From: Vibrio cyclitrophicus
GTDB taxonomy: Bacteria > Pseudomonadota > Gammaproteobacteria > Enterobacterales > Vibrionaceae
Assembly: GCF_024347435.1 (NCBI RefSeq)
Contig: NZ_AP025481.1
Location: forward strand, 1,426,001 to 1,490,000
DNA: 64,000 bases
Direction of reading: 5' to 3'
The translations under genes were made by a program, and so were the position numbers. Numbering within the stretch: the stretch's first letter is position 1; every line of letters starts with the position of its first letter. Of the stretch, positions 1 to 64,000 are shown piece by piece. Under the pieces are notes generated by a model that made no database searches, was not told the DNA's origin, and worked only from the letters and a program-made list of their open reading frames with translations.

Positions 1-1
1 C

Positions 2-700
2 GTTGCTATTCTTGGCCTGGTAGCCCTTATTGGAAGCGCCTTCTTAGTTCCAAACAACCTTAAACAACCGCCAACCGCTAAGATTTCAACGCAATTAAAG
101 GTTCTAACTCAGCCTAGATTACTGTTGGTTTACGCCATCACAGCACTCGGTTACGGCGGTACATTCACAGCCTTTACCTTTCTCGCTCCAATACTAGAAA
201 ACGTATCAGGGTTTGATTCAAGTTCTATCAGTTTAATCATGCTCGTTTACGGTGTATCAGTCGCGGTTGGTAACATCTGGGGCGGTAAGATGGCCGACAA
301 AATGGGCCCAATAAAAGCACTGACCGTTATATTCTCTGGCTTAGCGTCAGTACTGGTAATCTTCAACTTTACCGCGGTAAACCCTTATGCATCGGTCGCA
401 ACCATACTTGTGTGGGGTGCATTTGCTTTCGGTAACGTTCCGGGACTGCAGGTTTATGTAGTGAAACTGGCTGAGAAATACACACCTGACGCAGTCGATG
501 TGGCATCAGGGCTCAACATTGCAGCTTTCAACGTAGGTATTGCATTAGGCTCATGGGGAGGTGGTTTGATTGTCGCAAAATCTGGATTAATGAACACACC
601 TTGGATTGGGGCTATGATTGTCTTAATCGCGCTAGTGTTGACCCGAATTAGTGGTGCTCTAGACAATAAAAAACCAGCATTCCAAGCGACGAACCAATAA
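2..700 (+). CDS. MFS transporter, C-terminal part (5' end outside window)
   Basis: This is the C-terminal part of a 12-helix major facilitator superfamily permease; the reading frame is open from base 2, so the start lies before the window. About 230 residues are visible, with six hydrophobic helices. A GGKMADKMGP segment at about 285-315 bp matches the MFS loop signature between the first two helices of a six-helix half. The overall look is that of DHA1-type drug or sugar efflux carriers (AraJ/SotB-like) of the inner membrane. The substrate cannot be read from the sequence. A strong hairpin follows the stop codon, so transcription probably ends here. Confidence 0.85.
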   Translation, partial: VAILGLVALIGSAFLVPNNLKQPPTAKISTQLKVLTQPRLLLVYAITALGYGGTFTAFTFLAPILENVSGFDSSSISLIMLVYGVSVAVGNIWGGKMADKMGPIKALTVIFSGLASVLVIFNFTAVNPYASVATILVWGAFAFGNVPGLQVYVVKLAEKYTPDAVDVASGLNIAAFNVGIALGSWGGGLIVAKSGLMNTPWIGAMIVLIALVLTRISGALDNKKPAFQATNQ

Positions 701-712
701 CTCTAACCAAAT

Positions 713-745
713 AGCAACGATGAAATCTTACATCGTTGCTATTTT
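713..745 (+). terminator. Rho-independent terminator after MFS gene
   Basis: A perfect 10-bp stem, AGCAACGATG at 713-722 and CATCGTTGCT at 731-740, has an 8-nt loop and is followed by ATTTTC. It sits 13 bp after the MFS stop codon. Confidence 0.8.
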
Positions 746-1087
746 CTATCTTGTCTTATCGCAAATAAGAATCGAACAACATAAATAACACATCCTCGAT
801 TTAATTAAATTAAGAGATTATTAATTATAATTTGAGTAATAATTTATTATGAATCTTTTTTTGAATTTAAATACCCTTCCATATCGCCCTTCTAATATTG
901 ATTCAAATCAATTAATTGCTCAATAAGCATCCATTATTATAAAAAGTGGATTGTTTGTGGATTACTTCACCCAATTGGGTGATGATAAACCTATCATTTA
1001 ATGACTAATATCAACCTTAGATAAACTCAAATGAAGCACCAAAATATATTCGAGTTATCGCTTGCAATAGGTTAAATGGATTGAGTT
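746..1087. other. AT-rich gene-free region upstream of the fimbrial regulators
   Basis: About 340 bp with no supported ORF. It is visibly richer in A+T than the flanking MFS gene. It must hold the promoter of the LuxR-type regulator at 1088. The only clear structure is a perfect 16-bp palindrome at 967-982, listed separately. Confidence 0.5.
967..982. promoter_or_regulatory. Perfect 16-bp palindrome, candidate operator
   Basis: TCACCCAATTGGGTGA is a perfect inverted repeat without spacer, 105 bp upstream of the first LuxR-type gene. It has no T-run, so it is not a terminator. It could bind one of the two HTH proteins encoded just downstream or a global regulator; the binding protein is not known. 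Confidence 0.45.
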
Positions 1088-1846
1088 ATGCAGATATCAG
1101 AATTGAAGATTCCACTAGAAAATGGACTTAATAAATCCCCGTCTGAATTCGAAGAAGCGATAAGAAATGGATTAACTACACTTGGAATTGAGCATGTCAC
1201 ATTAGTTATCTCATCAAAACCAGACTTCCCAGCCTTCAAATATATTGATGGTTTGTCAGATGGAGTCTCGCTGACAGAGGTAATCACAGACAATCTAGAT
1301 GATTATCTCATGTTGATTTCAAAGAGCCGTAAAGGAAAAATTCATCACAAGATAGATGACATAATGGACAATAGAATATTGGGTCATGACAAGCTCCCTG
1401 TCGCCCAAGATTATCTGAATTTCTATAGTATTTCTGAAAATCTACTTTACGAACATGGAATATCAATAATGTTTCATAGTGTCGATGAACTCCGGATTGA
1501 TGAATTACGCCAGTTAAAATCAATATGTGACATTGCCATCGCTTGGGCAAATTCATGGGTCGCCCACCGTACTATGGTCTCACATTGGCGTAAATATTCT
1601 GAGCCAAAAACGGCCAACACGAGCCCGTCTTTGACTAAGTCAGAACTTGATGTGCTTGATCTACTGACTAAAGGATTGAACGGTACTGAGATCGCACAAA
1701 CCCGTGATGTATCAAAAGAAACGGTTCGCAGTCAGATCAAGAGTATCCTGCACAAAACACAATGTAAAAACCAAAACCAACTGATCTCTCGATTTGGACA
1801 AGGGCAGTGGCTCATCAGCCCACCAATACGCTCTGCTTACACCTAA
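1088..1846 (+). CDS. LuxR-type transcriptional regulator of the fimbrial locus
   Basis: A 252-residue DNA-binding regulator. The last third (about residues 180-235) is a LuxR/FixJ-type helix-turn-helix: SLTKSELDVLDLLTKGL, then NGTEIAQTRDVSKETVRSQI. The first 170 residues match no family I can name. I do not see the conserved aromatic/Asp pattern of acyl-homoserine-lactone domains, nor a receiver domain with a phosphorylatable Asp, so the signal is unknown. It lies 31 bp before a second regulator and likely shares its transcript. Position upstream of a pilus operon suggests it controls that operon, which is inference. An in-frame ATG follows a purine-poor leader, so the exact start is moderately certain. 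Confidence 0.8.
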   Translation: MQISELKIPLENGLNKSPSEFEEAIRNGLTTLGIEHVTLVISSKPDFPAFKYIDGLSDGVSLTEVITDNLDDYLMLISKSRKGKIHHKIDDIMDNRILGHDKLPVAQDYLNFYSISENLLYEHGISIMFHSVDELRIDELRQLKSICDIAIAWANSWVAHRTMVSHWRKYSEPKTANTSPSLTKSELDVLDLLTKGLNGTEIAQTRDVSKETVRSQIKSILHKTQCKNQNQLISRFGQGQWLISPPIRSAYT

Positions 1847-1877
1847 TTCGCTTCTGCCGCCAAGGAAGGCTCAAAGT

Positions 1878-2522
1878 ATGCAAAATAATCGACCAGCACC
1901 TTACACATGCTTGATCACTCGCAGCAACACCTTGTCGCGAGTGATCAGAGATTTATTGAAACTTTCTTTCCCACTCAATCAATTTCAAGTTATCGAATCT
2001 TATTCTGAACTTGACCCTGAGTATAAAGGCGTTGTGCTTTTAGACAGAAGTACGATACCGATGCCAGACAAGTGTGGTGTTTCAATTATCAATAGAAAAG
2101 ATAAGTGGATCGCCATCAATATTAAATGCAGCGCTTGTTACGATTACCTAAAATTTGGCTTTTTTGGCCAAATAGAAGTGAATCATTTTGAATTTATTCC
2201 AAAAGCCATTAAATCTGTTCAAGAGGGAGAGCTTTGGTTCCCTAGACATATTATGGAAAGCTTTATTATTGACCTTTGTATCAGTAGCGTTTCTAAGAAA
2301 TCCTATTCCATCACAGAAAAAGTAACATCAAAGTTTTTTTTAACAAAGAAAGAGCAAAGAGTCTTTGAATTAATGATTCAAGGTTTTTCAAACATACAAA
2401 TAGCAAACGACACAAATGTCAGTATAAACACAGTAAAAACACACGCTTACAATGTGATGTCCAAGTTGAATGTACATTCTCGACATGAACTATTTGCTAA
2501 AGCTCATGAATTAACCGTTTAA
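1878..2522 (+). CDS. CsgD/VpsT-like LuxR-family regulator
   Basis: A 214-residue protein starting at the ATG preceded by AAGGAAGG; the open frame upstream of it overlaps the previous gene and is not needed. The N-terminal half resembles a degenerate receiver domain, and the C-terminus (about 150-212) is a LuxR HTH (LTKKEQRVFELMIQGFSN, then VSINTVKTHAYNVMSKL). Residues 120-123 read W-F-P-R. This is one residue off the W[F/L/M][T/S]R motif with which VpsT of V. cholerae binds c-di-GMP, and lies at a similar position before the HTH. The gene is followed by a terminator and then the pilin gene; a diguanylate cyclase ends the locus. The likely role, by analogy with CsgD/VpsT, is activation of surface-structure genes in response to c-di-GMP, but ligand binding is unproven. 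Confidence 0.75.
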   Translation: MQNNRPAPYTCLITRSNTLSRVIRDLLKLSFPLNQFQVIESYSELDPEYKGVVLLDRSTIPMPDKCGVSIINRKDKWIAINIKCSACYDYLKFGFFGQIEVNHFEFIPKAIKSVQEGELWFPRHIMESFIIDLCISSVSKKSYSITEKVTSKFFLTKKEQRVFELMIQGFSNIQIANDTNVSINTVKTHAYNVMSKLNVHSRHELFAKAHELTV

Positions 2523-2560
2523 AATTAGCACTCTTTTCATACTTATTTATTCAATATATC

Positions 2561-2587
2561 ACCCCTCGTTGCGAGGTGTATTTTTTA
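2561..2587 (+). terminator. Terminator between regulator and pilin genes
   Basis: CCTCG at 2564-2568 pairs with CGAGG at 2572-2576 around a TTG loop, extended by two outer pairs after one mismatch. ATTTTTTAAA follows. It separates the regulator transcript from the pilin gene, whose promoter must then lie at about 2585-2630. Confidence 0.6.
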
Positions 2588-2644
2588 AATCCTAATTACT
2601 ATGTATTTGTTGTCGGGAATAACAAGAGTAATGAGGGAATAATT

Positions 2645-3316
2645 ATGAAAAAATTAATATTAGCGGTAGCAGTAGCCGGTGTGATGTTCAGTGTAAATAG
2701 TTTCGCTGTTGGTGGTGGTCCAGGTGGAACCAAGTTAGAAGCTAATGTGGTTCAATTTGGAGAAGCAACCAATGCTCTTCTGACCAATGCAACGAACACT
2801 GATGGCGCACACATTCGCATGGAAGGCACGATTCCACAACGTTGTGTGCTCAACTTGAAATCAGCACAAGCCGGAGAGTTTGTTAATGGTGATATCCACC
2901 TAACGAACATGCTGGCAGATAGCAAAAATTTGGTCTCAGGGCTAACAGCCAGTAAACCAATTGCAAGTCTTCGTGCCTGGTGTAACTACGGGAAATCAAT
3001 GGAAGTCGATATGACTGCCACACCTTTCAAAATGACTCGTTTCGGCATGGCCATTGGTAAAGAACGTATCGATTACACATTACAAGCAAATCAAACCGAC
3101 ATTTTCGATACAAGCAATGCAAGTGATGGTTTGTTTGGTCATACGACAGGTAACTTCCAAGTTAAATGGAGTGGTGAACACCAAAAAGCAAGAATTGCAG
3201 AAGTTCCTCTTAGTATCACAACAGAGGGTGCAGCTTTAGCAAGAGCCGGTAATTATCGCTCTACAGTGTATGTGAAACTCCAAGCGAAAACTTGTCACCA
3301 CATGTGTGGATTTTAG
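2645..3316 (+). CDS. Major fimbrial subunit-like protein
   Basis: A 223-residue exported protein; the ATG at 2645 is preceded by GAGGGAAT. The signal peptide MKKLILAVAVAGVMFSVNSFA ends at about residue 21 (cleavage before VGGG). The mature protein is rich in beta-prone segments with a late G-strand-like stretch (YRSTVYVKLQA). It is the first and, given the hairpin after it, probably the most abundant product of the chaperone-usher operon, so I call it the main pilin. Four Cys are present: C67, one near residue 115, and C217/C221. The C-terminus is odd: after the expected final strand there is an extra tail KTCHHMCGF (residues 215-223) that could form a disulfide or bind metal. It does not look like type-1 or P pilins; the alpha (CS1-like) or another divergent group is more likely. 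Confidence 0.7.
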   Translation: MKKLILAVAVAGVMFSVNSFAVGGGPGGTKLEANVVQFGEATNALLTNATNTDGAHIRMEGTIPQRCVLNLKSAQAGEFVNGDIHLTNMLADSKNLVSGLTASKPIASLRAWCNYGKSMEVDMTATPFKMTRFGMAIGKERIDYTLQANQTDIFDTSNASDGLFGHTTGNFQVKWSGEHQKARIAEVPLSITTEGAALARAGNYRSTVYVKLQAKTCHHMCGF

Positions 3317-3327
3317 CTCATAAATTA

Positions 3328-3351
3328 GAGCCCACAAACGTGGGCTCATTT
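3328..3351 (+). terminator. Intercistronic hairpin after the pilin gene
   Basis: GAGCCCAC at 3328-3335 pairs with GTGGGCTC at 3340-3347 around an AAAC loop, followed by ATTTT. It lies between the pilin gene and the chaperone gene of the same strand. It probably acts as a partial terminator or 3' stabiliser so that pilin mRNA outnumbers chaperone and usher mRNA. Confidence 0.65.
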
Positions 3352-3368
3352 TACCAAGGAAGGGTTTT

Positions 3369-4043
3369 ATGAAAAACATTACTTTATTTATCAGTCTGCT
3401 ACTCTTCCACGCCGTCGCTTTCAGCTACGAAATTACCCCTATGTATCAAGAAATGAACGAATTTGGAGGAAAGGCTCTCTCAAGCTATACGATCAATAAC
3501 CCTCAAGACCGTTCACTCCCAATTGAAGTTGTAGTGTATGACGTAAGTTACGATGAAACCGGAGAGGTACTAACACTTAATGAAGACAGTTTTCTCATTT
3601 TGCCTCCTCAAATAATGGTAGACCCACAAAGTTCTCAAAAGATTCGGGTGCGCTATATCCCTAGCGATACTCTCACAATGACCAAACTGTACCGCATTGA
3701 ATTCAACGAACTAGAAGTCGAAGGGCCTGAAGATAGTGACAGTAAAATAAGAACACTGCTTAGTTTTTCGACCTTAGCTTTTGTATCTCCGAACTCAATA
3801 AAGCCCACTATGAAGTCCTCGATTAAAGATAGAAACATAGTGGTAGAAAACACAAGCCAAGTTCTAGTGAACTTGCTTCATTCCGTATTCGAACTTCAAA
3901 CTAACGGCGAGAAAAAAGACCTACCGTGGAGCCAGATTGACACTAAGACAAGTGGTTACTTAATGCCTGGTGCCACCGCTTATTATCCTATTCCAAACCA
4001 ATTCAAAAAAGTCACTGGTATTGCCATAAAACAAAATAATTAA
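3369..4043 (+). CDS. Periplasmic fimbrial chaperone
   Basis: A 224-residue protein with a cleavable signal (MKNITLFISLLLFHAVAFS). It is an immunoglobulin-like PapD/FimC-type chaperone that holds pilin subunits in the periplasm and passes them to the usher by donor-strand complementation. Domain 1 has the expected edge-strand region (SSQKIRVRYIPSDTL, then YRIEFNEL, residues about 97-120); domain 2 covers about 135-224 (VENTSQVLVNLLHSVFEL). Length fits the family (220-250). An excellent AAGGAAGG Shine-Dalgarno precedes the ATG. It lies between the pilin and usher genes on the same strand. It belongs to the divergent, non-FGS/FGL-looking group, which agrees with the unusual pilin. Confidence 0.85.
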   Translation: MKNITLFISLLLFHAVAFSYEITPMYQEMNEFGGKALSSYTINNPQDRSLPIEVVVYDVSYDETGEVLTLNEDSFLILPPQIMVDPQSSQKIRVRYIPSDTLTMTKLYRIEFNELEVEGPEDSDSKIRTLLSFSTLAFVSPNSIKPTMKSSIKDRNIVVENTSQVLVNLLHSVFELQTNGEKKDLPWSQIDTKTSGYLMPGATAYYPIPNQFKKVTGIAIKQNN

Positions 4044-4086
4044 CACTGAACCACCTGCTTCTACACGAGCTTTATTGGGAGGTAAC

Positions 4087-6525
4087 ATGAGCCGATATTA
4101 CACAGTTCTTCTGTGCGTCTCTCTATGCTTGCTAGCCCAACCTCACGCCTATTCCGCGGATTGGTTATTTCCATTCCCAATCAACTATTTAGGCTCAACA
4201 GTGGGCGATATTGATGCGTTCTCTGATGGTAAAACGATCTCCAAGGTTCATACCATTCAACTGAATACACTGATTGGTTCAGCGCTTACAAGTGAAGTAT
4301 CAGGTAAATTATCTTCGTACAAAGATACCTTTATTTCAGTGGAAACATTGAAAGAGTGGGGTGTGTTGCTCTCCTTTTCATCCTCTGACATGTCTATCTC
4401 ATTATCTTTCGTTCAAGATGCACGAAAAGAGCAAGCGCTAAGTTTCAGCGCACCTTACTCTCCTCCTATTTATTCCACATCAGCCTTTTTCACCAACATC
4501 AATAACTTTAACTTTGGCCTATCTGATACACGAGGAGTTGAGACTCAAAATGAAGAACAAAAGTGGAATATAGAGTGGATCTCCACAGGAAACTTTGCTG
4601 GTGCGCGGGGAGTTAACTATAAACTGTCAGGCTATTTTGATGATGGCACCAGTGAGGAACAAACTTTTTATCGTGGCGATATATCGGCCTTTATCGACCG
4701 TGCAGAAGCCCCTTATCGAGTCACTTTTGGCGACCAAGTTAACAGTACTTCAGGCCACCTACCTAGCCAACAATTTGGCGGAATCGGGTTTGAACGTAAT
4801 TACTCAGCATTACAACCGAATCGCAGTATTCAGGTAGGAGGGACTCAAGCCTTAGTGCTTGAAGAGTCTGCCGACATCGAACTGTACATTAATGGTTCCT
4901 ACGTGACAGAGTTTCGACTTCCACCTGGACGTTATATGCTCGATAACTTGCCACTGTCTTCAGGTAGTAATGACGTTCGTTTAGATATTGAATATCAATC
5001 GGGAAGACGAGACTCCATTCTCTACAGCGTATTCTACAACTCTAAACTGCTCAAAGAGGGAATATCCGACTTTGGCGTGTATTTGGGTGCTCCTTCAGAA
5101 ATAAAAGACAGTCACTATAGGTACGATACCGAAAGCTTAATCACCAGTGCCTATTATGACTATGGCTTAACCGAATACTTAACGCTTGGGTTGAATGGCT
5201 TTTATCATAAAGATGGATTCATACTAGGGGGGATCTCCACTTTTGGCACCCCCATCGGTAATATTGGCTTTCGACTATCAGGCAGCCAGTCGAGTGAATA
5301 TGATGAAACCGGTTATATCGCAAGCATCGATTATGCCGCCTCGCTCTGGGATCAAAACAATTACAGCGCCCCCAACTTACGTATCGCGCTTGAATCTTAC
5401 GATACCTATTCCTATCAACCTTGGACGGAAGAAGGAACGACAGGCCATTCAGCAGCAGTCAGCTATACCTTAGGCATTACCGATGATGTTTACTTATCGC
5501 TCTCATATAACCTTGATAAGCAGAGTGGTTACGATACGGAATGGAGTGCAGAAGCCTCAACGTCTTGGTCTTACTCCAATGTAGTGGTCGGTTTAGGTGT
5601 TACTCATGAAGAAGACCCAAATGAGGGCATTTCGAACACAGAGGGTATTGTATCTGTTGATTGGACATGGAGTTCTGATGACGGGCAATACACCGCAGAT
5701 GCCGGATACGCCAGCGATACTGAGATCTTACGAGCAAGCTTTAGTAAGCCAAGTAAAAATCAAGTTGGCCAATATGGCTATTCTCTATCTGCTGATGTCG
5801 AATCGAATCAAGGACAGTATCAATTACGTGGTGACTACATAGGCAACCGGGTTCGATATGATGGAGACATCAATTATTACAACTCGAACAGTACCGAAGA
5901 CACCGTGGTCACCTCGTTTAGACCCAGTACAGCATTCACAATTAGTGACAGCAATCTCTCTTGGTCACGCCCAATATATGGTGCGGCGGCTGTGGTGCAA
6001 GTTCATGAAAGTTTAGAGTCGGACGCCCTAATAAACAGCGATGAAGACGCGTACGCAGAAGCGATTTCTCAGCAAGGTTACCCCAATGCTATCAGCCTCT
6101 CTACAGCCCACATCACTCAGAGCTTTACTGTAGATGCGCCAAACGCACCTGTTGGTTATGACATCGGCAATTATCTGTACAACATCACCCCAGGCGCTTA
6201 TACCAGTCATCTCATCACCGTTGGGTCCAATAAATCTAAAACCATAATAGGCAAATTACTATTAGCTAACGGTCAACCGCTTGCGTTAACTCAAGGCTAT
6301 TTAACCGATCTCGATGACACATCTTATCCATTCTTCACCAACAAAGGCGGAAGATTCGTTATTGAAGGAATAGGCAGCGGTGATTATCGAATCGAAACGA
6401 TCAACTCCAACGCAACGGGGATCATCAGCATCCCTGAATCAGACGATAACCTGTTGAGACTTTCTGATATTCAACTAGAACAAGGAGCAAACAATGTTCA
6501 AAGTAACTCCAATGAAAAAAACTAA
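4087..6525 (+). CDS. Outer-membrane fimbrial usher
   Basis: An 812-residue outer-membrane beta-barrel pore that recruits chaperone-subunit complexes and assembles the fimbria. The signal peptide ends near ...HAYSA. It has an N-terminal periplasmic domain (about 25-125), a long barrel region rich in alternating aromatic strands, a plug-like segment with the usher signature LPPGRYMLDNLPLSSGSNDV near residue 280, and C-terminal domains with a carboxypeptidase-regulatory-like fold (GRFVIEGIGSGDYRIE). The start is the ATG after GGGAGG at 4077-4082; an upstream TTG overlaps that Shine-Dalgarno and is unlikely. Ushers of the classical type are usually 830-880 residues, so this one is slightly short. 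The last 32 bases overlap the next gene, indicating translational coupling. Confidence 0.88.
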   Translation: MSRYYTVLLCVSLCLLAQPHAYSADWLFPFPINYLGSTVGDIDAFSDGKTISKVHTIQLNTLIGSALTSEVSGKLSSYKDTFISVETLKEWGVLLSFSSSDMSISLSFVQDARKEQALSFSAPYSPPIYSTSAFFTNINNFNFGLSDTRGVETQNEEQKWNIEWISTGNFAGARGVNYKLSGYFDDGTSEEQTFYRGDISAFIDRAEAPYRVTFGDQVNSTSGHLPSQQFGGIGFERNYSALQPNRSIQVGGTQALVLEESADIELYINGSYVTEFRLPPGRYMLDNLPLSSGSNDVRLDIEYQSGRRDSILYSVFYNSKLLKEGISDFGVYLGAPSEIKDSHYRYDTESLITSAYYDYGLTEYLTLGLNGFYHKDGFILGGISTFGTPIGNIGFRLSGSQSSEYDETGYIASIDYAASLWDQNNYSAPNLRIALESYDTYSYQPWTEEGTTGHSAAVSYTLGITDDVYLSLSYNLDKQSGYDTEWSAEASTSWSYSNVVVGLGVTHEEDPNEGISNTEGIVSVDWTWSSDDGQYTADAGYASDTEILRASFSKPSKNQVGQYGYSLSADVESNQGQYQLRGDYIGNRVRYDGDINYYNSNSTEDTVVTSFRPSTAFTISDSNLSWSRPIYGAAAVVQVHESLESDALINSDEDAYAEAISQQGYPNAISLSTAHITQSFTVDAPNAPVGYDIGNYLYNITPGAYTSHLITVGSNKSKTIIGKLLLANGQPLALTQGYLTDLDDTSYPFFTNKGGRFVIEGIGSGDYRIETINSNATGIISIPESDDNLLRLSDIQLEQGANNVQSNSNEKN

Positions 6526-7363
6526 TTGGCTGCTCACATTATGCATTCTCTGGCTGCCTTCACCATTACTAGCACAGAGTTGCAACGGAGTATGGAGCTT
6601 AACCCAACTTAACAATGGTCCGATTGAGTTTGATAAATCGGGATTTGCGAAAATTCAATACGAGCTCAAAAAGCTACGCTCTCAAAGAGGCGAATGTTCA
6701 TTAAGGTCGGTTCGACTAAAAATTCTCAATACGTTGGACAAAAATGGACCTTATTTCGTCAACCAAAGCCAAACAATGCTTACTTATGATCCCAAAGAGC
6801 GAGAGTACTTGCTATACGCAAAATACAATTCTCCGGTCCGTTTTTACTTGGTCGATCCGAGAGCAAAAATTAACTACGCTGCAAAATACACTGTTCCTTT
6901 TATTGCCAAGCTCAAGTATGAAGACAACCCTGTATCAACACTAACAAGTACCGCAACTTACAAGATAAAGTCTTTCGTTACTTTTGATTGGTCTGGCCAT
7001 GGAAGCAACATTCACCGCTCAGCAACAGGATACAGTTGGCAACTCGGTGAACTTCATAGTGGTAAGCGTTATCAAGCAGATTTTATGATCCGTTCTAATT
7101 CTCTAACAGAGCTTTGGGTTAAATCTCGACACGGCAAACTGATCAATACCCAGAACCCGGATTGGACGATTACCTATCAACTGACCGTGAATGGGATAGA
7201 AGTGTCCAGATTGCACCGCATGACTCCCATAAAAAACTATAGTCGCGGCCAGCACACCATTCCTTTTTTACTCTCGATCACTGACAACACCAACCTGTCA
7301 CGAGCGGGAAGTTACCGCGATGAATTATATATCCAAGTAAAAGCAATAGATCCTATTTTCTGA
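6494..7363 (+). CDS. Fimbrial minor subunit or tip adhesin candidate
   Basis: A 289-residue exported protein with a signal peptide ending near LLAQS (residue 28). The ATG at 6494 has AAGGAG six bases upstream, inside the end of the usher gene; an internal ATG at 6512 lacks such a site. I do not recognise the family. Two regions, about 30-160 and 170-289, look beta-rich. The end (SRAGSYRDELYIQVKAI) resembles the final strand of the main pilin (ARAGNYRSTVYVKLQAK), a clear internal parallel suggesting a pilin domain at the C-terminus. A two-domain protein encoded last in a chaperone-usher operon is usually the tip adhesin, so that is the likely role, by inference. The ligand is unknown. Confidence 0.65.
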   Translation: MFKVTPMKKTNWLLTLCILWLPSPLLAQSCNGVWSLTQLNNGPIEFDKSGFAKIQYELKKLRSQRGECSLRSVRLKILNTLDKNGPYFVNQSQTMLTYDPKEREYLLYAKYNSPVRFYLVDPRAKINYAAKYTVPFIAKLKYEDNPVSTLTSTATYKIKSFVTFDWSGHGSNIHRSATGYSWQLGELHSGKRYQADFMIRSNSLTELWVKSRHGKLINTQNPDWTITYQLTVNGIEVSRLHRMTPIKNYSRGQHTIPFLLSITDNTNLSRAGSYRDELYIQVKAIDPIF

Positions 7364-7399
7364 AGTAGCGCTGTGACATTTTAACAAAGGTACACCAAT

Positions 7400-8758
7400 A
7401 TGAATGCTATCAATTTAGCAATGAAACAAAGACATTGGGTCATGGCCTGCTTCGCTTTGGTCATCCTTTGTATTCATATTGGTGAAATCCGTAGAACCAT
7501 CCATTTTGTTGAGAAAGATCAAACTCACCGAAGCGATCTCATTCAAACGCTGGTTCAAAGTAATGTCGTGCGAACACTGAATATTTTAGGTACTTCTTTA
7601 AACTCAGAAGCAACAAATGCCAACAGACCCAATGTGGGTGGCGTTTATTATCAGCCTACGCGACCTTTCTCAAATTCTGACATTCAAGGCATCGCAGAAC
7701 GATTCAATATCAGTACATCGTCACCTCAATTTCTTGCCATGAAAAACGGAAAAACGACACTTTGGGGGTTTAATTTCAATCATCCAAAACCTCATATCAA
7801 TTTAATAGCAGGGCTCGTGTCGCAGCGGACATCCCTATACCACGAGGCTAATGTCGATCTGCAACATTACTTCCCAGAAATCAATGGCACGGCCAACACG
7901 CTTCTTTTTATAAGAGACAATCAACATCAATACTTTATGCCTTCTGGAGAAAAGATAAATCTAGACTTATCGAACACGCACGCCTTACAACCTCCAGAAG
8001 ACACCGCTGTCTATGTAAACAAAGTGGAACTACTGGACGTCATATTTTTCCAATTAAACAATGACAATTCTCGATACTTTCATCTTGTTGAAGTTCCGTT
8101 ACCACAACTTCGTGCGACCCTTTTTATCTTTGATAATATGACCAGTTCTGTGGCTGAAATAAAGGGAGTGATTCAAAGCTTTGTTGAGGTAATCGCATTG
8201 TTAGGGATAGGCTATGTGTTACTGATCGCTTTTTCTCATTATCAATATCGAACCTCAATTGCTTTGGAATCAGATGCATTAACAGGGTTGAAGAACCGCT
8301 CTTACTTAGAAAGTGCAAACTCACGCATTCGCGATGCTGGAACGAGCAAAAACAACCGATGTATCGGAGTTATTGCCATTGATCTCGACCATTTTAAACT
8401 GATCAACGACAACTACGGACACCATACCGGCGACAACGTGTTAGTTCGGATAAGCGAGATATTATTAGAAAATGTAAGAAACAACGATGAGTGCTATCGT
8501 ATCGGTGGAGACGAATTCATCGTCATTCTCAAAACAGAAAGTCAGTCCGATATCATCAAGTTAGCAGATAGAATTCGAGATAAAATCGCCTACGACCCAC
8601 AGCTCAGAAGTATGATTAAAGGAGGAGTATCAGCTTCGCTTGGACTTGTGGATTTATCGACTGGGCAATCGATTGAAGAGGCCATTATTTCCGCTGACGA
8701 GATGTTGTATCAAGCGAAAAACCAAGGGCGCAATTTGGTTCAAAGCTCCCTTATCTGA
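7400..8758 (+). CDS. Membrane diguanylate cyclase (GGDEF)
   Basis: A 452-residue inner-membrane enzyme expected to make c-di-GMP from two GTP. A first membrane helix lies at about residues 12-30, then a periplasmic sensor region of about 210 residues of no recognised family, a second helix at about 245-265, and a GGDEF domain at about 280-450. The active-site motif GGDEF is intact at 369-373, and the product-inhibition I-site R360-N-N-D363 sits exactly five residues before it, so both catalysis and feedback control are expected. It begins 36 bp after the fimbrial adhesin gene with AAAGG before the ATG and no terminator between, so it is probably cotranscribed with the pilus genes. A strong terminator follows. 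This ties local c-di-GMP synthesis to fimbria expression. Confidence 0.88.
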   Translation: MNAINLAMKQRHWVMACFALVILCIHIGEIRRTIHFVEKDQTHRSDLIQTLVQSNVVRTLNILGTSLNSEATNANRPNVGGVYYQPTRPFSNSDIQGIAERFNISTSSPQFLAMKNGKTTLWGFNFNHPKPHINLIAGLVSQRTSLYHEANVDLQHYFPEINGTANTLLFIRDNQHQYFMPSGEKINLDLSNTHALQPPEDTAVYVNKVELLDVIFFQLNNDNSRYFHLVEVPLPQLRATLFIFDNMTSSVAEIKGVIQSFVEVIALLGIGYVLLIAFSHYQYRTSIALESDALTGLKNRSYLESANSRIRDAGTSKNNRCIGVIAIDLDHFKLINDNYGHHTGDNVLVRISEILLENVRNNDECYRIGGDEFIVILKTESQSDIIKLADRIRDKIAYDPQLRSMIKGGVSASLGLVDLSTGQSIEEAIISADEMLYQAKNQGRNLVQSSLI

Positions 8759-8769
8759 AAGAAAACGAA

Positions 8770-8814
8770 TTTTCCTGTTCGCTGCAACCGCAACCGCAAT
8801 TGTGAACAGGAAAA
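8770..8814. terminator. Bidirectional terminator between convergent genes
   Basis: TTTTCCTGTTC at 8770-8780 and GAACAGGAAAA at 8804-8814 form a perfect 11-bp stem with a 23-nt loop. It closes the diguanylate cyclase gene and could serve the opposite acetyltransferase gene too. Confidence 0.65.
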
Positions 8815-8915
8815 GAATAGCCAATCAACCAACGAAGAAAGCTGGGCTTACAAAAAGAACATTAGTTTACTACAACTCAGAGATCGAAAGCCGCTCAAAA
8901 ATGCAGTGGCGTCAA

Positions 8916-9476
8916 TTAATCATTATCAATCGATTTTAGTACTTTACATGGGTTACCTACGGCAACCACATTCGCTGGGATGTTTTTAGTTACCACACTG
9001 CCCGCACCAATCACGCTGCTCTTGCCAATGGTTACTCCTGGGCAAACAATCACACCACCGCCAAGCCAAACATTATCACCAACGTTAATCGGAGTGCCGA
9101 ACTCCACGCCCTCTTCAACGCGGCCTTTCACATCGAGTGGGTGACCTGCGGTAAGAATTTGAACGTTCGGACCAAGCAGCACATTGTCACCAATGGTCAC
9201 TTCAGCCACATCCAAAATCACGCAGTTAAAGTTAGCGTAGAAGTTCTTGCCCAACTTGATGTTCGAGCCGTAATCACAACGGAACGGCGGCTCTAAGTGC
9301 GCGTTCTCACAGCCCGGAATGAGCTCTTGAGTTGCCTCTTCCCATTCGAGTGTGTCTGGAATACTGTTATTGAGTTTTTGAAGCACCTTACGACATTCGA
9401 TACGAGCAGCATAAAGCTCTTTATCCCAAGCCTGATAAGGTTCGCCTGCTAGCATTTTTTGTTTTTCTGTTTTCAC
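8916..9476 (-). CDS. maa: Maltose O-acetyltransferase-like sugar acetyltransferase
   Basis: A 186-residue acetyl-CoA-dependent O-acetyltransferase of the left-handed beta-helix (hexapeptide) class, close in pattern to Maa/NodL/LacA. The N-terminal Maa domain starts TEKQKMLAGEPYQAWDKEL, followed by hexapeptide turns (IGDNVLLGPNVQI, GDNVWLGGGVIVCPGVTIG) and the catalytic His segment TAGHPLD. I chose the GTG at 9474-9476, which follows AGGTAAGTAAC and aligns with the usual Maa start; an in-frame ATG at 9500 would add eight residues. The enzyme acetylates maltose/glucose-like sugars in the cytoplasm; the true acceptor is unknown. A second paralog lies at 31125-31688. Confidence 0.85.
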   Translation of the reverse strand: MKTEKQKMLAGEPYQAWDKELYAARIECRKVLQKLNNSIPDTLEWEEATQELIPGCENAHLEPPFRCDYGSNIKLGKNFYANFNCVILDVAEVTIGDNVLLGPNVQILTAGHPLDVKGRVEEGVEFGTPINVGDNVWLGGGVIVCPGVTIGKSSVIGAGSVVTKNIPANVVAVGNPCKVLKSIDND

Positions 9477-9679
9477 GTTACTTACCTGTTCTCGTATCAC
9501 TTAGCTATTTTCATATTACTCAACTCGTTTTACATTACTTAACTAATGGTGGTCAATTCATCGACCAAAAAACGCAATATCGCACATCTAAATAACAGTG
9601 AATAAGGAGTGTTTTTGCCTGATTTAAGAGATGCGCAGCTCGTCACTTTTTGTAGGTGAAATATGAAATTCGAACCGTG

Positions 9680-10678
9680 CTAATTTAGCTTCGCTATAGA
9701 ATCACGCAACACCAAACTACCGGTGGTATTGATGGTGGTCGCTTGCTCTGTTTCACCGACAATTTGCAGGATCGCCTTTAGGGTCATTTGCTCTAATGGC
9801 ACGCTGACAGAGGTTAAGCTTGGCGTTAGAAACGCACCGACTTTACTGTTATCAAATCCTACAATAGAGATGTCTTGAGGTAATGAATAACCTAGCTCCG
9901 TTAATGCCTTAATCGCACCAATCGCCATGTCATCGTTTTCCGACAAGATAGCAGTGGATATGGTTTTACTTTTTACCAGAGCCTGAGCCGCGTGATAACC
10001 GCTCTCCATCGTCCAATCACCTTGAACCACTTTGGACTTATCCAATGTAATACCATGTTTAGTTAACACATCTTGATAGGCTTGGTAGCGTAGCTCATCG
10101 GTCGAAGAACCGGCTTTACCACGAATCACGGCAATATCGGTATGCCCCTGTTCGATGATGTGTTCAACCATCAAACGAGCGCTCTGATAATGGTCTGTGG
10201 TAATGGCATTATTGGGCTTCGACGGCATTTCTCGGTTGAGCACCAAAATCGGCGTGTCAGTGCTTTCGATGATCTGAGCAATCTCGCTTTCCGTTAAACA
10301 TTGCGGATAAATGATGATGCCCGCGCACTTCATGTCGAGCAGGAAATTGATCGCCTTTCTTTCGTCTTCAGCGCAGTGTTTACCATCGGTGATCACCAGT
10401 TGGTGGTTCGACTTTTCACTATAAGAAGCCGCGTGATACATCAAGGAAGAGAAGTAAGGACCGTTGAACAGCTCATTAGTGATCACAAAACCGATGAAGT
10501 TGGTCTTCTTAGTCGCCAATTGTTGAGCTAATAGGTTTGGTCGATAACCCGTTTCTTGAATCGCATCAAATACCTTTTTCACCACATCTGGACGCACGAT
10601 GTTCTTGCCATTTAAGACACGAGAAACGGTCGACTTAGATACGCCTGCGCGGTTCGCGACATCAAGCATGGTTACCAT
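9680..10678 (-). CDS. ascG: LacI-family regulator, AscG-like
   Basis: A 332-residue LacI/GalR repressor. Residues 1-55 form the HTH and hinge (TMLDVANRAGVSKSTVSRVLNG), and the rest is a periplasmic-binding-protein-like sugar-sensing domain (NDDMAIGAIKALTELGYSLP, DISIVGFD). It resembles E. coli AscG, repressor of the beta-glucoside asc genes. Downstream neighbour on the same strand (transcribed first) is an AscB/BglA-like 6-phospho-beta-glucosidase. Two near-perfect TGAAACCGGTTTCA operators lie upstream of that gene, matching the AscG-type palindrome as I remember it. A terminator separates the two genes, so the regulator probably has some independent transcription. Inducer: likely a phosphorylated beta-glucoside, inferred. 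Confidence 0.82.
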   Translation of the reverse strand: MVTMLDVANRAGVSKSTVSRVLNGKNIVRPDVVKKVFDAIQETGYRPNLLAQQLATKKTNFIGFVITNELFNGPYFSSLMYHAASYSEKSNHQLVITDGKHCAEDERKAINFLLDMKCAGIIIYPQCLTESEIAQIIESTDTPILVLNREMPSKPNNAITTDHYQSARLMVEHIIEQGHTDIAVIRGKAGSSTDELRYQAYQDVLTKHGITLDKSKVVQGDWTMESGYHAAQALVKSKTISTAILSENDDMAIGAIKALTELGYSLPQDISIVGFDNSKVGAFLTPSLTSVSVPLEQMTLKAILQIVGETEQATTINTTGSLVLRDSIAKLN

Positions 10679-10695
10679 TCGCTTCTTTTCCTTTA

Positions 10696-10726
10696 TAAAA
10701 AATTAGCCGACATAAGCCGACTAATT
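10696..10726 (-). terminator. Terminator between glucosidase and LacI-type gene
   Basis: On the minus strand AATTAGTCGGC, loop TTAT and GTCGGCTAATT form an 11-bp stem with two G-U pairs followed by TTTTTTA. It ends the 6-phospho-beta-glucosidase message before the regulator gene. Confidence 0.75.
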
Positions 10727-10777
10727 CATTGCAAAATGACAGCTCACAGTTCTCATAACTGCGCTGGGAAATGCATT

Positions 10778-12235
<1,458 letters not shown>

Positions 12236-12289
12236 TTATTCGTCAGAAAATAGATAGGTTTAAGGTAACAAACTTAAAAGCTGCAACTC

Positions 12290-12303
12290 TGAAACCGATT
12301 TCA
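12290..12303. promoter_or_regulatory. LacI-type operator O2 (proximal)
   Basis: TGAAACCGATTTCA differs at one base from the perfect palindrome 35 bp away. It lies 61 bp upstream of the 6-phospho-beta-glucosidase start, downstream of the likely promoter. Confidence 0.8.
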
Positions 12304-12324
12304 AGATTCAATAAAGATACACAC

Positions 12325-12338
12325 TGAAACCGGTTTCA
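12325..12338. promoter_or_regulatory. LacI-type operator O1 (distal) and promoter
   Basis: TGAAACCGGTTTCA is a perfect palindrome of LacI/GalR type and matches the AscG box known from E. coli (from memory). On the minus strand a TTGAAA -35-like hexamer overlaps it, with CTTTAT 17 bp downstream, so a bound repressor would cover the promoter. Centre-to-centre distance to the second operator is 35 bp. Confidence 0.8.
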
Positions 12339-12399
12339 ACAATAATTAATGGATCTTTTTTTGATCGAACTAAAGACTAATCAAAAGTCAGCGTTACAA

Positions 12400-12924
12400 T
12401 CAATGCTGCTCAAAATACTGGTCATGCTGTGATTTGCCAAATTGGTCTTGAGTTCCTGGGTAGAACTGAACGAGCGTCTGATCCGCTAGTGTGAGGTGAA
12501 TCCAACCCTCCTTAACTCTCAGCCAATTGGTGCCGCTGGTCTCATAGACGACAGGAAAATTGCCCCAGCCTGACTCTGATACCTGCAGCTCTTTAAAGCG
12601 GTTAATCGGGGTTAGCTTATTGCTGTCGAAATTTGCGTCGGCATAGACTGATAATGGCTCGATGGCATCGATTAGCTTAAACGTATAACAGCTCACAGAG
12701 GCTGAAGTGCGATCAAACCACTGGTAAGGTTGCGCACCGATTAAATCGTAGACCGTACAATCATTGAATTGAATCGCCCACTCTTGGTGAGCTTTAAAGC
12801 CAAGGTAACCAATGGGTTGTGACGAGTCAGGCTTCGCACCTGGCTTCTTCTCATACACCAGAGCTGAGGTAACACATCCCATAAGCCCAAGACTAAAAAG
12901 GAAAGTCAAAGTACGCTTCATCAT
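12400..12924 (-). CDS. Putative lipoprotein, unknown function
   Basis: A 174-residue protein with a lipoprotein signal: KRTLTFLFSLGLMG followed by Cys17 (lipobox LMGC), then a short linker. The two residues after Cys are V-T, so no Asp+2 inner-membrane retention signal; outer-membrane location is likely. The mature part (about 25-174) is a compact domain with W and G residues (SGTNWLRVKEGWIHL) that recalls SH3-like bacterial domains, but I cannot assign a family. It lies alone, 52 bp before a VOC protein gene on the same strand, and may share its transcript. Function unknown. Confidence 0.7.
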   Translation of the reverse strand: MMKRTLTFLFSLGLMGCVTSALVYEKKPGAKPDSSQPIGYLGFKAHQEWAIQFNDCTVYDLIGAQPYQWFDRTSASVSCYTFKLIDAIEPLSVYADANFDSNKLTPINRFKELQVSESGWGNFPVVYETSGTNWLRVKEGWIHLTLADQTLVQFYPGTQDQFGKSQHDQYFEQH

Positions 12925-12975
12925 TGTAATACCTCAGTTCCGTTAGTGAATTAAACGCTATTCAAGCGCCTTCTA

Positions 12976-13365
12976 TTAAACGGTAAGCTCCAAGCGATTA
13001 CCATCCGGATCGAGTACACAGCTCTCATAATAGCCATCACCTGTTCTTCTTGGGCCATCTAAGCGCTCATAGCCATCTTCGACCAAACTTTGAGTCAGTG
13101 CATCGACCGCTTGTTCAGACCCTAGTGAAATCGCCATATGAATGAAGCCTGTGAACTGATCATAGATGTCGTCTTTCGATTCAGGGACAGAATCCATTTC
13201 CATAATCTCTAAACGACTTCCAGTTTCAAATGAGAGGAAGTAGGAAGAAAACCCTTTAGTTGGGTTGTGATATTTTGAGTTCGATGTCGCGCCGAAATAA
13301 TCTTCATAAAATAGCTTCAGAACTTCAAGTTGTTTGGTCCAAATTGCGATGTGTTCAATCTTCAT
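12976..13365 (-). CDS. VOC/glyoxalase-like protein
   Basis: A 129-residue vicinal-oxygen-chelate domain protein. It starts MKIEHIAIWTKQLE and ends with the usual ...CVLDPDGNRLELTV, with metal-ligand candidates His5, His in GFIHMAIS and Glu near the end. Two beta-alpha-beta-beta-beta modules fit the length. Members include glyoxalase I, dioxygenases and antibiotic-binding proteins; the substrate cannot be told. It is divergent from an EamA exporter gene with 197 bp between them, and upstream of a lipoprotein gene on its own strand. Confidence 0.85.
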   Translation of the reverse strand: MKIEHIAIWTKQLEVLKLFYEDYFGATSNSKYHNPTKGFSSYFLSFETGSRLEIMEMDSVPESKDDIYDQFTGFIHMAISLGSEQAVDALTQSLVEDGYERLDGPRRTGDGYYESCVLDPDGNRLELTV

Positions 13366-13562
13366 TTTGTTTGCCTAAGTTTGATGTCTAACGCTAGATT
13401 ACTCATCAAATAAGGAACTATAAACAGAACGAAATTCATCGAAATTGTTCCTGATTAACGGACTCGATTTTATGTCCATAACCGCACAGTATTGGTATCT
13501 ATGTTTGTGTAATAGTTATCTTTCCTCCATAGTCGGGTTTTACACATTCTGAGATATAAGCC

Positions 13563-14462
13563 GTGAACTTTCTAAAATTAATAACTCTCGCTGCGATATG
13601 GGGCGGTTCGTTTCTGTTCATGAGAATTGCCGCTAACCCATTGGGCCCAGCAGTGTTAATTGAAGCAAGAGTACTGTTTGCAGCAATCACGCTAATGTTG
13701 GTGTCTTTGTATTTAAGAAAAAAGCTGACGTTCAACACTCATGCTAAACACTTCTTTATTCTTGGGCTGTTTAATACCGCAGTTCCCTTTTTACTGTTCG
13801 CTTATGCCGCGCAAACACTTAACGCTTCGACCCTAGCCATCTTGAATTCTACCGCGCCAATATGGGCGGCAATCATTGGTGCGATATGGACTAAAACAGC
13901 ACTCGAGGCGAGAGTTCTAGTAGGACTTGGGATTGGGGTAGCGGGAGTAGGAGTACTCGTTGGTTGGGATGCGATAAACATTGGCCATGAGGCTGTACTT
14001 CCGATTTTTGCTGCGGTGATGGCCGCGTTTAGCTACGGAATAGCTTCAAACTATACCAAACAAGCACCTAAAGTTGAGGCATTCAATAATGCTCATGGCA
14101 GCATGTGGGCTGCGGTATTGATCGTGTTGCCGTTCATCTTTTTCATTCCGATGAGAGAGGCTCCGGATCTAACTATTACCACATCGGTTATCTTACTGGG
14201 CGCGGTGTGTACTGGACTTGCTTACCTGCTTTACTTCAATCTAGTTTCTGAACTCGGCGCACCTTCAGCCCTGTCCGTTACCTTCATCATTCCGGTATTT
14301 GGTATTCTCTGGGGTAACTTATTCTTAGGTGAAGCAATTGGTATCAATACGATTACTGGTTCAATTCTGGTAATCACTGGCACCATGTTAGTGACAGGTA
14401 TGACACCTTCTAAGATGATAGAGAGCGCAAAACAAAAACGTGCTGCGAGAGCTGCTCGCTAA
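13563..14462 (+). CDS. EamA/DMT-family permease
   Basis: A 299-residue inner-membrane transporter of the drug/metabolite superfamily with ten hydrophobic helices arranged as two EamA repeats (about residues 5-135 and 145-285). The second repeat starts near VLPIFAAVMAAFSYGIASNY. The GTG start (MNFLKLITLAAIWGGSFLFM) fits the family's usual N-terminus. These proteins usually export amino acids, nucleosides or similar metabolites; the substrate is not evident. The C-terminus is positively charged (KQKRAARAAR) and cytoplasmic, which fits. Confidence 0.88.
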   Translation: MNFLKLITLAAIWGGSFLFMRIAANPLGPAVLIEARVLFAAITLMLVSLYLRKKLTFNTHAKHFFILGLFNTAVPFLLFAYAAQTLNASTLAILNSTAPIWAAIIGAIWTKTALEARVLVGLGIGVAGVGVLVGWDAINIGHEAVLPIFAAVMAAFSYGIASNYTKQAPKVEAFNNAHGSMWAAVLIVLPFIFFIPMREAPDLTITTSVILLGAVCTGLAYLLYFNLVSELGAPSALSVTFIIPVFGILWGNLFLGEAIGINTITGSILVITGTMLVTGMTPSKMIESAKQKRAARAAR

Positions 14463-14548
14463 TTAGTGACCAATGAACCCATAACACCTCAACAATGCAT
14501 GCTTGAACCGCTATAAAAGCTAATCGACAACAGATAATTTATCCACGG

Positions 14549-15451
14549 CTAATCAGCCATGTATTGTTGAATCTTGTTCCTCAACCACTGATGAGCAAGG
14601 TTCGACTCCGTTCTTTTATGCCAAATCATATATTGCTGCATCGGCAACACCTCAAACGGTTGCTCAAGTACTTGAAGTTGGAATCGCTCTGCAAATTGGT
14701 TAGCGAAGTCACGAGAAGTACTACCAACACAATCAGAGCCAGAAACTAACACACACATCATCATCAATGAATCACACTCAGAACTCACTTTTCTCGGTTT
14801 GATAGCCTGCTTAGTAAAGTAATCTGCAGTGTACAGACGAGAGCGACGCATCCTAAAAGTCACATGCTTTTCATCGTAATATTGAGCTTCAGTGACTGAA
14901 CCATCAATTCTTGGATGCCCCTGGCGAGCGATCAACACCAACCTATCCTCAATGACTTGCTGATTCATGTACCCATTAACTTGTGGGTAGTGGATATCGA
15001 TCGCTAAATCTGCTTGCTGCATACTTAAACTCTGAAGCAAATCTTCTTCGTTATTCGGTACCATATTGAACTCAATAGAGATATTTCCAAGAGTATTATC
15101 TTTTTCTACAAGAGGTTGAAGCTTGGTTAAACCTATCTCATTAACCAGAATTCGAAACACATGATGTTGTTGATTATCGAACTGTTGCAATGAACTTACA
15201 GCGCTTGAGATTCCGTCTAACGCAGGTTCGATTCTAAGTGCTAATTGCGTTGCAGCATTCGTGGGACTGATCCCTCGCCCCTCTCTGATGAAAAGATCGG
15301 TGCCTAACTGAGACTGCAATCGCTTGAGTGCGCCACTCACACCCGGCTGTGTCATACCCAGAGACTCAGATGCCAAAGTTATCGACTTCAACCGATACAC
15401 TTCTAAAAACACATTCAGCAAGTTTAAATCTAACTTTTCAACGTCACTCAC
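14549..15451 (-). CDS. LysR-family regulator, SdsB-like by position
   Basis: A 300-residue LysR regulator. I place the start at a GTG (15449-15451) preceded by AATAAGGAG; a TTG seven codons upstream lies inside that Shine-Dalgarno and is unlikely. Residues 1-65 form the winged HTH (LDLNLLNVFLEVYRLKSITLAS, then MTQPGVSGALKRLQ); the remainder is the effector domain. It is transcribed divergently from an SdsA-like alkylsulfatase, the same arrangement as the sdsB-sdsA pair of Pseudomonas. It therefore likely controls that gene in response to alkyl sulfates, which is inference from context. The intervening 211 bp contain a 15-bp imperfect inverted repeat that may be its binding site, and a 7-bp tandem repeat in its own leader. 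Confidence 0.85.
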   Translation of the reverse strand: MSDVEKLDLNLLNVFLEVYRLKSITLASESLGMTQPGVSGALKRLQSQLGTDLFIREGRGISPTNAATQLALRIEPALDGISSAVSSLQQFDNQQHHVFRILVNEIGLTKLQPLVEKDNTLGNISIEFNMVPNNEEDLLQSLSMQQADLAIDIHYPQVNGYMNQQVIEDRLVLIARQGHPRIDGSVTEAQYYDEKHVTFRMRRSRLYTADYFTKQAIKPRKVSSECDSLMMMCVLVSGSDCVGSTSRDFANQFAERFQLQVLEQPFEVLPMQQYMIWHKRTESNLAHQWLRNKIQQYMAD

Positions 15452-15483
15452 AAACGAACTCCTTATTAACAAACCTTTCTATC

Positions 15484-15510
15484 TGGCTACTGGCTACTGG
15501 CTACTGGCTA
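15484..15510. repeat. 7-bp tandem repeat, 3.9 copies of TGGCTAC
   Basis: Three complete TGGCTAC units and a partial fourth lie 33 bp upstream of the LysR gene start, in its leader or promoter. The copies are identical, so recent slippage is likely and copy number may vary between strains. Confidence 0.9.
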
Positions 15511-15546
15511 GAAAATCACACTCTAAATTCTGTTTATCACTAAAGC

Positions 15547-15623
15547 TTAGCTTATACATAACAGTTCGTGATGTATTAACTAAAGTTTACTTTATTTTTT
15601 GCTATGTTTGACGGCCATATAAT
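15547..15623. promoter_or_regulatory. LysR operator candidate and alkylsulfatase promoter
   Basis: TTAGCTTATACATAA (15547-15561) and TGATGTATTAACTAA (15569-15583) are inverted arms matching at 12 of 15 positions with a 7-bp spacer, as expected for a LysR regulatory site. A TATAAT -10 box at 15618-15623 points toward the alkylsulfatase gene 40 bp away; no good -35 is visible, which fits activator dependence. Confidence 0.6.
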
Positions 15624-15662
15624 CCTCTCAACGAAACAATTCCCCGAATTGAAGAGGCTCTA

Positions 15663-17735
15663 ATGACAACTTCACGCACTTTCAAAAATGCTTCACTGTT
15701 CCTTGCAATCTCTCTAGCGTTTCCTGCTATTGCTGCAAATCATGACCATGCACACTTTAGTGACATTGGCGACCAAGGTGGCAAAGACGCGACTAAAATG
15801 ACAACACAAGCCAACCAAGAATTTGCGAAAACGCTCAACTTCTCAGACACCCGAGCGTTCGACAATAACAACAGAGGTCTAATCGCAAGCTTCGACCAAG
15901 AAACAGGCGACATCATCCGTAACAGTTTCAACTTTATCGAACCAAGTGTCACAAACGCAGACAAAGCACCTGATTCAGTTAATCCATCATTATGGCGCCA
16001 AGCAGTACTAAACCAAGCAGCTGAAGGTTTGTATGAAGTTGTTCCAGGTAAGGTTTACCAAGTACGAGGTGCAGACTTAGCGTCTATTTCTTTCATCCGC
16101 AGTGACAATGGTTGGATCGCCTATGACGTTCTTCTCACCAAAGAAGCAGCCGCTAAATCACTCAAATTCTTCAAGAGCAATGTGCCTGATGGCGGTGAAC
16201 TGCCTGTTGTCGCAATGATCTACTCACACTCACACGCTGATCACTTTGGTGGCGCAAGAGCGATTAAAGACGCTTACCCAGATGTGAAAGTGTACGGTTC
16301 GAAAAATATTACCAAAGAAATCGTAGACGAGAACGTATTGGCAGGTAATGCGATGTCTCGACGTACTGCTTATCAATACGGTGCTACGTTGAACCGACAT
16401 GAACACGGTATTGTTGATGCGGCATTATCGAAAGGCCTATCAACAGGTAGCATTACTTACGTACTGCCAGACTACGAGCTGAACCATAACGAAGAAATTG
16501 AAACGCTAGTTATTGACGGCTTAGAAATGCAATTCATGGATGCATCAGGCACCGAAGCGGCATCAGAAATGGTCACTTACATCCCAAGCATGAAAGCTCT
16601 TTGGACAGGCGAACTGACCTACCAAGGCATGCATAACCTGTACACGCTGCGCGGTGCAAAAGTACGTGATGGTTTGAAGTGGTCTAAGAAAATCAACGAG
16701 ATGCTAGTGACATGGGGCGAAGAAACAGAGGTGCTGTTTGCTTCTCATTCAGCGCCAGTTTGGGGAGAGCAAGAGATCTCTGATTACCTAAAAATGCAGC
16801 GTGACGCGTACGGCTTTACTCATAACCAAACACTGCGCCTAGCGAATAATGGGGTGGTTTTACAAGACATCGGTGACGAGATCTACAAAGTGATGCCAGA
16901 CAGTATTCAACAATCTTGGCACACCAATGGTTACCATGGCACTTACTCACACAACGCTCGCGCTGTGTATAACATGTATCTTGGCTACTTTGATATGAAC
17001 CCAGCCAACCTAAACCCGCTGCCGATAGAACCAGAATCGGTGAAGTTTGTTGAGTACATGGGCGGTAGCGACGCTGTGATTGAAAAAGCACAGCAAGATT
17101 TCCAAGAAGGTGAATACCGCTTCGTTGCAACAGCACTGAATAAGGTGATTCAAGCTGAACCGGAGAACAAAGTTGCACGTGGCTTATTGGCCGATACTTA
17201 CGAGCAATTGGGTTATCAATCAGAAGGTGCAGGTTGGAGAAACATCTACCTAACGGGCGCTCAAGAGCTTCGTATTGGCACACAGCCGGGCGCACCAAAA
17301 ACAGCATCACCGGATGTATTGGCTAACATGACCATTGAGAACTTGTTGGATTACTTAGCGGTAAAAGTGGATTCATTGAAGGCTCAAAACACGCCATTTA
17401 CGATGAACATTCAGTTACCTGATGTGAAAGAGTTCTACTACGTTGAAATGTCTAACGGTAACCTGAACAACATTCAAGTATCAGACCTACAAGATGCAGA
17501 TACTACACTGATCATCAACAAATCAGATGTGTCTGACATCGTACTGAAGAGAACGACACTCAATAAGCTGATGGAAGCAAGGCAAGCAGGTGTGAAAGGC
17601 GACAAGTCGTCTCTTAACAAACTATTGTCTTCTCTCACTGAAGCTGATACCTCTTTTGAGATTGTGCCTCGCCCGAACAAAGGTGAAGAAGTCGATGCTG
17701 AGCTATACCAAGATTCAGCTGTACACGCTCATTAA
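15663..17735 (+). CDS. Alkylsulfatase, SdsA1-type metallo-beta-lactamase fold
   Basis: A 690-residue exported enzyme that hydrolyses primary alkyl sulfates (for example dodecyl sulfate) to alcohol and sulfate. The signal peptide ends at about ...PAIAA (residue 25). The metallo-beta-lactamase domain (about 120-400) carries the zinc motif H189-x-H191-x-D193-H194 in SHSHADHFGG, plus a later EAASEM region and a His in FASHSAPVWG. An all-helical dimerisation domain follows at about 430-560, and a SCP2-like C-terminal domain (about 570-685) that recruits the hydrophobic substrate. Length matches SdsA1/YjcS (650-660) with a slightly longer N-terminus. The divergent LysR gene suggests substrate-induced control. 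It would act in the periplasm. Confidence 0.9.
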   Translation: MTTSRTFKNASLFLAISLAFPAIAANHDHAHFSDIGDQGGKDATKMTTQANQEFAKTLNFSDTRAFDNNNRGLIASFDQETGDIIRNSFNFIEPSVTNADKAPDSVNPSLWRQAVLNQAAEGLYEVVPGKVYQVRGADLASISFIRSDNGWIAYDVLLTKEAAAKSLKFFKSNVPDGGELPVVAMIYSHSHADHFGGARAIKDAYPDVKVYGSKNITKEIVDENVLAGNAMSRRTAYQYGATLNRHEHGIVDAALSKGLSTGSITYVLPDYELNHNEEIETLVIDGLEMQFMDASGTEAASEMVTYIPSMKALWTGELTYQGMHNLYTLRGAKVRDGLKWSKKINEMLVTWGEETEVLFASHSAPVWGEQEISDYLKMQRDAYGFTHNQTLRLANNGVVLQDIGDEIYKVMPDSIQQSWHTNGYHGTYSHNARAVYNMYLGYFDMNPANLNPLPIEPESVKFVEYMGGSDAVIEKAQQDFQEGEYRFVATALNKVIQAEPENKVARGLLADTYEQLGYQSEGAGWRNIYLTGAQELRIGTQPGAPKTASPDVLANMTIENLLDYLAVKVDSLKAQNTPFTMNIQLPDVKEFYYVEMSNGNLNNIQVSDLQDADTTLIINKSDVSDIVLKRTTLNKLMEARQAGVKGDKSSLNKLLSSLTEADTSFEIVPRPNKGEEVDAELYQDSAVHAH

Positions 17736-17804
17736 GGTCTAAATAACAGCATTATAATAACGTCAACGAAGCCAATATAGGCTATCACAAGGCTAATACC
17801 GACC

Positions 17805-17837
17805 AAGCCTCAGCTAATTCATTTAGTTGAGGCTTTC
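17805..17837 (+). terminator. Terminator after alkylsulfatase
   Basis: AGCCTCAGCTAA at 17806-17817 pairs with TTAGTTGAGGCT at 17823-17834 (one G-U pair), then TTTC. The remaining gap to 18059 holds no ORF or other clear signal. Confidence 0.75.
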
Positions 17838-18059
17838 TTATCAAAGAATAAAGCAGTGCTTCATTTCCTATACTTTCCAATCAACTATCATAAAGTAGCA
17901 GCACCCAGGCGGTCTCTTTATGGACCTCTGTATTGTCATATTTCTCACTTACAACACAATTCATACCCTTTCTTAGTCCCAGCATGTGAACCAATAGAAA
18001 TTTTGTGCGGTCAAACTTTGTTATAAAAGTTGCACGGACAACGTTTCAAAGGAAGAAAG

Positions 18060-18878
18060 ATGCAAAAAAAAATCATGATCACAGGCGCGACAGATGGTAT
18101 AGGTTTAGAGACAGCAAGAATGTTGGCTCAGCAAGGACACCATATCCTGATTCATGGACGCAACCCTGCGAAACTGAATAAGGTAAAAACCAGTTTATCC
18201 AGGCTCTCTAAAAACGCAGTCATCGAAAGTTATATTGCTGATCTATCTTCCCTGGCAGATGTAAAGGAACTCGCACAGCAGATCAACTCAGCGCACAAAC
18301 AACTTGATGTACTGATTAACAACGCTGGCGTTTATAAGGTAGATAAGATCACAACTCAGGATAATCTAGACGTTCGATTCGTCGTTAACACGATTGCCCC
18401 CTACCTACTCACACAATTACTACTTCCACTTTTTGATTCCTCTGGTCGCATCGTCAACTTATCTTCAGCAGCACAGGCCCCTGTAGATCTTGATCTGATG
18501 ACCAGCTCAAACGCAGGAGAGTTAGATGGCCCTATTTATGCGCAAAGCAAGTTAGCCCTCACAATGTGGTCTATCAGCCTCGCTCACAAAATCGGAGCTA
18601 ACGGACCATCGATTATTCCTGTCAATCCAGCTTCATTCCTTGGCAGTAAATTAGTCAAAGATGCCTACGGGTTGGAAGGAAATGACCTAGGTATTGGTGC
18701 TGACATTTTATCTAGAGCGGCATTGTCTGATGAGTTTTCCAACGCTTCTGGGAAGTATTTTGATAATGACTCAGGGCTATTTAAAGACCCTCACTCTGAT
18801 GCTTTAGACACAGACAAAAACCACAAACTGGTGACCACCATAGACCAGTTGATTGCAGAACACCTCTACTCTCGCTAG
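18060..18878 (+). CDS. Short-chain dehydrogenase/reductase
   Basis: A 272-residue NAD(P)-dependent oxidoreductase with a Rossmann fold. The cofactor motif TGATDGIG is at residues 8-15, the NNAG motif near 90, a Ser in IVNLSSA near 138 and the catalytic YxxxK as YAQSK near 160-164. The start is the ATG at 18060 following AAAGGAAGAAAG; an upstream TTG at 18030 overlaps no good ribosome site. The C-terminal part (GKYFDNDSGLFKDPHSDAL) resembles the retinol-dehydrogenase/WW-domain oxidoreductase-like SDRs that end in a disordered tail. The substrate is unknown. It stands alone between unrelated genes. Confidence 0.88.
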   Translation: MQKKIMITGATDGIGLETARMLAQQGHHILIHGRNPAKLNKVKTSLSRLSKNAVIESYIADLSSLADVKELAQQINSAHKQLDVLINNAGVYKVDKITTQDNLDVRFVVNTIAPYLLTQLLLPLFDSSGRIVNLSSAAQAPVDLDLMTSSNAGELDGPIYAQSKLALTMWSISLAHKIGANGPSIIPVNPASFLGSKLVKDAYGLEGNDLGIGADILSRAALSDEFSNASGKYFDNDSGLFKDPHSDALDTDKNHKLVTTIDQLIAEHLYSR

Positions 18879-19026
18879 CCAGATACAAGGAGTGTTCCAT
18901 ATTTAGGAGCGCTCCAAAACCCCAAACTCACCGATATCTTGACGAGAGAACTTCATCTATTGTTTAGGTAAAATTGAAATGGTTCCTCTCCCAACAAATT
19001 GGCATAGCGTTAACGAAATAACGGCA

Positions 19027-19728
19027 TTACGCATGCTTGATGAAAGCTTGGCTTAATTGCTGAAAGAGTGAGTCTACGTTGGGGAGGGTCGTCAAATGCG
19101 CGGACAACGGAGTATGAACCTGCGCATCCACCACAGTTGGATTCCCGCAAATTTGATTATAAAAATTCACGGGCTCAACGATGTTCTCTAGGTCTACATC
19201 TAACAAGATACAAGCTTGAGAAAGTACGATTTGGCCACCCCCTTGTTTAAGCAATACACGTTGCGCAGTACCCACTATTTTTTGTTTATTGATATTGAGG
19301 TTGTAGTCACCATCACAATAAGAGCCAGGGGTTGCGTGTACATCCACACCAATGCCCAGCTCTTTAAAAAACTGGGTTAAGACATCGCATAAATGTCGAT
19401 ACGCTGTTTGGATGTTGTAGGCTTCATCACGAGGCCAATGGTAAATGTGCGACAGATTAATGATCCCCGGCAGTTGGGGAACGGGAGCTCCACCCGTTTT
19501 TCGAGAAGTGAGTTGCCAGCCTTGTTCCGCGAGTTGCTTTCTAGACTCTATCGTCACTGGCCACTTTTTACCTGCGGGTAAAACGAGCGTTGGCGTTTTT
19601 GCTTGCCACAGCATTAAGGCTTGTCCAATCTCACCCGCCTGTATTTGCTGCAATAATTCAGCTTCTTTTTCAAACGCACGATCAACATCAATGTGCGGGT
19701 AACGTACGAGTTTATTCGTTAACTTCAA
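19027..19728 (-). CDS. Lipoate-protein ligase A family protein
   Basis: A 233-residue BPL/LplA/LipB-fold protein that would attach lipoate or octanoate to a lysine of E2/H proteins. Residues 75-82 read RKTGGAPV, corresponding to the RRxSGGGAV loop that binds the lipoyl group, and KIVGTAQR near residue 155 contains the conserved catalytic Lys. The protein is shorter than E. coli LplA (337) and lacks its C-terminal accessory domain, as in LipM/LipL-like and stand-alone ligases. The TTG start (MKLTNKLVRYP) follows AGAGGAAAAG. It is divergent from the homocysteine methyltransferase gene. Whether it is a ligase or an amidotransferase cannot be decided. Confidence 0.82.
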   Translation of the reverse strand: MKLTNKLVRYPHIDVDRAFEKEAELLQQIQAGEIGQALMLWQAKTPTLVLPAGKKWPVTIESRKQLAEQGWQLTSRKTGGAPVPQLPGIINLSHIYHWPRDEAYNIQTAYRHLCDVLTQFFKELGIGVDVHATPGSYCDGDYNLNINKQKIVGTAQRVLLKQGGGQIVLSQACILLDVDLENIVEPVNFYNQICGNPTVVDAQVHTPLSAHLTTLPNVDSLFQQLSQAFIKHA

Positions 19729-19970
19729 TGCACTTTTCCTCTACAGATTGTGGTGACTTAGTATTTAGCGTTCTGGGATGGTTGATGAGATAAACATACC
19801 TTTGAAACCCAATGCAGCATAGCACCAATTACCCCTCCAGCCCTTTTTCCTTTAATTATTGAGATGCATTGATTTAGCTAAACTACTTCCACTTTGATGG
19901 CTTCTGTCTGACAAGGTTGTCTGATATGGTGGCGGCAGAACTTCAGCAACTGTTTTAGATAGTATTAAAT

Positions 19971-20870
19971 ATGAAAACACTAACCATACTTGATGGCGGC
20001 ATGGGCCGAGAACTCAAAGAAATTGGCGCGCCATTCTCTCAACCGCTTTGGAGCGCTCAAGCTCTGATTGAAGCCCCTGATCTTGTTAGCCAAGCGCATC
20101 AAAATTTTGTCGATGCTGGCGCTGAAATCCTGATCACCAATAGTTACGCGTGTGTACCTTTTCATTTGGGTGAATCACTCTTCGAGCAACGAGGTTTTGA
20201 ACTAGCAGCGCTATCTGGCGAACTGGCGAAGGCGGTTGCTGATAATGCTCCTCACACAGTGAAAGTTGCGGGCGCGATTCCACCGCCGTTTGGCAGCTAC
20301 CGACCAGATTTGTTCAAGGTAGAAGAAGCAGCACCAATCATTCAAACGCTTTACGATGCTCAAGATCCAAACATCGACCTTTGGATAGTGGAAACGATTT
20401 GTAGCCTGCAAGAATTCGACTCAATTCACGCGGTACTCAAGCACTCACATAAGCCGTGTTACTACGCATTCAGTTTGGAAGATACCAAGGGCGATTTTGC
20501 GAACATTCGCTCTGGAGAGAGCGTAGCGGATGCCATTAAACTTGCCTGCCAATCAAACGCGAAAGGCATTATGTTTAACTGTTCAGTGCCTGAAGTGATG
20601 GATCAAGCGATCATTGATGCAAAGAAAGTGATTGATGAGCTAGGTAGTGGTTTAGAAATTGGTGTCTACGCCAATAACTTTGCACCTATCAGCAGCGAAC
20701 ATAAAGCAAACGACATGCTTCAAGAAATGCGTGAACTGGATGGTCAAGGTTATCTAACTTACGCCAAACGTTGGCACGCACTGGGCGCGAATATCGTCGG
20801 TGGCTGTTGTGGCATCGGTCCAAAACACATTCAAGTTTTGGCGGATTGGAAACGTTCCATACAGAGCTAA
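19971..20870 (+). CDS. Homocysteine S-methyltransferase
   Basis: A 299-residue zinc enzyme of the MmuM/BHMT family that transfers a methyl group, typically from S-methylmethionine, to homocysteine to make methionine. The TIM-barrel starts ILDGGMGRELKEIG; the zinc ligands are Cys in FNCSVPE (about residue 204) and the Cys pair in GGCCGIGP (about 283-284). No methylmethionine permease is adjacent. A hairpin terminator follows, before an oxidoreductase gene. Confidence 0.9.
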   Translation: MKTLTILDGGMGRELKEIGAPFSQPLWSAQALIEAPDLVSQAHQNFVDAGAEILITNSYACVPFHLGESLFEQRGFELAALSGELAKAVADNAPHTVKVAGAIPPPFGSYRPDLFKVEEAAPIIQTLYDAQDPNIDLWIVETICSLQEFDSIHAVLKHSHKPCYYAFSLEDTKGDFANIRSGESVADAIKLACQSNAKGIMFNCSVPEVMDQAIIDAKKVIDELGSGLEIGVYANNFAPISSEHKANDMLQEMRELDGQGYLTYAKRWHALGANIVGGCCGIGPKHIQVLADWKRSIQS

Positions 20871-20897
20871 TAATAACATCACGACAACAATCTAGAT

Positions 20898-20933
20898 AAA
20901 TAGAGAACAGGTTGAGAAATCTGTTCTCTATTT
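20898..20933 (+). terminator. Terminator after homocysteine methyltransferase
   Basis: AAATAGAGAACAG (20898-20910) and CTGTTCTCTATTT (20921-20933) form a perfect 13-bp stem with a 10-nt loop. The T-run is short (TTTG), so termination may be partial. Confidence 0.7.
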
Positions 20934-20985
20934 GTATGTGGCGTCTCTGAGTACACTGATACAAAACAACGATTTGGAGCAACTG

Positions 20986-21996
20986 ATGAACGACACGCAA
21001 CGAAAAATTAAATGGGGCATCGCAGGGCTAGGCAACATCGCCAATCGATTCGCAACCTCTGTAACAGAGCACTGTCTGCGTGGTGAACTTTATGCGGTTG
21101 CCGCGAGAGACCATAAACGCGCAGCCACGTTCGCGAATAAATTTGGTTGCGCTAAGGCTTATGACTCTTATGAGGAGATGGCGAATGATCCAGCAGTAGA
21201 AGCGGTTTACATCACCACCGTTCACCCATACCACCAGCCACTTGCCGAGTTATTTCTAAAGAACAATAAGCACGTATTGGTCGAGAAGCCAGCTTTCACT
21301 AACCTTGCTGATTGGCTTGAGATGAAAGCTCTCGCGAAACAAAATGGCGTGATGCTGCTAGAAGCGATGAAGACCGTGGTGTTTCCCGCGTATCGTGAGC
21401 TCCAATCATTCTTGGTCGACAACAACATTCAGATAGACTCAATCGAAGCCAGCTTTGGTAACCATCACGACTATGACCCAGAGTTATTTATCTTCAACCC
21501 AGAGTTATCAGGTGGAGCAACGCTCGATGTTGGGGTCTACGGGCTTTGGTTCTTCTACGACCTGTGTCGAACTCTGAGTGTTAACCCTTCAAAACCTCAA
21601 GTAGAGGTGTCATGCCTGTATGAGGGGGCGAATGTTGATACCGATGCGTGCTTTACCTTCTCTGGTGGTATGAACGGTAAGATATCGGCATCAACGGTGC
21701 AAAACCTTCCCCGATCAGCACACTTGACTGGGCCCGACACTAAGATCACCATTCACGAAAAATGGTGGAATCCGGCCTTTATTGAGATTGAACATCAAGG
21801 GCAGAAGTCGACCATCAACAAACGAGTGACGGGCAATGGATTCGAGTTTGAAATTGACCATTTTTCAGAGTTAGTCCTTCAAGGCAAAACTGAGTCCGAT
21901 ATCCTAAACCCAGAGATAACCTTTCAAGTGCTCGATACGATGGAAAAAGCACTCATTGACTCTGGCTATAAACATTTAACTCAACCTCGTCGTTAG
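20986..21996 (+). CDS. Gfo/Idh/MocA-family oxidoreductase
   Basis: A 336-residue NAD(P)-dependent dehydrogenase. The Rossmann motif GIAGLGNIANRFA lies at about residues 10-22 and the EKP motif (VLVEKPAF) near 95; the C-terminal alpha/beta domain follows. The ATG at 20986 has GGAG seven bases upstream; the frame is open to 20932 but that stretch is part of the previous terminator. Substrates in this family are sugars, inositols or trans-dihydrodiols; it resembles the dihydrodiol-dehydrogenase-like group. The stop codon overlaps the ribosome site of the SgrR-like gene that follows 10 bp later, suggesting a two-gene operon. Confidence 0.88.
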   Translation: MNDTQRKIKWGIAGLGNIANRFATSVTEHCLRGELYAVAARDHKRAATFANKFGCAKAYDSYEEMANDPAVEAVYITTVHPYHQPLAELFLKNNKHVLVEKPAFTNLADWLEMKALAKQNGVMLLEAMKTVVFPAYRELQSFLVDNNIQIDSIEASFGNHHDYDPELFIFNPELSGGATLDVGVYGLWFFYDLCRTLSVNPSKPQVEVSCLYEGANVDTDACFTFSGGMNGKISASTVQNLPRSAHLTGPDTKITIHEKWWNPAFIEIEHQGQKSTINKRVTGNGFEFEIDHFSELVLQGKTESDILNPEITFQVLDTMEKALIDSGYKHLTQPRR

Positions 21997-22006
21997 GAAA
22001 AGCAAA

Positions 22007-23527
22007 TTGGGCAACCTTAAGCGCAAGCTTGAACTGTATGAAAAGATATTTCAGGCTTTTGGGCCAGGAGTATCACACTGTCAGATCAACCAACTGGCCA
22101 CGCTGCTGCATGTAAGTGAACGTCACGTTCAAACCTTACTCAAAGTAATGACAGCACAAGGTTGGATTGAGTGGCAAGCAAGCTCAGGCCGAAGCAAGAA
22201 AGCACAACTGATGTGTCTGGTTGAGCCCATTGAGGCGTGTTACCAATACGCACAAACCCAAGCCGATACGGGCAACATAGAACAAGTGTTTAGCACCTTA
22301 AGCTTCAACGGCCGCAATGCAGGCGCAGAACTGCAAGCCTTTCTAAACAGCGCTAATCAATCTGCGCAGAACGTCGCGTACATTCCCTTTCACCGAGAAC
22401 TCGAAGCACTTCATCCTCAACGAGTGCTTAGACGCACCGAACGTTTCTTAGTGATGCAAGTTTGCCAGCGCCTAACCACCGTTCAACACGGCAAACTCAG
22501 CGGCGATTTGGCGTATCATTGGCAACCTAATCAAGACGCTACGCAATGGCACTTTCAAATTCGCAATGGCGTTCAGTTCCATAACGGCAGAACACTCGAA
22601 CCTCAAGACATAGCACGCAATCTTAACTCGCTAATTCAAAGCAAAATATGGCGTCGCTGCTATCAGCATATTGATGAGGTTTCTGCTTCGGCTGGTAATG
22701 TGGTTGTCGTGAAGTTGAATCAACCGGATTGGCATTTACCGCGCTTACTTGCCAGAGTTGAAGCCTCCGTATTTGATCACTCATCACCGACTGATAGGCT
22801 GATTGGATCTGGCGCGTTCTCACTAGACATATTCTCAAGCAAGATGTTGAGATTAAGCCGTAATAGCACGTATTCACACAGCACTCCGATTCTCAATCGA
22901 GTCGAGTTGTGGGTCTATCCGGAATGGGCACAGAGCAAAGCTTGCGCTCAAAATCAGGTGTGCGTAAAACTGCCCGAAAAGACGGTCACTGTGTGTGGCG
23001 ATGACCATTCTTCCCAACCGGATTTCGGCTCAACCTTCTTCAAGATTCAAAGCCCGATGTTGTCGAAAACCGTTCGTGAATTCACTGTTGAAGACACCTC
23101 TGAATGCCAAACCCTTTTCGAGCAATTGTCAGTATCCGGCGACAGCAAAACCAACGTGAAATATGGACACTACCTAACTAACTACCTAACTACCAAAGAT
23201 GTCGCGCTATGCAGCATTATTGATGAGAACGACACCTTCACTTCGTGGTTAAGCTTTTTCACTCGCTTTCCCTTTGAGGACTTAGCACTGCCTACTGAGA
23301 TGATAGACAGAATCGAACAAGGCTTAACCTCAATAACAAACCAGCCCAACTTTGAGTTAGCGATGAATGCACTGTTGGAACTCAAGCATTGGTTGAATGA
23401 CTCTGGGGTTGTGGTTGAGCTCAAGCAAGAGGCGTTCAACTTAGAGGTTTCTGAAAAGATACAAGGCGCGCAAGTAAATGGATTCGGTTGGTGCGAACTC
23501 GACCAATTGTGGATTAGCCACTTCTGA
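22007..23527 (+). CDS. SgrR-like regulator (HTH plus solute-binding domain)
   Basis: A 506-residue protein with an N-terminal winged helix (residues about 1-110, INQLATLLHVSERHVQTLLKVM) fused to an oligopeptide-binding-protein-like domain (SBP_bac_5; FQIRNGVQFHNGRTLEPQDIARNLNSL). This is the SgrR architecture. In E. coli SgrR activates the sRNA SgrS under glucose-phosphate stress; no SgrS-like neighbour is visible here. The gene uses TTG (22007) eight bases after AGGA, and that AGGA overlaps the stop codon of the preceding Gfo/Idh gene, so the two are probably coupled. The solute-binding domain likely senses a metabolite handled by the dehydrogenase; this is inference. Confidence 0.85.
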   Translation: MGNLKRKLELYEKIFQAFGPGVSHCQINQLATLLHVSERHVQTLLKVMTAQGWIEWQASSGRSKKAQLMCLVEPIEACYQYAQTQADTGNIEQVFSTLSFNGRNAGAELQAFLNSANQSAQNVAYIPFHRELEALHPQRVLRRTERFLVMQVCQRLTTVQHGKLSGDLAYHWQPNQDATQWHFQIRNGVQFHNGRTLEPQDIARNLNSLIQSKIWRRCYQHIDEVSASAGNVVVVKLNQPDWHLPRLLARVEASVFDHSSPTDRLIGSGAFSLDIFSSKMLRLSRNSTYSHSTPILNRVELWVYPEWAQSKACAQNQVCVKLPEKTVTVCGDDHSSQPDFGSTFFKIQSPMLSKTVREFTVEDTSECQTLFEQLSVSGDSKTNVKYGHYLTNYLTTKDVALCSIIDENDTFTSWLSFFTRFPFEDLALPTEMIDRIEQGLTSITNQPNFELAMNALLELKHWLNDSGVVVELKQEAFNLEVSEKIQGAQVNGFGWCELDQLWISHF

Positions 23528-23714
23528 GTAAGACCTGAAAGAAATCATTGGGCACAAAGACTTATCTTTAACATTCAGCTGCCAATAGCGTCATTATCAG
23601 GTGCTAAAGTAATATAGACATGAGGCTAGGCTAAATTAGTCTCAACCAAGGTAAGCTTGAGAACAGTAAAAACAAAATAAGCTCAAGCTAAATAAACCAG
23701 TGAGAAGGTAAACC

Positions 23715-24113
23715 ATGACTCGACACTTAAAAGGCCCATTATTGTTTCTTTGCGCGCTCTCTTTTAACAGCATGGCGAGTACCCAATGCGATGCGCTTAT
23801 AGGCTGTGAAAAGAAATTCTGTGAGATCGAATATCAAATAAAGAAGGCTGAGCAGTACGACAATCAGTACAAAGTGGAGCGATTAACCACAGCGTTGAAA
23901 GCGGCGAAAGAGAACTGCACCAATGAAGGTTTGAAGGATGATCTGCGTGAGAAGATTGAATCCAATGAACAAGATTTAGCTGAATACCAAGCCGACTTAG
24001 AAGAAGCAAAACAAGACGATAGAGCGGATAAGATTCGAAAATATGAGGGTAAGATCGAAAAAGAACTGCGTAAAACCGATAAATTGAAGCAAGAACTGAC
24101 TGAGATCCCTTAA
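23715..24113 (+). CDS. DUF1090-family periplasmic protein
   Basis: A 132-residue exported protein (signal MTRHLKGPLLFLCALSFNSMAS). The mature part has three Cys early (TQCDALIGCEKKFCEIE), a fourth near residue 72, and then a highly charged coiled-coil (Glu/Lys/Asp-rich, about 45-130). This is the pattern of DUF1090/YqjC of enterobacteria, a periplasmic protein of unknown function. In E. coli yqjC stands next to yqjDEK; here the yqjDEK-like genes are 11 kb away. Confidence 0.82.
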   Translation: MTRHLKGPLLFLCALSFNSMASTQCDALIGCEKKFCEIEYQIKKAEQYDNQYKVERLTTALKAAKENCTNEGLKDDLREKIESNEQDLAEYQADLEEAKQDDRADKIRKYEGKIEKELRKTDKLKQELTEIP

Positions 24114-24129
24114 TCGAAGCTAGATACAG

Positions 24130-24167
24130 AAATGGTCTCACTGCTTTACTGCTTAGTTAGACCATTT
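24130..24167. terminator. Inverted repeat between convergent genes
   Basis: AAATGGTCT (24130-24138) and AGACCATTT (24159-24167) form a 9-bp stem with a 20-nt loop between the DUF1090 and HDOD genes. No clear T-run follows on either strand, so terminator function is only likely from position. Confidence 0.45.
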
Positions 24168-24223
24168 AGAAAATACCGCTTTATGGCAACCTCAAGAACC
24201 AATCTAGCCAACGCCAGTCGTTA

Positions 24224-25339
24224 TTATCCCACCAGCGCCAATTCAGACTCTTTATAGATACGGTTGGCCACGTTGTATGCCGCAGGCAAAGTTAGGGTCT
24301 CTTTGCATCTGCGCTTAAACTGCTCGACTTCAATCGTTTGTTCTTCTAGTAAATAAAACAACTCACTCAAGTAGTTAGCTTCAAACACAGCTTGACCAAG
24401 TGGCGTGCATTCATATCGGCTCGACTCTTGGTAACCAATCACCGTCAGCACAGATTCTGGCAACTCCCAGAACTTAGCTATGGTGTAAGTCAGGCGAATA
24501 GAGTAGCTGTTCATCAGGCGCTTCAACGCTAACGAGTTAGGCGGAACAGAAGGATCTACATGCTTGAAGGCTTCAACCATCATTTGGAAAATGATCATCT
24601 TGCCTAAGTTGCGAATCAACCCAACAAAGTACGCCGCCGCTTGATCTTCTTGGGATGAAGAATCTTTCATCAACTCCTTAGAAAAAGACGCGGTTTGAAC
24701 GCTGTGATTCCAAATTTTCTCACCGAAATGACGCCAGTAAATATTGTTGCCCGGCGTGAAGTTCTTCATGTAGCTATTCACAACCCCTTCAACAAGTCCT
24801 TGAGAACCCATATTTAGGAATGCTGTTTTTAGGTCGGTTACCTGTTTTTCACTGCGTTTGTAGAAAGCACTGTTAGCCAGTTTAATTACATCGGCAGCCA
24901 TACTCGGCTCTCGCTCAATTACTTTCAACAGAGCATCTACATCAAATTCGTCACTCTGTAATTCTGCCATTAATGTGGTCACAGAGGCTGGCATCACTGG
25001 CAATTCATTAAGCAAGGCTTTTGGAGAGCGAATCAAACGTTCGATCTGACAAGCAACAAAGTCACTAAACGGATCTGACTCCGTTCGCAGGCGAGACTCT
25101 CCAAATAAATAGTCAAGAAACTCAGCATCGTGCAAGCTTATTGCTTTATCAACAATGAGTGATGATTCATGAGCCGATGAGGACGGAACAAAAATAGAAG
25201 AATGAGATGGTGCAGTGCTTTGCTCAAGAACGGAATCAGAAGAAACGCTTTGTTGAGAGACACTCTTTGATGAATCATTTTGCTTACTTTGATTAGAAAC
25301 AAAAGGGGAAAATAGTGCCTGCAATACCCTTTTAAACAT
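24224..25339 (-). CDS. HDOD-domain protein
   Basis: A 371-residue cytoplasmic protein with an HDOD domain at about residues 105-310 (LLNELPVMPASVTTLMAEL ... IEREPSMAADVIKLANSA ... NLGKMIIF). HDOD proteins resemble HD phosphohydrolases but lack the metal-binding residues, and act in signalling, often in c-di-GMP or chemotaxis-linked networks. The N-terminal 25-65 stretch is a Ser-rich low-complexity linker. The start is the ATG at 25339 after AGGAG; a TTG directly before it is an alternative. It stands alone with its own promoter region of 240 bp. Confidence 0.85.
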   Translation of the reverse strand: MFKRVLQALFSPFVSNQSKQNDSSKSVSQQSVSSDSVLEQSTAPSHSSIFVPSSSAHESSLIVDKAISLHDAEFLDYLFGESRLRTESDPFSDFVACQIERLIRSPKALLNELPVMPASVTTLMAELQSDEFDVDALLKVIEREPSMAADVIKLANSAFYKRSEKQVTDLKTAFLNMGSQGLVEGVVNSYMKNFTPGNNIYWRHFGEKIWNHSVQTASFSKELMKDSSSQEDQAAAYFVGLIRNLGKMIIFQMMVEAFKHVDPSVPPNSLALKRLMNSYSIRLTYTIAKFWELPESVLTVIGYQESSRYECTPLGQAVFEANYLSELFYLLEEQTIEVEQFKRRCKETLTLPAAYNVANRIYKESELALVG

Positions 25340-25518
25340 CAATACGGCTCCTAGATGGATATAAAACAGATCGGGATATATAACAGCAGTGATTATTGCA
25401 CAGATAACTCATAAACCACACAGTGATAAATCAATCACTTATTTTTTAGCTGTATAAGATCAGATACTCACAAGCCTTAAAACCAGACCCACCTCTATTT
25501 CACCTTCTCCCAAACGAA

Positions 25519-25549
25519 AAGAACGAGCAGGTAACATGTACTCGTTCTT
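25519..25549 (-). terminator. Terminator after the alcohol dehydrogenase gene
   Basis: AAGAACGAG at 25519-25527 and CTCGTTCTT at 25541-25549 form a 9-bp stem; on the minus strand CTTTTCGTTT follows. It ends the tetR-dehydrogenase transcript. Confidence 0.75.
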
Positions 25550-25580
25550 GCCTATATTTGAACCGTGAATCTCTATAACG

Positions 25581-26636
25581 TTAGCGTTGAGCCACTTCCA
25601 GAACAATCTTGCCGACGTGCTTTTTTTTCAAGAATTCCTCTTGTGCTGTATGAATATCAACAAGGGAATACGACTCCGCAACTATCGCGCTAATCTGTTG
25701 TTGTTCAATTCGATTAACTAAGTTTTGAAACACTTCAGGCTCCAGCACAGTACAACCGAAGAAGCTTAAATCTTTCAAATACAAAGTTCGTACATCGAGC
25801 TCGACCATAGCGCCACCAATTGCGCCAGATACGGCATAACGGCCACGGGGTTTCAGTACTTCAAGGAACTGAGGCCACTTGTCACCGGCAACCAAGTCGA
25901 TAACCACATTGACGCTGTTTGCGCCTAACGCTTTAACCAGATCAGCATCACGAGCAACCACTTCATCAGCACCCAATTCAAGTAACTGTTGGTTTTTACT
26001 TGGGCTAGTAATGGCAATAACATAAGCGCCACGAGCTTTGGCTAGTTGAATAGCAGCCGAGCCCACACCACCCGATGCGCCAGAAATAAGCACGCGATCA
26101 CCTTCGGTTACGTTGGCACGGGTTAGCATATTTTCTGCGGTCGAGTAAGAGCACGGGAAAGACGCTAGCTCAACATCCGACATGGTGCTGTTCACCGCAT
26201 AAGCGTGTTTCGCCGCCACTTTGGTGTATTCAGCAAAACCACCATCGCATTCCGAACCGAAATACCATGGTTGTGGTAAATCTCGTCCGTACACTTCAGT
26301 CAGACAAGGTTCAATCAGAACACGTTCACCAATACGATCAGCAGAGACTTCATTGCCGACCGCCACGATGAAACCACATACATCAGCACCTTGGATGCGA
26401 GGGAACTGCAACGCTTCACCCGACCAACTTGCGTCGTCTGAGTCATCACTTTTAGAGTACCAGCCGATTCGTGTGTTGATATCCGTGTTGTTTACGCCCG
26501 CGGCCATCACTTTGATCAGCACTTCATTAGGTTCAATTTCAGGAACAGCGATATCTTCACGGTAACCAAGCATTTCTGCTCCGCCGTGTCCTAACATCTC
26601 TACGCCTTTCATTGTTTTTGGTAATTCGAATTTCAT
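25581..26636 (-). CDS. Zinc-type alcohol dehydrogenase/quinone oxidoreductase-like protein
   Basis: A 351-residue medium-chain dehydrogenase/reductase. It has an N-terminal GroES-like domain (about 1-140) and a Rossmann NAD(P) domain with SGASGGVGSAAIQLAK near residues 175-190, and ends VGKIVLEV as usual. A possible structural-zinc Cys pattern is not clear, so quinone-reductase-like activity is equally possible. The start ATG overlaps the stop of the upstream TetR gene as ATGA, with AAGGAAACACG before it: strict translational coupling. The pair is therefore probably a self-regulated detoxification module for an electrophile or aldehyde; the substrate is not known. Confidence 0.87.
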   Translation of the reverse strand: MKFELPKTMKGVEMLGHGGAEMLGYREDIAVPEIEPNEVLIKVMAAGVNNTDINTRIGWYSKSDDSDDASWSGEALQFPRIQGADVCGFIVAVGNEVSADRIGERVLIEPCLTEVYGRDLPQPWYFGSECDGGFAEYTKVAAKHAYAVNSTMSDVELASFPCSYSTAENMLTRANVTEGDRVLISGASGGVGSAAIQLAKARGAYVIAITSPSKNQQLLELGADEVVARDADLVKALGANSVNVVIDLVAGDKWPQFLEVLKPRGRYAVSGAIGGAMVELDVRTLYLKDLSFFGCTVLEPEVFQNLVNRIEQQQISAIVAESYSLVDIHTAQEEFLKKKHVGKIVLEVAQR

Positions 26637-27151
26637 CGTGTTTCCTTGAGTAATTTTGTCACCATATTCTGTGCTGATGTAACGGCTTTTTCGCCTAATA
26701 CTGGCCACGCGCTTGATACACCTTCATGAAGTAGAAAAAGCTCTGAAGCCAGATCATCTCGTTGACTCTGCTTACCCAGAAGTGCTTTTACTTCTCGTTT
26801 ATGTTCAGTAACAGCTTGGTTAATTATCTCGTTGTCAGGAAAAGCCGCCATCGCATTCATCGACATACAACCGCGCGGCGCATACTCTTCCATCCACTGT
26901 TGTAACTTGTTGAAGATATCAAGCATCGACTCAAGGCCACCAGCAGGTACATTTTCTAATAGCAAATTTAGGTAACGGTGATGACGGTGCTCTAAGGCGC
27001 CCACTATCATCGCTTCTTTCGATGGAAAATGTTTATAGAGCGTACGCAGGCTGACATTACACGCCGTTTTCAGCTGAGCCACACTCGGCTCAGCAAACCC
27101 TTGTTGGCTAAACGCCACTTCAAGACTTGCTGCAATCTGTTCTCTTAACAA
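26633..27151 (-). CDS. TetR-family regulator of the coupled dehydrogenase
   Basis: A 172-residue TetR/AcrR repressor. The N-terminal HTH covers about residues 5-50 (VAQLKTACNVSLRTLYKHFPSKEAMI). The C-terminal domain contains a Cys in APRGCMSMNAM (about residue 84), which could sense electrophiles, though this is speculation. It uses a TTG start preceded by AAGAGG. Its stop overlaps the start of the dehydrogenase gene, so both are translated from one message. Two 18-bp palindromic sites lie 26-68 bp upstream of the start and are probably its autoregulatory operators. Confidence 0.85.
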   Translation of the reverse strand: MLREQIAASLEVAFSQQGFAEPSVAQLKTACNVSLRTLYKHFPSKEAMIVGALEHRHHRYLNLLLENVPAGGLESMLDIFNKLQQWMEEYAPRGCMSMNAMAAFPDNEIINQAVTEHKREVKALLGKQSQRDDLASELFLLHEGVSSAWPVLGEKAVTSAQNMVTKLLKETR

Positions 27152-27176
27152 GCTAACCTCTTATACCTAACCAAAG

Positions 27177-27219
27177 GTAGAATGATTGTTCTACACACAT
27201 AGTAGAGCGATCATTCTAC
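27177..27219. promoter_or_regulatory. Tandem TetR operators
   Basis: GTAGAATGATTGTTCTAC (27177-27194) and GTAGAGCGATCATTCTAC (27202-27219) are each palindromic (GTAGAnnGATnnnTCTAC pattern) and are also inverted copies of one another (16 of 18 positions), 7 bp apart. Their position just upstream of the TetR gene marks them as its likely operators. Confidence 0.75.
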
Positions 27220-27255
27220 CCATGTCAATGAGATCTTTTTGTCGTCCTATAAAAC

Positions 27256-27287
27256 GAAAAACCCCGGATCCAATTAGTAGATGCGGG
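27256..27287 (-). terminator. Terminator after glutathione synthetase gene
   Basis: On the minus strand CCCGCATC (27287-27280) pairs with GATCCGGG (27270-27263) apart from one central C/C mismatch, followed by GTTTTTC. Located 40 bp after the stop codon. Confidence 0.65.
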
Positions 27288-27327
27288 ATTTCAATTATCA
27301 AAACCATTAGATTAATGCTTAGTGAAA

Positions 27328-28791
27328 TTAGGATTCAATCAGTGTTAAAGAATCCAAAATCCCTTTTCCACTGTGGATCCCGCCTTCGTTTTCACTGGCT
27401 GGTTTGCTGCGAATCAAATAACCTGCGTAACCATCTAGCTCTGTTACTGGTTCACCTTGGTAGTAAACGGTAAATAGACCGACTTCGCTGACTAAATCTG
27501 TTACGAGTGTTTGTTGAGTATCACGCACTGCAATGGTAGGTACCTCTCGCTCATGTGGGTACAAGCGCTGCATGAGTGTCCACGCGTCGTACTCTTCTGG
27601 CTTAAGTCGACTAAGTTGCTCGCTGATATCGTCACCGAACACACAATGGCCGCCACCCTCACCTTGGTTTTTCAGCACCCATTCTTGCTTATCAGCTTGT
27701 GTGTAAAACCATTCAATCGACTCGCTGGTGATTGGTTTCATATCTGCTAAAACACTTTTCACCAATTTAGCTTCTTCTAGCGTTAACCCCCAACGAGCGT
27801 ATTCTGATACAGGCATCATGGTTAGGAGCATCTGCATGGTTTTACTGGTTGCTAGCTGTTGGCTGAAGGTAGCATTCACAGCGACATGGTGTTGTTCGAT
27901 GAACAAACGCGTCTGACTTAGCGTGTCGCAACAAACGGATTCATTAAGCTCAGGCGCCCAGTAGTCTGAATACTGATAACCCGCTCTTAGGTACACAACA
28001 TCGACTGCACCAACATCTTGCAAAAGCAGACGTTGGTTATCGCCCGTTGAAAGCTGAGAGCTCAATTGATCGAAGGTACGGCGAACCGTGCGAACACCCT
28101 GTTTTTGTAACTCAACTTCAAGTAGGTGTTGGTCATAAACATTGTCTTCGTTCTTCTGTACCACCATCAAGAAAATCGGTTTGCCTTGTTCATTGAAGTC
28201 CGCTTTAACTTGCTTTGCAGCACTAGCGATACCATAAGCCAACTGGGTTAAGCCTTGGTTTTCAGCCGGTGTTGCTGACGGTTCTTCCAACCAATGGTTA
28301 TAAACGTTTGGCCATTGGTTTTGCATGAATGAGTGAAATTCTGTTGCACGTTGACCAAACGGAGCCATCCCTGCAGCAATACCATTAAACTCAATCACTT
28401 TTGCACCGTGTTGGCGATCGTCCATAAAATCAGTACGCATCAACAACAGTGGCTGACGGGCAGGATTCAAGCGCTCATCCACACTGCCATGGGCTTGTTG
28501 ATGCAACTCCATCAAGTGACCAAAGAACGGATCGGCTTGAGCCATATCGCTCAATGATGACTGTAAAAAATCATGATCTTCCGACACGTTACTGATCAAC
28601 TTAGTGATAAGCGGAGTGACTCGGCGCAAGTGATCATAAACCTCACGCTCCATTGTCATTGGCGCAATACTGAAAGGACAATGCCTCGCGGTATTGTCAG
28701 ACTGACGAAAAGCGACACCGTGCATGATTGCCCACTCACACGCGTCTTCAATAATTTGTTGCGGAATCAATGACGTTAGCATTGGATTCAT
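27328..28791 (-). CDS. Glutathione synthetase, eukaryotic-type
   Basis: A 487-residue ATP-grasp ligase that joins gamma-glutamylcysteine and glycine. The sequence pattern is that of the eukaryotic (GSS) family, not of E. coli GshB: IEFNGIAAGM near residue 137, VVYLRAGYQYSDYW near 270, the glycine-rich ATP/substrate loop VLKNQGEGGGHCVFGDDI near 380, WTLMQRLYPHE near 410, and the C-terminal GYLIRSKPASENEGGIHSG that closes the active site. Length (474 in human) agrees. It is monocistronic with a LysR gene upstream on the same strand (113 bp gap). It may supply glutathione in addition to a canonical gshB elsewhere, which cannot be seen here. Confidence 0.85.
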   Translation of the reverse strand: MNPMLTSLIPQQIIEDACEWAIMHGVAFRQSDNTARHCPFSIAPMTMEREVYDHLRRVTPLITKLISNVSEDHDFLQSSLSDMAQADPFFGHLMELHQQAHGSVDERLNPARQPLLLMRTDFMDDRQHGAKVIEFNGIAAGMAPFGQRATEFHSFMQNQWPNVYNHWLEEPSATPAENQGLTQLAYGIASAAKQVKADFNEQGKPIFLMVVQKNEDNVYDQHLLEVELQKQGVRTVRRTFDQLSSQLSTGDNQRLLLQDVGAVDVVYLRAGYQYSDYWAPELNESVCCDTLSQTRLFIEQHHVAVNATFSQQLATSKTMQMLLTMMPVSEYARWGLTLEEAKLVKSVLADMKPITSESIEWFYTQADKQEWVLKNQGEGGGHCVFGDDISEQLSRLKPEEYDAWTLMQRLYPHEREVPTIAVRDTQQTLVTDLVSEVGLFTVYYQGEPVTELDGYAGYLIRSKPASENEGGIHSGKGILDSLTLIES

Positions 28792-28904
28792 TTTGGTTTC
28801 TCACTATTAACTCAGATTAAGCACTCTACTAAGACGATGCCCATTCTAGAAAGACGAATAAAAACGAAAAATATTTCATTTCTTTGAGTGTTCGAGTTAA
28901 TGAT

Positions 28905-29852
28905 TCACATCTGGGTATCTTGGGTCTTATTGACTATCAGGTCTCGAAGCCATTTGTGACTTGGTTCAGAGTCAAAGTAACGGTGCCAAAGCAGAAACAA
29001 GCCACCGGGAACTAACTCAATAGGAATCGGCTTCATCACCAACTCACCACTCTCAATATAGTCACGAACCGAGTTGTACGGATAACACATCAGTAAATCG
29101 CTTTGTTTACACAGTTTTACTGCGCTGGTGATGTCCGACACGTTGGCGGCTTTATTGATTTGGAGCTGTTTGGCTTGCAAAATTTCAAGTAGCAGCCAGT
29201 CGCCAACACCACCGGTCACTAACTGAATATGACGATATTTAAGGAAGGCTTGCAGGTTCCACTCTTCTTGAAGCACTGGATGATCATTTCGCATCAAACA
29301 TACAGAGTAATCTTGCAGCAATTCGACATGGTTTAGCTCGGCAGGGATATTTTGAATATGGGTACTCGCCCTTTCATCGAGCTCAAAAATCCCAATCCCA
29401 AAATCGACCTCACGCTTTAATAAGCGCTTAAAGGTTTCGCTACTCCAAGTCGTGCTGTTTACCGTAATATTCGGCGCATCTGACAGCGCGTTAGGCATGA
29501 ATTTAGGGTAAATTGCGGTATAAGCAGTTTCGACAAGATCGATATTAAAAGTCCGTTCACTGTCTTTTGGCTCGAAAATATCCGGTACAGTTAGCTGCTC
29601 AACTTGCAAAAGAATTTGATGAATCTTAGGCGCAAGAGAAGTCGCTTTCGGGGTTGGAAACAGACCTTTTGACTCGCGTTCAAAAAGAGGATCATCAAAC
29701 AAAGCTCTGAGCTTGGTGAGCTGTTTACTTACCGCAGACTGACTTAAAAAGAGTCGCTCTGCCGTTTTACTCACACTGCGCTCTTCAATCAGAACATGTA
29801 AGCAAAGCAGCAAATTCATATCGCATTTAAGTAAGCTTTTAACATCTACCAT
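28905..29852 (-). CDS. LysR-family regulator
   Basis: A 315-residue LysR-type regulator. HTH at about residues 10-70 (MNLLLCLHVLIEERSVSKTAE, LSQSAVSKQLTKLRALFDDPLF), effector domain to the end. The family pattern (CDMNLLLCL, YPKFMPNAL) resembles NodD/LeuO-like LysR proteins. AGGGAATATC precedes the ATG. It is divergent from adenosine deaminase (120 bp) and lies upstream of the glutathione synthetase gene, so it could regulate either; no clear inverted repeat decides this. Confidence 0.87.
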   Translation of the reverse strand: MVDVKSLLKCDMNLLLCLHVLIEERSVSKTAERLFLSQSAVSKQLTKLRALFDDPLFERESKGLFPTPKATSLAPKIHQILLQVEQLTVPDIFEPKDSERTFNIDLVETAYTAIYPKFMPNALSDAPNITVNSTTWSSETFKRLLKREVDFGIGIFELDERASTHIQNIPAELNHVELLQDYSVCLMRNDHPVLQEEWNLQAFLKYRHIQLVTGGVGDWLLLEILQAKQLQINKAANVSDITSAVKLCKQSDLLMCYPYNSVRDYIESGELVMKPIPIELVPGGLFLLWHRYFDSEPSHKWLRDLIVNKTQDTQM

Positions 29853-29972
29853 GATATTCCCTAAATTCAGGTTAATGATGATTATTTGTCACTTTAAATC
29901 ATATCATTGTCTTGGTAAATTTAGTGTATGTGAGTTAACACGCTCAAATAATAATAGAATTAAGGATTACTC

Positions 29973-30971
29973 ATGGATTTTCTAGCACTACCAAAGATTG
30001 ATTTGCACTGCCACCTAGACGGAAGTGTTCGCCCAGATACGATTATTGACCTAGCAAAACAGTACAATATCGAACTACCTGAAGATCGCGACGCGGTTGT
30101 TCAATCTCTAACGGTGCCAGAAGATTGCAAAAACCTAGATGAGTATCTAGCTTGTTTCAGCCTACCATTGCAAGTAATGCAGACTGAAGAAGCAATTGAA
30201 CGTATCTCTTTTGAGCTTTACGAAGACGCTGCACTAGAAAACGTTAAGTACCTAGAAGTTCGTTTTGCACCGATTCTGCACGTAAACAAAGGTCTATCTC
30301 TCGATGCAATCATCGCTAGTGCAGTTAAAGGCATGAAGCGTGCTGAAGAGAAATACGACATCAAGGGCAACTACATCATGTCTGTACTTCGTATGTTCCC
30401 TAAAGACTCTATCAAAGACGTAATCGACGCAGGCCACCCTTACCTAGGTAAAGGTGTAGTGGCGTTTGATATCGCTGGCGGTGAAAAGCCAGGCTTCTGT
30501 GCTGAATTCCCAGAATACACGCAATACGCTCTTGATAAAGGGTACCGTATTACCGTGCACGCTGGTGAGCAATGGCATGGTCAAAACGTTTACGATGCAG
30601 TGACAATGCTTGATGCTGAGCGTATCGGCCACGGTGTTCACATCCAAGGAAACGAAGACGCATACAACATCGTTAAAGAGAAGCAGGTTGCGCTTGAAAC
30701 TTGCCCAACAAGTAACGTTCAAACCAAATGTATTCACAAATTTAGCGACCACCCAATTGCTGAATTCAAGAAAGACGGCATCGTTGTCACTATCAACACA
30801 GATAACCGCACTGTGTCGAACACCACTATGACCAACGAAGTGAAGCGTGTGTGTGAAACTTTCGGTCTAACAAAAGAAGACTACGCAGAGATCTACAAAT
30901 ACTCTGTGGAGAGCGCTTTTGCTTCAGACGAAGTGAAACAACACCTAATGGGTTTCGTTAAGCAAATCTAA
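29973..30971 (+). CDS. add: Adenosine deaminase
   Basis: A 332-residue zinc hydrolase of purine salvage that converts adenosine to inosine. The metal and catalytic motifs are all present: [12 protein letters not shown] at residues 6-17 (two His ligands), a His and Glu in [10 protein letters not shown] (about 195), GHGVHI (about 218) and [12 protein letters not shown] (about 272) with the Asp ligand. Length fits bacterial Add. AAGGA precedes the ATG. A terminator follows at 31043, so it is monocistronic. The codon use looks highly adapted (frequent GAA, GTT, GCA, CTA), consistent with good expression. Confidence 0.95.
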
Positions 30972-31042
30972 TTTAACAAAGCGCGCCTTTTGCTGAATAG
31001 CTGGGCTCACTTAGCATTAGTGCTTAAAGGCACAAAACAGGA

Positions 31043-31072
31043 AGAGAAAGGCTTAGGCTTTTCTCTTTTTTT
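31043..31072 (+). terminator. Terminator after add
   Basis: AGAGAAA (31043-31049) pairs with TTTCTCT (31060-31066), then TTTTTTA. Located 71 bp after the add stop, ahead of the acetyltransferase gene. Confidence 0.7.
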
Positions 31073-31124
31073 ATGTCTGTATCTCCGTATTCTAATACCC
31101 ATGTTGACTAGTGAGATGCAAACA

Positions 31125-31688
31125 ATGAAAACAGAACTCCAAAAAATGCTATCCGGTGAAATTTTTGATGGCGCAGACCATGAGATAGACCACATGCGCA
31201 CTCACGCGAGCAAGGCTCTGTCAGACTTCAATCAATGTTCAGACGATACTCAGCAGCCAAGCCTTCAAGCTAATCTATTTGGGAAAGTAGGCAGCAGCGT
31301 TGTCCGACCTCCTTTTCATTGCGAGTTTGGTAAAACCATTGAGATCGGTGACAACACCTTTATCAACATGAATGTTGTCATGCTTGACGGCGCCAATATC
31401 AGAATTGGTAACAATGTATTGGTGGGGCCAAGTGCTCAATTTTACACAGCCTCTCACTCATTGGATCACCTCAGTCGCCGTAAGTGGGAAACGTTTTGTC
31501 TACCTATTACAGTCGAAGATGATGTCTGGATTGGCGGAAACTCGGTGATTAACCAAGGCGTGACGATTGGTGCTCGCTCTGTTATCGCAGCGAACTCTGT
31601 GGTCAATAGTGATGTGCCACCAGACTGCTTATACGGAGGCACGCCAGCCAAGTTGATTCGACATTTGAATACTGAGCAAAGACGATAG
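31125..31688 (+). CDS. Maltose O-acetyltransferase-like sugar acetyltransferase (second paralog)
   Basis: A 187-residue hexapeptide acetyltransferase. MKTELQKMLSGEIFDGADHE is the Maa N-terminal domain, followed by the left-handed beta-helix (GDNTFINMNVVMLDGANIRI, GNNVLVGPSAQF, DDVWIGGNSVINQGVTIG) and the catalytic His in TASHSLDHL. I start at the ATG (31125) that aligns with Maa; an in-frame ATG at 31101 would add eight residues and upstream sequence is the add terminator. It is clearly related to the protein at 8916-9476 but diverged, so the two probably differ in acceptor. A strong terminator follows. Confidence 0.85.
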   Translation: MKTELQKMLSGEIFDGADHEIDHMRTHASKALSDFNQCSDDTQQPSLQANLFGKVGSSVVRPPFHCEFGKTIEIGDNTFINMNVVMLDGANIRIGNNVLVGPSAQFYTASHSLDHLSRRKWETFCLPITVEDDVWIGGNSVINQGVTIGARSVIAANSVVNSDVPPDCLYGGTPAKLIRHLNTEQRR

Positions 31689-31709
31689 CTAACTGCTCTC
31701 GGAGCAAAC

Positions 31710-31738
31710 AAAGCCACAGCGAACGCTGTGGCTTTTCT
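31710..31738 (+). terminator. Terminator after second acetyltransferase
   Basis: AAGCCACAGC (31711-31720), loop GAAC and GCTGTGGCTT (31725-31734) form a perfect 10-bp stem followed by TTC TTC. Confidence 0.8.
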
Positions 31739-31876
31739 TCTATATGATTGTTTAATGATGATAATGCCCTTCCCCCCTATCAAAATTCGTAATTTAGCTA
31801 CACTTAGATAGAAATAAACTCATGATAATTTTTTCGAACAGATGTAGCTCCAACGTCACCATGATTGGGAAAGCCA

Positions 31877-34126
31877 ATGACAAAACACCAAGCTTTGTTG
31901 CTCTCCACAGCGACCTTCTGCTCTATTTTCATATGTAACTCTAGCTACGCTGGCTATGCGATCGTATTACCAGGCCAGCATGAACAAGGGATTAACCTGC
32001 AAGGCTCTGCTGTATCAGCAGACAACGTGGTTGATTGGGAGATCGATAATAGTGACTTAGTGTTTGGCGCTTTCGGCAATAAACGTGATAACGAAAAAGT
32101 TAAAACTATCGGCTATATGTACAACCAAAAGTTAGAGCTGAATTCAGGAGAGTTGGAAAACGAAATTAGAAACACGGCAGAGAAAAACGGGATAGATTAC
32201 GAAGATTTTTTTCTACACTTTGCAGAAGACACCATTCTAGCTGAACTCGATACTACACACGGTGACAATACGCTATTAAACCGTAAGCCTATGATCATTG
32301 GCTATACCGAAAACGAAAAGCATGCGGGTTATGCACTTTATCAGCAGCCGCCTTGGAATGCAGATGTATTTGAACATTTCGACAAAGGGGGCGCACTCTA
32401 CATTTACCATTCGGAGAAATTCGATAGCTTAACATTCGAATTTTCGCGCTTTGCGCAAGGCGGAGAATTCCATATTGAATACCCCATATCGATGAATGAT
32501 CTAGGCCAATCTACGGCATGGGCTCACTTAGAAATAACTAATGATCACACACACAATATGACTCAAAGCCAAGCGGTAAGCTGGCGAGTGCCCTCTGATT
32601 GGGTCAGAGCAACAACTCATGATAGCAGCGGCCAGAGTTACGGTGGTGGGCAATATTTTGGTTCTACATTGGTGAGAGATGGCGGCCGTTTATACGTTGT
32701 CAGAATCCGTTGGCAAGGCAACTCAAGTGATATCCGACCTCGCTTGAATCGAGTTCAATTGAAAGACAGCTTCCAAAAAATCGCTGCCAAAGACCTTCTA
32801 TCTCAGATCACAAATACGAATTCAAGATCTCACAACGAAACAAAGCAATGGCGAAAGGTTCGTGGTTTTGACCAATCGGCGGATCTCAATCAAGACAACT
32901 ATTTATCCCCTTATGAATATGAAAACAGGAACAACAAATCAGCCACGGCTCGCTTTCGTTGGGAATCTCGCGTGATCCCATTCGGGCGAATGTGGAACCA
33001 AAACTCATCATGGGCGCTGACCAATTTGGCCAATCCAAACCTGTTAATGATTCTACAAAATTACTATTCCAAAACCTGGGAGGAACAAGGGCTGGCTGGG
33101 GCCTACAACGACGATACCAATAAACTCATTGGCCGCAATCAATTTGAGGTTTATTCCGGAGGAACCGTCTGTGAGCTTGGGTTTATCGTAGGATCTGTCG
33201 AGGCTGACAATGTCTACAAAGAGCAATTCTCTGCTTTTCTGAATGGTCTGCAGATTAACCAAGATAGACCCTCAATAGGTCTCAACATTGGAACAGCAAA
33301 CCTTTATGGTCGAAATGGACAGGCACACTTGATTAAAGCTGGAGACCTATACTTTCGGGAGCAATACTTATTCCCCTCTACCGGTTTTAGCGGCTTTAAC
33401 GGGTTGTCTAAGTTTTGGGATAACTCAGCACTTGCCTATGCTGGCTCTAACGTTATATTTCAGGCCACCACTCGCTTTGGACGAGTTCAGTTCCTAGGTA
33501 ACAATCAGGACAATTGGCAACAAGATCAATATTCTAACCTCGTAATCTATTACCTCAACGCTCAACCGACACATAGCTATTTTAATCAATGGAGTGGCAG
33601 TTATGTGTATGGAAGTGGTAACACAACTAAAGATAATTATTGGAAAAGTGGTGTACCAAAAAATATCGCCTACCAACCAACGGAGTTACTTAAGATAGAA
33701 CTCGGCAATCCAACTAACCAGATTCCTACTCATTTGAAACCGATTCCTTTGATGATATCGACCTTAAACCCTACCCCCAACGACTACACCATAATTGGCG
33801 ATTCAACTAACAACCACATCATGCACCCAGCGCTGCCAAACGGTATGGTTCGACTGTTACCAACCTATACCTATTTCGCTTATCGAACAGATGAAAACGC
33901 AGTGGAAGGCGGCCCACAAGAAATGGTGGTCGCACGTGAGTTTGAGCATGGTCGCGTACTCTTCCGCACCGATTTCTACGGCAAAAATCCAGACTTCTAT
34001 TCAGCGCCTAAACTCAATATTCCATTAAAAAAACCCATGAGGCCGGTCGATACAAATGGCAACATTGGAGACTATGTGAAAGAAGTGACGCTGAGTGGTT
34101 ATCAAGGCTTACTTCTGCTCTACTGA
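31877..34126 (+). CDS. Large secreted protein of unknown function with EF-hand-like loop
   Basis: A 749-residue exported protein; ATG 31877 follows GGGA at six bases, and the signal peptide MTKHQALLLSTATFCSIFICNSSYA ends near residue 25. I do not recognise the family. Aromatic and Asn/Gly-rich beta-like sequence dominates. Residues 336-347 read DLNQDNYLSPYE, which fits a 12-residue EF-hand/dockerin-type calcium loop (D1, N3, D5, S9, E12). The last 60 residues (REFEHGRVLFRTDFYG ... VTLSGYQGLLLLY) recall the closing beta-sandwich of putative glycoside-hydrolase-like proteins, a weak resemblance only. Two Cys in total are few, as usual for Gram-negative secreted enzymes. Its last 7 bases overlap the end of the convergent permease gene. 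Polysaccharide binding or degradation is a guess. Confidence 0.6.
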   Translation: MTKHQALLLSTATFCSIFICNSSYAGYAIVLPGQHEQGINLQGSAVSADNVVDWEIDNSDLVFGAFGNKRDNEKVKTIGYMYNQKLELNSGELENEIRNTAEKNGIDYEDFFLHFAEDTILAELDTTHGDNTLLNRKPMIIGYTENEKHAGYALYQQPPWNADVFEHFDKGGALYIYHSEKFDSLTFEFSRFAQGGEFHIEYPISMNDLGQSTAWAHLEITNDHTHNMTQSQAVSWRVPSDWVRATTHDSSGQSYGGGQYFGSTLVRDGGRLYVVRIRWQGNSSDIRPRLNRVQLKDSFQKIAAKDLLSQITNTNSRSHNETKQWRKVRGFDQSADLNQDNYLSPYEYENRNNKSATARFRWESRVIPFGRMWNQNSSWALTNLANPNLLMILQNYYSKTWEEQGLAGAYNDDTNKLIGRNQFEVYSGGTVCELGFIVGSVEADNVYKEQFSAFLNGLQINQDRPSIGLNIGTANLYGRNGQAHLIKAGDLYFREQYLFPSTGFSGFNGLSKFWDNSALAYAGSNVIFQATTRFGRVQFLGNNQDNWQQDQYSNLVIYYLNAQPTHSYFNQWSGSYVYGSGNTTKDNYWKSGVPKNIAYQPTELLKIELGNPTNQIPTHLKPIPLMISTLNPTPNDYTIIGDSTNNHIMHPALPNGMVRLLPTYTYFAYRTDENAVEGGPQEMVVAREFEHGRVLFRTDFYGKNPDFYSAPKLNIPLKKPMRPVDTNGNIGDYVKEVTLSGYQGLLLLY

Positions 34127-35175
34127 CCTTTATGAGCATTCAACCTTGGATGTCTTAACTGTTCAAAAAATACATTCACACAGACAAGTAATGGGACCCC
34201 TACTAACATTCCCATAGAGCCCCATAGCCAACCCCAAAATACAAGCCATACAAATAAAATCAGCGGATTGAGACTAAACCTTTTCCCCAGTAATGTAGGA
34301 GTAACCAATTGGCTTTCTATCAAATTAATCGCCAGGAAGATCGCAGCGACCGTCAATGCGTAGCTAAACGACTCAAACTGTATAAAAGAGACTAAAGCAA
34401 AGCACGTAACTGAAACCATCGGGCCAAGATAGGGGATAAAATTCATTAAGCCTGCAAAAGCGCCCCAAAGGAAAGGGTCTTGCAATCCCATCATATAAAA
34501 AGCAAAGCCAACAGTGAGTCCTAAGCAAACATTAATGATGGTGATGGCGCCTATGTAACGAGACAAATCCTTTTGAACAACTTTAACCAATTCAACAGCC
34601 CTACGCTTATCTGAAAAGCATTCAAAAAGAGATAAGCTTTGAGAATAAATTTTTCGACCGTAATTCATCATGAAATACGCCATAAGAAACGCAACCAACA
34701 ACTGAGTAACAATGGTTGGTGTTGTCGTAAGCACTGATTCTATAATGGAAAAAGCCGTGTTATTGGTAAGCCCATCATTGGTAACAGTACTACTCATGGA
34801 GAACCCGGTGGCGTCAGTTAAGCGACTGTTTTGAGTAACCTCACTCACTTCATTAGATACATTCTCAACCAACATTGGTAATTTTGACCACCATTGCTGA
34901 GCGGGCTCACTCAACATATTCAAACTAATCACAACAAAGCCAATAAAACCAATAAGTACAGCCATTACGTTAATGACTCGAGGGATACCGAAGCGAGTAA
35001 GGTAGTTAACTAGAGGGCTACATAGCAAAGAAATAAAAGCACCAAAGATGATTGGCAACAAAAATGGCTTGGCGATATGTAATGTAAAAATAGACATCAT
35101 GAGAACAGCAAGGAGCATAAAACTAGTTTGCAACACACTTCGTTGTCTAAGAATACTGTATTTTTTTGATGTCAT
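34120..35175 (-). CDS. AI-2E/PerM-family membrane protein
   Basis: A 351-residue inner-membrane protein of the AI-2E family with about seven or eight helices: two near the N-terminus, a periplasmic loop (about 80-145, with the usual WWSKLPMLVENVSNEV), and a C-terminal bundle containing the family segments NFIPYLGPMVS and NLIESQLVTPTLLGKRFSLNPL. Members include TqsA/PerM and a sodium/proton antiporter in other bacteria; transport specificity is open. I use the ATG at 35175 after TAGGA; the longer frame to 35253 has no support. The gene lies 100 bp after yqjK-like 35276 on the same strand and may be the last gene of that sigma-54-type operon. Confidence 0.85.
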   Translation of the reverse strand: MTSKKYSILRQRSVLQTSFMLLAVLMMSIFTLHIAKPFLLPIIFGAFISLLCSPLVNYLTRFGIPRVINVMAVLIGFIGFVVISLNMLSEPAQQWWSKLPMLVENVSNEVSEVTQNSRLTDATGFSMSSTVTNDGLTNNTAFSIIESVLTTTPTIVTQLLVAFLMAYFMMNYGRKIYSQSLSLFECFSDKRRAVELVKVVQKDLSRYIGAITIINVCLGLTVGFAFYMMGLQDPFLWGAFAGLMNFIPYLGPMVSVTCFALVSFIQFESFSYALTVAAIFLAINLIESQLVTPTLLGKRFSLNPLILFVWLVFWGWLWGSMGMLVGVPLLVCVNVFFEQLRHPRLNAHKGQ

Positions 35176-35275
35176 TTTATTCCTATGAGTAGGAGGTCTT
35201 GTTTTTGAGGCTTCGTCAATTTGAATCAGGCACTCGATACCGTCAGCCAACACTAACTTGAATTAAAAATGATGG

Positions 35276-35524
35276 TTACTTAAGTAAATTAAGTATTAGC
35301 GATAGCTGTTTATAACCAAAAACAGACGATTTAAAACGATGAGTTCGATTCAAAATTACAACACCAAGGCCTGTGATGCCAAGAGCATACAAGGGGTGCT
35401 TGTGAACAAACTCTTTTCCTTTGTGACGAATAAGTCCCATACAAAGTGCAACTTGACGAGCTCTACTTCTCCCCTCAAGTCTTTTCATTTGAATCTGTCT
35501 TTGTCGATTCTTGAGTGCTGACAT
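35276..35524 (-). CDS. YqjK-like small protein
   Basis: An 82-residue basic protein: a charged N-terminal half with many Arg/Lys (KNRQRQIQMKRLEGRSRARQ) and one hydrophobic segment near residues 45-60 (HPLYALGITGLGVVIL). This matches the YqjK pattern of E. coli, where yqjD-yqjE-yqjK form an operon of membrane-associated stress proteins. AAGGAGGGG lies before the ATG. The start overlaps the end of the yqjE-like gene by 50 bp, so the three genes are tightly coupled. Confidence 0.7.
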   Translation of the reverse strand: MSALKNRQRQIQMKRLEGRSRARQVALCMGLIRHKGKEFVHKHPLYALGITGLGVVILNRTHRFKSSVFGYKQLSLILNLLK

Positions 35525-35963
35525 GTAACCCCTCCTTCAATTGCTCTTTCGTACATTCAAAACCTATAAATTGCTTTAAGTAACTAGAACGAAGTACCAA
35601 GCATATTAGAATCAAACCGAGTGTGAATATAAACGCGCCGTAACCCGCTAACAGATTCAAAGTGAAGTAGTAGATCACTACTCCAGCACCGACGGCGATA
35701 CTAAAAAGAAACAGCGGTAACAACGCAACAAAGAGGAGCTGAAACACAAGACGCTTTTTAAATGCATCAACACTATTGCGAAACTCCAATAAGAAAAGCT
35801 CTAAGGTCGATTGAGACCATTGCTGGGTATGTGTCTGTAATATAGCTAAGTCTTTCCACAATCCATTTAACTCAGAAGCAGAACGTTTAAGATCATCCAC
35901 CTTACGATCGCTCGATTTATCATTGGCAGAGTTTACTGGATCATTTTGACTATTTACCTGCAT
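35475..35963 (-). CDS. YqjE-like (phage holin superfamily) membrane protein
   Basis: A 162-residue protein with two adjacent hydrophobic helices at about residues 75-100 and 105-130 (LLFVALLPLFLFSIAVGAGV, LLAGYGAFIFTLGLILICLV) preceded by an amphipathic charged region. This fits the Phage_holin_3_6/YqjE family, which despite the name are not phage genes. It sits between YqjD-like and YqjK-like genes in the same order as the E. coli yqjDEK operon. The role in membrane stress is not established. Confidence 0.75.
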   Translation of the reverse strand: MQVNSQNDPVNSANDKSSDRKVDDLKRSASELNGLWKDLAILQTHTQQWSQSTLELFLLEFRNSVDAFKKRLVFQLLFVALLPLFLFSIAVGAGVVIYYFTLNLLAGYGAFIFTLGLILICLVLRSSYLKQFIGFECTKEQLKEGLHVSTQESTKTDSNEKT

Positions 35964-35998
35964 AACGGTGCTCTCTCAATTGCGATGTTGATATATGG

Positions 35999-36247
35999 CT
36001 ATTTGATTAACTTCGAGACAGCCCAACCAGCGAGAAACGCACAGCCAACACTCAATAATGGACGCTCTTTAATGATGTTTTCCGCTTTCTCAGACGTGTT
36101 CTTCACACTTTCAGAGCTGGCCTCGAGAGTTTCATGGACCGCCTCTTTCACATTTTCGATAACTTCTACTGCGGCCTCTTCAGCTTTTTCATAAGTTTCT
36201 TCAATTTGTTGTTTGGCTTCTGAATTTTTAGCGTTTGACTTTGGCAT
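35999..36247 (-). CDS. YqjD/ElaB-like DUF883 protein
   Basis: An 82-residue protein made of a long charged amphipathic helix (about 10-58, repeated Glu/Lys/Ala) and a C-terminal membrane helix with a glycine zipper-like end (LLSVGCAFLAGWAVSKLIK). This is the DUF883 (YqjD/ElaB/YgaM) pattern: C-tail-anchored inner-membrane proteins that in E. coli bind ribosomes in stationary phase. AGGAGAAAACTT precedes the ATG. A sigma-54-type promoter lies 80-95 bp upstream at 36326-36342, so this gene probably starts the yqjDEK-like transcript. Confidence 0.8.
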   Translation of the reverse strand: MPKSNAKNSEAKQQIEETYEKAEEAAVEVIENVKEAVHETLEASSESVKNTSEKAENIIKERPLLSVGCAFLAGWAVSKLIK

Positions 36248-36280
36248 AAGTTTTCTCCTTATTTGATTATCATAAGCCAG

Positions 36281-36324
36281 AGAATAATATTAATACTATT
36301 AATCTCTAGCTACTTTAATAATCA
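36281..36324. promoter_or_regulatory. Candidate activator-binding element A (ATTAATA dyad)
   Basis: ATTAATACTATTAAT at 36289-36303 is a 7-bp inverted repeat around a single C. It lies inside a longer stretch (AGAATAAT ... TAGCTACTT, 36281-36315) that recurs at 42051-42087 upstream of the sigma-54 activator gene. Probable upstream activating sequence; it lies about 200 bp before the promoter at 36500 and just downstream of the one at 36326. Confidence 0.55.
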
Positions 36325-36325
36325 A

Positions 36326-36342
36326 TGCTAGCATCGTGCCAA
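36326..36342 (-). promoter_or_regulatory. Sigma-54-type promoter of yqjDEK-like genes
   Basis: Minus strand TTGGCACGATGCTAGCA has the -24 GG and -12 GC separated by exactly 10 bp and matches TTGGCACG completely. Transcription would begin near 36315, about 68 bp before the yqjD-like start. Confidence 0.75.
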
Positions 36343-36499
36343 CTTTCACAAGTACCAGAATAATTGAAGATAAGCTCCCATATCATTAATAAATGGCATT
36401 AATCAATGTAATAATTTCACTAGAAAACATCTATTAATGTATTTTTTACAAAAGCAAAGTAAAACCTTAGACGAAACAAGCTGAATATAGGGTTATTAA

Positions 36500-36517
36500 T
36501 TGGCATAAAAAATGCAA
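36500..36517 (+). promoter_or_regulatory. Sigma-54-type promoter of the helical-protein genes
   Basis: TTGGCATAAAAAATGCAA has GG and GC exactly 10 bp apart and fits the -24/-12 consensus. Transcription would start near 36529, 24 bp before the ATG at 36553. Confidence 0.75.
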
Positions 36518-36552
36518 TAAACCAAATACAGCTTAGAACCAAATGAGGATTC

Positions 36553-36981
36553 ATGAGAAACCAAAGTATATTATCTATTGTTAACCTGATAAAAAGTGGA
36601 AATATTATTTACGAAAAAGCGATATCCAACATAAGAAGTGAAAAGATGGCAAAAAATCTTTTTGATATCTACACGGTAAAGAAATGTGCAGAGTTAAAGT
36701 TACAATCTTTAACTTACTACTCAAAAATACATCAAGAACAGATACCCGCTAGTTATACGATAAATGCCAGAGAGCGCTGTATTGAAGCGGAAGATACAAA
36801 AGGTAAAAACAATCAAGAGCTCTATTTAAAGCACCTAGAAGGTGTCGAGACAAAGATCATTTCCGACATTGAATCACTGCTAGAAACTAACCCTGATTTA
36901 GAAGGGAGAAGAAGATTAAAAGTGGTAAAAAATGAAATGGAATCATGTCGAGACCAAATACACAACATGCGTCATAATTAG
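36553..36981 (+). CDS. DUF2383-like four-helix protein
   Basis: A 142-residue all-helical protein. Its two halves, SIVNLIKSGNIIYEKAISNI and ELYLKHLEGVETKIISDIES, resemble the repeated helices of the PA2169/DUF2383 ferritin-like family (LNDLIEILxDGxxFYExA type). Acidic and Tyr residues at the helix-pair positions are present, but a full metal-binding site cannot be confirmed. It is the first gene after a sigma-54-type promoter (36500-36517) with AAATGAGGATT before the ATG. A second small helical gene follows on the same strand. Assignment to the family is tentative. Confidence 0.55.
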   Translation: MRNQSILSIVNLIKSGNIIYEKAISNIRSEKMAKNLFDIYTVKKCAELKLQSLTYYSKIHQEQIPASYTINARERCIEAEDTKGKNNQELYLKHLEGVETKIISDIESLLETNPDLEGRRRLKVVKNEMESCRDQIHNMRHN

Positions 36982-37088
36982 TTATTAGCGAATGATGGTT
37001 GGAAATCAGAATCAAAGAAAAGGCTTATTTTAATTATTATAAATCAACTGAAATTATAAATACTACTGAGATAAAAAGGAGTAATGAT

Positions 37089-37499
37089 ATGTTGTTTAAA
37101 AAGGACAATGATCCCCTTGAGGTAATTCACTATAAAGGCATAGAAAAAATACTATGTACATTGAAAGATCACTACTTCTCATGTGTTGACCTAATTGAAC
37201 AGAAAGCACATGGGAACATTGCAAGAGCTGCAAATCGATTTATAAAAGTTGAACGTTCATTAATAAACGAAGTAAACACCAAGTTCTGCATTAACAATGA
37301 AGTTAATGACAATGACATATTGAGTCAGCCCCCTGCGTTAATTGTTAGTTATAACGATATGTACCAGAGTAATTTAAGCCTAATTTCTTACCTCAAAAAC
37401 ACTATTAGAAAGTTTAACAATCAACATATGTCTGCTTTTTTCTCCTATTGGGTTGCGGCGTTGCAAGTTGAAAATGATGAGATAGCAAAGCATTTGTAA
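37089..37499 (+). CDS. Hypothetical helical protein
   Basis: A 136-residue protein predicted to be mostly helical; the ATG at 37089 follows AAAAGGAG, while the longer open frame (from 36999) has no ribosome site. The C-terminal third (YNDMYQSNLSLISYLKNTIRKFNNQHMSAFFSYWVAALQ) and the pattern E-x6-H hint at a ferritin-like bundle, as in the preceding gene, but this is not secure. No membrane segment or signal peptide. Probably cotranscribed with 36553-36981. Unknown function. Confidence 0.55.
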   Translation: MLFKKDNDPLEVIHYKGIEKILCTLKDHYFSCVDLIEQKAHGNIARAANRFIKVERSLINEVNTKFCINNEVNDNDILSQPPALIVSYNDMYQSNLSLISYLKNTIRKFNNQHMSAFFSYWVAALQVENDEIAKHL

Positions 37500-37628
37500 C
37501 AGATATAACCCATCTAAAATAGATACGATTAATTAACTTGAGAAGAGAATCAAAGCCTACAACACAATCATTAAACAGTGGGAATAATCTAGGTTTAATT
37601 CTGATCTAATTCTGACATCACTCAAAAT

Positions 37629-37664
37629 AAAAAGCGTCGAGGCATATTGCCTTGACGCTTTTTT
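37629..37664. terminator. Strong bidirectional terminator
   Basis: AAAAAGCGTCGAGGCA (37629-37644) and TGCCTTGACGCTTTTT (37648-37663) pair along 16 bp with one G-U, loop of 3 nt, with T-runs on both strands. It serves the convergent helical-protein and MscS genes. Confidence 0.85.
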
Positions 37665-37687
37665 ACGAGAGGGACCGCTATGTTATT

Positions 37688-38605
37688 CTAGGAAGCGTCA
37701 TCGACAGCCCCAGTCATCATTCTAGACAGACTTTTACCGCCTTTGGGATCAAAATCAAGTGTTCTAATCGGAAACGGTATTGTCATTCCAGCCTCTGATA
37801 ATGACTCTTTAACCGCTATAATACCGTCGTGCTTTGCGTCCATATAACCAAAACCTCCTGGGTACTCAATCCAAAACCAAACCAATAAGTTAACGCTACT
37901 ATCAGAAAAGCTTGAAGCGTAAACCGTCGTATCTTCTTTCCGACTAACATAAGACTTTTGGTTTATCGCTTTGGTTATCACCTCAGCGGCTCTTTTGGGA
38001 CAGTCTGAGTAGGAAATCCCCACAGGGATCTCGACCCTTCTTCGTCCTTTTCGACTGTAGTTCGTCAAAATATTTCGGAAAACCATCTTATTGGGAATCA
38101 TGACGTGTTGACCAGAGAACGTTTCAACCAGCGTATTTCGTAAGTTTATTTTGACTATGGTACCCATGACATCGTTGGAACCAACAACATCGCCAATTTT
38201 AAAAGGTTTACGAATACTCATTGTAATACCTGAAATGAGGTTCTCAGTCATATCTTGAAAAGCAAAACCGATAGCTAAACCTAGAATACCGGCACCGGCA
38301 AGCAACGATGTAACCGTACCTTGGAGCCCAACAAAATCTAACGCGACAAAAAATCCAATAGTAACAATGGTAACCTTAACAATAGAAGCCAGTAAGTTAA
38401 TGACTTCTTGAGAGTCGACAACTCTATTGCTCAATCTTTTAAACAACTTGCCGCTTATGTTGGCAACAAAGATAAAAATAAGAAACGTAACAAAAGCAAC
38501 AATCAGGTTAGGGATAAGTTTAATTGCTTCAACTAACCAATGCTCTAACTTACCCTCTATCAGATGCTGAAACTTCTCTAAGTTAAAAGAGAGATTCATT
38601 TCCAT
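37688..38605 (-). CDS. MscS-family mechanosensitive channel
   Basis: A 305-residue inner-membrane channel opening on membrane tension to release solutes. Helices at about residues 25-50 and 65-85, and the pore-lining TM3 with the Gly/Ala pattern SLLAGAGILGLAIGFAFQDM (about 90-112), then GITMSIRKPFKIGDVV and the beta/vestibule domain (WFWIEYPGG). Length is close to E. coli MscS (286). AAGGAGACACC precedes the ATG. It follows 41 bp after the phosphatase-kinase fusion gene on the same strand, so both share a transcript. A role in hypo-osmotic shock fits the ectoine and betaine genes nearby. Confidence 0.92.
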   Translation of the reverse strand: MEMNLSFNLEKFQHLIEGKLEHWLVEAIKLIPNLIVAFVTFLIFIFVANISGKLFKRLSNRVVDSQEVINLLASIVKVTIVTIGFFVALDFVGLQGTVTSLLAGAGILGLAIGFAFQDMTENLISGITMSIRKPFKIGDVVGSNDVMGTIVKINLRNTLVETFSGQHVMIPNKMVFRNILTNYSRKGRRRVEIPVGISYSDCPKRAAEVITKAINQKSYVSRKEDTTVYASSFSDSSVNLLVWFWIEYPGGFGYMDAKHDGIIAVKESLSEAGMTIPFPIRTLDFDPKGGKSLSRMMTGAVDDAS

Positions 38606-38646
38606 GGTGTCTCCTTCTTATTCAATATGTGGATTATTCAATACAT

Positions 38647-40260
38647 TCATGGAATACAAACCGTTAAGGCTTGCTTATCAATACTTATCTCCAGTGAATC
38701 AGCCGAATACGTCTCTCCATCAATCACGTATGAAATAGGTCGGTCAGAATCAATTTTAACGAGCTGTGCCGAAGCATAAGTAAAGTAACTAGCCTGTTCT
38801 TTCGCTCCGAGACTCGATAACAACAGATCAGATAGAGCGATAGCTCGTTTACTAAGTGAATTTGTGTTTTCCAAATAGGTAATATGCAGCTTCCCATCAT
38901 CCGGCCTAGGAGGCTGTCCCCCTTGAGCAAGCACAGTACTAAAAGGGGAAGAGTTCGCCACGACCAAACTTTGTAGTTTCATACTTTGTGATGGTTGGTC
39001 ATCGATTGAAATTTGAAAATGTTGATTATCGTCGGTGATTACTGCATTGAAGAACCCAGTCAAATACGCGAATTGCCCTTTTTCATTTTTTTGTTCTCGA
39101 TGTGCGTAATCGATCATCTGTTCTTCAAACCCAATACCAAGAAGCAGTAATATTGGTTGTTGATTACAGAACGCCAGATCGATTCTTTTTGAGTTGCCAG
39201 ATAAAATAGCCTCACACGCTTTTTCAACAGGCGATATTTTCGAGGTCAATCCATAAAGCATATGACATAGAGCGTTCGCGGTACCCAAAGGTATAATCCC
39301 GAGTTGTGTATCAGTCTTCCTAACTTGCCTTGCGACTTCACTAACCGTCCCATCGCCACCTGCAACGATAATATGCGCAGTATTCCGGTCTTTGGCCTGC
39401 TTAGCTAATATTTCTGCTGATACTTCTTGGCTAGTAAGAAAAATATCTAAACTGTACTTTCTCGTAAGTTCACGAATAACCTGTTGTTCATTCGCCAACC
39501 ATTTACCACCACCTGCAACAGGGTTGGCAATAAGGCAAGCTTTATGGCCAAGAGTGAGCAAACCTTTATCACTGATTGCTTGAAGTGTTTTCAGTTGTAG
39601 ATGGTTCAATTGGGCTGTACTTCGCACGTCGTTAATACTTTTCAAGACCTGCTCTACAGTAAGTGACGGATTTTTTGCTAAAAGATAGGCAGCTACGACA
39701 AAGACAGAACGTCCTCGACCGAGAGCACAATGCACAACAACCGATCTAGATTGATTGATTTGGGTATCGATCCAATTTATAGCATGTTTAAGCTTATGCA
39801 TTTTAGGGACTTTATGATCAAGAACCGGGGTGTTTAAATAGCGAAATTGATCACCGGTCATTGCACTTTCTAAACCAGAAAACTCAGCTGTAACATCTAC
39901 AATACAATGGATGTTTTGAGATTCTAAGAACGATAAATCTGAAGGGAACAAACGACGAGATACATATAAACCTTTTCCAACCTTCTGTATTGGTTCAACT
40001 TTATCTCTTTTAATTGCCCATGCATTGTACAGTCGAACACCTAAGAAGAATGGAATGAAGATCCATCTAATCCACCACACTATTTTCCCATCGCTAGTCT
40101 TCCTAAATATTGACGGCATATCGAAGATGTAGGCAACACTAACGATGAACATCGACAAACTACACCAGGCAAAAACACCACGGATTATTAGCTGTGGTAT
40201 AAGAGCAGCAGCAAAAAAACAAGCTATAGCAAGAAGCATATAATATTTAATAATAAACAT
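38647..40260 (-). CDS. Dual-specificity phosphatase / diacylglycerol kinase-like fusion
   Basis: A 537-residue two-enzyme fusion. Two hydrophobic helices sit at residues about 5-45, and another at about 70. A dual-specificity phosphatase domain covers about 90-225 with the P-loop H177-C178-A-L-G-R-G-R184-S185 (CX5R intact). A diacylglycerol-kinase catalytic domain covers about 235-535, with ANPVAGGGKW, the nucleotide motif VAGGDGTVSEVARQV and LGIIPLGTANALCHML. Similar membrane fusions occur in other Gammaproteobacteria. The likely theme is phospholipid headgroup turnover, for example phosphatidylglycerophosphate or phosphatidate chemistry plus lipid phosphorylation, but substrates are unproven. 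AAGG precedes the ATG. Downstream is MscS. Confidence 0.87.
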   Translation of the reverse strand: MFIIKYYMLLAIACFFAAALIPQLIIRGVFAWCSLSMFIVSVAYIFDMPSIFRKTSDGKIVWWIRWIFIPFFLGVRLYNAWAIKRDKVEPIQKVGKGLYVSRRLFPSDLSFLESQNIHCIVDVTAEFSGLESAMTGDQFRYLNTPVLDHKVPKMHKLKHAINWIDTQINQSRSVVVHCALGRGRSVFVVAAYLLAKNPSLTVEQVLKSINDVRSTAQLNHLQLKTLQAISDKGLLTLGHKACLIANPVAGGGKWLANEQQVIRELTRKYSLDIFLTSQEVSAEILAKQAKDRNTAHIIVAGGDGTVSEVARQVRKTDTQLGIIPLGTANALCHMLYGLTSKISPVEKACEAILSGNSKRIDLAFCNQQPILLLLGIGFEEQMIDYAHREQKNEKGQFAYLTGFFNAVITDDNQHFQISIDDQPSQSMKLQSLVVANSSPFSTVLAQGGQPPRPDDGKLHITYLENTNSLSKRAIALSDLLLSSLGAKEQASYFTYASAQLVKIDSDRPISYVIDGETYSADSLEISIDKQALTVCIP

Positions 40261-40271
40261 GTTACGCCTTA

Positions 40272-40310
40272 ATTTATCCGTGAATTTAAATATATTTATC
40301 CGTAAATTTA
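40272..40310. repeat. Direct repeat in the leader of the phosphatase-kinase gene
   Basis: ATTTATCCGTGAATTTA (40272-40288) and ATTTATCCGTAAATTTA (40294-40310) differ at one base and are 22 bp apart, i.e. about two helical turns. They lie 11-50 bp upstream of the gene start and could bind a protein dimer. Confidence 0.6.
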
Positions 40311-40324
40311 TCTATCTCTAAATT

Positions 40325-40355
40325 AAATAAAAGAAGGGCTCAAGAATGAGCCCTT
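40325..40355 (-). terminator. Terminator after hemerythrin gene
   Basis: AAGGGCTCA (40334-40342) and TGAGCCCTT (40347-40355) form a 9-bp stem with a 4-nt loop; on the minus strand CTTTTATTT follows. It separates the hemerythrin message from the phosphatase-kinase gene. Confidence 0.75.
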
Positions 40356-40410
40356 AGCTTGATAACAAAGCAGTTTTATACTTATTTAAAGAATTTGATT
40401 ACTTCGTGAT

Positions 40411-40839
40411 TCAAGCAACCTCTTTTTCATATTTACGAGCTAATGTTTCTTTTTGTTCAGTATCTAAGACTCGACCTGCGGTTTGAAAAAAACGCTGCTC
40501 TTCTTCTTCTAAATGATGTTCAACCTTATCTTTTAATGTTTTCATTAAAACAAGCCAAGCTGGTGAAGACATCTCTGTATCATCGAGTTGAGCGAGTATT
40601 TTGTCGATTCCATGATGTTCAGCGATTCCATGTCTAGTCATGTCAATGGATTGATCACTCTCGATCAAAGGTGCATAAAAATGGCGCTCTTCTGCAATCG
40701 CATGCTTGGTTAACTCATTCTTAAGGTTAACATAGAGTTCTTGCCTAGCTTGTGTGTCTCCCGAAGTTTGGAGTAACGCATCCATCAAAAGTCGTTGCTT
40801 TTCATGACTGTCTTTGAGCACATCAAATATATTTTTCAT
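40411..40839 (-). CDS. Hemerythrin-like protein
   Basis: A 142-residue four-helix-bundle protein with the HHE cation-binding pattern. Candidate ligands are His in DVLKDSHEKQ (about 13), H...EERHFY (about 50-57, H-x3-E), HHGIDKI (about 80) and EHHLEEEEQRFF (about 115). These would bind a non-haem di-iron centre as in hemerythrins, with roles in oxygen, nitric oxide or iron stress. AGGAATTAGAC precedes the ATG. It follows the small lipoprotein gene and precedes a terminator, so it ends the BON-DUF1328-lipoprotein transcript. Confidence 0.88.
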   Translation of the reverse strand: MKNIFDVLKDSHEKQRLLMDALLQTSGDTQARQELYVNLKNELTKHAIAEERHFYAPLIESDQSIDMTRHGIAEHHGIDKILAQLDDTEMSSPAWLVLMKTLKDKVEHHLEEEEQRFFQTAGRVLDTEQKETLARKYEKEVA

Positions 40840-40909
40840 GTCTAATTCCTACTTCATTGGTTTACTTTTATGAGGATTTTGGCATCTCATTGCACTCTAG
40901 ATGACAGTT

Positions 40910-41107
40910 CTAGCAATCTTCATCTTTCGCATCTAAATGCTCTTTAATATTTTCACAGCTATCTTCTATTGCGTTTTGAGTATCCTCTACAGCCTCATCT
41001 ACATTTTCCCCGGCTTGTTCCATCGGACCTTCATCACTACATGCCGCAAGTGCAAATGTAATACCCACAATAGTTAAAAAACGGTAAGCGTTCGATTTGA
41101 TGTTCAT
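40910..41107 (-). CDS. Entericidin-like small lipoprotein
   Basis: A 65-residue lipoprotein: signal RFLTIVGITFALAA with lipobox LAAC (Cys23), then a very acidic tail (EQAGENVDEAVEDTQNAIED) with C-terminal Cys at positions 54 and 65. Size and charge recall entericidin/small stress lipoproteins; the two late Cys are unusual and may form a disulfide. GGAG five bases before the ATG. It lies between DUF1328 and hemerythrin genes, in the same operon. Function unknown. Confidence 0.75.
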   Translation of the reverse strand: MNIKSNAYRFLTIVGITFALAACSDEGPMEQAGENVDEAVEDTQNAIEDSCENIKEHLDAKDEDC

Positions 41108-41115
41108 ATAAACTC

Positions 41116-41286
41116 CTAATGTTTGTTTTTATTCAGCAACATAATTACCACTGAAACCAGTAGTGATATTGCAAATATATAAAATATGATCTTTGCTACT
41201 GTCGCAGCAGCCCCAGCGATACCACTAAATCCCAATAGGGCGGCAATAATTGCGACAATAAAAAATATTAGCGACCAGCGAATCAT
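41116..41286 (-). CDS. DUF1328 (YtjA-like) two-helix membrane protein
   Basis: A 56-residue protein that starts at the ATG 41284-41286 and ends with a TAG at 41116-41118. Its sequence MIRWSLIFFIVAIIAALLGF, then SGIAGAAATVAKIIFYIFAI, gives two closely spaced membrane helices with the DUF1328 glycine/alanine turn GFSGIAGAAA. E. coli YtjA is 53 residues. It overlaps no other gene and lies 8 bp before the lipoprotein start, within the BON-to-hemerythrin operon. It is too short for usual gene callers but is certain by pattern. Confidence 0.85.
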   Translation of the reverse strand: MIRWSLIFFIVAIIAALLGFSGIAGAAATVAKIIFYIFAISLLVSVVIMLLNKNKH

Positions 41287-41328
41287 CGTTATTCCCCAAT
41301 TTTTAATAAATTACCAATTGTAGAGAGG

Positions 41329-41874
41329 TTAAATAATATTTAATTTATCCACCACTTTCTCTACATTCGGGGTATTATTTGCTATAGATAAAGCTAAGTC
41401 GTGTTCACTGCTTGATGAAACTGAACCTTTCAAGATAACCACACTGTTTTCGGTTTTAACTTGAATATCGCTACCACTAACATTGGTATTCATTAATAAA
41501 CGAGTGATTACCAGTGTCTTTATGTGAGCATCAGTCAAAGCTTGTACGGCTGCGGGTGTTTTTTCTTTGTCTTCATCAATCACTGTAAGTTCGTTTTTTA
41601 CAGACTTAACGTCATCTAGGCTTAGCACTAACTCTTCTGCCAAATCTTTCTCTGTTTCATTTTTAACCGAGCCAGTTAAAGTAACCACTCGATTTTTAAC
41701 GTAGGTGTTGATGTCAAATGAGTTTAAATTAGTATTCAGTAATAAAGTCGTTTCTGCTTTTCCATCAATCCACGCATCGAAAGTTTCTTTTTCCCACATG
41801 CTATTAGCAAAAACAGTTGATGAAGAAGTTGCAATCAAAGTAGCTAATAATATTTTACTTGCAGTATTTCTCAT
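41329..41874 (-). CDS. OsmY-like periplasmic protein with two BON domains
   Basis: A 181-residue exported protein (signal ends near STVFA, residue 23). Two BON domains at about 33-100 and 112-181, each with the VVTLTGSV / VVILKGSV strand and the closing valine-rich strand (DDVKSVKNELTVI, PNVEKVVDKLNII). This is the OsmY/YgaU-type architecture; BON proteins bind phospholipid and protect the envelope under osmotic stress. AGGAGATAATTA precedes the ATG. A sigma-54-type promoter lies 37-53 bp upstream, so this gene leads the operon BON - DUF1328 - lipoprotein - hemerythrin. The divergent neighbour is the sigma-54 activator. Confidence 0.88.
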   Translation of the reverse strand: MRNTASKILLATLIATSSSTVFANSMWEKETFDAWIDGKAETTLLLNTNLNSFDINTYVKNRVVTLTGSVKNETEKDLAEELVLSLDDVKSVKNELTVIDEDKEKTPAAVQALTDAHIKTLVITRLLMNTNVSGSDIQVKTENSVVILKGSVSSSSEHDLALSIANNTPNVEKVVDKLNII

Positions 41875-41910
41875 TAATTATCTCCTCTAGTTAACTGACA
41901 CTTGTACAAT

Positions 41911-41927
41911 AGCAACCAGCATGCCAA
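41911..41927 (-). promoter_or_regulatory. Sigma-54-type promoter of the BON operon
   Basis: Minus strand TTGGCATGCTGGTTGCT has GG and GC separated by exactly 10 bp and fits TTGGCAYRnnnnTTGCW. Transcription would begin near 41899, about 25 bp before the BON gene. Confidence 0.8.
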
Positions 41928-41974
41928 CTTTTTAACTGACTGAAAATAAAGGATTTACACTTTAATTTTGAAAA

Positions 41975-42087
41975 TTTACCATTGGTAAAATAATCGGAGG
42001 TGTATTAATTACACGAGTATTTTGTAAAAATTATCATCAATGGAGATCCTAGAATAATTAATATCAATACTATTAATTAGCCACTTC
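41975..42087. promoter_or_regulatory. Candidate activator-binding region B
   Basis: Contains TTTACCATTGGTAAA (41975-41989), an inverted repeat of 7 bp around one base; GTGTATTAATTACAC (41999-42013) with GTGTA/TACAC arms; and ATCAATACTATTAAT (42063-42077), one base off the dyad at 36289. The last lies in a stretch that matches 36281-36315 (AGAATAAT, ACTATTAAT, TAGCNACTT). It is 140 bp upstream of the BON sigma-54 promoter, the usual position for an enhancer-binding site. Confidence 0.5.
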
Positions 42088-42209
42088 TACTATCAGTAAT
42101 ATTGTAACTACATTTAAAAGGTGGCGTATAGTAAATGATAGATTCGTATTTGAAGGACATCATGTTATTATCAAGGTCGTTTTCTGTCGTACAAAAAGAG
42201 AGTTAAATC

Positions 42210-43550
42210 ATGTCATTACCGACACTGTTTATAGAGTTAAAAGATGAATTATTGCGGTCTAAAATAAACTCTCTAGATGAATTATCAAGCTTTGAAATAA
42301 TTCAAAGTACTATGGATGTTCATTGGATTGACAAGCTACAACAACTGCAACCAGATACTGCTATTGTTGAAGTCTCTCGATTTACTAACGATGATTTTAA
42401 GTCCTTATCGAGTGCAACAGGATTGGACGAAATGGACTTGATTATTATCAGTACAGGTACGCCAAACAAAAATTTAGACATGATGATGAACCATGGCGCA
42501 ATCTTCCATTATAGAAAGCCCGTCGACATGCAAATATTGGAAGATACCCTTGCAGACTTCAGTCAATACTTCCTCCAGAAGCAGGAAGAAGGGCGTAAAG
42601 TGTCCACCAGCGATTTAGACCAGTTCGGTATGTTAGTCGGTTCTTCTAAGCCCATGCATAAGCTGTATCGAACTTTAAGAAGAGTCGCGAAGACTGACAC
42701 CAATGTTTTGATTGTCGGCGAAAGTGGGGCAGGTAAAGAATTAGTCGCACAAACGATTCACCTTGCCAGTGATCGTAAAAACCAACCTTTTATTGCGATC
42801 AACTGCGGTGCTATCAGCCCTGAGTTAGTTGATAGTGAATTATTTGGTCATGAAAAAGGCGCTTTTACAGGGGCGAATCGCACACACCAAGGGGTGTTTA
42901 GGCAAGCAGAAGGTGGCACATTGTTTCTCGACGAAATCACCGAAATGCCACTTGAACACCAGGTCAAATTACTACGAGTTTTAGAAACAGGTGAATATCG
43001 CCCTGTAGGCAGTAATGCAACGAGTATCGCTAATACTCGAGTCATTGCAGCGACAAACCGAGATCCACAAGTCGCTATTGAAGAACAGTTTTTGAGAGAG
43101 GATCTCTATTTCAGGTTGGCTCACTTCCCCATACATGTCCCTCCATTGCGTGAAAGAGGCGACGACATCGTCGGCTTAGCAAAACATTTTATTGCTCATC
43201 GCAACGCAAATGAAACCACTGCGAAGACCATTTTCACATCAGCGCTTCAAAAAATATCAGCCCATGCATGGCCAGGGAATGTCAGGGAATTAAAACACTG
43301 TATTGAAAGAGCTTTTATATTGGCAGATGAGACGATTAAAGATGAACACCTAATTTTTGATACTCCTCCTTTAGAAACAGGGACTACCGTTGAGGATATG
43401 GTTCCGGCGGGTGTTTCTCTCGAGAAGATTGAGAAAGCGGCGATTATCAATACGCTCGAAGAAAATGAAGGCAACAAAAAGGAAACAGCACAAGACTTGG
43501 GAATCAGCATCAAAACGCTTTATAACAAGCTCGATAAGTATCAAGAGTAG
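42210..43550 (+). CDS. Sigma-54-dependent activator with degenerate receiver domain
   Basis: A 446-residue NtrC-type enhancer-binding protein. The AAA+ domain (about 142-375) is intact: Walker A GESGAGKE at 170-177, the sigma-54-contact loop GAFTGA at 217-222, GGTLFLDE and the arginine finger region REDLYFRLAHFP. The C-terminus carries a Fis-type HTH (KKETAQDLGISIKTLYNKLDKY). Residues 1-130 look like a receiver domain, but the usual phospho-acceptor Asp is Glu54 (TAIVEVS), and the conserved Lys is kept in HYRKPVD. Glu often mimics phospho-Asp, so this protein may be constitutively active or controlled by another signal. No sensor kinase is adjacent. It is divergent from an operon with a sigma-54-type promoter. 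Confidence 0.88.
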   Translation: MSLPTLFIELKDELLRSKINSLDELSSFEIIQSTMDVHWIDKLQQLQPDTAIVEVSRFTNDDFKSLSSATGLDEMDLIIISTGTPNKNLDMMMNHGAIFHYRKPVDMQILEDTLADFSQYFLQKQEEGRKVSTSDLDQFGMLVGSSKPMHKLYRTLRRVAKTDTNVLIVGESGAGKELVAQTIHLASDRKNQPFIAINCGAISPELVDSELFGHEKGAFTGANRTHQGVFRQAEGGTLFLDEITEMPLEHQVKLLRVLETGEYRPVGSNATSIANTRVIAATNRDPQVAIEEQFLREDLYFRLAHFPIHVPPLRERGDDIVGLAKHFIAHRNANETTAKTIFTSALQKISAHAWPGNVRELKHCIERAFILADETIKDEHLIFDTPPLETGTTVEDMVPAGVSLEKIEKAAIINTLEENEGNKKETAQDLGISIKTLYNKLDKYQE

Positions 43551-43575
43551 TAATACTCATATCTGATGTTGCTAT

Positions 43576-43595
43576 GTGAAAGGTGAAAGGTGAAA
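43576..43595. repeat. 7-bp tandem repeat, 2.9 copies of GTGAAAG
   Basis: Two complete GTGAAAG units and a six-base partial third lie 25 bp downstream of the sigma-54 activator gene. Same unit length as the repeats at 15484 and 56094. Confidence 0.75.
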
Positions 43596-43743
43596 TAGCC
43601 GATAACCGAATACTTAATAAATCACCGATTAATTCAAGAAAGTACAGTATCAACACGAAAATCAAGTAACGTTTACCGCATCTGTGTGATCAAAATAGAT
43701 ACAGGCGATCGCTAATTTGCAGTTGATGTTTTGCTTTTCCATG

Positions 43744-43785
43744 AAAATTTAACAGTGGAGGGTGAGCCCTCCACTGTTAAATTTT
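43744..43785. terminator. Very strong terminator overlapping the aspartokinase stop codon
   Basis: A perfect 19-bp stem, 43744-43762 with 43767-43785, has the 4-nt loop TGAG. Its right arm contains two bases of the aspartokinase stop codon. It has A/T flanks on both strands, so it can terminate the ectoine operon and the activator gene. Confidence 0.85.
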
Positions 43786-45208
43786 ATGCTGCATTCACCG
43801 ATGTCTCGGTTCTTTTATCTTGGTCAAAGAATTCTTCATGCAACGCGCAAATCGCTTGTTGATACTTGTCATCACTCACAACAAATTGCACATTTACGTT
43901 TCTCATAGACGAATGTAATGCAATAGGCGTAACACTATGGTTCATCAAAGCCAATACACCATTAGCGAGCGTTTTATTGGTATCAATTTGAGAACCGATC
44001 GCTGAGATTATAGCGACCATTCGACCTGAAATAGATGCCTGAGGGTAACGTTTCTCAGCCTTATAAGACACCTTGTTTAAACTCTCGGTGCTACCACCTA
44101 GATAATAGGTAATAGAATTGGCGTTCATCTCTTTACCAATAAGGTTCACTCTAGCATCTGCGATAATCTCCATTAACTCATAACTAACATTGTCCGCCTT
44201 ACCGACCATTCCCTGGTCAAAAACATGTAACGCATATACCTTCTGTTTTCCGGCAATGATCTCAATGTGATTCGTGTCTGGTCGGTAATCAGAAGAAATC
44301 AGTGTTCCCTCATGTTCTGGCTCGAAGGTGTTTTTGATTTGCAGTTCTATGCCACTTTCTCGTAACCCAGCAGCCGCATTAGAGTGAATAGCTTCCATAC
44401 CAAGGTTAGCCAGTTGATCGGCAACATCATAATTAGTTGCCCCAATCGGTTTAACCGAACCTACACCAACGACTTTTGGGTCAGCCGAACTAAAGTGATA
44501 CTCCTTATGGATGATCGCCAATGATGCCTCAGTAATAGTAGCGATACGACTAAACGTCATCTCACTGTAACCACGATCATAAGTATGCATCAAACCTTCT
44601 TTGCAATACGCATAACCAGTTACTATGGGAAGCTCCTCAGTAACATCAATGTCAGAGAAAGCCTCTCTAATCGTATCGTCCAAACTTTGAGGGGTTTTGT
44701 TGTCCCAACCAGAAAGGTCAACAAAGGTCGAATTTATACCAATGTTTTTTAATTTAAGAGCCGTGTTGTATGCACTATGTGACTCTCCAATTGAAGAAAG
44801 AAACTCTCTAATCTGTGGTAAATAATGTCTCAGTGAAAACTGTCCGTATTGGCACGTTTCAAGAATGTTAGTAATACAGTTTTTGGCTTCTGAAATACGA
44901 GACCGGATGAACTTATCTGCTCTCATACGATTCATTGGATCCGCAAAAATATGCTCATTGGTCAATAGCATGCGGCGTTCAATATAAGATAGAGCATCCT
45001 TCCACGAATCGTCACGCATCGCTATCAATTGATAGACACCAGGCTTACCTGTTTTTTTACATTCCAACAATGCATCCGTCATACCGCTGTAAGCGGACAC
45101 AACAAAGATTCGGTTATAAGGATTTTGAGGGCGGAGAATAATATTGTCGAGCACAGCATCAAATGCTGTCATTGATGTACCGCCGATTTTTTCTACGGTA
45201 AATGTCAT
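43784..45208 (-). CDS. ask: Aspartokinase of the ectoine operon
   Basis: A 474-residue aspartate kinase, which phosphorylates aspartate at the head of the pathway to aspartate semialdehyde, ectoine precursor. The N-terminal motif VEKIGGTSMTAFD (KFGGTS-type) marks the kinase; two ACT-like regions lie in the C-terminal third. Operon-linked Ask_ect enzymes are known to resist normal feedback inhibition, which is family knowledge rather than something visible here. The start is the ATG at 45208 after AAAAGG; a longer frame to 45271 is unlikely. It is the last gene of ectABC-ask, 78 bp after ectC, with the terminator overlapping its stop. Confidence 0.92.
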   Translation of the reverse strand: MTFTVEKIGGTSMTAFDAVLDNIILRPQNPYNRIFVVSAYSGMTDALLECKKTGKPGVYQLIAMRDDSWKDALSYIERRMLLTNEHIFADPMNRMRADKFIRSRISEAKNCITNILETCQYGQFSLRHYLPQIREFLSSIGESHSAYNTALKLKNIGINSTFVDLSGWDNKTPQSLDDTIREAFSDIDVTEELPIVTGYAYCKEGLMHTYDRGYSEMTFSRIATITEASLAIIHKEYHFSSADPKVVGVGSVKPIGATNYDVADQLANLGMEAIHSNAAAGLRESGIELQIKNTFEPEHEGTLISSDYRPDTNHIEIIAGKQKVYALHVFDQGMVGKADNVSYELMEIIADARVNLIGKEMNANSITYYLGGSTESLNKVSYKAEKRYPQASISGRMVAIISAIGSQIDTNKTLANGVLALMNHSVTPIALHSSMRNVNVQFVVSDDKYQQAICALHEEFFDQDKRTETSVNAA

Positions 45209-45286
45209 AAAAGACCTTTTGTTCTTGAAGAGATTAAAGACTAAATAATAGGGAGCGGGGTGAGATATCACCCCTGAATATATGGG

Positions 45287-45673
45287 TTAATCAACGAGTG
45301 GATAAACGCCGTTTTCATCGTGTACTTCAGCGCCAGTAATTGGTGGGTTAAACACACAAGCCATTGTCATTTCTTTGTTTTTATATGCGCGTAAATAATG
45401 CTCATCATTCTTATCTAGGATGTACAACGTACCGGGTTTGATTGGGTAAGTTTTACCACCAACGACTTCAATCTCCCCTTCACCACTCATACAAAACACA
45501 GACTCCAAGTGGTTTTGGTAATGGATATGTGTTTCTGTCGCTTCGTAAATTGTTGTGATATGAAAAGAAAATCCCATATTGTCATCTTTCAATAACATGC
45601 GAGTGCTTTCCCAGTTATCCGATACAATACGTCTTTCACTATTACGACATTCATCAAGTGTTCTAACAATCAT
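45287..45673 (-). CDS. ectC: L-ectoine synthase
   Basis: A 128-residue cupin-fold enzyme that cyclises N-gamma-acetyl-diaminobutyrate to ectoine. Cupin motif [21 protein letters not shown] (about 52-72) with the metal-binding Glu/His, and [18 protein letters not shown] (about 80-97). Length and sequence are typical for EctC. GGGAGAG precedes the ATG; 13 bp separate it from ectB. It makes the compatible solute that protects the cell at high salt. Confidence 0.96.
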
Positions 45674-45686
45674 TTTACTCTCCCTA

Positions 45687-46952
45687 TTACGATGCTTTCT
45701 TGAAATGCTTGGTTGCTACCACTTCAACTGAGTCTTCGAAAATAGTTAAACCTTGCATCAATTCCGATTCTGAAATGGTTAATGGACAAAAGAACTTCAA
45801 GATTTCATCGTTTGGACCTGCGGTCTCAATTACCATGCCCTTGTCAAAACACACTTTTGCAATCTCATCAGCTGTGTTCCCATCTTTACATTCAATGCCA
45901 ATCATCATTCCGCGTCCCTTGCGTTGAACAAATAGCTCAGGGAAACGCTTGAGATTGCGTTGAATGACATCATCGACCATGCTTGAGCTACGTTGAATAT
46001 GATTTTCAAAATCATCATTTGACCAATACATTTCTAACGCTTTAGCAGCAGTAATGAACGCATGGTTGTTACCACGGAAGGTGCCGTTGTGTTCTCCCGG
46101 CTCCCACTTGTCTAGTTCAGGCTTTAATAAAACCACAGCCATCGGTAAGCCATAACCACTTATCGACTTAGATAGCGTAACGATATCTGGTTTTATACCT
46201 GAAGGTTCAAAGCTAAAAAACGTTCCTGTTCGACCACAACCGGCTTGAATATCATCCACAATAAATAGGATATCGTGGGCTTTACAGATTTTGCTTAACT
46301 TCTGTAGCCACTCATTTGAAGCGACATTTAACCCACCTTCACCCTGAACCGTTTCCAATAAAACGGCAGCAGGTTTATCCATACCAGCGGAATTATCGGT
46401 TAACATCGTTTCAAATAATTTTAAACCATCGATTCCAGCGTAACCTTCAAATGGCAAACGCGTAACGTTGTTGAGATTTGAGCCCGCACCTTGCCTGTGG
46501 TGTTGGTTGCCTGTAGCAGCCAATGCACCCGCCGTACAACCATGAAAACCATTGGTAAATGCAACAATACTGCTTCGACTTTTTACTTTTTTCGCCAACT
46601 TAATCGCTGCCTCAACCGCATTTGTTCCTGTCGGGCCGGTAAATTGAACTTTGTAATCTAATGCTCGAGGTTCCAAAATAAAGCGACTAAGAGCTTCTAG
46701 GAATTCAGCTTTGGCTTCTGAATGCATATCCAAGCCATGTGTAATTCCATCCATTTCAATATACTCAAGTAAAGCTTGCTTAAGTATTGGATTGTTATGA
46801 CCGTAATTGAGAGATCCTGCTCCAGCAAGAAAATCGAGGTAACGATCACCTTGTTTTGTTTCAAGCCAGCAGCCTTTTGATTTAGCAAAAGTGACTGGAA
46901 AACTATTCGAGTATGAACGTACGTTAGATTCCTGCTTTTTAAAAATATCCAT
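45687..46952 (-). CDS. ectB: Diaminobutyrate--2-oxoglutarate transaminase
   Basis: A 421-residue class III PLP aminotransferase forming L-2,4-diaminobutyrate from aspartate semialdehyde and glutamate. The PLP lysine sits in [16 protein letters not shown] (about residue 268), preceded by [17 protein letters not shown] (Asp interacting with the pyridine nitrogen). N-terminus [20 protein letters not shown] is the EctB signature. It is the second gene of the operon (35 bp after ectA). The Shine-Dalgarno before ATG is weak, so translation may be coupled to ectA. Confidence 0.96.
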
Positions 46953-46987
46953 GATAAGGCCGTTATTTGATTCCTATAAGTTAATGA

Positions 46988-47521
46988 TTATTTAAGGGGT
47001 ATTCGATACAAATACTCAGTATCGTGCAGCCCTTTAAAATGAACATTTTCATCTAAGAAAGTGGTCACTTTTCCAGTGCTACTATTTTTTGCGTCTAGCT
47101 TTTTAAAGAGTGCCCAAGACGCTTGATTTGACTTAGTAATGGTTGTTTCAATAGCTTCTATACTCTTCAGCCACTCTCGACGAAGTAAGCTGTTCAACAT
47201 CTTGTAAGCTAAAGAGTGACCTCTAAATCGAGGGGCAACTGCAACTTGCCAAATAAAGAGAACATTAGGCTCACTCGGTTTTTGATAACTCGAGATAAAG
47301 CCCGCAAGCTCACCTTTGTTCTCAACCAAAATACAAGTTTTACTAAAGTGAGTGGATTGCAAAAAATTGCAATATGACGAGTTGGTGTCTAGTGGTGGAC
47401 ATTCTGAAATCAGTCGATAAATGTCGTTGCCATCTGAAGCTTTGGGCTCGCGAAAACTCCATTCTTCACTCGTTTTTTCTATCACTTCTGGACACAACAC
47501 CCAAGGCGCTGATGTAATCAT
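46988..47521 (-). CDS. ectA: Diaminobutyrate acetyltransferase
   Basis: A 177-residue GNAT enzyme that acetylates L-2,4-diaminobutyrate, the committed step of ectoine synthesis. The GNAT acetyl-CoA motif is VAVAPRFRGHSLAYKML (about 92-108) and EctA-specific features include SSYCNFLQSTHFSKTC. AAAGGAATT lies before the ATG. It is the promoter-proximal gene; a CRP-like site lies 97 bp upstream. ectD (hydroxylase) is absent, so only ectoine, not hydroxyectoine, would be made from this locus. Confidence 0.95.
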   Translation of the reverse strand: MITSAPWVLCPEVIEKTSEEWSFREPKASDGNDIYRLISECPPLDTNSSYCNFLQSTHFSKTCILVENKGELAGFISSYQKPSEPNVLFIWQVAVAPRFRGHSLAYKMLNSLLRREWLKSIEAIETTITKSNQASWALFKKLDAKNSSTGKVTTFLDENVHFKGLHDTEYLYRIPLK

Positions 47522-47617
47522 ACCGAGAAATTCCTTTGAACTCTAATTAAATTCCTTTTTATTATGAGCATTTACCCCCTACTAAGATCAACACCTTAAC
47601 TTTAAAAAACAAAAATT

Positions 47618-47633
47618 AGTGATCTGTGTCACA
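47618..47633. promoter_or_regulatory. CRP-like site upstream of ectA
   Basis: AGTGATCTGTGTCACA has the inverted AGTGA-N6-TCACA pattern of CRP (consensus TGTGA-N6-TCACA, one mismatch). It is centred 104 bp upstream of ectA, suggesting catabolite input to ectoine synthesis. The surrounding 466-bp gap has no other gene. Confidence 0.6.
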
Positions 47634-47893
47634 TTTAATAGCGGTCAGCATGAATTAAATAATACTTTGAGTTCTAATGTATTTGATCGGTGGAGATCTT
47701 AAGAAAATGTCTTTAACCGAATAAGCGTCAAAAGAAGGTTAGAGTCATTAGTAAATTATGTGCTCAGATTGCCAATCAAGCGGCATAAATCACCAACACT
47801 CTCAGTGTTGAACATTCTATCGAGTAGATAACAACGCTTCGAATGGCAGTGACTCGCTATCCACTATTAAAATATCGGCCTCAAAAACAAAAA

Positions 47894-47917
47894 AACCTAG
47901 CGAGAGCTCGCTAGGTT
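47894..47917 (-). terminator. Terminator after the DUF5062-like gene
   Basis: AACCTAGCGAG and CTCGCTAGGTT form a stem of at least 10 bp with a minimal loop; on the minus strand TTTTTGTTTTTG follows. It separates the small gene at 47988 from the ectA promoter region. Confidence 0.8.
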
Positions 47918-47987
47918 TCTTATCTAACATATCGATGAATAATGAACTCAGAGGAAACGAGTCCAGAAATATCAGCTTGGAAAAGGT

Positions 47988-48248
47988 TTACTTCAAGGGA
48001 TCATTGTCAGGCAATGCTTTATGTATCCATAGCGCCAGACGCTTTTTAATGTTTGCCCCATCAAGCTTACTTTCTGGTAACGGCGTGATCTGATTTACTT
48101 CAACAAGAAACAAGTACACCGCTTTGACCTTTATTGGTTGAGATGAATGTGGCAAATCAAAACCTTGCAATTTAGCCATTTTAAAACCGACCTCAACTGC
48201 TTTTTTCACTAGTTTATCTTCATTAATGATCTTCGCGGTTTTCGACAT
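47988..48248 (-). CDS. Small conserved protein, DUF5062-like
   Basis: An 86-residue cytoplasmic protein: MSKTAKIINEDKLVKKAVEV followed by GFKMAKLQGFDLPHSS and a C-terminal helix (GANIKKRLALWIHKALP). The start is the ATG at 48248 after GGAGATAAT. The pattern fits the DUF5062 family of vibrios and relatives, from memory and not certain. It is the only gene between the ectoine operon and a 400-bp gene-free gap, on its own transcript with terminator. Function unknown. Confidence 0.6.
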   Translation of the reverse strand: MSKTAKIINEDKLVKKAVEVGFKMAKLQGFDLPHSSQPIKVKAVYLFLVEVNQITPLPESKLDGANIKKRLALWIHKALPDNDPLK

Positions 48249-48688
48249 ATTATCTCCATCACCTTTCCGAATAAGCATTGAGTATACCAAACAGAATGGT
48301 AGACAAGATTACCGTGCTCTCAAATCGAAAAACTCTTTCTGATAAATAGAAAAATTTGATCCACTGGATAGGAGCTTACTCGAATTTATTTTACATTGAA
48401 TACTGATAAGCAAATGGGCTCTTAATCATACGTTCAATAAATGAGATCCTTAGTCAAGAAACTGAAAATGGTGCAACATTTGGCTTACCATTCTAAAGAA
48501 TACGAAATATTATGGTTGGTATTTAAATGATAATTCTTCATAGACAGACCAATAAACCACTGTTATTTAACTAGTTTTATACTAAGCTGACTGAGATCAT
48601 ATTTACAGTCACCTGTAACGAAAACTTATTTACAAAACACTCATTAAGAAAATAGAATAAACCCACTAATTTTATAATGGTGTTAAAA
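48249..48688. other. Gene-free stretch
   Basis: About 440 bp of AT-rich DNA between a minus-strand and a plus-strand gene, so it holds two divergent promoters. A TATACT -10-like hexamer at 48578-48583 points toward the small membrane-protein gene but lacks a good -35. No repeat, hairpin or RNA gene is evident. Confidence 0.5.
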
Positions 48689-48904
48689 ATGCGTTACCTT
48701 TGGGCTTCATTCTGTCACAAAAATCCAATCCTCGGACGAATTGTTCACATCACGATTATGTTAGTAGCGTTAGCTTCTCTCGTTACCCCGTTAATGTCGA
48801 CTGACGCTACAACTATCTTAGTGTCGCTGTGTGTCGCTTTGGTATGTATTGTGCTTTTTGTTTTCTTCGCACTCAGCGACAAAATGCGTTCAGGTATGCA
48901 TTAA
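48689..48904 (+). CDS. Small membrane protein, unknown function
   Basis: A 71-residue protein with two hydrophobic segments at about residues 17-37 (IVHITIMLVALASLVTPLM) and 43-63 (ILVSLCVALVCIVLFVFFAL), flanked by charged ends. An in-frame ATG at 48677 would add four residues; neither has a good Shine-Dalgarno. A strong terminator follows, supporting that this is a transcribed gene. I do not know the family. Confidence 0.5.
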   Translation: MRYLWASFCHKNPILGRIVHITIMLVALASLVTPLMSTDATTILVSLCVALVCIVLFVFFALSDKMRSGMH

Positions 48905-48948
48905 TCACGGCCTTAAGTGTCAGCAGTACGGACAATGAATCAAATGTA

Positions 48949-48981
48949 AAAACGCCCAAAGTTGTTCGCTTTGGGCGTTTT
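48949..48981. terminator. Terminator after small membrane-protein gene
   Basis: AAAACGCCCAAAG (48949-48961) pairs with CTTTGGGCGTTTT (48969-48981) along 13 bp with a 7-nt loop and A/T flanks on both sides. Confidence 0.85.
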
Positions 48982-49189
48982 CAGTCATTGGGCTTTATTT
49001 ATAGCCAATCCAGCTTACACTAATCGTAATCATAGATTGATCATTCAAGCTTATGAAAAATATCAATAACCACGTAGAATTTTCAACTGACGAATTTGAC
49101 TGATCGAAGAGTTCAGACTTGTTCTCAGTTTGTCCTACATCACTTGTGATGGCTTGTTGAATATTATGGGTATTCAGAAACAGAAAAGA

Positions 49190-49846
49190 TCAATCTGGCA
49201 TCACTACGATACCCATACTTTCAAGCAGTTGCTCTTGCTGCCACGCAACAATTTTAACGCCTGTTGTATCGACTTTTCTTGGGTCTAACCCTTCTAATTC
49301 AGCATGGCATAAATTGGCACCTTGCATACTGAATTGCCCCCATACGTCTTCCGAGAACACACCACGGCTGAGATCAGACTCTTTCAATGACGCGCCACCA
49401 AGGTAAGTACCTATCCAACGGTTCTCAAATAACTCACACTTCTCTAAACAAGCTTGTTCAAAATTCGCGTATGACAGGTTACAACCTGTAATATAAGCAG
49501 AACAAAAATACATTCGGTTGCTGACTTGGTTAGCAAAATTAGTGCGAGTGAAGTTCGCCCCTTTCAAATCGCAATCACGTAGCTCAATACCATAGCAATT
49601 CGCGTTACTAAAATTCGCCATCGCCAACTGGCAATTCTGGAAGCTTGCATCTCGTAAGTCGGCAATATCAAAGTGGCATCCCTCAATATCGCCTTGCTCA
49701 ATAAATTTACAGTTAATGAACGTTGCATCACGTAAGTTCGAACGCCTGAAATCACAACGGATAAACGTGCAGGCTGTAAATGTAAGCTCTGATAAATCTT
49801 GCTGAGCAAAACTGTGCTGATGATAAGTGCTGTTATTGGTGTCCAT
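49190..49846 (-). CDS. qnr: Qnr-family pentapeptide-repeat protein
   Basis: A 218-residue protein made of pentapeptide repeats ([STAV][DN][LF][STR][GA]-type, e.g. ANFSNANCYGIELRDCDLKGANFT), exactly the length of plasmid Qnr proteins. The Qnr-specific stretch FCSAYITGCNLSYANFEQACLEKCELFENRWIG is close to QnrA/B/S. Qnr proteins mimic DNA, bind gyrase/topoisomerase IV and lower quinolone sensitivity. Chromosomal versions are typical of marine vibrios (QnrVS of V. splendidus), regarded as the reservoir of plasmid qnr. No integron, IS or cassette recombination site is nearby, so this is a resident gene. AGGGGGCTAA precedes the ATG. I see no LexA box upstream. Confidence 0.88.
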   Translation of the reverse strand: MDTNNSTYHQHSFAQQDLSELTFTACTFIRCDFRRSNLRDATFINCKFIEQGDIEGCHFDIADLRDASFQNCQLAMANFSNANCYGIELRDCDLKGANFTRTNFANQVSNRMYFCSAYITGCNLSYANFEQACLEKCELFENRWIGTYLGGASLKESDLSRGVFSEDVWGQFSMQGANLCHAELEGLDPRKVDTTGVKIVAWQQEQLLESMGIVVMPD

Positions 49847-50097
49847 TTAGCCCCCTAAAGAAATTAAGCTAAGACTACCATTGCGATCTCAAGAAAACAC
49901 CAAATTAAAAACCAACAAAAACAGTAACCTAAAACACCCTGATTTAGCCATTTTAAGGCACCAAACAAGCCCTTTAAGGTTGTTATTTTCGATTTATAGG
50001 ATGTGCTTATCTTGAAAAAAGTTTTGTCGCTTAGAAGTGCCAATAAGAGAAAATGTTACTTTGACGGAACGAGTCAATTATTGACCGCGTCCTAACG

Positions 50098-50120
50098 CAC
50101 TAGACTGGACGGTTGGTATG
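50098..50120. promoter_or_regulatory. Degenerate copy of the dehydrogenase operator, upstream of tetR
   Basis: Read on the minus strand this segment, CATACCAACCGTCCAGTCTA, matches the ATACAAACCGGTCGGTCTAG element upstream of the iron alcohol dehydrogenase at about 16 of 20 positions. It lies about 47 bp before the TetR gene, so it could be an autoregulatory operator. The surrounding 320-bp gap holds the qnr and tetR promoters and nothing else I can name. Confidence 0.5.
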
Positions 50121-50166
50121 TTGCTCGTTACACTATTCCTCATTCTCAGCATAAAGAGTAAGAACA

Positions 50167-50745
50167 ATGAAAGACATGCGACAAGCTATGCTCGATGCAG
50201 GGTTTAGCCTTATTAATGAACACGGGTTTGCTGGTGTTGGCCTGATGAAAATCATCAACCAAGCGGAAGGCACGAAGGGTTCTTTTTACCATTACTTCAA
50301 ATCCAAAGAACACTTTGGTGAGATCCTTCTTACTAACTACTTTGATGAGCATCTCGCTAAGCTAGATGACTTTTTAAGTGATGAGTCGCTTTCTCGTCGT
50401 GATCGCGTTAAAGCCTATTTCGAATTTTGGTGCGCGTCGAAGTTGACTGAAGACTTCAATATTCAGTGCCTTGTGGTAAAACTAGCCGGAGAGGTAGCAG
50501 GAACAGCTAATTCGTTACAATCAACCATGGCAGAGGGTTCAGAAAAGATAATCCTACGTATGGCTAAGCTATTCGAAGAAGGCAATGAAGCGGGTGATTT
50601 CAATATCGTAGATCCTGAATCACTATCTCGCACGCTTTATGGCTTATGGCTGGGCTCTACGCTAATGGCAGCGATGCAGCGCAACCGTTCGATTCTGAAC
50701 AATGCCATGGAAGAAACATTGCTTGCGATGAGTTCAAAAAATTAA
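50167..50745 (+). CDS. TetR-family regulator
   Basis: A 192-residue TetR repressor. HTH at about residues 10-55 (MLDAGFSLINEHGFAGVGLM, then GTKGSFYHYFKSKEHFGEIL). The C-terminal domain belongs to the TetR_C_16-like (NemR/AcuR-type) group (FEFWCASKLTEDFNIQCLVV). AAGAGTAAGAAC precedes the ATG. A terminator follows it. Upstream is a degenerate form of the element found before the iron alcohol dehydrogenase and aldehyde dehydrogenase genes, so it is the best local candidate for their regulator; the ligand is unknown. Confidence 0.85.
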   Translation: MKDMRQAMLDAGFSLINEHGFAGVGLMKIINQAEGTKGSFYHYFKSKEHFGEILLTNYFDEHLAKLDDFLSDESLSRRDRVKAYFEFWCASKLTEDFNIQCLVVKLAGEVAGTANSLQSTMAEGSEKIILRMAKLFEEGNEAGDFNIVDPESLSRTLYGLWLGSTLMAAMQRNRSILNNAMEETLLAMSSKN

Positions 50746-50761
50746 CCCGCTCCTACACACT

Positions 50762-50795
50762 AAAAGGCTCGCTTTATATAGCGAGCCTTTTTGTT
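50762..50795 (+). terminator. Terminator after tetR
   Basis: AAAAGGCTCGCT (50762-50773), loop TTATAT and AGCGAGCCTTTTT (50780-50792) form a 12-bp perfect stem followed by TTTTTG. Confidence 0.85.
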
Positions 50796-50850
50796 TTTCA
50801 GGCTTGTTCTTTTTCTACCTAGGCTTCAGCTTATCACGTGATCGATTCGA

Positions 50851-52098
50851 TTATCCCATCCGTGGCGCTAAGTTATTGGCTTTAAGCAAAGCATTGAGTA
50901 CTGGGTCGATATGTTGAAAGAATTTGAGCCACCCTTTACACAGGTAATTTAGCCCAGCCTCACCATCACGACTGTTGATAATTCGGTTCTTAGGGCACTC
51001 GCCATGACAAGCAAATTTGAACTCACAAGTTTGGCACTGTTTGGGCAACGACTTTTGCTTCGCGAATCCAAAATTTTGCTGAGCAGGCGAAAACGCTAGC
51101 GTCGATAGCGGCTTCTCATGAATATTACCTAACTGAAACTCAGGAAAGACGTAATGATCGCACGAATACACATCGCCATTAGGTTCAACTGCTAACCCTT
51201 TTCCACAGATCTCACTCAAGGTACACATGGTGCTTTCTCTGCCCATCCATACTCCGACAAAATTTTCAAAGTACGGCACTAATATTTGTCCAAAATCGCG
51301 TTCGAACCACTCATCAAAAACCGTCGACAGAAACTCTCCCCATTGCACTGAATCGACACTCCAAGGTTCAACCTCGCCTGATACGGGAATGATCGCTTGT
51401 TGGTTGCTCAACCATTTATTGTTGGTATGAGCCTCACGCTTATCGACCACAGGAATAAACTGCAATTGCTTTGACCCCACTTCGTCACGTAGAAAACGAT
51501 AGACCTCTAACGGGTATTTACCCGTTACATCGTTCACACAGGTTAAAGTCGCAAACTCAACGTTATGTTTTTTTAAATAACCGATTCCAAGGATGGTTTG
51601 AGAAAAAGTGCCCTTGCCTGCACGGTTGGCTCGGTAGTGATTGTGTAAGTACTCTGGGCCGTCAATGCTCACACCAATGATAAAGTCATTCTTTTTGAAG
51701 AACTCACACCAAGCATCATTCAGTAACGTGCCGTTGGTTTGAAGGTCATTGCTAATCTTGCTGTAGCTAGGACAATATTTTTTCTGCAGCTCGACGACTT
51801 TTTGAAAGTACTCAATCCCCAACAAGGTAGGCTCTCCAGCGTGCCAAGAAAAGATAATTTCAGGCGTATTCTGCCCTTCTATGTACTGCTTGATATAACG
51901 ATCTAACAGAACTTCATCCATCGTATATTGAGAGCCTTTTGGGTATTCAAGCAGCTGTTGTTTTTCTAAATAATAACAGTAGGTGCAACTGATATTACAC
52001 ACCGCCCCAATCGGTTTTGCTAACGCCTGAAGTTTGCTGTGTGCTTTACCATTGAACTGCGGAACTGAACTCAAGTTTGATAGCGATAATGTCGTCAT
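50851..52098 (-). CDS. Anaerobic sulfatase-maturating radical SAM enzyme
   Basis: A 415-residue radical SAM protein that oxidises a Ser or Cys of sulfatases to formylglycine. The [4Fe-4S] motif is C34-x3-C38-x2-C41 in AVCNISCTYCYYLEK, the anSME-type HAGEPTLLG follows near 100, and a C-terminal SPASM region carries auxiliary-cluster cysteines (CQTCEFKFACHGECPKNRI near 350-370). GAGGCACTC precedes the ATG. It lies 119 bp downstream of a sulfatase gene on the same strand, so enzyme and substrate are encoded together. Maturase of this type accepts both Cys- and Ser-type sulfatases. Confidence 0.92.
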   Translation of the reverse strand: MTTLSLSNLSSVPQFNGKAHSKLQALAKPIGAVCNISCTYCYYLEKQQLLEYPKGSQYTMDEVLLDRYIKQYIEGQNTPEIIFSWHAGEPTLLGIEYFQKVVELQKKYCPSYSKISNDLQTNGTLLNDAWCEFFKKNDFIIGVSIDGPEYLHNHYRANRAGKGTFSQTILGIGYLKKHNVEFATLTCVNDVTGKYPLEVYRFLRDEVGSKQLQFIPVVDKREAHTNNKWLSNQQAIIPVSGEVEPWSVDSVQWGEFLSTVFDEWFERDFGQILVPYFENFVGVWMGRESTMCTLSEICGKGLAVEPNGDVYSCDHYVFPEFQLGNIHEKPLSTLAFSPAQQNFGFAKQKSLPKQCQTCEFKFACHGECPKNRIINSRDGEAGLNYLCKGWLKFFQHIDPVLNALLKANNLAPRMG

Positions 52099-52217
52099 GA
52101 AGAGTGCCTCGATGTAAAAGTTATTGTATTAGCTAAAACAATTCGTAATTCCTTTACACGGTGTTCATCGACCAACCAAGCTTGATGGCATTAGGTTGGC
52201 CGAGTGGTTTTTTTCCT

Positions 52218-53963
52218 CTATTTCACGTTTTCAAACGGGTTCCACGTTTCGTCAACTGGGACGATATTTTGCGCTTTTTCGTATTCTTGATATTCAGCGA
52301 CCATTTCAAGGAACAGATCTGGCATTTCATTTATCAAGTCATGTTGCTCTGCAGGATCTTTCTTGGTGTTGTATAGGTGCCACTCACTGTCACCACCCAT
52401 GCCCGTAGAAATTCGGATGATCTTGTAATCACCTTTAAGCAAAATCCCGCTACCAAACAATTCAAATGGAATCGCATTGTTGGCACTGTGCACATCTGCC
52501 GTTTCCCCTTTGAAGTAAGGCAACAAGCTCACACCACTCATCGGCGCCACTTCTCGACCTTGATATTCGGTTCCTGGATGATCGACCTCTGCAATCTCAA
52601 GAATCGTGGCTGCAATGTCCTTCACTTGGGATAAGTCGTCTGTCTGAGTTCCCGGTTGCAACGCATCTTCAGCGGCTAAAAGCGCTTTGGCTGGCTTAAC
52701 GATAAATGGCACACGGATACCGCCCTCTGCTGTGTAAGCTTTGTACCAAGATAGGCCACCGGTTGAAGCGCTTGCCCACTCAGGACCAAGTGACACACTG
52801 GAGTTCGCCTTACCTAAGTTTTCAGTCGAATTATCGAAATGATGAGCAGTCCACGTTCGGATCAAATCACTGATATTTTCACCGGTAATATCCGCCGCTT
52901 CTGGGCCATTATCCGCTAGGTACATGATGTAAGTATTATCGTATTCCCCGATTTCTTTCAGGTAATCGACTATCTGACCGACTTGTTGGTCCTGCATTTC
53001 CATCATGCCCATCGCGACAGCCATTTTCTTGCCGTACCACTTTTGTTCTTTCTCAGAGAGCGAGTCCCATGGGCGGCTTAATGCGTTACGATCTGAAATA
53101 TCGGCGTCTTTTGGAATCACTCCCATCTCTTTCATGCGTTGGAAACGATCTTCTCGAACCGAGTCCCAACCATGCTCGACGTAGTAATCGACTTTATCTT
53201 GATAGGCAGACTCAGGCGCTTGCAATGGCAGGTGAATACCGGTGAATGGGACGTAAGCGAAGAAAGGCTTACCGTCGTCTTTTTTGCTGTCGATCATCTT
53301 GATGATCTCGTTGGTGTAAACTTGGTCTGAATACTCGCCTTTGTACTTGTCCTCAACCACTTCACCGTTACGGTAAGTTGGCTCAACTTCGACGCCGGGA
53401 ATATCCCCCTTTTGCAGCGCATCCGCTGTCGCGGCATTTTTGGCCGGGAACATCATATCTCGATTAAAGTGATTCGAGCCGCCCGCTAAGATACCGTAAC
53501 TCTCTTCAAAACCTCGATCGTCAGGTAAGAAACCATCGTCGTGCCCCAAGTGCCATTTCCCAGAGAGGTAAGTGTTATAACCACTCTCTTTAAGCAGCGT
53601 TGCGACCGTAACCCCTTTCTTGGTGAGGTAACCTTCATAACCCGGCTTGCCAATCGCACCCGGATAGACAGCATAGTCGAAGGTGCCTAGCCCAACCTCG
53701 TGGCTATTTGCTCCGGTTAACATCATAGAGCGCGTTACCGATGAGGTTGGTGACGCGTGAAAGTTAGTAAACTTAACCCCCTCTTCAGCCAGCGCCATTA
53801 GGTTTGGTGTATTGGCTTCTGAGCCATAAGGCTGAGTATCGGCAAAGCCCACATCATCGCCAACAATGACAACAATATTCGGTTTTTCTGATTCTGCGGC
53901 CAGAGCAGCACTGCTTGCCGCGGCCATTGCAGTGAAGACTAACGATTTCTTGAATGTCTGCAT
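52218..53963 (-). CDS. Exported sulfatase (arylsulfatase-like), Ser-type with atypical motif
   Basis: A 581-residue sulfatase with signal peptide (to about residue 22). Metal ligands are seen in VVIVGDDVGFAD (about 32-43) and later His/Asp motifs (SGKWHLGHDDGFLPDDRGF). The maturation site aligns as P72-T-S74-S-V76-T-R78-S with LTG after it. The usual pattern C/S-x-P-x-R is therefore S74-S-V-T-R78: Ser-type, and the conserved Pro is Val. Adjacent maturase gene 50851-52098 is of the radical SAM class that modifies such Ser sites. The C-terminal subdomain (VDHPGTEYQGREVAPMSG) resembles S1 family arylsulfatases. Periplasmic; substrate likely a sulfated aromatic or polysaccharide, unknown. The leader before the ATG consists of five imperfect 15-17 bp repeats. 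Confidence 0.9.
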   Translation of the reverse strand: MQTFKKSLVFTAMAAASSAALAAESEKPNIVVIVGDDVGFADTQPYGSEANTPNLMALAEEGVKFTNFHASPTSSVTRSMMLTGANSHEVGLGTFDYAVYPGAIGKPGYEGYLTKKGVTVATLLKESGYNTYLSGKWHLGHDDGFLPDDRGFEESYGILAGGSNHFNRDMMFPAKNAATADALQKGDIPGVEVEPTYRNGEVVEDKYKGEYSDQVYTNEIIKMIDSKKDDGKPFFAYVPFTGIHLPLQAPESAYQDKVDYYVEHGWDSVREDRFQRMKEMGVIPKDADISDRNALSRPWDSLSEKEQKWYGKKMAVAMGMMEMQDQQVGQIVDYLKEIGEYDNTYIMYLADNGPEAADITGENISDLIRTWTAHHFDNSTENLGKANSSVSLGPEWASASTGGLSWYKAYTAEGGIRVPFIVKPAKALLAAEDALQPGTQTDDLSQVKDIAATILEIAEVDHPGTEYQGREVAPMSGVSLLPYFKGETADVHSANNAIPFELFGSGILLKGDYKIIRISTGMGGDSEWHLYNTKKDPAEQHDLINEMPDLFLEMVAEYQEYEKAQNIVPVDETWNPFENVK

Positions 53964-53977
53964 AAGACGTTCTCCAA

Positions 53978-54054
53978 TTTCTGTGATTAACTTTTTCAGT
54001 AATTAACTTTTCTGCGAATAACTTTTTCTGAGGCTAACCTTTCTGTGATTAACC
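53978..54054. repeat. Five imperfect 15-17 bp tandem repeats in the sulfatase leader
   Basis: On the minus strand the units read GTTAATCACAGAAA or close variants (GTTAGCCTCAGAAAA, GTTATTCGCAGAAAA, GTTAATTACTGAAAA). They fill the region 15-90 bp upstream of the sulfatase ATG, between it and the Sel1 gene. The common core GTTAnnCnCAGAAA is visible in each. Confidence 0.8.
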
Positions 54055-54070
54055 TGAGTTAGGATTTGAA

Positions 54071-54517
54071 TTAGTGCGCGGCTTGCGACATCCAATGTAA
54101 TAAGTCGAGCGCGGGGTCATACTCTTGAGCTGCTGCCATGCCAATCCAGGTGACAGCCTCCGCTTGGCTGGCTTGAACGCCACTTCCAGAGATATACATC
54201 AACCCAAGCTGTGTTTGAGCTTCAGGGCTACCGTTATTGGCTGCGGTGACGAACCACTCCGCGGCTTTTTCATCATTCTGTTCTACGCCATCTCCGCTCA
54301 GATATAAGTAAGCGACAGAGAGCTGGGCATCCAATTGCCCTTGGTAAGCTTCATCCAACAGTTGCACGACATCTTGATGCTGCTGTACTTGATCATTTAT
54401 GGCTTCATTCTCAAAGCTCTCGCTTCCAAAACTTGCCTTGGCAAAAAACAGAACAACCAAAACACCCGCCAAAATCACGGTAGTTAAACGTTTTTCCTCC
54501 TCGGGAATAAAGGTCAC
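54071..54517 (-). CDS. Sel1-repeat exported protein
   Basis: A protein of about 148 residues with a hydrophobic N-terminal helix (TVILAGVLVVLFFAKASFG) acting as signal or anchor and two Sel1-like repeats near the C-terminus (AQLSVAYLYLSGDGVEQN DEKAAEW and AQTQLGLMYISGSGVQAS). Sel1 repeats mediate protein contacts. The frame is open to a TTG at 54595, but the GTG at 54517 (AGGGACGTC before it) gives a more sensible N-terminus; the start is not settled. It lies upstream of the sulfatase gene on the same strand; a link is possible but unproven. Confidence 0.65.
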   Translation of the reverse strand: MTFIPEEEKRLTTVILAGVLVVLFFAKASFGSESFENEAINDQVQQHQDVVQLLDEAYQGQLDAQLSVAYLYLSGDGVEQNDEKAAEWFVTAANNGSPEAQTQLGLMYISGSGVQASQAEAVTWIGMAAAQEYDPALDLLHWMSQAAH

Positions 54518-54684
54518 GACGTCCCTGTTGAATGAATTAGGTGAAAAGTAGGAATGGCGCGATGATGCACAAGCTTGATAGCAATACGTTTTCAATTTTC
54601 ATAATTGGCTCTCGAGTAATGATTGTTGAGTGAATCATCGACTGAATTAAATGGTCATAACATTCAGTCGATTAAGACAGAGAC

Positions 54685-55890
54685 TTAAATCGCTTTCTCT
54701 ATGATGGTTTCAATCGTCTGTTTCGAGATTGGGTAGAACTGAAAACAGATGTCTTTTTCAATCGCTTCTGCAATGTTGCTCTTCTCTTGCTCATCAAAGT
54801 CCCAGCTGCTGAAACGCTTCATCGCACCCACACTGGTTTGGAAGTTATTTAAGAAATCCAACACTCTCTGGTAAACCATCTCATCGGTTCCCGTAGTGTC
54901 GACAGAGAAAGCTTGAGCTAACTTCGCCGCATTCGGCATGTAGAACTCTGGCAGTGCTTCAATCACAACCGGCATTAATACCGTGTTGGCATCGCCATGT
55001 GGAATGTGGCTAATCGCACCAAAGGCATGAGCACAGTTGTGAATCGGAATCCCGCCCAAAGACGAATAAAATGCAGAGATCGCCATAGTGCTCGCTTGAA
55101 GAAGGTTGCCGCGCGCGGTTAGGTTTTCTGGTTCTTTCAATGCCAAGGGTAAGTTTTCAACAATCAATTTTGCAGCCTGAATACCGTAAGCGTCGGTGAA
55201 TGCATTACTCATTGGCGAGACAATCGCTTCAACAGCGTGTGTTAGTGCATCCATGGCGGTAGAACGAGTCAGATGATCAGGCAGCTTAGTGGTCACCGTT
55301 GGATCAAGGATCGCGATATCAGCTTCCAATCCAGACGCGACTAGACTTGCCTTAATGTTTTCATGTTCATTGTAAAAAACAGCAATCGGAGAGGCTTCTG
55401 CGCCCGTGCCAGCCGTTGTCGGAACCGCAATGTGTGGCACTCGAATATCTTCATTGTTTGGCCACACATCCATATGACCGCCGCCCGCAATCACCGTACG
55501 GATATCATCTATCTGTTTATGAAATGCGTATTTCACACCTTTAGAAGCATCAATCACACTGCCACCACCAACAGACAAGATCGCATCAGCATTGACGCTG
55601 TTTGCAAACTCAATGGCAGCGTTGATGTTGTCGCAAGTCGCGTCTGGCGCGATATCGGTGTACACACCAACAAGTTGAACTGCTTGTTCATTACCTGGCT
55701 GGTTCACCTTTTCGTTTACAAACAACGCCGAGAACTGCTCAACAAAACCAAGAGACTCCAAGCCTTTATCAGAAAAGAGCACGACTCTTTGCGCACCTAA
55801 GCGACCAAAAAGAGAAGGGATATTTTCAATGCCATTCTCTTGAGCATGAACAATGGTTTTAAGTTGAAAGTTAAAATTATTGGTTGTCAT
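54685..55890 (-). CDS. Iron-containing alcohol dehydrogenase
   Basis: A 401-residue group III (Fe-dependent) alcohol dehydrogenase. NAD-binding motif SVGGGSVIDASKG (about 99-111), TAGTGAEASPIAVF, and the iron ligands in DALTHAVEAIVSP and IHNCAHAFGAISHIPHGDAN (Asp plus His residues). Such enzymes interconvert alcohols and aldehydes. An operator-like ACAAACCGGTCGGTC lies 44-58 bp upstream, and the same element precedes the aldehyde dehydrogenase gene, so both are likely controlled together. A terminator (56011-56031) lies between it and the membrane-protein gene, so it has its own promoter. Confidence 0.92.
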   Translation of the reverse strand: MTTNNFNFQLKTIVHAQENGIENIPSLFGRLGAQRVVLFSDKGLESLGFVEQFSALFVNEKVNQPGNEQAVQLVGVYTDIAPDATCDNINAAIEFANSVNADAILSVGGGSVIDASKGVKYAFHKQIDDIRTVIAGGGHMDVWPNNEDIRVPHIAVPTTAGTGAEASPIAVFYNEHENIKASLVASGLEADIAILDPTVTTKLPDHLTRSTAMDALTHAVEAIVSPMSNAFTDAYGIQAAKLIVENLPLALKEPENLTARGNLLQASTMAISAFYSSLGGIPIHNCAHAFGAISHIPHGDANTVLMPVVIEALPEFYMPNAAKLAQAFSVDTTGTDEMVYQRVLDFLNNFQTSVGAMKRFSSWDFDEQEKSNIAEAIEKDICFQFYPISKQTIETIIEKAI

Positions 55891-55933
55891 GGTATTTACC
55901 TCATTTCTAGTTGATGACTAAACAATAACCAAT

Positions 55934-55948
55934 ACAAACCGGTCGGTC
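55934..55948. promoter_or_regulatory. Shared operator-like element, alcohol dehydrogenase copy
   Basis: ACAAACCGGTCGGTC contains the dyad ACCG-GT-CGGT and is identical over 15 bp to 58078-58092. On the minus strand it overlaps a TTGTATTGG -35-like stretch, 44 bp before the gene start, fitting a TetR-type repressor site. Confidence 0.7.
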
Positions 55949-56010
55949 TAGAGTGTTAATGTCAAAGATATGTCAATTAAGATCTTTATGGATCATTGCC
56001 CCAAAACGAA

Positions 56011-56031
56011 AAAAGCCCGCAAATGCGGGCT
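56011..56031 (-). terminator. Terminator after the aldehyde dehydrogenase/membrane-protein unit
   Basis: AGCCCGCA (56014-56021) and TGCGGGCT (56024-56031) form an 8-bp GC-rich stem; on the minus strand the T-run TTTTTTCG follows directly. Confidence 0.8.
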
Positions 56032-56093
56032 GTAGTAATAAGTTAGTGATCATTAAATAAGTGTCATTGACTCACCATGAGCAACTTATTAGC

Positions 56094-56128
56094 TATTAAC
56101 TATTAACTATTAACTATTAACTATTAAC
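56094..56128. repeat. 7-bp tandem repeat, five copies of TATTAAC
   Basis: Five uninterrupted TATTAAC units span 56094-56128 and include the stop codon and last codon of the membrane-protein gene on the minus strand. Out-of-frame unit length and perfect copies point to replication slippage. Confidence 0.9.
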
Positions 56129-56567
56129 GAAGATGAGCTGGCACCTTGCTTTTGTCTCTAGTGTGGTAGTAGTACAGGTAAACTAAAGAGTAGACAGTCA
56201 CAAATCCATCGAGCGCAAACACACCGCTCCAACCGTAAAACCACTCATAATCGTTGATACATACGTTGTATAAGAATATGCCCACAAACATCGACTTCTC
56301 AAATGCACTGTAAATCATGGTCGAAGTACGCAGCGATTTGTACTTCGCCGAGACCATCAACAATATGCCGATACAACCGACCATAACGCCCCAGTGCTGA
56401 TATGTACCCATCAAATACGTGCTACTTTCCAACATCGTATCGTTGTACGAGAACAACGTCTGCATGCTCCAGTCCGGTGCCAGAAAGGTGGAAAAAGCAG
56501 TGGCAGTCAAGAATCCCGTGATCATCAAATACGACTTTATGGTTCTTTCAAAAAAACGTTCCAACAT
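56124..56567 (-). CDS. Four-helix membrane protein, unknown
   Basis: A 147-residue integral membrane protein with four hydrophobic helices at about residues 12-33, 52-73, 84-103 and 112-135 (MITGFLTATAFSTFLAP, HWGVMVGCIGILLMVSAKY, SMFVGIFLYNVCI, GVFALDGFVTVYSLVYLYYY). No family is recognised. It lies 54 bp after the aldehyde dehydrogenase gene with AAGAGGC before the ATG, so it is probably cotranscribed and could have a role in transport or tolerance of the aldehyde. Its stop codon lies in a 7-bp tandem repeat, so changes in repeat number could alter the gene end only slightly. Confidence 0.7.
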   Translation of the reverse strand: MLERFFERTIKSYLMITGFLTATAFSTFLAPDWSMQTLFSYNDTMLESSTYLMGTYQHWGVMVGCIGILLMVSAKYKSLRTSTMIYSAFEKSMFVGIFLYNVCINDYEWFYGWSGVFALDGFVTVYSLVYLYYYHTRDKSKVPAHLR

Positions 56568-56621
56568 AAATAGCCTCTTATATAAATTTTTAATAATGAA
56601 TAACGTAATATCAGGTATAAC

Positions 56622-58037
56622 TTACTTGCCTAGCATGCTCATCACAGCTGCTTTTAATTCGTTGTCTTCTCTTGAAAACAGATGCTTAACTCGATGATCT
56701 AAGCCCGTTTCCAAAACTGTTTTTGCATGAGAGAAAGTCAGAAAACCTTCTTTACCGTGATAATTACCCTGCCCTGATTCACCAATGCCACCAAACGGCG
56801 CATCATCAACGGCTAAATGGAAAACGCAGTCATTGATACACATTCCGCCGGAATGAACTTGGTGCTTAACCTGAGCCTGTAAACTCAAATCAAAGCTCAT
56901 CAGGTAGAGTGCTAACGGCCTTGGTTTGCTATTGATGACTTGGAGCGCCTCTTCGATATTGCGATACGTAATCAAGGGTAATAGTGGGCCGAAAATCTCT
57001 TCGTTCATCACCTTGGATGACAGGCTTGGTTCAACAATCAGGTGCGTCACCAAGCGGTGGTTATCTAAGTCCATCGCTTCGTCATGGCAAGCGACGGTTC
57101 GCGTTCCAGCTTGTCGTTCTTCATTCAACAAACCCACTATCCGGTCGCATTGACGAGGATTGATTAGGGACGTCAAACTCTCGGAATACACCCCTTCATC
57201 GAACAGCAATTGGTACTGTTTTTTATACTCTTGAATGAAAGATTCAACTTTCCCTTCAGGTAGCAATACATAGTCAGGAGCCACACACACCTGCCCGTTA
57301 TTGAGGCTCTTACCATAAATGATTCGCTCAACCGCGATATCAATTGGCATGTCTTCTGCAACGATAACCGGTGACTTACCGCCTAGCTCTAGCGTGACTG
57401 GAGTTAGCGTGTCAGCCGCTGACCTCACCACTTGGCGACCCACTTGGGTTGACCCCGTAAACAGAAGATGATCAAACGGCAATGCCGAAAATGCGGCTGC
57501 GATTTCTACCTCACCTTCAACCAAGCACACCTCATCAGCATCAAAAACTTCCGCCAATAGTGCTCTTAATACTTGATTTGTTTCTGGGGTAAATTCGCTC
57601 ATTTTTATCATTGCGCGATTGCCTGCCGCCAGAGCCGATATAAGCGGGCCAACCGACAGCATAATTGGAAAATTCCACGGGGCAATGATCCCTACCACGC
57701 CTTTAGGTTGATAAACTACTTCAATACGAGAAGTTGAAAGCAAAGGGCCCGAATGACGAATCGAAGATGTCGACCAATGAGGCAAACACTCAATGCTGTA
57801 ATTAATATTCCCGATGCAAGGCAATATGTCAGCCACCAATGTGTCTTGTCGACTGCGGTGACCATAGTCCTCACTTACCGCGACACACAAACGGTCTGTG
57901 TAATCGATGAGAGCAGATTTCAGCGCAAGCAACTGTTCTATTCTCACCGGCACAGTGGGCATCGGATCATCTGCAAAAGCGTCCTGCATATTCTTCAACG
58001 TCTCTGTCATTTGTGTAGCCGTCAATTCATGTTTCAT
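56622..58037 (-). CDS. Aldehyde dehydrogenase (coniferyl-aldehyde-type)
   Basis: A 471-residue NAD(P)-dependent aldehyde dehydrogenase. Motifs: IIAPWNFPIMLSVGPLISAL, the cofactor loop FTGSTQVGRQVVRSA, catalytic Glu in VTLELGGKSPVIVA (about 217-230) and catalytic Cys in NNGQVCVAPDYVLL (about residue 256). The EEIFGPLLPLITY and C-terminal PFGGIGESGQGNYHGKEGF are those of class 3/coniferyl aldehyde dehydrogenases. It oxidises aldehydes to acids; here it is paired through a shared operator with the iron alcohol dehydrogenase, so a pathway alcohol to aldehyde to acid is suggested. CGAGGTGATGT precedes the ATG. Confidence 0.92.
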   Translation of the reverse strand: MKHELTATQMTETLKNMQDAFADDPMPTVPVRIEQLLALKSALIDYTDRLCVAVSEDYGHRSRQDTLVADILPCIGNINYSIECLPHWSTSSIRHSGPLLSTSRIEVVYQPKGVVGIIAPWNFPIMLSVGPLISALAAGNRAMIKMSEFTPETNQVLRALLAEVFDADEVCLVEGEVEIAAAFSALPFDHLLFTGSTQVGRQVVRSAADTLTPVTLELGGKSPVIVAEDMPIDIAVERIIYGKSLNNGQVCVAPDYVLLPEGKVESFIQEYKKQYQLLFDEGVYSESLTSLINPRQCDRIVGLLNEERQAGTRTVACHDEAMDLDNHRLVTHLIVEPSLSSKVMNEEIFGPLLPLITYRNIEEALQVINSKPRPLALYLMSFDLSLQAQVKHQVHSGGMCINDCVFHLAVDDAPFGGIGESGQGNYHGKEGFLTFSHAKTVLETGLDHRVKHLFSREDNELKAAVMSMLGK

Positions 58038-58077
58038 ACATCACCTCGTGGTTAATATAAGCACACAATAATCCAAA

Positions 58078-58092
58078 ACAAACCGGTCGGTC
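58078..58092. promoter_or_regulatory. Shared operator-like element, aldehyde dehydrogenase copy
   Basis: ACAAACCGGTCGGTC, identical to the copy at 55934-55948, 41 bp upstream of the aldehyde dehydrogenase start and overlapping the probable -35 region on the minus strand (TTGTTT, then TTATAT 15 bp on). Confidence 0.7.
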
Positions 58093-58240
58093 CACAAGTT
58101 TATTGTCAGAGAATCGTCAATATGTTTTTGAATACCAGAAAAGAGGCATTCAAAAGCTGGGAATAGATCAGGGGCGTTTAAATAAAAATACGTAACTAAT
58201 AACTGAGGGATAATTAGAAGATTTTGAATGGCGGGATCAA

Positions 58241-58265
58241 AAATGGCCGCTGAATGCGACCATTT
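58241..58265 (-). terminator. Terminator after MarR gene
   Basis: On the minus strand AAATGGTCGC, loop ATTCA and GCGGCCATTT pair over 10 bp (one G-U) and TTTGATCC follows. It lies 50 bp after the stop codon. Confidence 0.7.
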
Positions 58266-58312
58266 GATAATTATTTAAGTTTTTGTTTTAAATATACAAT
58301 TTAAAACTAACG

Positions 58313-58795
58313 TTAGCTCTTAGCTACGTTTGCAATGCCTTCAAGTTGAAGTACTGGAGCAGCATCGATATCTTCTGCGTTCATCATAGATGAGACTCGC
58401 TGCATCGAAGAAAGCAGTAAACTTTGCTCCCACGGCTCAAGGTTTTGGAATTTTTTCACGAAGTTATCTTGTAGCGGCGGTGGTGCATTGCTCAACAACT
58501 CTTGACCCTTTTCAGTCAGGTTTGCGTGTACTTTGCGTCGATCAGATTCACTACGTACTCGTTGTACATAGCCGTTCAATTCTAAGCGATCGATGATTGT
58601 AGTCGTGGTTGCTTGACTCACATTAGTTTGATTAGACAACTCTTTGATCGTCACATTACCCATCTCTTGGATTGCTCTCATTAAGATTAATTGAGGGCCA
58701 GTCAAACCATACTCTTTACTCAGCTTTTTCGAGTGTAAATCGATAGCGCGAATAATTTGGCGAATAGCGACCAGGATTTCGTCATGTTTGTCCAA
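58313..58795 (-). CDS. MarR-family regulator, CosR/EctR-like
   Basis: A 160-residue MarR regulator with winged HTH at about residues 30-105 (KEYGLTGPQLILMRAIQEMG, NQTNVSQATTTTIIDRLEL, then RVRSESDRRKVHANLTEKG). It strongly recalls CosR/EctR, the repressors of compatible-solute genes in vibrios and methylotrophs (MDKHDEILVAIRQIIRAIDL start, long acidic C-terminal helix). Here it lies directly downstream of the betA-proXWV operon, transcribed the same way, and 11 kb from ectABC. It may repress either or both; this is inference. The start is a TTG after AAAGG. An inverted repeat upstream may be its operator. Confidence 0.8.
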   Translation of the reverse strand: MDKHDEILVAIRQIIRAIDLHSKKLSKEYGLTGPQLILMRAIQEMGNVTIKELSNQTNVSQATTTTIIDRLELNGYVQRVRSESDRRKVHANLTEKGQELLSNAPPPLQDNFVKKFQNLEPWEQSLLLSSMQRVSSMMNAEDIDAAPVLQLEGIANVAKS

Positions 58796-58816
58796 GATGC
58801 AGACCTTTGTACTAAT

Positions 58817-58840
58817 ATACTGTGAGTGGATTTACAGTAT
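58817..58840. promoter_or_regulatory. Inverted repeat upstream of MarR gene
   Basis: ATACTGT (58817-58823) and ACAGTAT (58834-58840) are 7-bp inverted arms with a 10-bp spacer. A related sequence, ATTTACAGTRT, occurs at 58830-58840 and again on the other strand at 58888-58898. Candidate MarR autoregulatory site; the 360-bp gap holds nothing else except the proV terminator. Confidence 0.5.
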
Positions 58841-59080
58841 CGAAGCAATGAAATGTCCTGAACTCTTGAGTCAGGTGCGTTCGAATTACACTGTAAATTG
58901 ATAAATTACTTCATTAATTTTCCGCATTGTACTGATGTTCATACTATTCTCAATCTTTTCTATGCATCTGAATCTGCGCAGACCAACACTTTTGCTCAAT
59001 AAGAGCCGATTTTTATTTATATAACAAAGAAAAAAGTAACCAAAATCACAAACATTGGTAGAGAAAAAGATTTTATAATC

Positions 59081-59119
59081 AAATAGGTAGAGAGATTACC
59101 ATTGTCTCACTACCTATTT
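59081..59119 (-). terminator. Terminator of the choline operon
   Basis: AAATAGGTAG and GAGA (59081-59095) pair with TCTC and CTACCTATTT (59105-59119) over 14 bp with one A/A mismatch and a 9-nt loop. It lies 37 bp after the proV stop; the T-run is weak. Confidence 0.65.
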
Positions 59120-59155
59120 TATCTCTTAGAGAACAAATTATCTCAACTCAAACCA

Positions 59156-60406
59156 TTAAGCGGCATTATTAAGTTGAAAATTACCTGTAAGAGCGCTGTA
59201 AAACTCACTGTTGTCCAAGATCCCGACCAACAGATCGTCTTCGACAAGCAAAATGGGATGATTGCTGATCTGTTTCAGCTTAATGGCATCACGCATACCG
59301 ATCTCTGGGCTTGCCACCACAACACTCGACGCGTTGATTGCGGTCAAGTCATCAGACTCACTCCACTTAACAAGAGCCAAAGCGGATTCACCTTTTACAG
59401 ATAAAATACCTTCATTCAGTTCAATCCATAGATCTTTTGCATCACAGATCTTCCAACTGTCATTCTCTTGTGTCAATGATCCAAGAGGCTGCATTAATGA
59501 ACGACCTTTAAGTACGTTCAATGGGTTGGTGTGGGCAACGAAGTCTTTTACGTATTCGGTTTTTGGCGTTAATACGATCTCTTCTGGTTTACCGTGTTGG
59601 ATCAGTTGACCCGATTCCATGATCGCAATGTTGTTACCAATTTTTAACGCTTCATCAAGGTCATGGCTCACGAATAAAATCGTTTTATTAAGCTTGCTTT
59701 GCAATGTAAGCAGTTCATCTTGAAGCTGTGCTCGAATCAGTGGATCAAGCGCGGAGAAAGGTTCATCCATCAACAGAATGTCTGTGTCCATCGCAAACGC
59801 TCGCGCCAAACCAACACGTTGCTGCATGCCGCCAGAAAGCTCATGAGGGAATTTGGTTTCCCATTCAGCTAAACCAACCATCTCTAACTGTTCACGCGCC
59901 TTTTCACGACGAACATCTTTGGCTACGCCTTGCATTTCAAGACCAAATGCCACGTTATCTAACACGGTTAACCAAGGCATCAGTGCAAACTTTTGAAATA
60001 CCATTGATACGCGGTGAGTACGTAAGTGACGAAGAGTCGCTTCGTCACATTGCTCGCCTAAGTCCACCAGTTTATCGCCATCTTTGATTGCTAAAGAACC
60101 TCGGCTAATTTCATTCAAACCGTTTACAGCGCGAAGCAGTGAAGATTTACCCGAGCCCGACAAACCCATCAATACACATATCTCGCCCTCTTTAACCGTC
60201 AACGACACATTATCCACACCAACAACTTGACCAGTCTCATCGATAATCTCTTGGCGAGTTTTACCTTGGTCTAGAAGTTCAAGTGCTTGATTGGCTTTAT
60301 TACCGAACACGACATCAAGGTTTTTGATGGTAATCGCGTCCACTGCAGTCTGCTCTTGAGAATTCGCTTTATGTTCTTGAGACATAGCGTTATTTACTAA
60401 AGACAT
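59156..60406 (-). CDS. proV: Choline/glycine betaine ABC transporter ATPase
   Basis: A 416-residue ABC ATPase with Walker A GLSGSGKSSLLRAVN, signature LSGGMQQRVGLARAFA, Walker B ILLMDEPFSALDP and H-loop VSHDLDEA. The C-terminal extension after about residue 300 is the CBS-type/regulatory domain seen in ProV/OpuAA. Energises uptake of choline (ChoV-like) given the adjacent choline-oxidation gene. The ATG at 60406 follows AGAAGGAAGC, two bases beyond the permease stop. Last gene of the operon, followed by a terminator. Confidence 0.93.
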   Translation of the reverse strand: MSLVNNAMSQEHKANSQEQTAVDAITIKNLDVVFGNKANQALELLDQGKTRQEIIDETGQVVGVDNVSLTVKEGEICVLMGLSGSGKSSLLRAVNGLNEISRGSLAIKDGDKLVDLGEQCDEATLRHLRTHRVSMVFQKFALMPWLTVLDNVAFGLEMQGVAKDVRREKAREQLEMVGLAEWETKFPHELSGGMQQRVGLARAFAMDTDILLMDEPFSALDPLIRAQLQDELLTLQSKLNKTILFVSHDLDEALKIGNNIAIMESGQLIQHGKPEEIVLTPKTEYVKDFVAHTNPLNVLKGRSLMQPLGSLTQENDSWKICDAKDLWIELNEGILSVKGESALALVKWSESDDLTAINASSVVVASPEIGMRDAIKLKQISNHPILLVEDDLLVGILDNSEFYSALTGNFQLNNAA

Positions 60407-60408
60407 GA

Positions 60409-61251
60409 TTAAGCTTCCTTCTGGTTTGGTGTCTTACACAAGCGATCAAGAATAATAGCGACCAGTACAATCGCCAGTCCGGCTTCAAAGCCTTGTGAAA
60501 TGTTCACTGTGTTTAGCGCTCGAACCACAGGTTTACCCAGGCCGTCAGCACCAACAAGAGCCGCAACCACTACCATAGAAAGCGATAACATAATGCACTG
60601 CGTTACGCCTGCCATGATGCTTGGAAGCGCGGCTGGAAGTTCTACTTTTAACAACAACTTCATGCGGCTTGCACCAAAGGCTTTACCCGCTTCAATCAAC
60701 TCTTCAGGGACTTTAGTCACCCCCAAATAGGTCAAACGAATCGGCGCGGCTATCGCGAAAATAATGGTCGAGATTAAGCCTGGAACGATACCTAAGCCAA
60801 ATAGAACCAAAGTCGGAATCAGATAAACGAAGGTTGGAACGGTCTGCATTAAATCTAAGATCGGGCGCAACAGCGTGTATAGCCAAGGACGGTGAGCCGC
60901 CATAATGCCAACCGGTACGCCAATTAATACGGAAATCGTTGTCGCCGCAAAGACGAGAACAAAGGTTTCCAGCATTTCTTGCCAATAGCCAAGGTTGAGG
61001 ATCGTCAGAAGCGCGGCGACGACGAAGATCACCAAAGACAGTTTGCGATGTAGATACCATGCAAGGGCTGCCGTAATAACAATAGGTAATGCAGGAGGCA
61101 TCCACTTAAATACATCGACTAAAAACAGAATAACGGTTTCTAAAAAGATAGAGACAGCGTCAAAAAAGCCTGCTGCGTTGATTGTTAACCAGTCAACGCC
61201 AGCTTCCATCCATTGTCCGACAGGGATTTTGTTTTCCGTAATAAAATTCAC
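60409..61251 (-). CDS. proW: Choline/glycine betaine ABC transporter permease
   Basis: A 280-residue permease of the ProW/ChoW type with about six helices and the EAA motif region EELIEAGKAFGASRMKLLLKVELPAALPSIMAG (about 168-200). I choose the GTG at 61251, preceded by AAAGG at seven bases, which gives a start (MNFITENKIPVGQW) and a length near ChoW proteins; an ATG at 61266 lacks a ribosome site but cannot be excluded. The region before it folds into a UUCG hairpin. It forms the pore with proV and receives substrate from proX. Confidence 0.9.
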   Translation of the reverse strand: MNFITENKIPVGQWMEAGVDWLTINAAGFFDAVSIFLETVILFLVDVFKWMPPALPIVITAALAWYLHRKLSLVIFVVAALLTILNLGYWQEMLETFVLVFAATTISVLIGVPVGIMAAHRPWLYTLLRPILDLMQTVPTFVYLIPTLVLFGLGIVPGLISTIIFAIAAPIRLTYLGVTKVPEELIEAGKAFGASRMKLLLKVELPAALPSIMAGVTQCIMLSLSMVVVAALVGADGLGKPVVRALNTVNISQGFEAGLAIVLVAIILDRLCKTPNQKEA

Positions 61252-61270
61252 AATATTGCCTTTCATTATT

Positions 61271-61288
61271 GGTGAGCCGAAGCTCACC
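61271..61288 (-). promoter_or_regulatory. UUCG-tetraloop hairpin between proX and proW
   Basis: On the minus strand GGTGAGC-TTCG-GCTCACC is a 7-bp stem with an extra-stable UUCG loop, 20 bp upstream of the proW start. No T-run follows. It probably protects proX mRNA from 3' decay and lowers expression of the downstream genes, as known for the malE-malF gap. Confidence 0.7.
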
Positions 61289-61322
61289 TTTATTATTTAT
61301 GTAGCTGTTGAGATAGGTAGAA

Positions 61323-62300
61323 CTAAGCTTTTACTTGCTTTAGGTATTCAGTAACGGCTTGAGTTGCTGATTCACCTTTATGTGTTTTTACGTTGTCTAA
61401 CCAAGCTTCAACTTGTTGTGGATTGTTGATTAACCATTGTTGAGCGGCTTGTTCTGGCTTAGCTTTCTGGTTAAGAATCTCTTCCATCAACTGGTTTTCC
61501 ATCTCTAGAGTGAACTCTAGGTTTTGCAGAAGCTGCCCCACATTTGAACACTCTGACAAATAGTTTGAACGAACGTTGGTGTAGACATTCGCACCACCAT
61601 AGTTCGGGCCAAAGAAGTCGTCACCACCAGCAAGGTATTCCATTTCAACATTACTGTTCATTGGGTGAGGAGCCCAACCAAGGTAAACAATCCATTGGCT
61701 GCGACGTGCCGCACGCGATACTTGAGATACCATGCCAGCTTCACTTGATTCCACTAGGCTGAAGTCTTTCAAGCCAAACGCGTCAGAATCAATCATTGAT
61801 TGGATTAAGCGGTTACCATCGTTACCCGGCTCGATACCGTAGATACGATCTTTAAATTTGTCGGCATGTTTTGCTAGGTCTGCAAAGCTTTTTACACCTG
61901 CGTCGTATACGTACTTAGGTACAGCTAATGTGTATTTTGCACCTTCAAGGTTGGCACGAACTGTCTCTACAGTGCCCGCTTCACGATACTTAGCAATATC
62001 GCCTTCCATGGTTGGCATCCAGTTACCTAGGAACACGTCAATGTCACCATTCGCCATTGAAGAGTAAGTCACCGGTACAGAAAGTAGGTCGGTTTTGGTT
62101 TTGTAACCAAGGCCTTTTAATAGTTCAGAAGTAACGGCGGTTGTTGCAGTAATGTCTGTCCAGCCCACATCAGCAAAGCGAACGTTTTCACATTGTTGTG
62201 GCTCTACTGAAGCGTTAGCGTAAGCACTGAACGCGAATGAACTGATGGCTAATGTTACTAATGCCGTTTTTGTAGCGGTCTGTTTATGTTGAGTCGTCAT
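61323..62300 (-). CDS. proX: Choline/glycine betaine ABC transporter binding protein
   Basis: A 325-residue periplasmic binding protein with signal peptide ending near ...SAYANA (residue 30). Aromatic residues that usually form the quaternary-amine cage are visible (VFLGNWMP near 93-100, VYLGWAPHPM near 206-215, FGPNYGG). It is ChoX/ProX-like; it captures choline or betaine and delivers it to the ProW-ProV permease. Preceded by AAAAAGGAATCATT. It is transcribed between betA and proW. With betA, its natural substrate is most likely choline. Confidence 0.92.
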   Translation of the reverse strand: MTTQHKQTATKTALVTLAISSFAFSAYANASVEPQQCENVRFADVGWTDITATTAVTSELLKGLGYKTKTDLLSVPVTYSSMANGDIDVFLGNWMPTMEGDIAKYREAGTVETVRANLEGAKYTLAVPKYVYDAGVKSFADLAKHADKFKDRIYGIEPGNDGNRLIQSMIDSDAFGLKDFSLVESSEAGMVSQVSRAARRSQWIVYLGWAPHPMNSNVEMEYLAGGDDFFGPNYGGANVYTNVRSNYLSECSNVGQLLQNLEFTLEMENQLMEEILNQKAKPEQAAQQWLINNPQQVEAWLDNVKTHKGESATQAVTEYLKQVKA

Positions 62301-62436
62301 AATGATTCCTTTTTATCTTTCCTTGTTCTGCCCTAACTCATACTAATCAGGGCAATTTTGCTGACTTTTAACTAATTTTTGTTGTTACTATTTTTATTAT
62401 TACTGATTTTTCTATTTTCTATTCAATAACAGAGAC

Positions 62437-64000
62437 TTACACTTCTCTTACTGGTTTATCTGTTCTTTGTTTGTCTTCCCACTCAGGAGCAATCCACACT
62501 GGAACATCCTGCTCTTTAAGCATCGGCTTACCAAGAATCAAATCGGAAGCGCGCTCGGCAACCATAATGGTTGGGGCGTTCAAGTTTCCATTTGGAATAG
62601 TTGGGAAAACAGACGAGTCGACAACACGCAGATTATCAATACCGCGAACACGGCACTCCTCATCAAGCACTGCCATTGGATCGTTATCAGCCCCCATTTT
62701 GCAGCCACATGAAGGGTGATACGCGCTTTCAACGTTCTGCTTAACCCATTCATCAATCGCTTCATCGGAAGTAATATTTAGACCAGGCTGAATCTCTTCG
62801 CCTCGGTAAACGTCCATCGCAGGTTGAGACAAAATCTCACGCGTCAGACGAATACAATCGCGCCAATCTTGGCGGTCTTGCTCGGTCGAGATGTAGTTGA
62901 AAATGATCTCTGGCTTGGCATGCGGATCAGCCGAAGTGATCGCAACCGTACCGCGACTTTCAGGCTTGTTAGGCCCAACGTGAACTTGGAAACCGTGACC
63001 ATCAAAAGCCGCTTGACCGTCATAACGCATAGCTGCTGGTAGGAAATGGTATTGAATATTCGGCCACTTCAATCCTTTGCGTGAACGAATAAACGCACAT
63101 GATTCAAAGTGGTTAGTAGCACCCAAACCTTTACGAGTCAGAATCCATTCCGCGCCAATCATGCCTTTGCTAACTAAACCAAGCTTACTGTTAAGCGTGA
63201 TGGGTTCGTTACAGTGGTATTGGAAGTACACTTCTAGGTGGTCTTGTAGGTTTTCACCGACGCCACTGAGTTCGTGTTTCAGCTCTACACCAGCCTTTTC
63301 AAGCACGGCTTTCGGGCCGATACCAGAAAGTTGCAGCAGTTGAACAGAACCGATAGAACCGGCAGAAGAGATCACTTCTTTGTTCGCGACCGCGACTTGA
63401 GTATTGCCTGACTTTTCAAACTCGACACCGACTGCTTTCAGACCTGATTGGCCAGTTGAGTCTTGTGCTTCAAGTAAGAAACGGCGCGCCACGATGCCCT
63501 TCTTCAAGGTCAGGTTTGAACGCTTCAATGCTCGACGTAGATAAGCGTTAGAGGTTGAGGCTCTCACTCCCTTGTCTACCGTCATATGCATGGTGCCGAA
63601 GCCTTCTTGCTGGTAGCCGTTATAGTCTTGTGTTTCCGGGTAACCAGCGTCTTTACCTGCATCAATGAATGCTTGGTAAAGCGGGTTCAGATCCATATCG
63701 TTACCGTTACAAGTGCCTACTGGGCCATTGTCGCCACGGTATTGATCGCCACCTTTGTTCCATGATTCAGCACGGCGAAAATAAGGCAAACACGCTTGAT
63801 AATTCCAACCGGCAGCACCCTCTTCTTCCCACTGGTCGAAGTCACAAGCATGACCACGCACGTAAACCATGCCATTGATTGATGAGCTACCACCTAACAC
63901 TTTGCCGCGTGGGCAGTGCAGTTCACGTCCATCAAGGCCTGGCTCTTGTTGAGTCTCAAACTGCCATGCATATTTTTCAGTATTCATCGGGTAGGAAAGC
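62437..64000 (-). CDS. betA: Choline dehydrogenase, C-terminal part (start outside window)
   Basis: About 520 residues of a GMC-family FAD oxidoreductase; the frame is open through the right edge at 64000 ([12 protein letters not shown] precedes the internal Met at 63987), so roughly the first 40 residues with the GxGxxG FAD motif are outside. The GMC signature [18 protein letters not shown] is at about 63840-63910, and the C-terminal GMC region ([12 protein letters not shown], then [18 protein letters not shown]) carries the catalytic His. It oxidises choline to betaine aldehyde. Position with proXWV indicates a betIBA-proXWV-type operon, with betB and betI expected just beyond the edge. Confidence 0.93.

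Follow-up and report, generated by a model that had tools for sequence, protein, structure and literature searches.

Activators of the NtrC type, such as NtrC, AtoC, ZraR and PspF, are characterized by an AAA+ domain with a GAFTGA motif, a Fis-type helix-turn-helix (HTH), paired upstream palindromes and sigma-54 promoters. The locus described here shares these features, but its activator has a receiver without a phospho-acceptor and its targets are envelope and survival genes. FleQ/FlrA and VpsR are enhancer-binding-type proteins with likewise atypical receivers; unlike the present activator, they control flagella or polysaccharide. PspF, which is not known to have a receiver domain, serves the phage-shock regulon, a sigma-54 envelope-stress regulon with a dedicated, divergently encoded activator as found here, although targets and enhancer differ. 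General-stress proteins of the type encoded at this locus are normally discussed as sigma-S targets, and yqjDEK, osmY and elaB of E. coli are sigma-S genes, whereas similar protein types stand behind sigma-54 promoters here. Relatives of the DUF2383 and hemerythrin proteins are found in P. aeruginosa PA2169 and PA2171, with scores below cut-off. PA2171 binds ribosomes and FtsZ and increases persisters, and the term RpoN is absent from the text of that paper (PMC13041383). VP1173, phage shock protein A, is listed among RpoN targets in another report (PMC9817140). The literature searched, its scope lying mostly outside subscription journals and outside supplements, gave no description of the regulon; a first-pass annotation had suggested that the wiring may be undescribed.

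The window, i.e., the whole stretch of 64,000 nucleotides of Vibrio cyclitrophicus DNA analysed, appears to hold a dedicated sigma-54 regulon of envelope and survival genes with a probably phosphorylation-independent activator, a reading to which we assign a probability of roughly 0.85. RpoN dependence, activator binding, the switch and the function of the circuit are what we infer from sequence comparison. Three -24/-12 sites with exact GG-10-GC spacing and the TTGGCAY..GC context were found where the first-pass annotation had placed them: TTGGCACGATGCTAGCA before the YqjD-like operon (36326..36342, minus strand), TTGGCATAAAAAATGCA before the DUF2383 (PA2169-like) genes (36500..36516, plus strand) and TTGGCATGCTGGTTGCT before the BON operon (41911..41927, minus strand). 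No further site was present between 36248 and 43550, as had also been claimed, only these three reaching a score of at least 9.0. Three sites scored at least 10.5 in this block, compared to a mean of 0.06 and a maximum of 1 in 400 dinucleotide shuffles. Over the whole genome, TTGGCAYN7GCW gave 91 matches versus 36 for the reversed control, and CTGGCAYN7GCW gave 41 versus 31. Since the reversed controls also match often, a lone sigma-54-like site means little, and the weight of the evidence lies in promoter conservation and the paired enhancer rather than in single site matches. A candidate at position 57344 (score 11.0) was rejected as a further promoter; it falls within an ORF, and no enhancer pair accompanies it.

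The predicted enhancer, overlooked in the first-pass annotation, consists of 13-bp palindromes KGWAA-N3-TTWCM at fixed upstream distances. They are paired at all three promoters, the divergent YqjD-like and DUF2383 promoters having one pair in common. In this shared pair, putative palindrome A (TGTAATAATTTCA, 36407..36419) is situated 77 bases from the yqjD promoter and 93 from the DUF2383 promoter; putative palindrome B (TGTATTTTTTACA, 36438..36450), 31 bp from A, lies at 108 and 62 bases, respectively. The two putative BON palindromes, TGTATTAATTACA at 42001..42013 and TGTAAAAATTATC at 42023..42035, are 22 bp apart and 86 and 108 bases from the -24 element. Among the genus rows, a spacing of 22 was observed in 19 of 22 at BON, and of 30-32 in 18 of 19 at yqjD, the latter count leaving out the L160 row for its poor matches. 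A symmetric motif was also found de novo in 35 promoters outside the genus, with a log-likelihood of 156 (60 starts) versus 43-51 in five shuffled controls (25 starts). The scoring matrix was then built from these outside-genus promoters only, an earlier one containing the window's own sites having been discarded. With it, the best two 13-mers at each window promoter were the palindromes already identified, and 50 of the 52 promoter rows of the genus had the motif at more than 9 bits. When 150-base stretches were drawn at random from the window, 4.1% had a best 13-mer above 8 bits and 1.3% one above 10 bits. The pair was firm in the genus rows of yqjD (14/15) and of the DUF2383 genes (16/16). 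At the BON promoters of the genus, both palindromes exceeded 9 bits in 6 of 18 rows and at least one did in all 18. The yqjD promoter of L160 and the DUF1328 promoter of L201 were without the motif, and at the Gilvimarinus BON promoter it occurred only farther out, at 166. The enhancer-promoter distance showed a helical phase, with R = 0.74 at 11.0 bp for 44 promoters.

Comparison with related vibrios, which the first-pass annotation had suggested as a check, revealed the promoters in nearly all of the 22 genus relatives that have the activator; the lack of conservation that it had named as refuting its reading was thus not observed. A -24/-12 site precedes BON in 21 of 21 loci with a linked BON gene, the YqjD-like gene in 19 of 19 with that gene linked and the DUF2383-like gene in 19 of 20, these relatives not being independent samples. 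Outside the genus, a sigma-54 site was detected upstream of the BON and/or DUF1328 genes in 21 of 25 loci, 20 of which also show the same enhancer motif, and in G026 a second BON operon about 230 kb away retains promoter and enhancer. The BON gene of L160 is unlinked and lacks a sigma-54 site, and automatic promoter calling found none at the usual target genes of L205, L207, L209 and L210. The 36 matches of TTGGCAYN7GCW in the reversed control could be taken to mean that the three sites arose by chance or are neutral inherited sequence. Their persistence at 60-75% activator identity although the flanks diverge, as well as in rearranged loci and outside the genus, together with the phased enhancers, reduces this explanation to a negligible one. 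A different objection is that the operons are chiefly transcribed with sigma-S or sigma-70, as for the E. coli homologs, with sigma-54 contributing only slightly or under certain conditions. Within the portion of the alignment compared, the blocks conserved before BON correspond to the -24/-12 site and to the palindromes, which speaks against such an arrangement; we consider it unlikely, though with a real share of the probability.

The sigma-54 activator reported as divergent from the BON promoter was confirmed at 42210..43550 on the plus strand (Pfam Sigma54_activat, PF00158, 2.4e-68; HTH_8, 1.5e-14). It comprises a degenerate receiver (about 1-115), an AAA+ domain with GAFTGA and a Fis-type HTH; the Walker, GAFTGA, RED..R and HTH residues are invariant or nearly so in 32 sequences. 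All 25 NCBIfam matches listed for it fall far below their cut-offs, the best being the PEP-CTERM response regulator PrsR (TIGR02915) with 312.1 bits against a cut-off of 502.6. With the activator alone compared, close homologs were named from V. splendidus, V. parahaemolyticus, Shewanella, Psychromonas, Rheinheimera and others. The N-terminus showed receiver homology in a profile comparison (E 6.5e-9), and the phospho-acceptor Asp is missing in 45 of 47 receivers, the column containing E 32, G 7, Q 4, D 2 and A 2, with Glu in the window protein. Because the receiver is without a phospho-acceptor, switching by a ligand or a partner rather than by a histidine kinase is probable, and the activator is probably phosphorylation-independent. 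It might instead be a response regulator still phosphorylated by a distant kinase, perhaps at another residue, in keeping with the receiver-like fold, the conserved Lys retained in 21 of the 47, the Asp in two and D in 29 of the 47 at one acidic-pocket column; the other two Asp columns of L214 hold D in 0 and 5. The composition of the phospho-Asp column argues against this, as does the fact that the families detected in the block included no recognised kinase gene, and we hold it to be quite improbable. The c-di-GMP arginine motif of FleQ was not seen by eye in the activator linker.

An enhancer pair, as scored with the outside-genus matrix, accompanies only 3 of 148 sigma-54-like sites in the genome, namely the three window promoters. 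The 148 include 117 of the 132 exact [CT]TGGCAYN7GCW matches, with off-pattern sites only within the stretches examined, and no wider regulon was found among them. The genomes with the activator are also those with BON, 23 of the 196 in the genus. Based on this co-occurrence and on the pair being present at no other scored site, we judge the divergent activator very probably cognate to the three promoters. The promoters could also be genuine but respond to further activators present in the cell, with the divergent gene a mere neighbor that has a different job: bEBPs are able to cross-activate, and the genome gave eight matches at E 1e-60 or better, this activator included, with 8 of 22 initial candidates scored. 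The shared distribution, the restriction of the paired enhancer and the presence of the same motif near activator orthologs, rearranged loci included, make this very unlikely. Genomes lacking the activator cannot serve as a natural control for BON, since the gene was not found in them either. In L303, L304, L305, L307 and L312, five of the ten genomes with a diacylglycerol kinase homolog (40-47% identity) but no activator, no sigma-54 site was present directly upstream of that gene. A plasmid copy of the activator in V. alginolyticus had no target genes within 9 kb, and two beta-proteobacterial plasmid relatives (L341 and L342) had none of them. The idea that the circuit also governs ectoine genes found no support: no site precedes ectA, and ect genes are neighbors in only 4 of 22 relatives (the L143 locus stops about 0.8 kb past the activator).

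On the minus strand, the BON promoter precedes genes for a two-BON-domain (OsmY-like) protein (41329..41874; Pfam BON 8.6e-33, two stretches), a DUF1328 small membrane protein (41116..41286; Pfam), a conserved small lipoprotein-like protein named by reading, with no Pfam match (40910..41107), and a hemerythrin-like protein (40411..40839). The last passes the Pfam Hemerythrin cut-off and scores 57.6 bits with its nearest NCBIfam family, PA2171, below the equivalog cut-off of 190. A dual-specificity phosphatase/diacylglycerol kinase-like protein (38647..40260, minus) and an MscS-type mechanosensitive channel (37688..38605, minus) probably belong to the same operon. On the plus strand follow a DUF2383 protein (PA2169-like; 36553..36981; Pfam), whose L148 relative matches TIGR02284 below cut-off, and a second small helical protein (36999..37499). 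The YqjD-like run on the minus strand contains a YqjD/ElaB-like small protein (35999..36247; weak sub-cut-off ElaB/DUF883_C matches in the window or relatives), a YqjE-like membrane protein (35475..35963; holin-X superfamily, below cut-off), a small protein in the YqjK position by gene order (35276..35524; no family match) and finally an AI-2E family transporter (34120..35253). The BON, DUF1328 and hemerythrin names of the first-pass annotation stand on passed Pfam cut-offs, while the YqjD/E/K names are based on gene order plus weak similarity, and of its "ferritin-like" pair one member is a DUF2383 protein by Pfam and the other has no Pfam match. The "stress" label derives from gene families, several of them below cut-off.

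In the proposed mechanism, sigma-54 RNA polymerase would be held at the three promoters until activation. The adjacently encoded activator would bind TGWAA-N3-TTWCA palindromes as dimers, about 60-110 bp upstream, with the members of a pair two or three helical turns apart on a preferred DNA face, assemble its AAA+ ring and open the promoters via looping. The common pair would drive the YqjDEK-like operon and the DUF2383 genes, and the other pair the BON-DUF1328-lipoprotein-hemerythrin(-phosphatase/DAG kinase-MscS) operon. The switch would probably be a ligand or partner protein, not a histidine kinase, and the products may guard envelope and ribosomes in osmotic, stationary-phase or similar stress. 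A small DUF2383-like helical protein is encoded beside the activator in many species. More speculatively, marine gammaproteobacteria may possess, beside the RpoS response, a second, sigma-54-based survival program: an all-or-none regulon of envelope, ferritin-like/Dps and ribosome-binding proteins with a helical enhancer code, in which the dead receiver docks a partner, possibly that neighboring helical protein. For general-stress proteins of this type, a conserved sigma-54 regulon would amount to an activator-gated switch with little leak. With enhancer sequence and spacing at hand, it becomes possible to test directly how the probably kinase-independent activator binds, how the DNA loops and which signal is sensed.

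The block at 34120-43550 consists of three gene runs and one activator gene. The first run extends leftward from 36247 (YqjD-like, YqjE-like, a gene in the YqjK position and an AI-2E transporter), the second rightward from 36553 (a DUF2383 gene and then a second helical gene) and the third leftward from 41874 (BON, DUF1328, a small lipoprotein, hemerythrin, a phosphatase/DAG kinase and MscS); the activator gene (42210-43550) reads rightward. The three −24/−12 sites proposed in the first-pass annotation, at 36326-36342 (minus strand, YqjD-like gene), 36500-36516 (plus strand, DUF2383 gene) and 41911-41927 (minus strand, BON), were present as described, with exact GG-10-GC spacing. Sites scoring at least 10.5 numbered three, as compared to a mean of 0.06 and a maximum of 1 in 400 dinucleotide shuffles of the block. 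Genome-wide, TTGGCAYN7GCW had 91 matches versus 36 for the reversed pattern and CTGGCAYN7GCW 41 versus 31; a lone sigma-54-like site is little proof.

Intergenic alignment revealed a feature that the first-pass annotation lacked, namely conserved 13-bp palindromes upstream of each promoter, which are putative activator-binding sites. In the genus their spacing is 22 bp at BON (20 in locus L158). The yqjD and DUF2383 promoters, which diverge, share a single pair spaced by 31-32 bp (30 in L159); loci L160, L161 and L162 did not fit the spacing table. In order to avoid circularity, a symmetric motif was searched de novo in 35 promoters from outside the genus only, yielding TGTAAAATTTACA with a log-likelihood of 156 versus 43-51 in five shuffled sets. 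With the resulting matrix, the two top 13-mers at each window promoter were the palindromes already seen; of randomly drawn 150-base window stretches, 4.1% contained a 13-mer above 8 bits and 1.3% one above 10 bits. The motif scored above 9 bits in 50 of 52 genus promoter rows (four near-duplicate loci dropped), none of which had trained the matrix, and a motif was found in 80/84 rows when all sets were pooled (eight near-duplicates dropped), the outside-genus rows here being those used for training. At least two motifs were found in 14/15 genus rows for yqjD and 16/16 for DUF2383 genes, and in 6/18 at BON, the more distant palindrome there being weaker in many cases.

Distances between palindrome and promoter cluster at about 65, 76, 87, 98, 109 and 120 bases. 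The best helical period was 11.0 bp with R = 0.74 in a reduced set of 44 promoters, from which the DUF2383 promoters were excluded because they share the yqjD pair; since loci from one genus are still present in the set, this R overstates independence. Uniform simulations reached it in 0/20,000 runs at fixed period and 0/2,000 when maximised over periods. The outside-genus matrix was also applied to 148 sigma-54-like sites of the own genome, a set that covers 117 of the 132 exact pattern matches. The three window promoters obtained 28.2, 28.2 and 23.3 and the next site 12.5; within this coverage, the regulon therefore looks closed. Elsewhere in the window, a good sigma-54-like site at 57344-57360, within an aldehyde dehydrogenase-like ORF on the opposite strand, has no enhancer pair and is probably an intragenic chance match.

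Within the genus, a full-length activator ortholog of at least 60% identity occurs in 23/196 genomes, the own included, and the next listed match drops to 43%. Vibrio splendidus provides the best named homolog (99%), which points to a Splendidus-clade Vibrio. At E 1e-15 or better, BON occurs in these 23 genomes and in no others of the 196, and the DAG kinase in 31, comprising 21 of the 23 activator-bearing genomes and 10 others, where 9 of 10 copies are intact and 40-47% identical. The 22 other activator-bearing loci were fetched, and the promoters proved to be kept among relatives: a sigma-54 site precedes BON in 21/21 loci with linked BON, the YqjD-like gene in 19/19 and the DUF2383 genes in 19/20, the exception being L160. 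These species are kin, so that conservation and co-occurrence counts are not independent events. In the rearranged loci L160, L161 and L162 the lipoprotein gene has its own sigma-54 site; an unlinked, 39% identical BON homolog in the genome of L160 (G179) showed no such site. Genome G026 carries a second BON-DUF1328-lipoprotein-hemerythrin operon about 230 kb away on the same contig (L338, G026:C2, about 737000), with its own sigma-54 promoter and both palindromes, the outside-genus matrix giving the farther one less than 9 bits. In this second operon the DAG kinase gene is interrupted by a stop codon. A 217-kb V. alginolyticus plasmid (NZ_CP099958.1, L339) encodes a 75% identical activator with no target genes within 9 kb, and V. 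pelagius has the activator gene on plasmid records of 241 and 396 kb.

At the order level, 29/394 genomes from 11 genera and 7 families, including the own and three other genus members, gave an activator match of E 1.6e-128 or better. Outside the genus, 25 order-level loci (L189-L213) and one more distant locus were fetched. The neighbours of the activator there include many of the genes seen in the window, arranged in other orders. A sigma-54 site (score ≥9) precedes BON and/or DUF1328 in 21/25 of these loci, and the enhancer motif accompanies these promoters in 20/25; the automatic test found no sigma-54 site before BON/DUF1328 in L205, L207, L209 and L210, and L201 has the site without the motif. 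In L213 (genome G413) activator and BON are each split across frames and the DUF1328 promoter and enhancer remain, perhaps a decaying regulon. Class-wide, 2/368 other genomes had an activator match of E 1e-95 or better. Linked targets with sigma-54 sites were also found in Paraglaciecola marina and Gilvimarinus agarilyticus (activator match 48-49%, in the AAA+ and DNA-binding part only) and in Salinivibrio kushneri (45%). In G495 (L208:11591-12119) the same kind of sigma-54 promoter, with palindromes 108 and 87 bases upstream, precedes a Dps-like gene scoring below Dps cut-offs, a predicted extra regulon target in that genus.

Across 32 activator sequences, the Walker, GAFTGA, RED..R and HTH residues vary little or not at all. 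Residues 1-115 match the receivers of 12 other proteins, with an hhalign probability of 95.9 and, for this single comparison, E 6.5e-9, and Pfam at E 0.1 reported no receiver in the window activator and one in L214. Among 47 activators (split copy L213 and distant L214 left out), the phospho-Asp column contains E in 32, G in 7, Q in 4, D in 2 and A in 2, and 21 retain the conserved Lys. Where strand 1 ends, the three Asp positions contain D in 0, 5 and 29 of the 47 sequences; the acidic pocket is therefore only partly lost. These receiver features favour a signal that does not act through phosphorylation at the phospho-Asp position. A gene with a DUF2383/helical profile lies directly beside the activator in 12/25 order-level loci, with mostly weak E-values, and in a thirteenth, L196, via a sub-threshold Pfam match; the adjacent gene in L209 had no DUF2383 match in Pfam. 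As a guess, this protein is a candidate activator partner. The more distant activator at L214:7276-8613 has a normal receiver domain with the Asp present. Its gene is preceded by a sigma-54 site and has DUF1328, lipoprotein, MscS and hemerythrin genes in the vicinity; this activator is perhaps of a phosphorylated ancestor type.

The window lies on the second, 1.73-Mb contig of the 5.28-Mb genome. In its clade the block adjoins ectoine genes, named by reading, as are all genes of this neighbourhood. Here these are ask-like, ectC, ectB and ectA (43784-47521), followed further on by betaine and ProVWX uptake-like genes (54685-62300), so that 43784-62300 reads as a compatible-solute neighbourhood.

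In summary, the three sigma-54 sites and the divergent activator gene are confirmed, and their interpretation as a sigma-54 regulon with its own activator is supported at the sequence level. They constitute a new, widespread predicted regulon whose enhancers follow a recognisable code and whose activator is atypical. It was not found described in the literature searched, where supplements or subscription papers might contain a description; the main tables of a V. parahaemolyticus RpoN study list other promoters (PMC9817140). The target families comprise OsmY-like BON, DUF1328, lipoprotein, hemerythrin, a phosphatase-lipid kinase fusion and MscS. The family nearest to the hemerythrin is that of P. 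aeruginosa PA2171, a protein for which binding to ribosomes and FtsZ and an increase in persisters are reported (PMC13041383). The target families and this report thus make a role of the regulon in envelope and survival stress likely.
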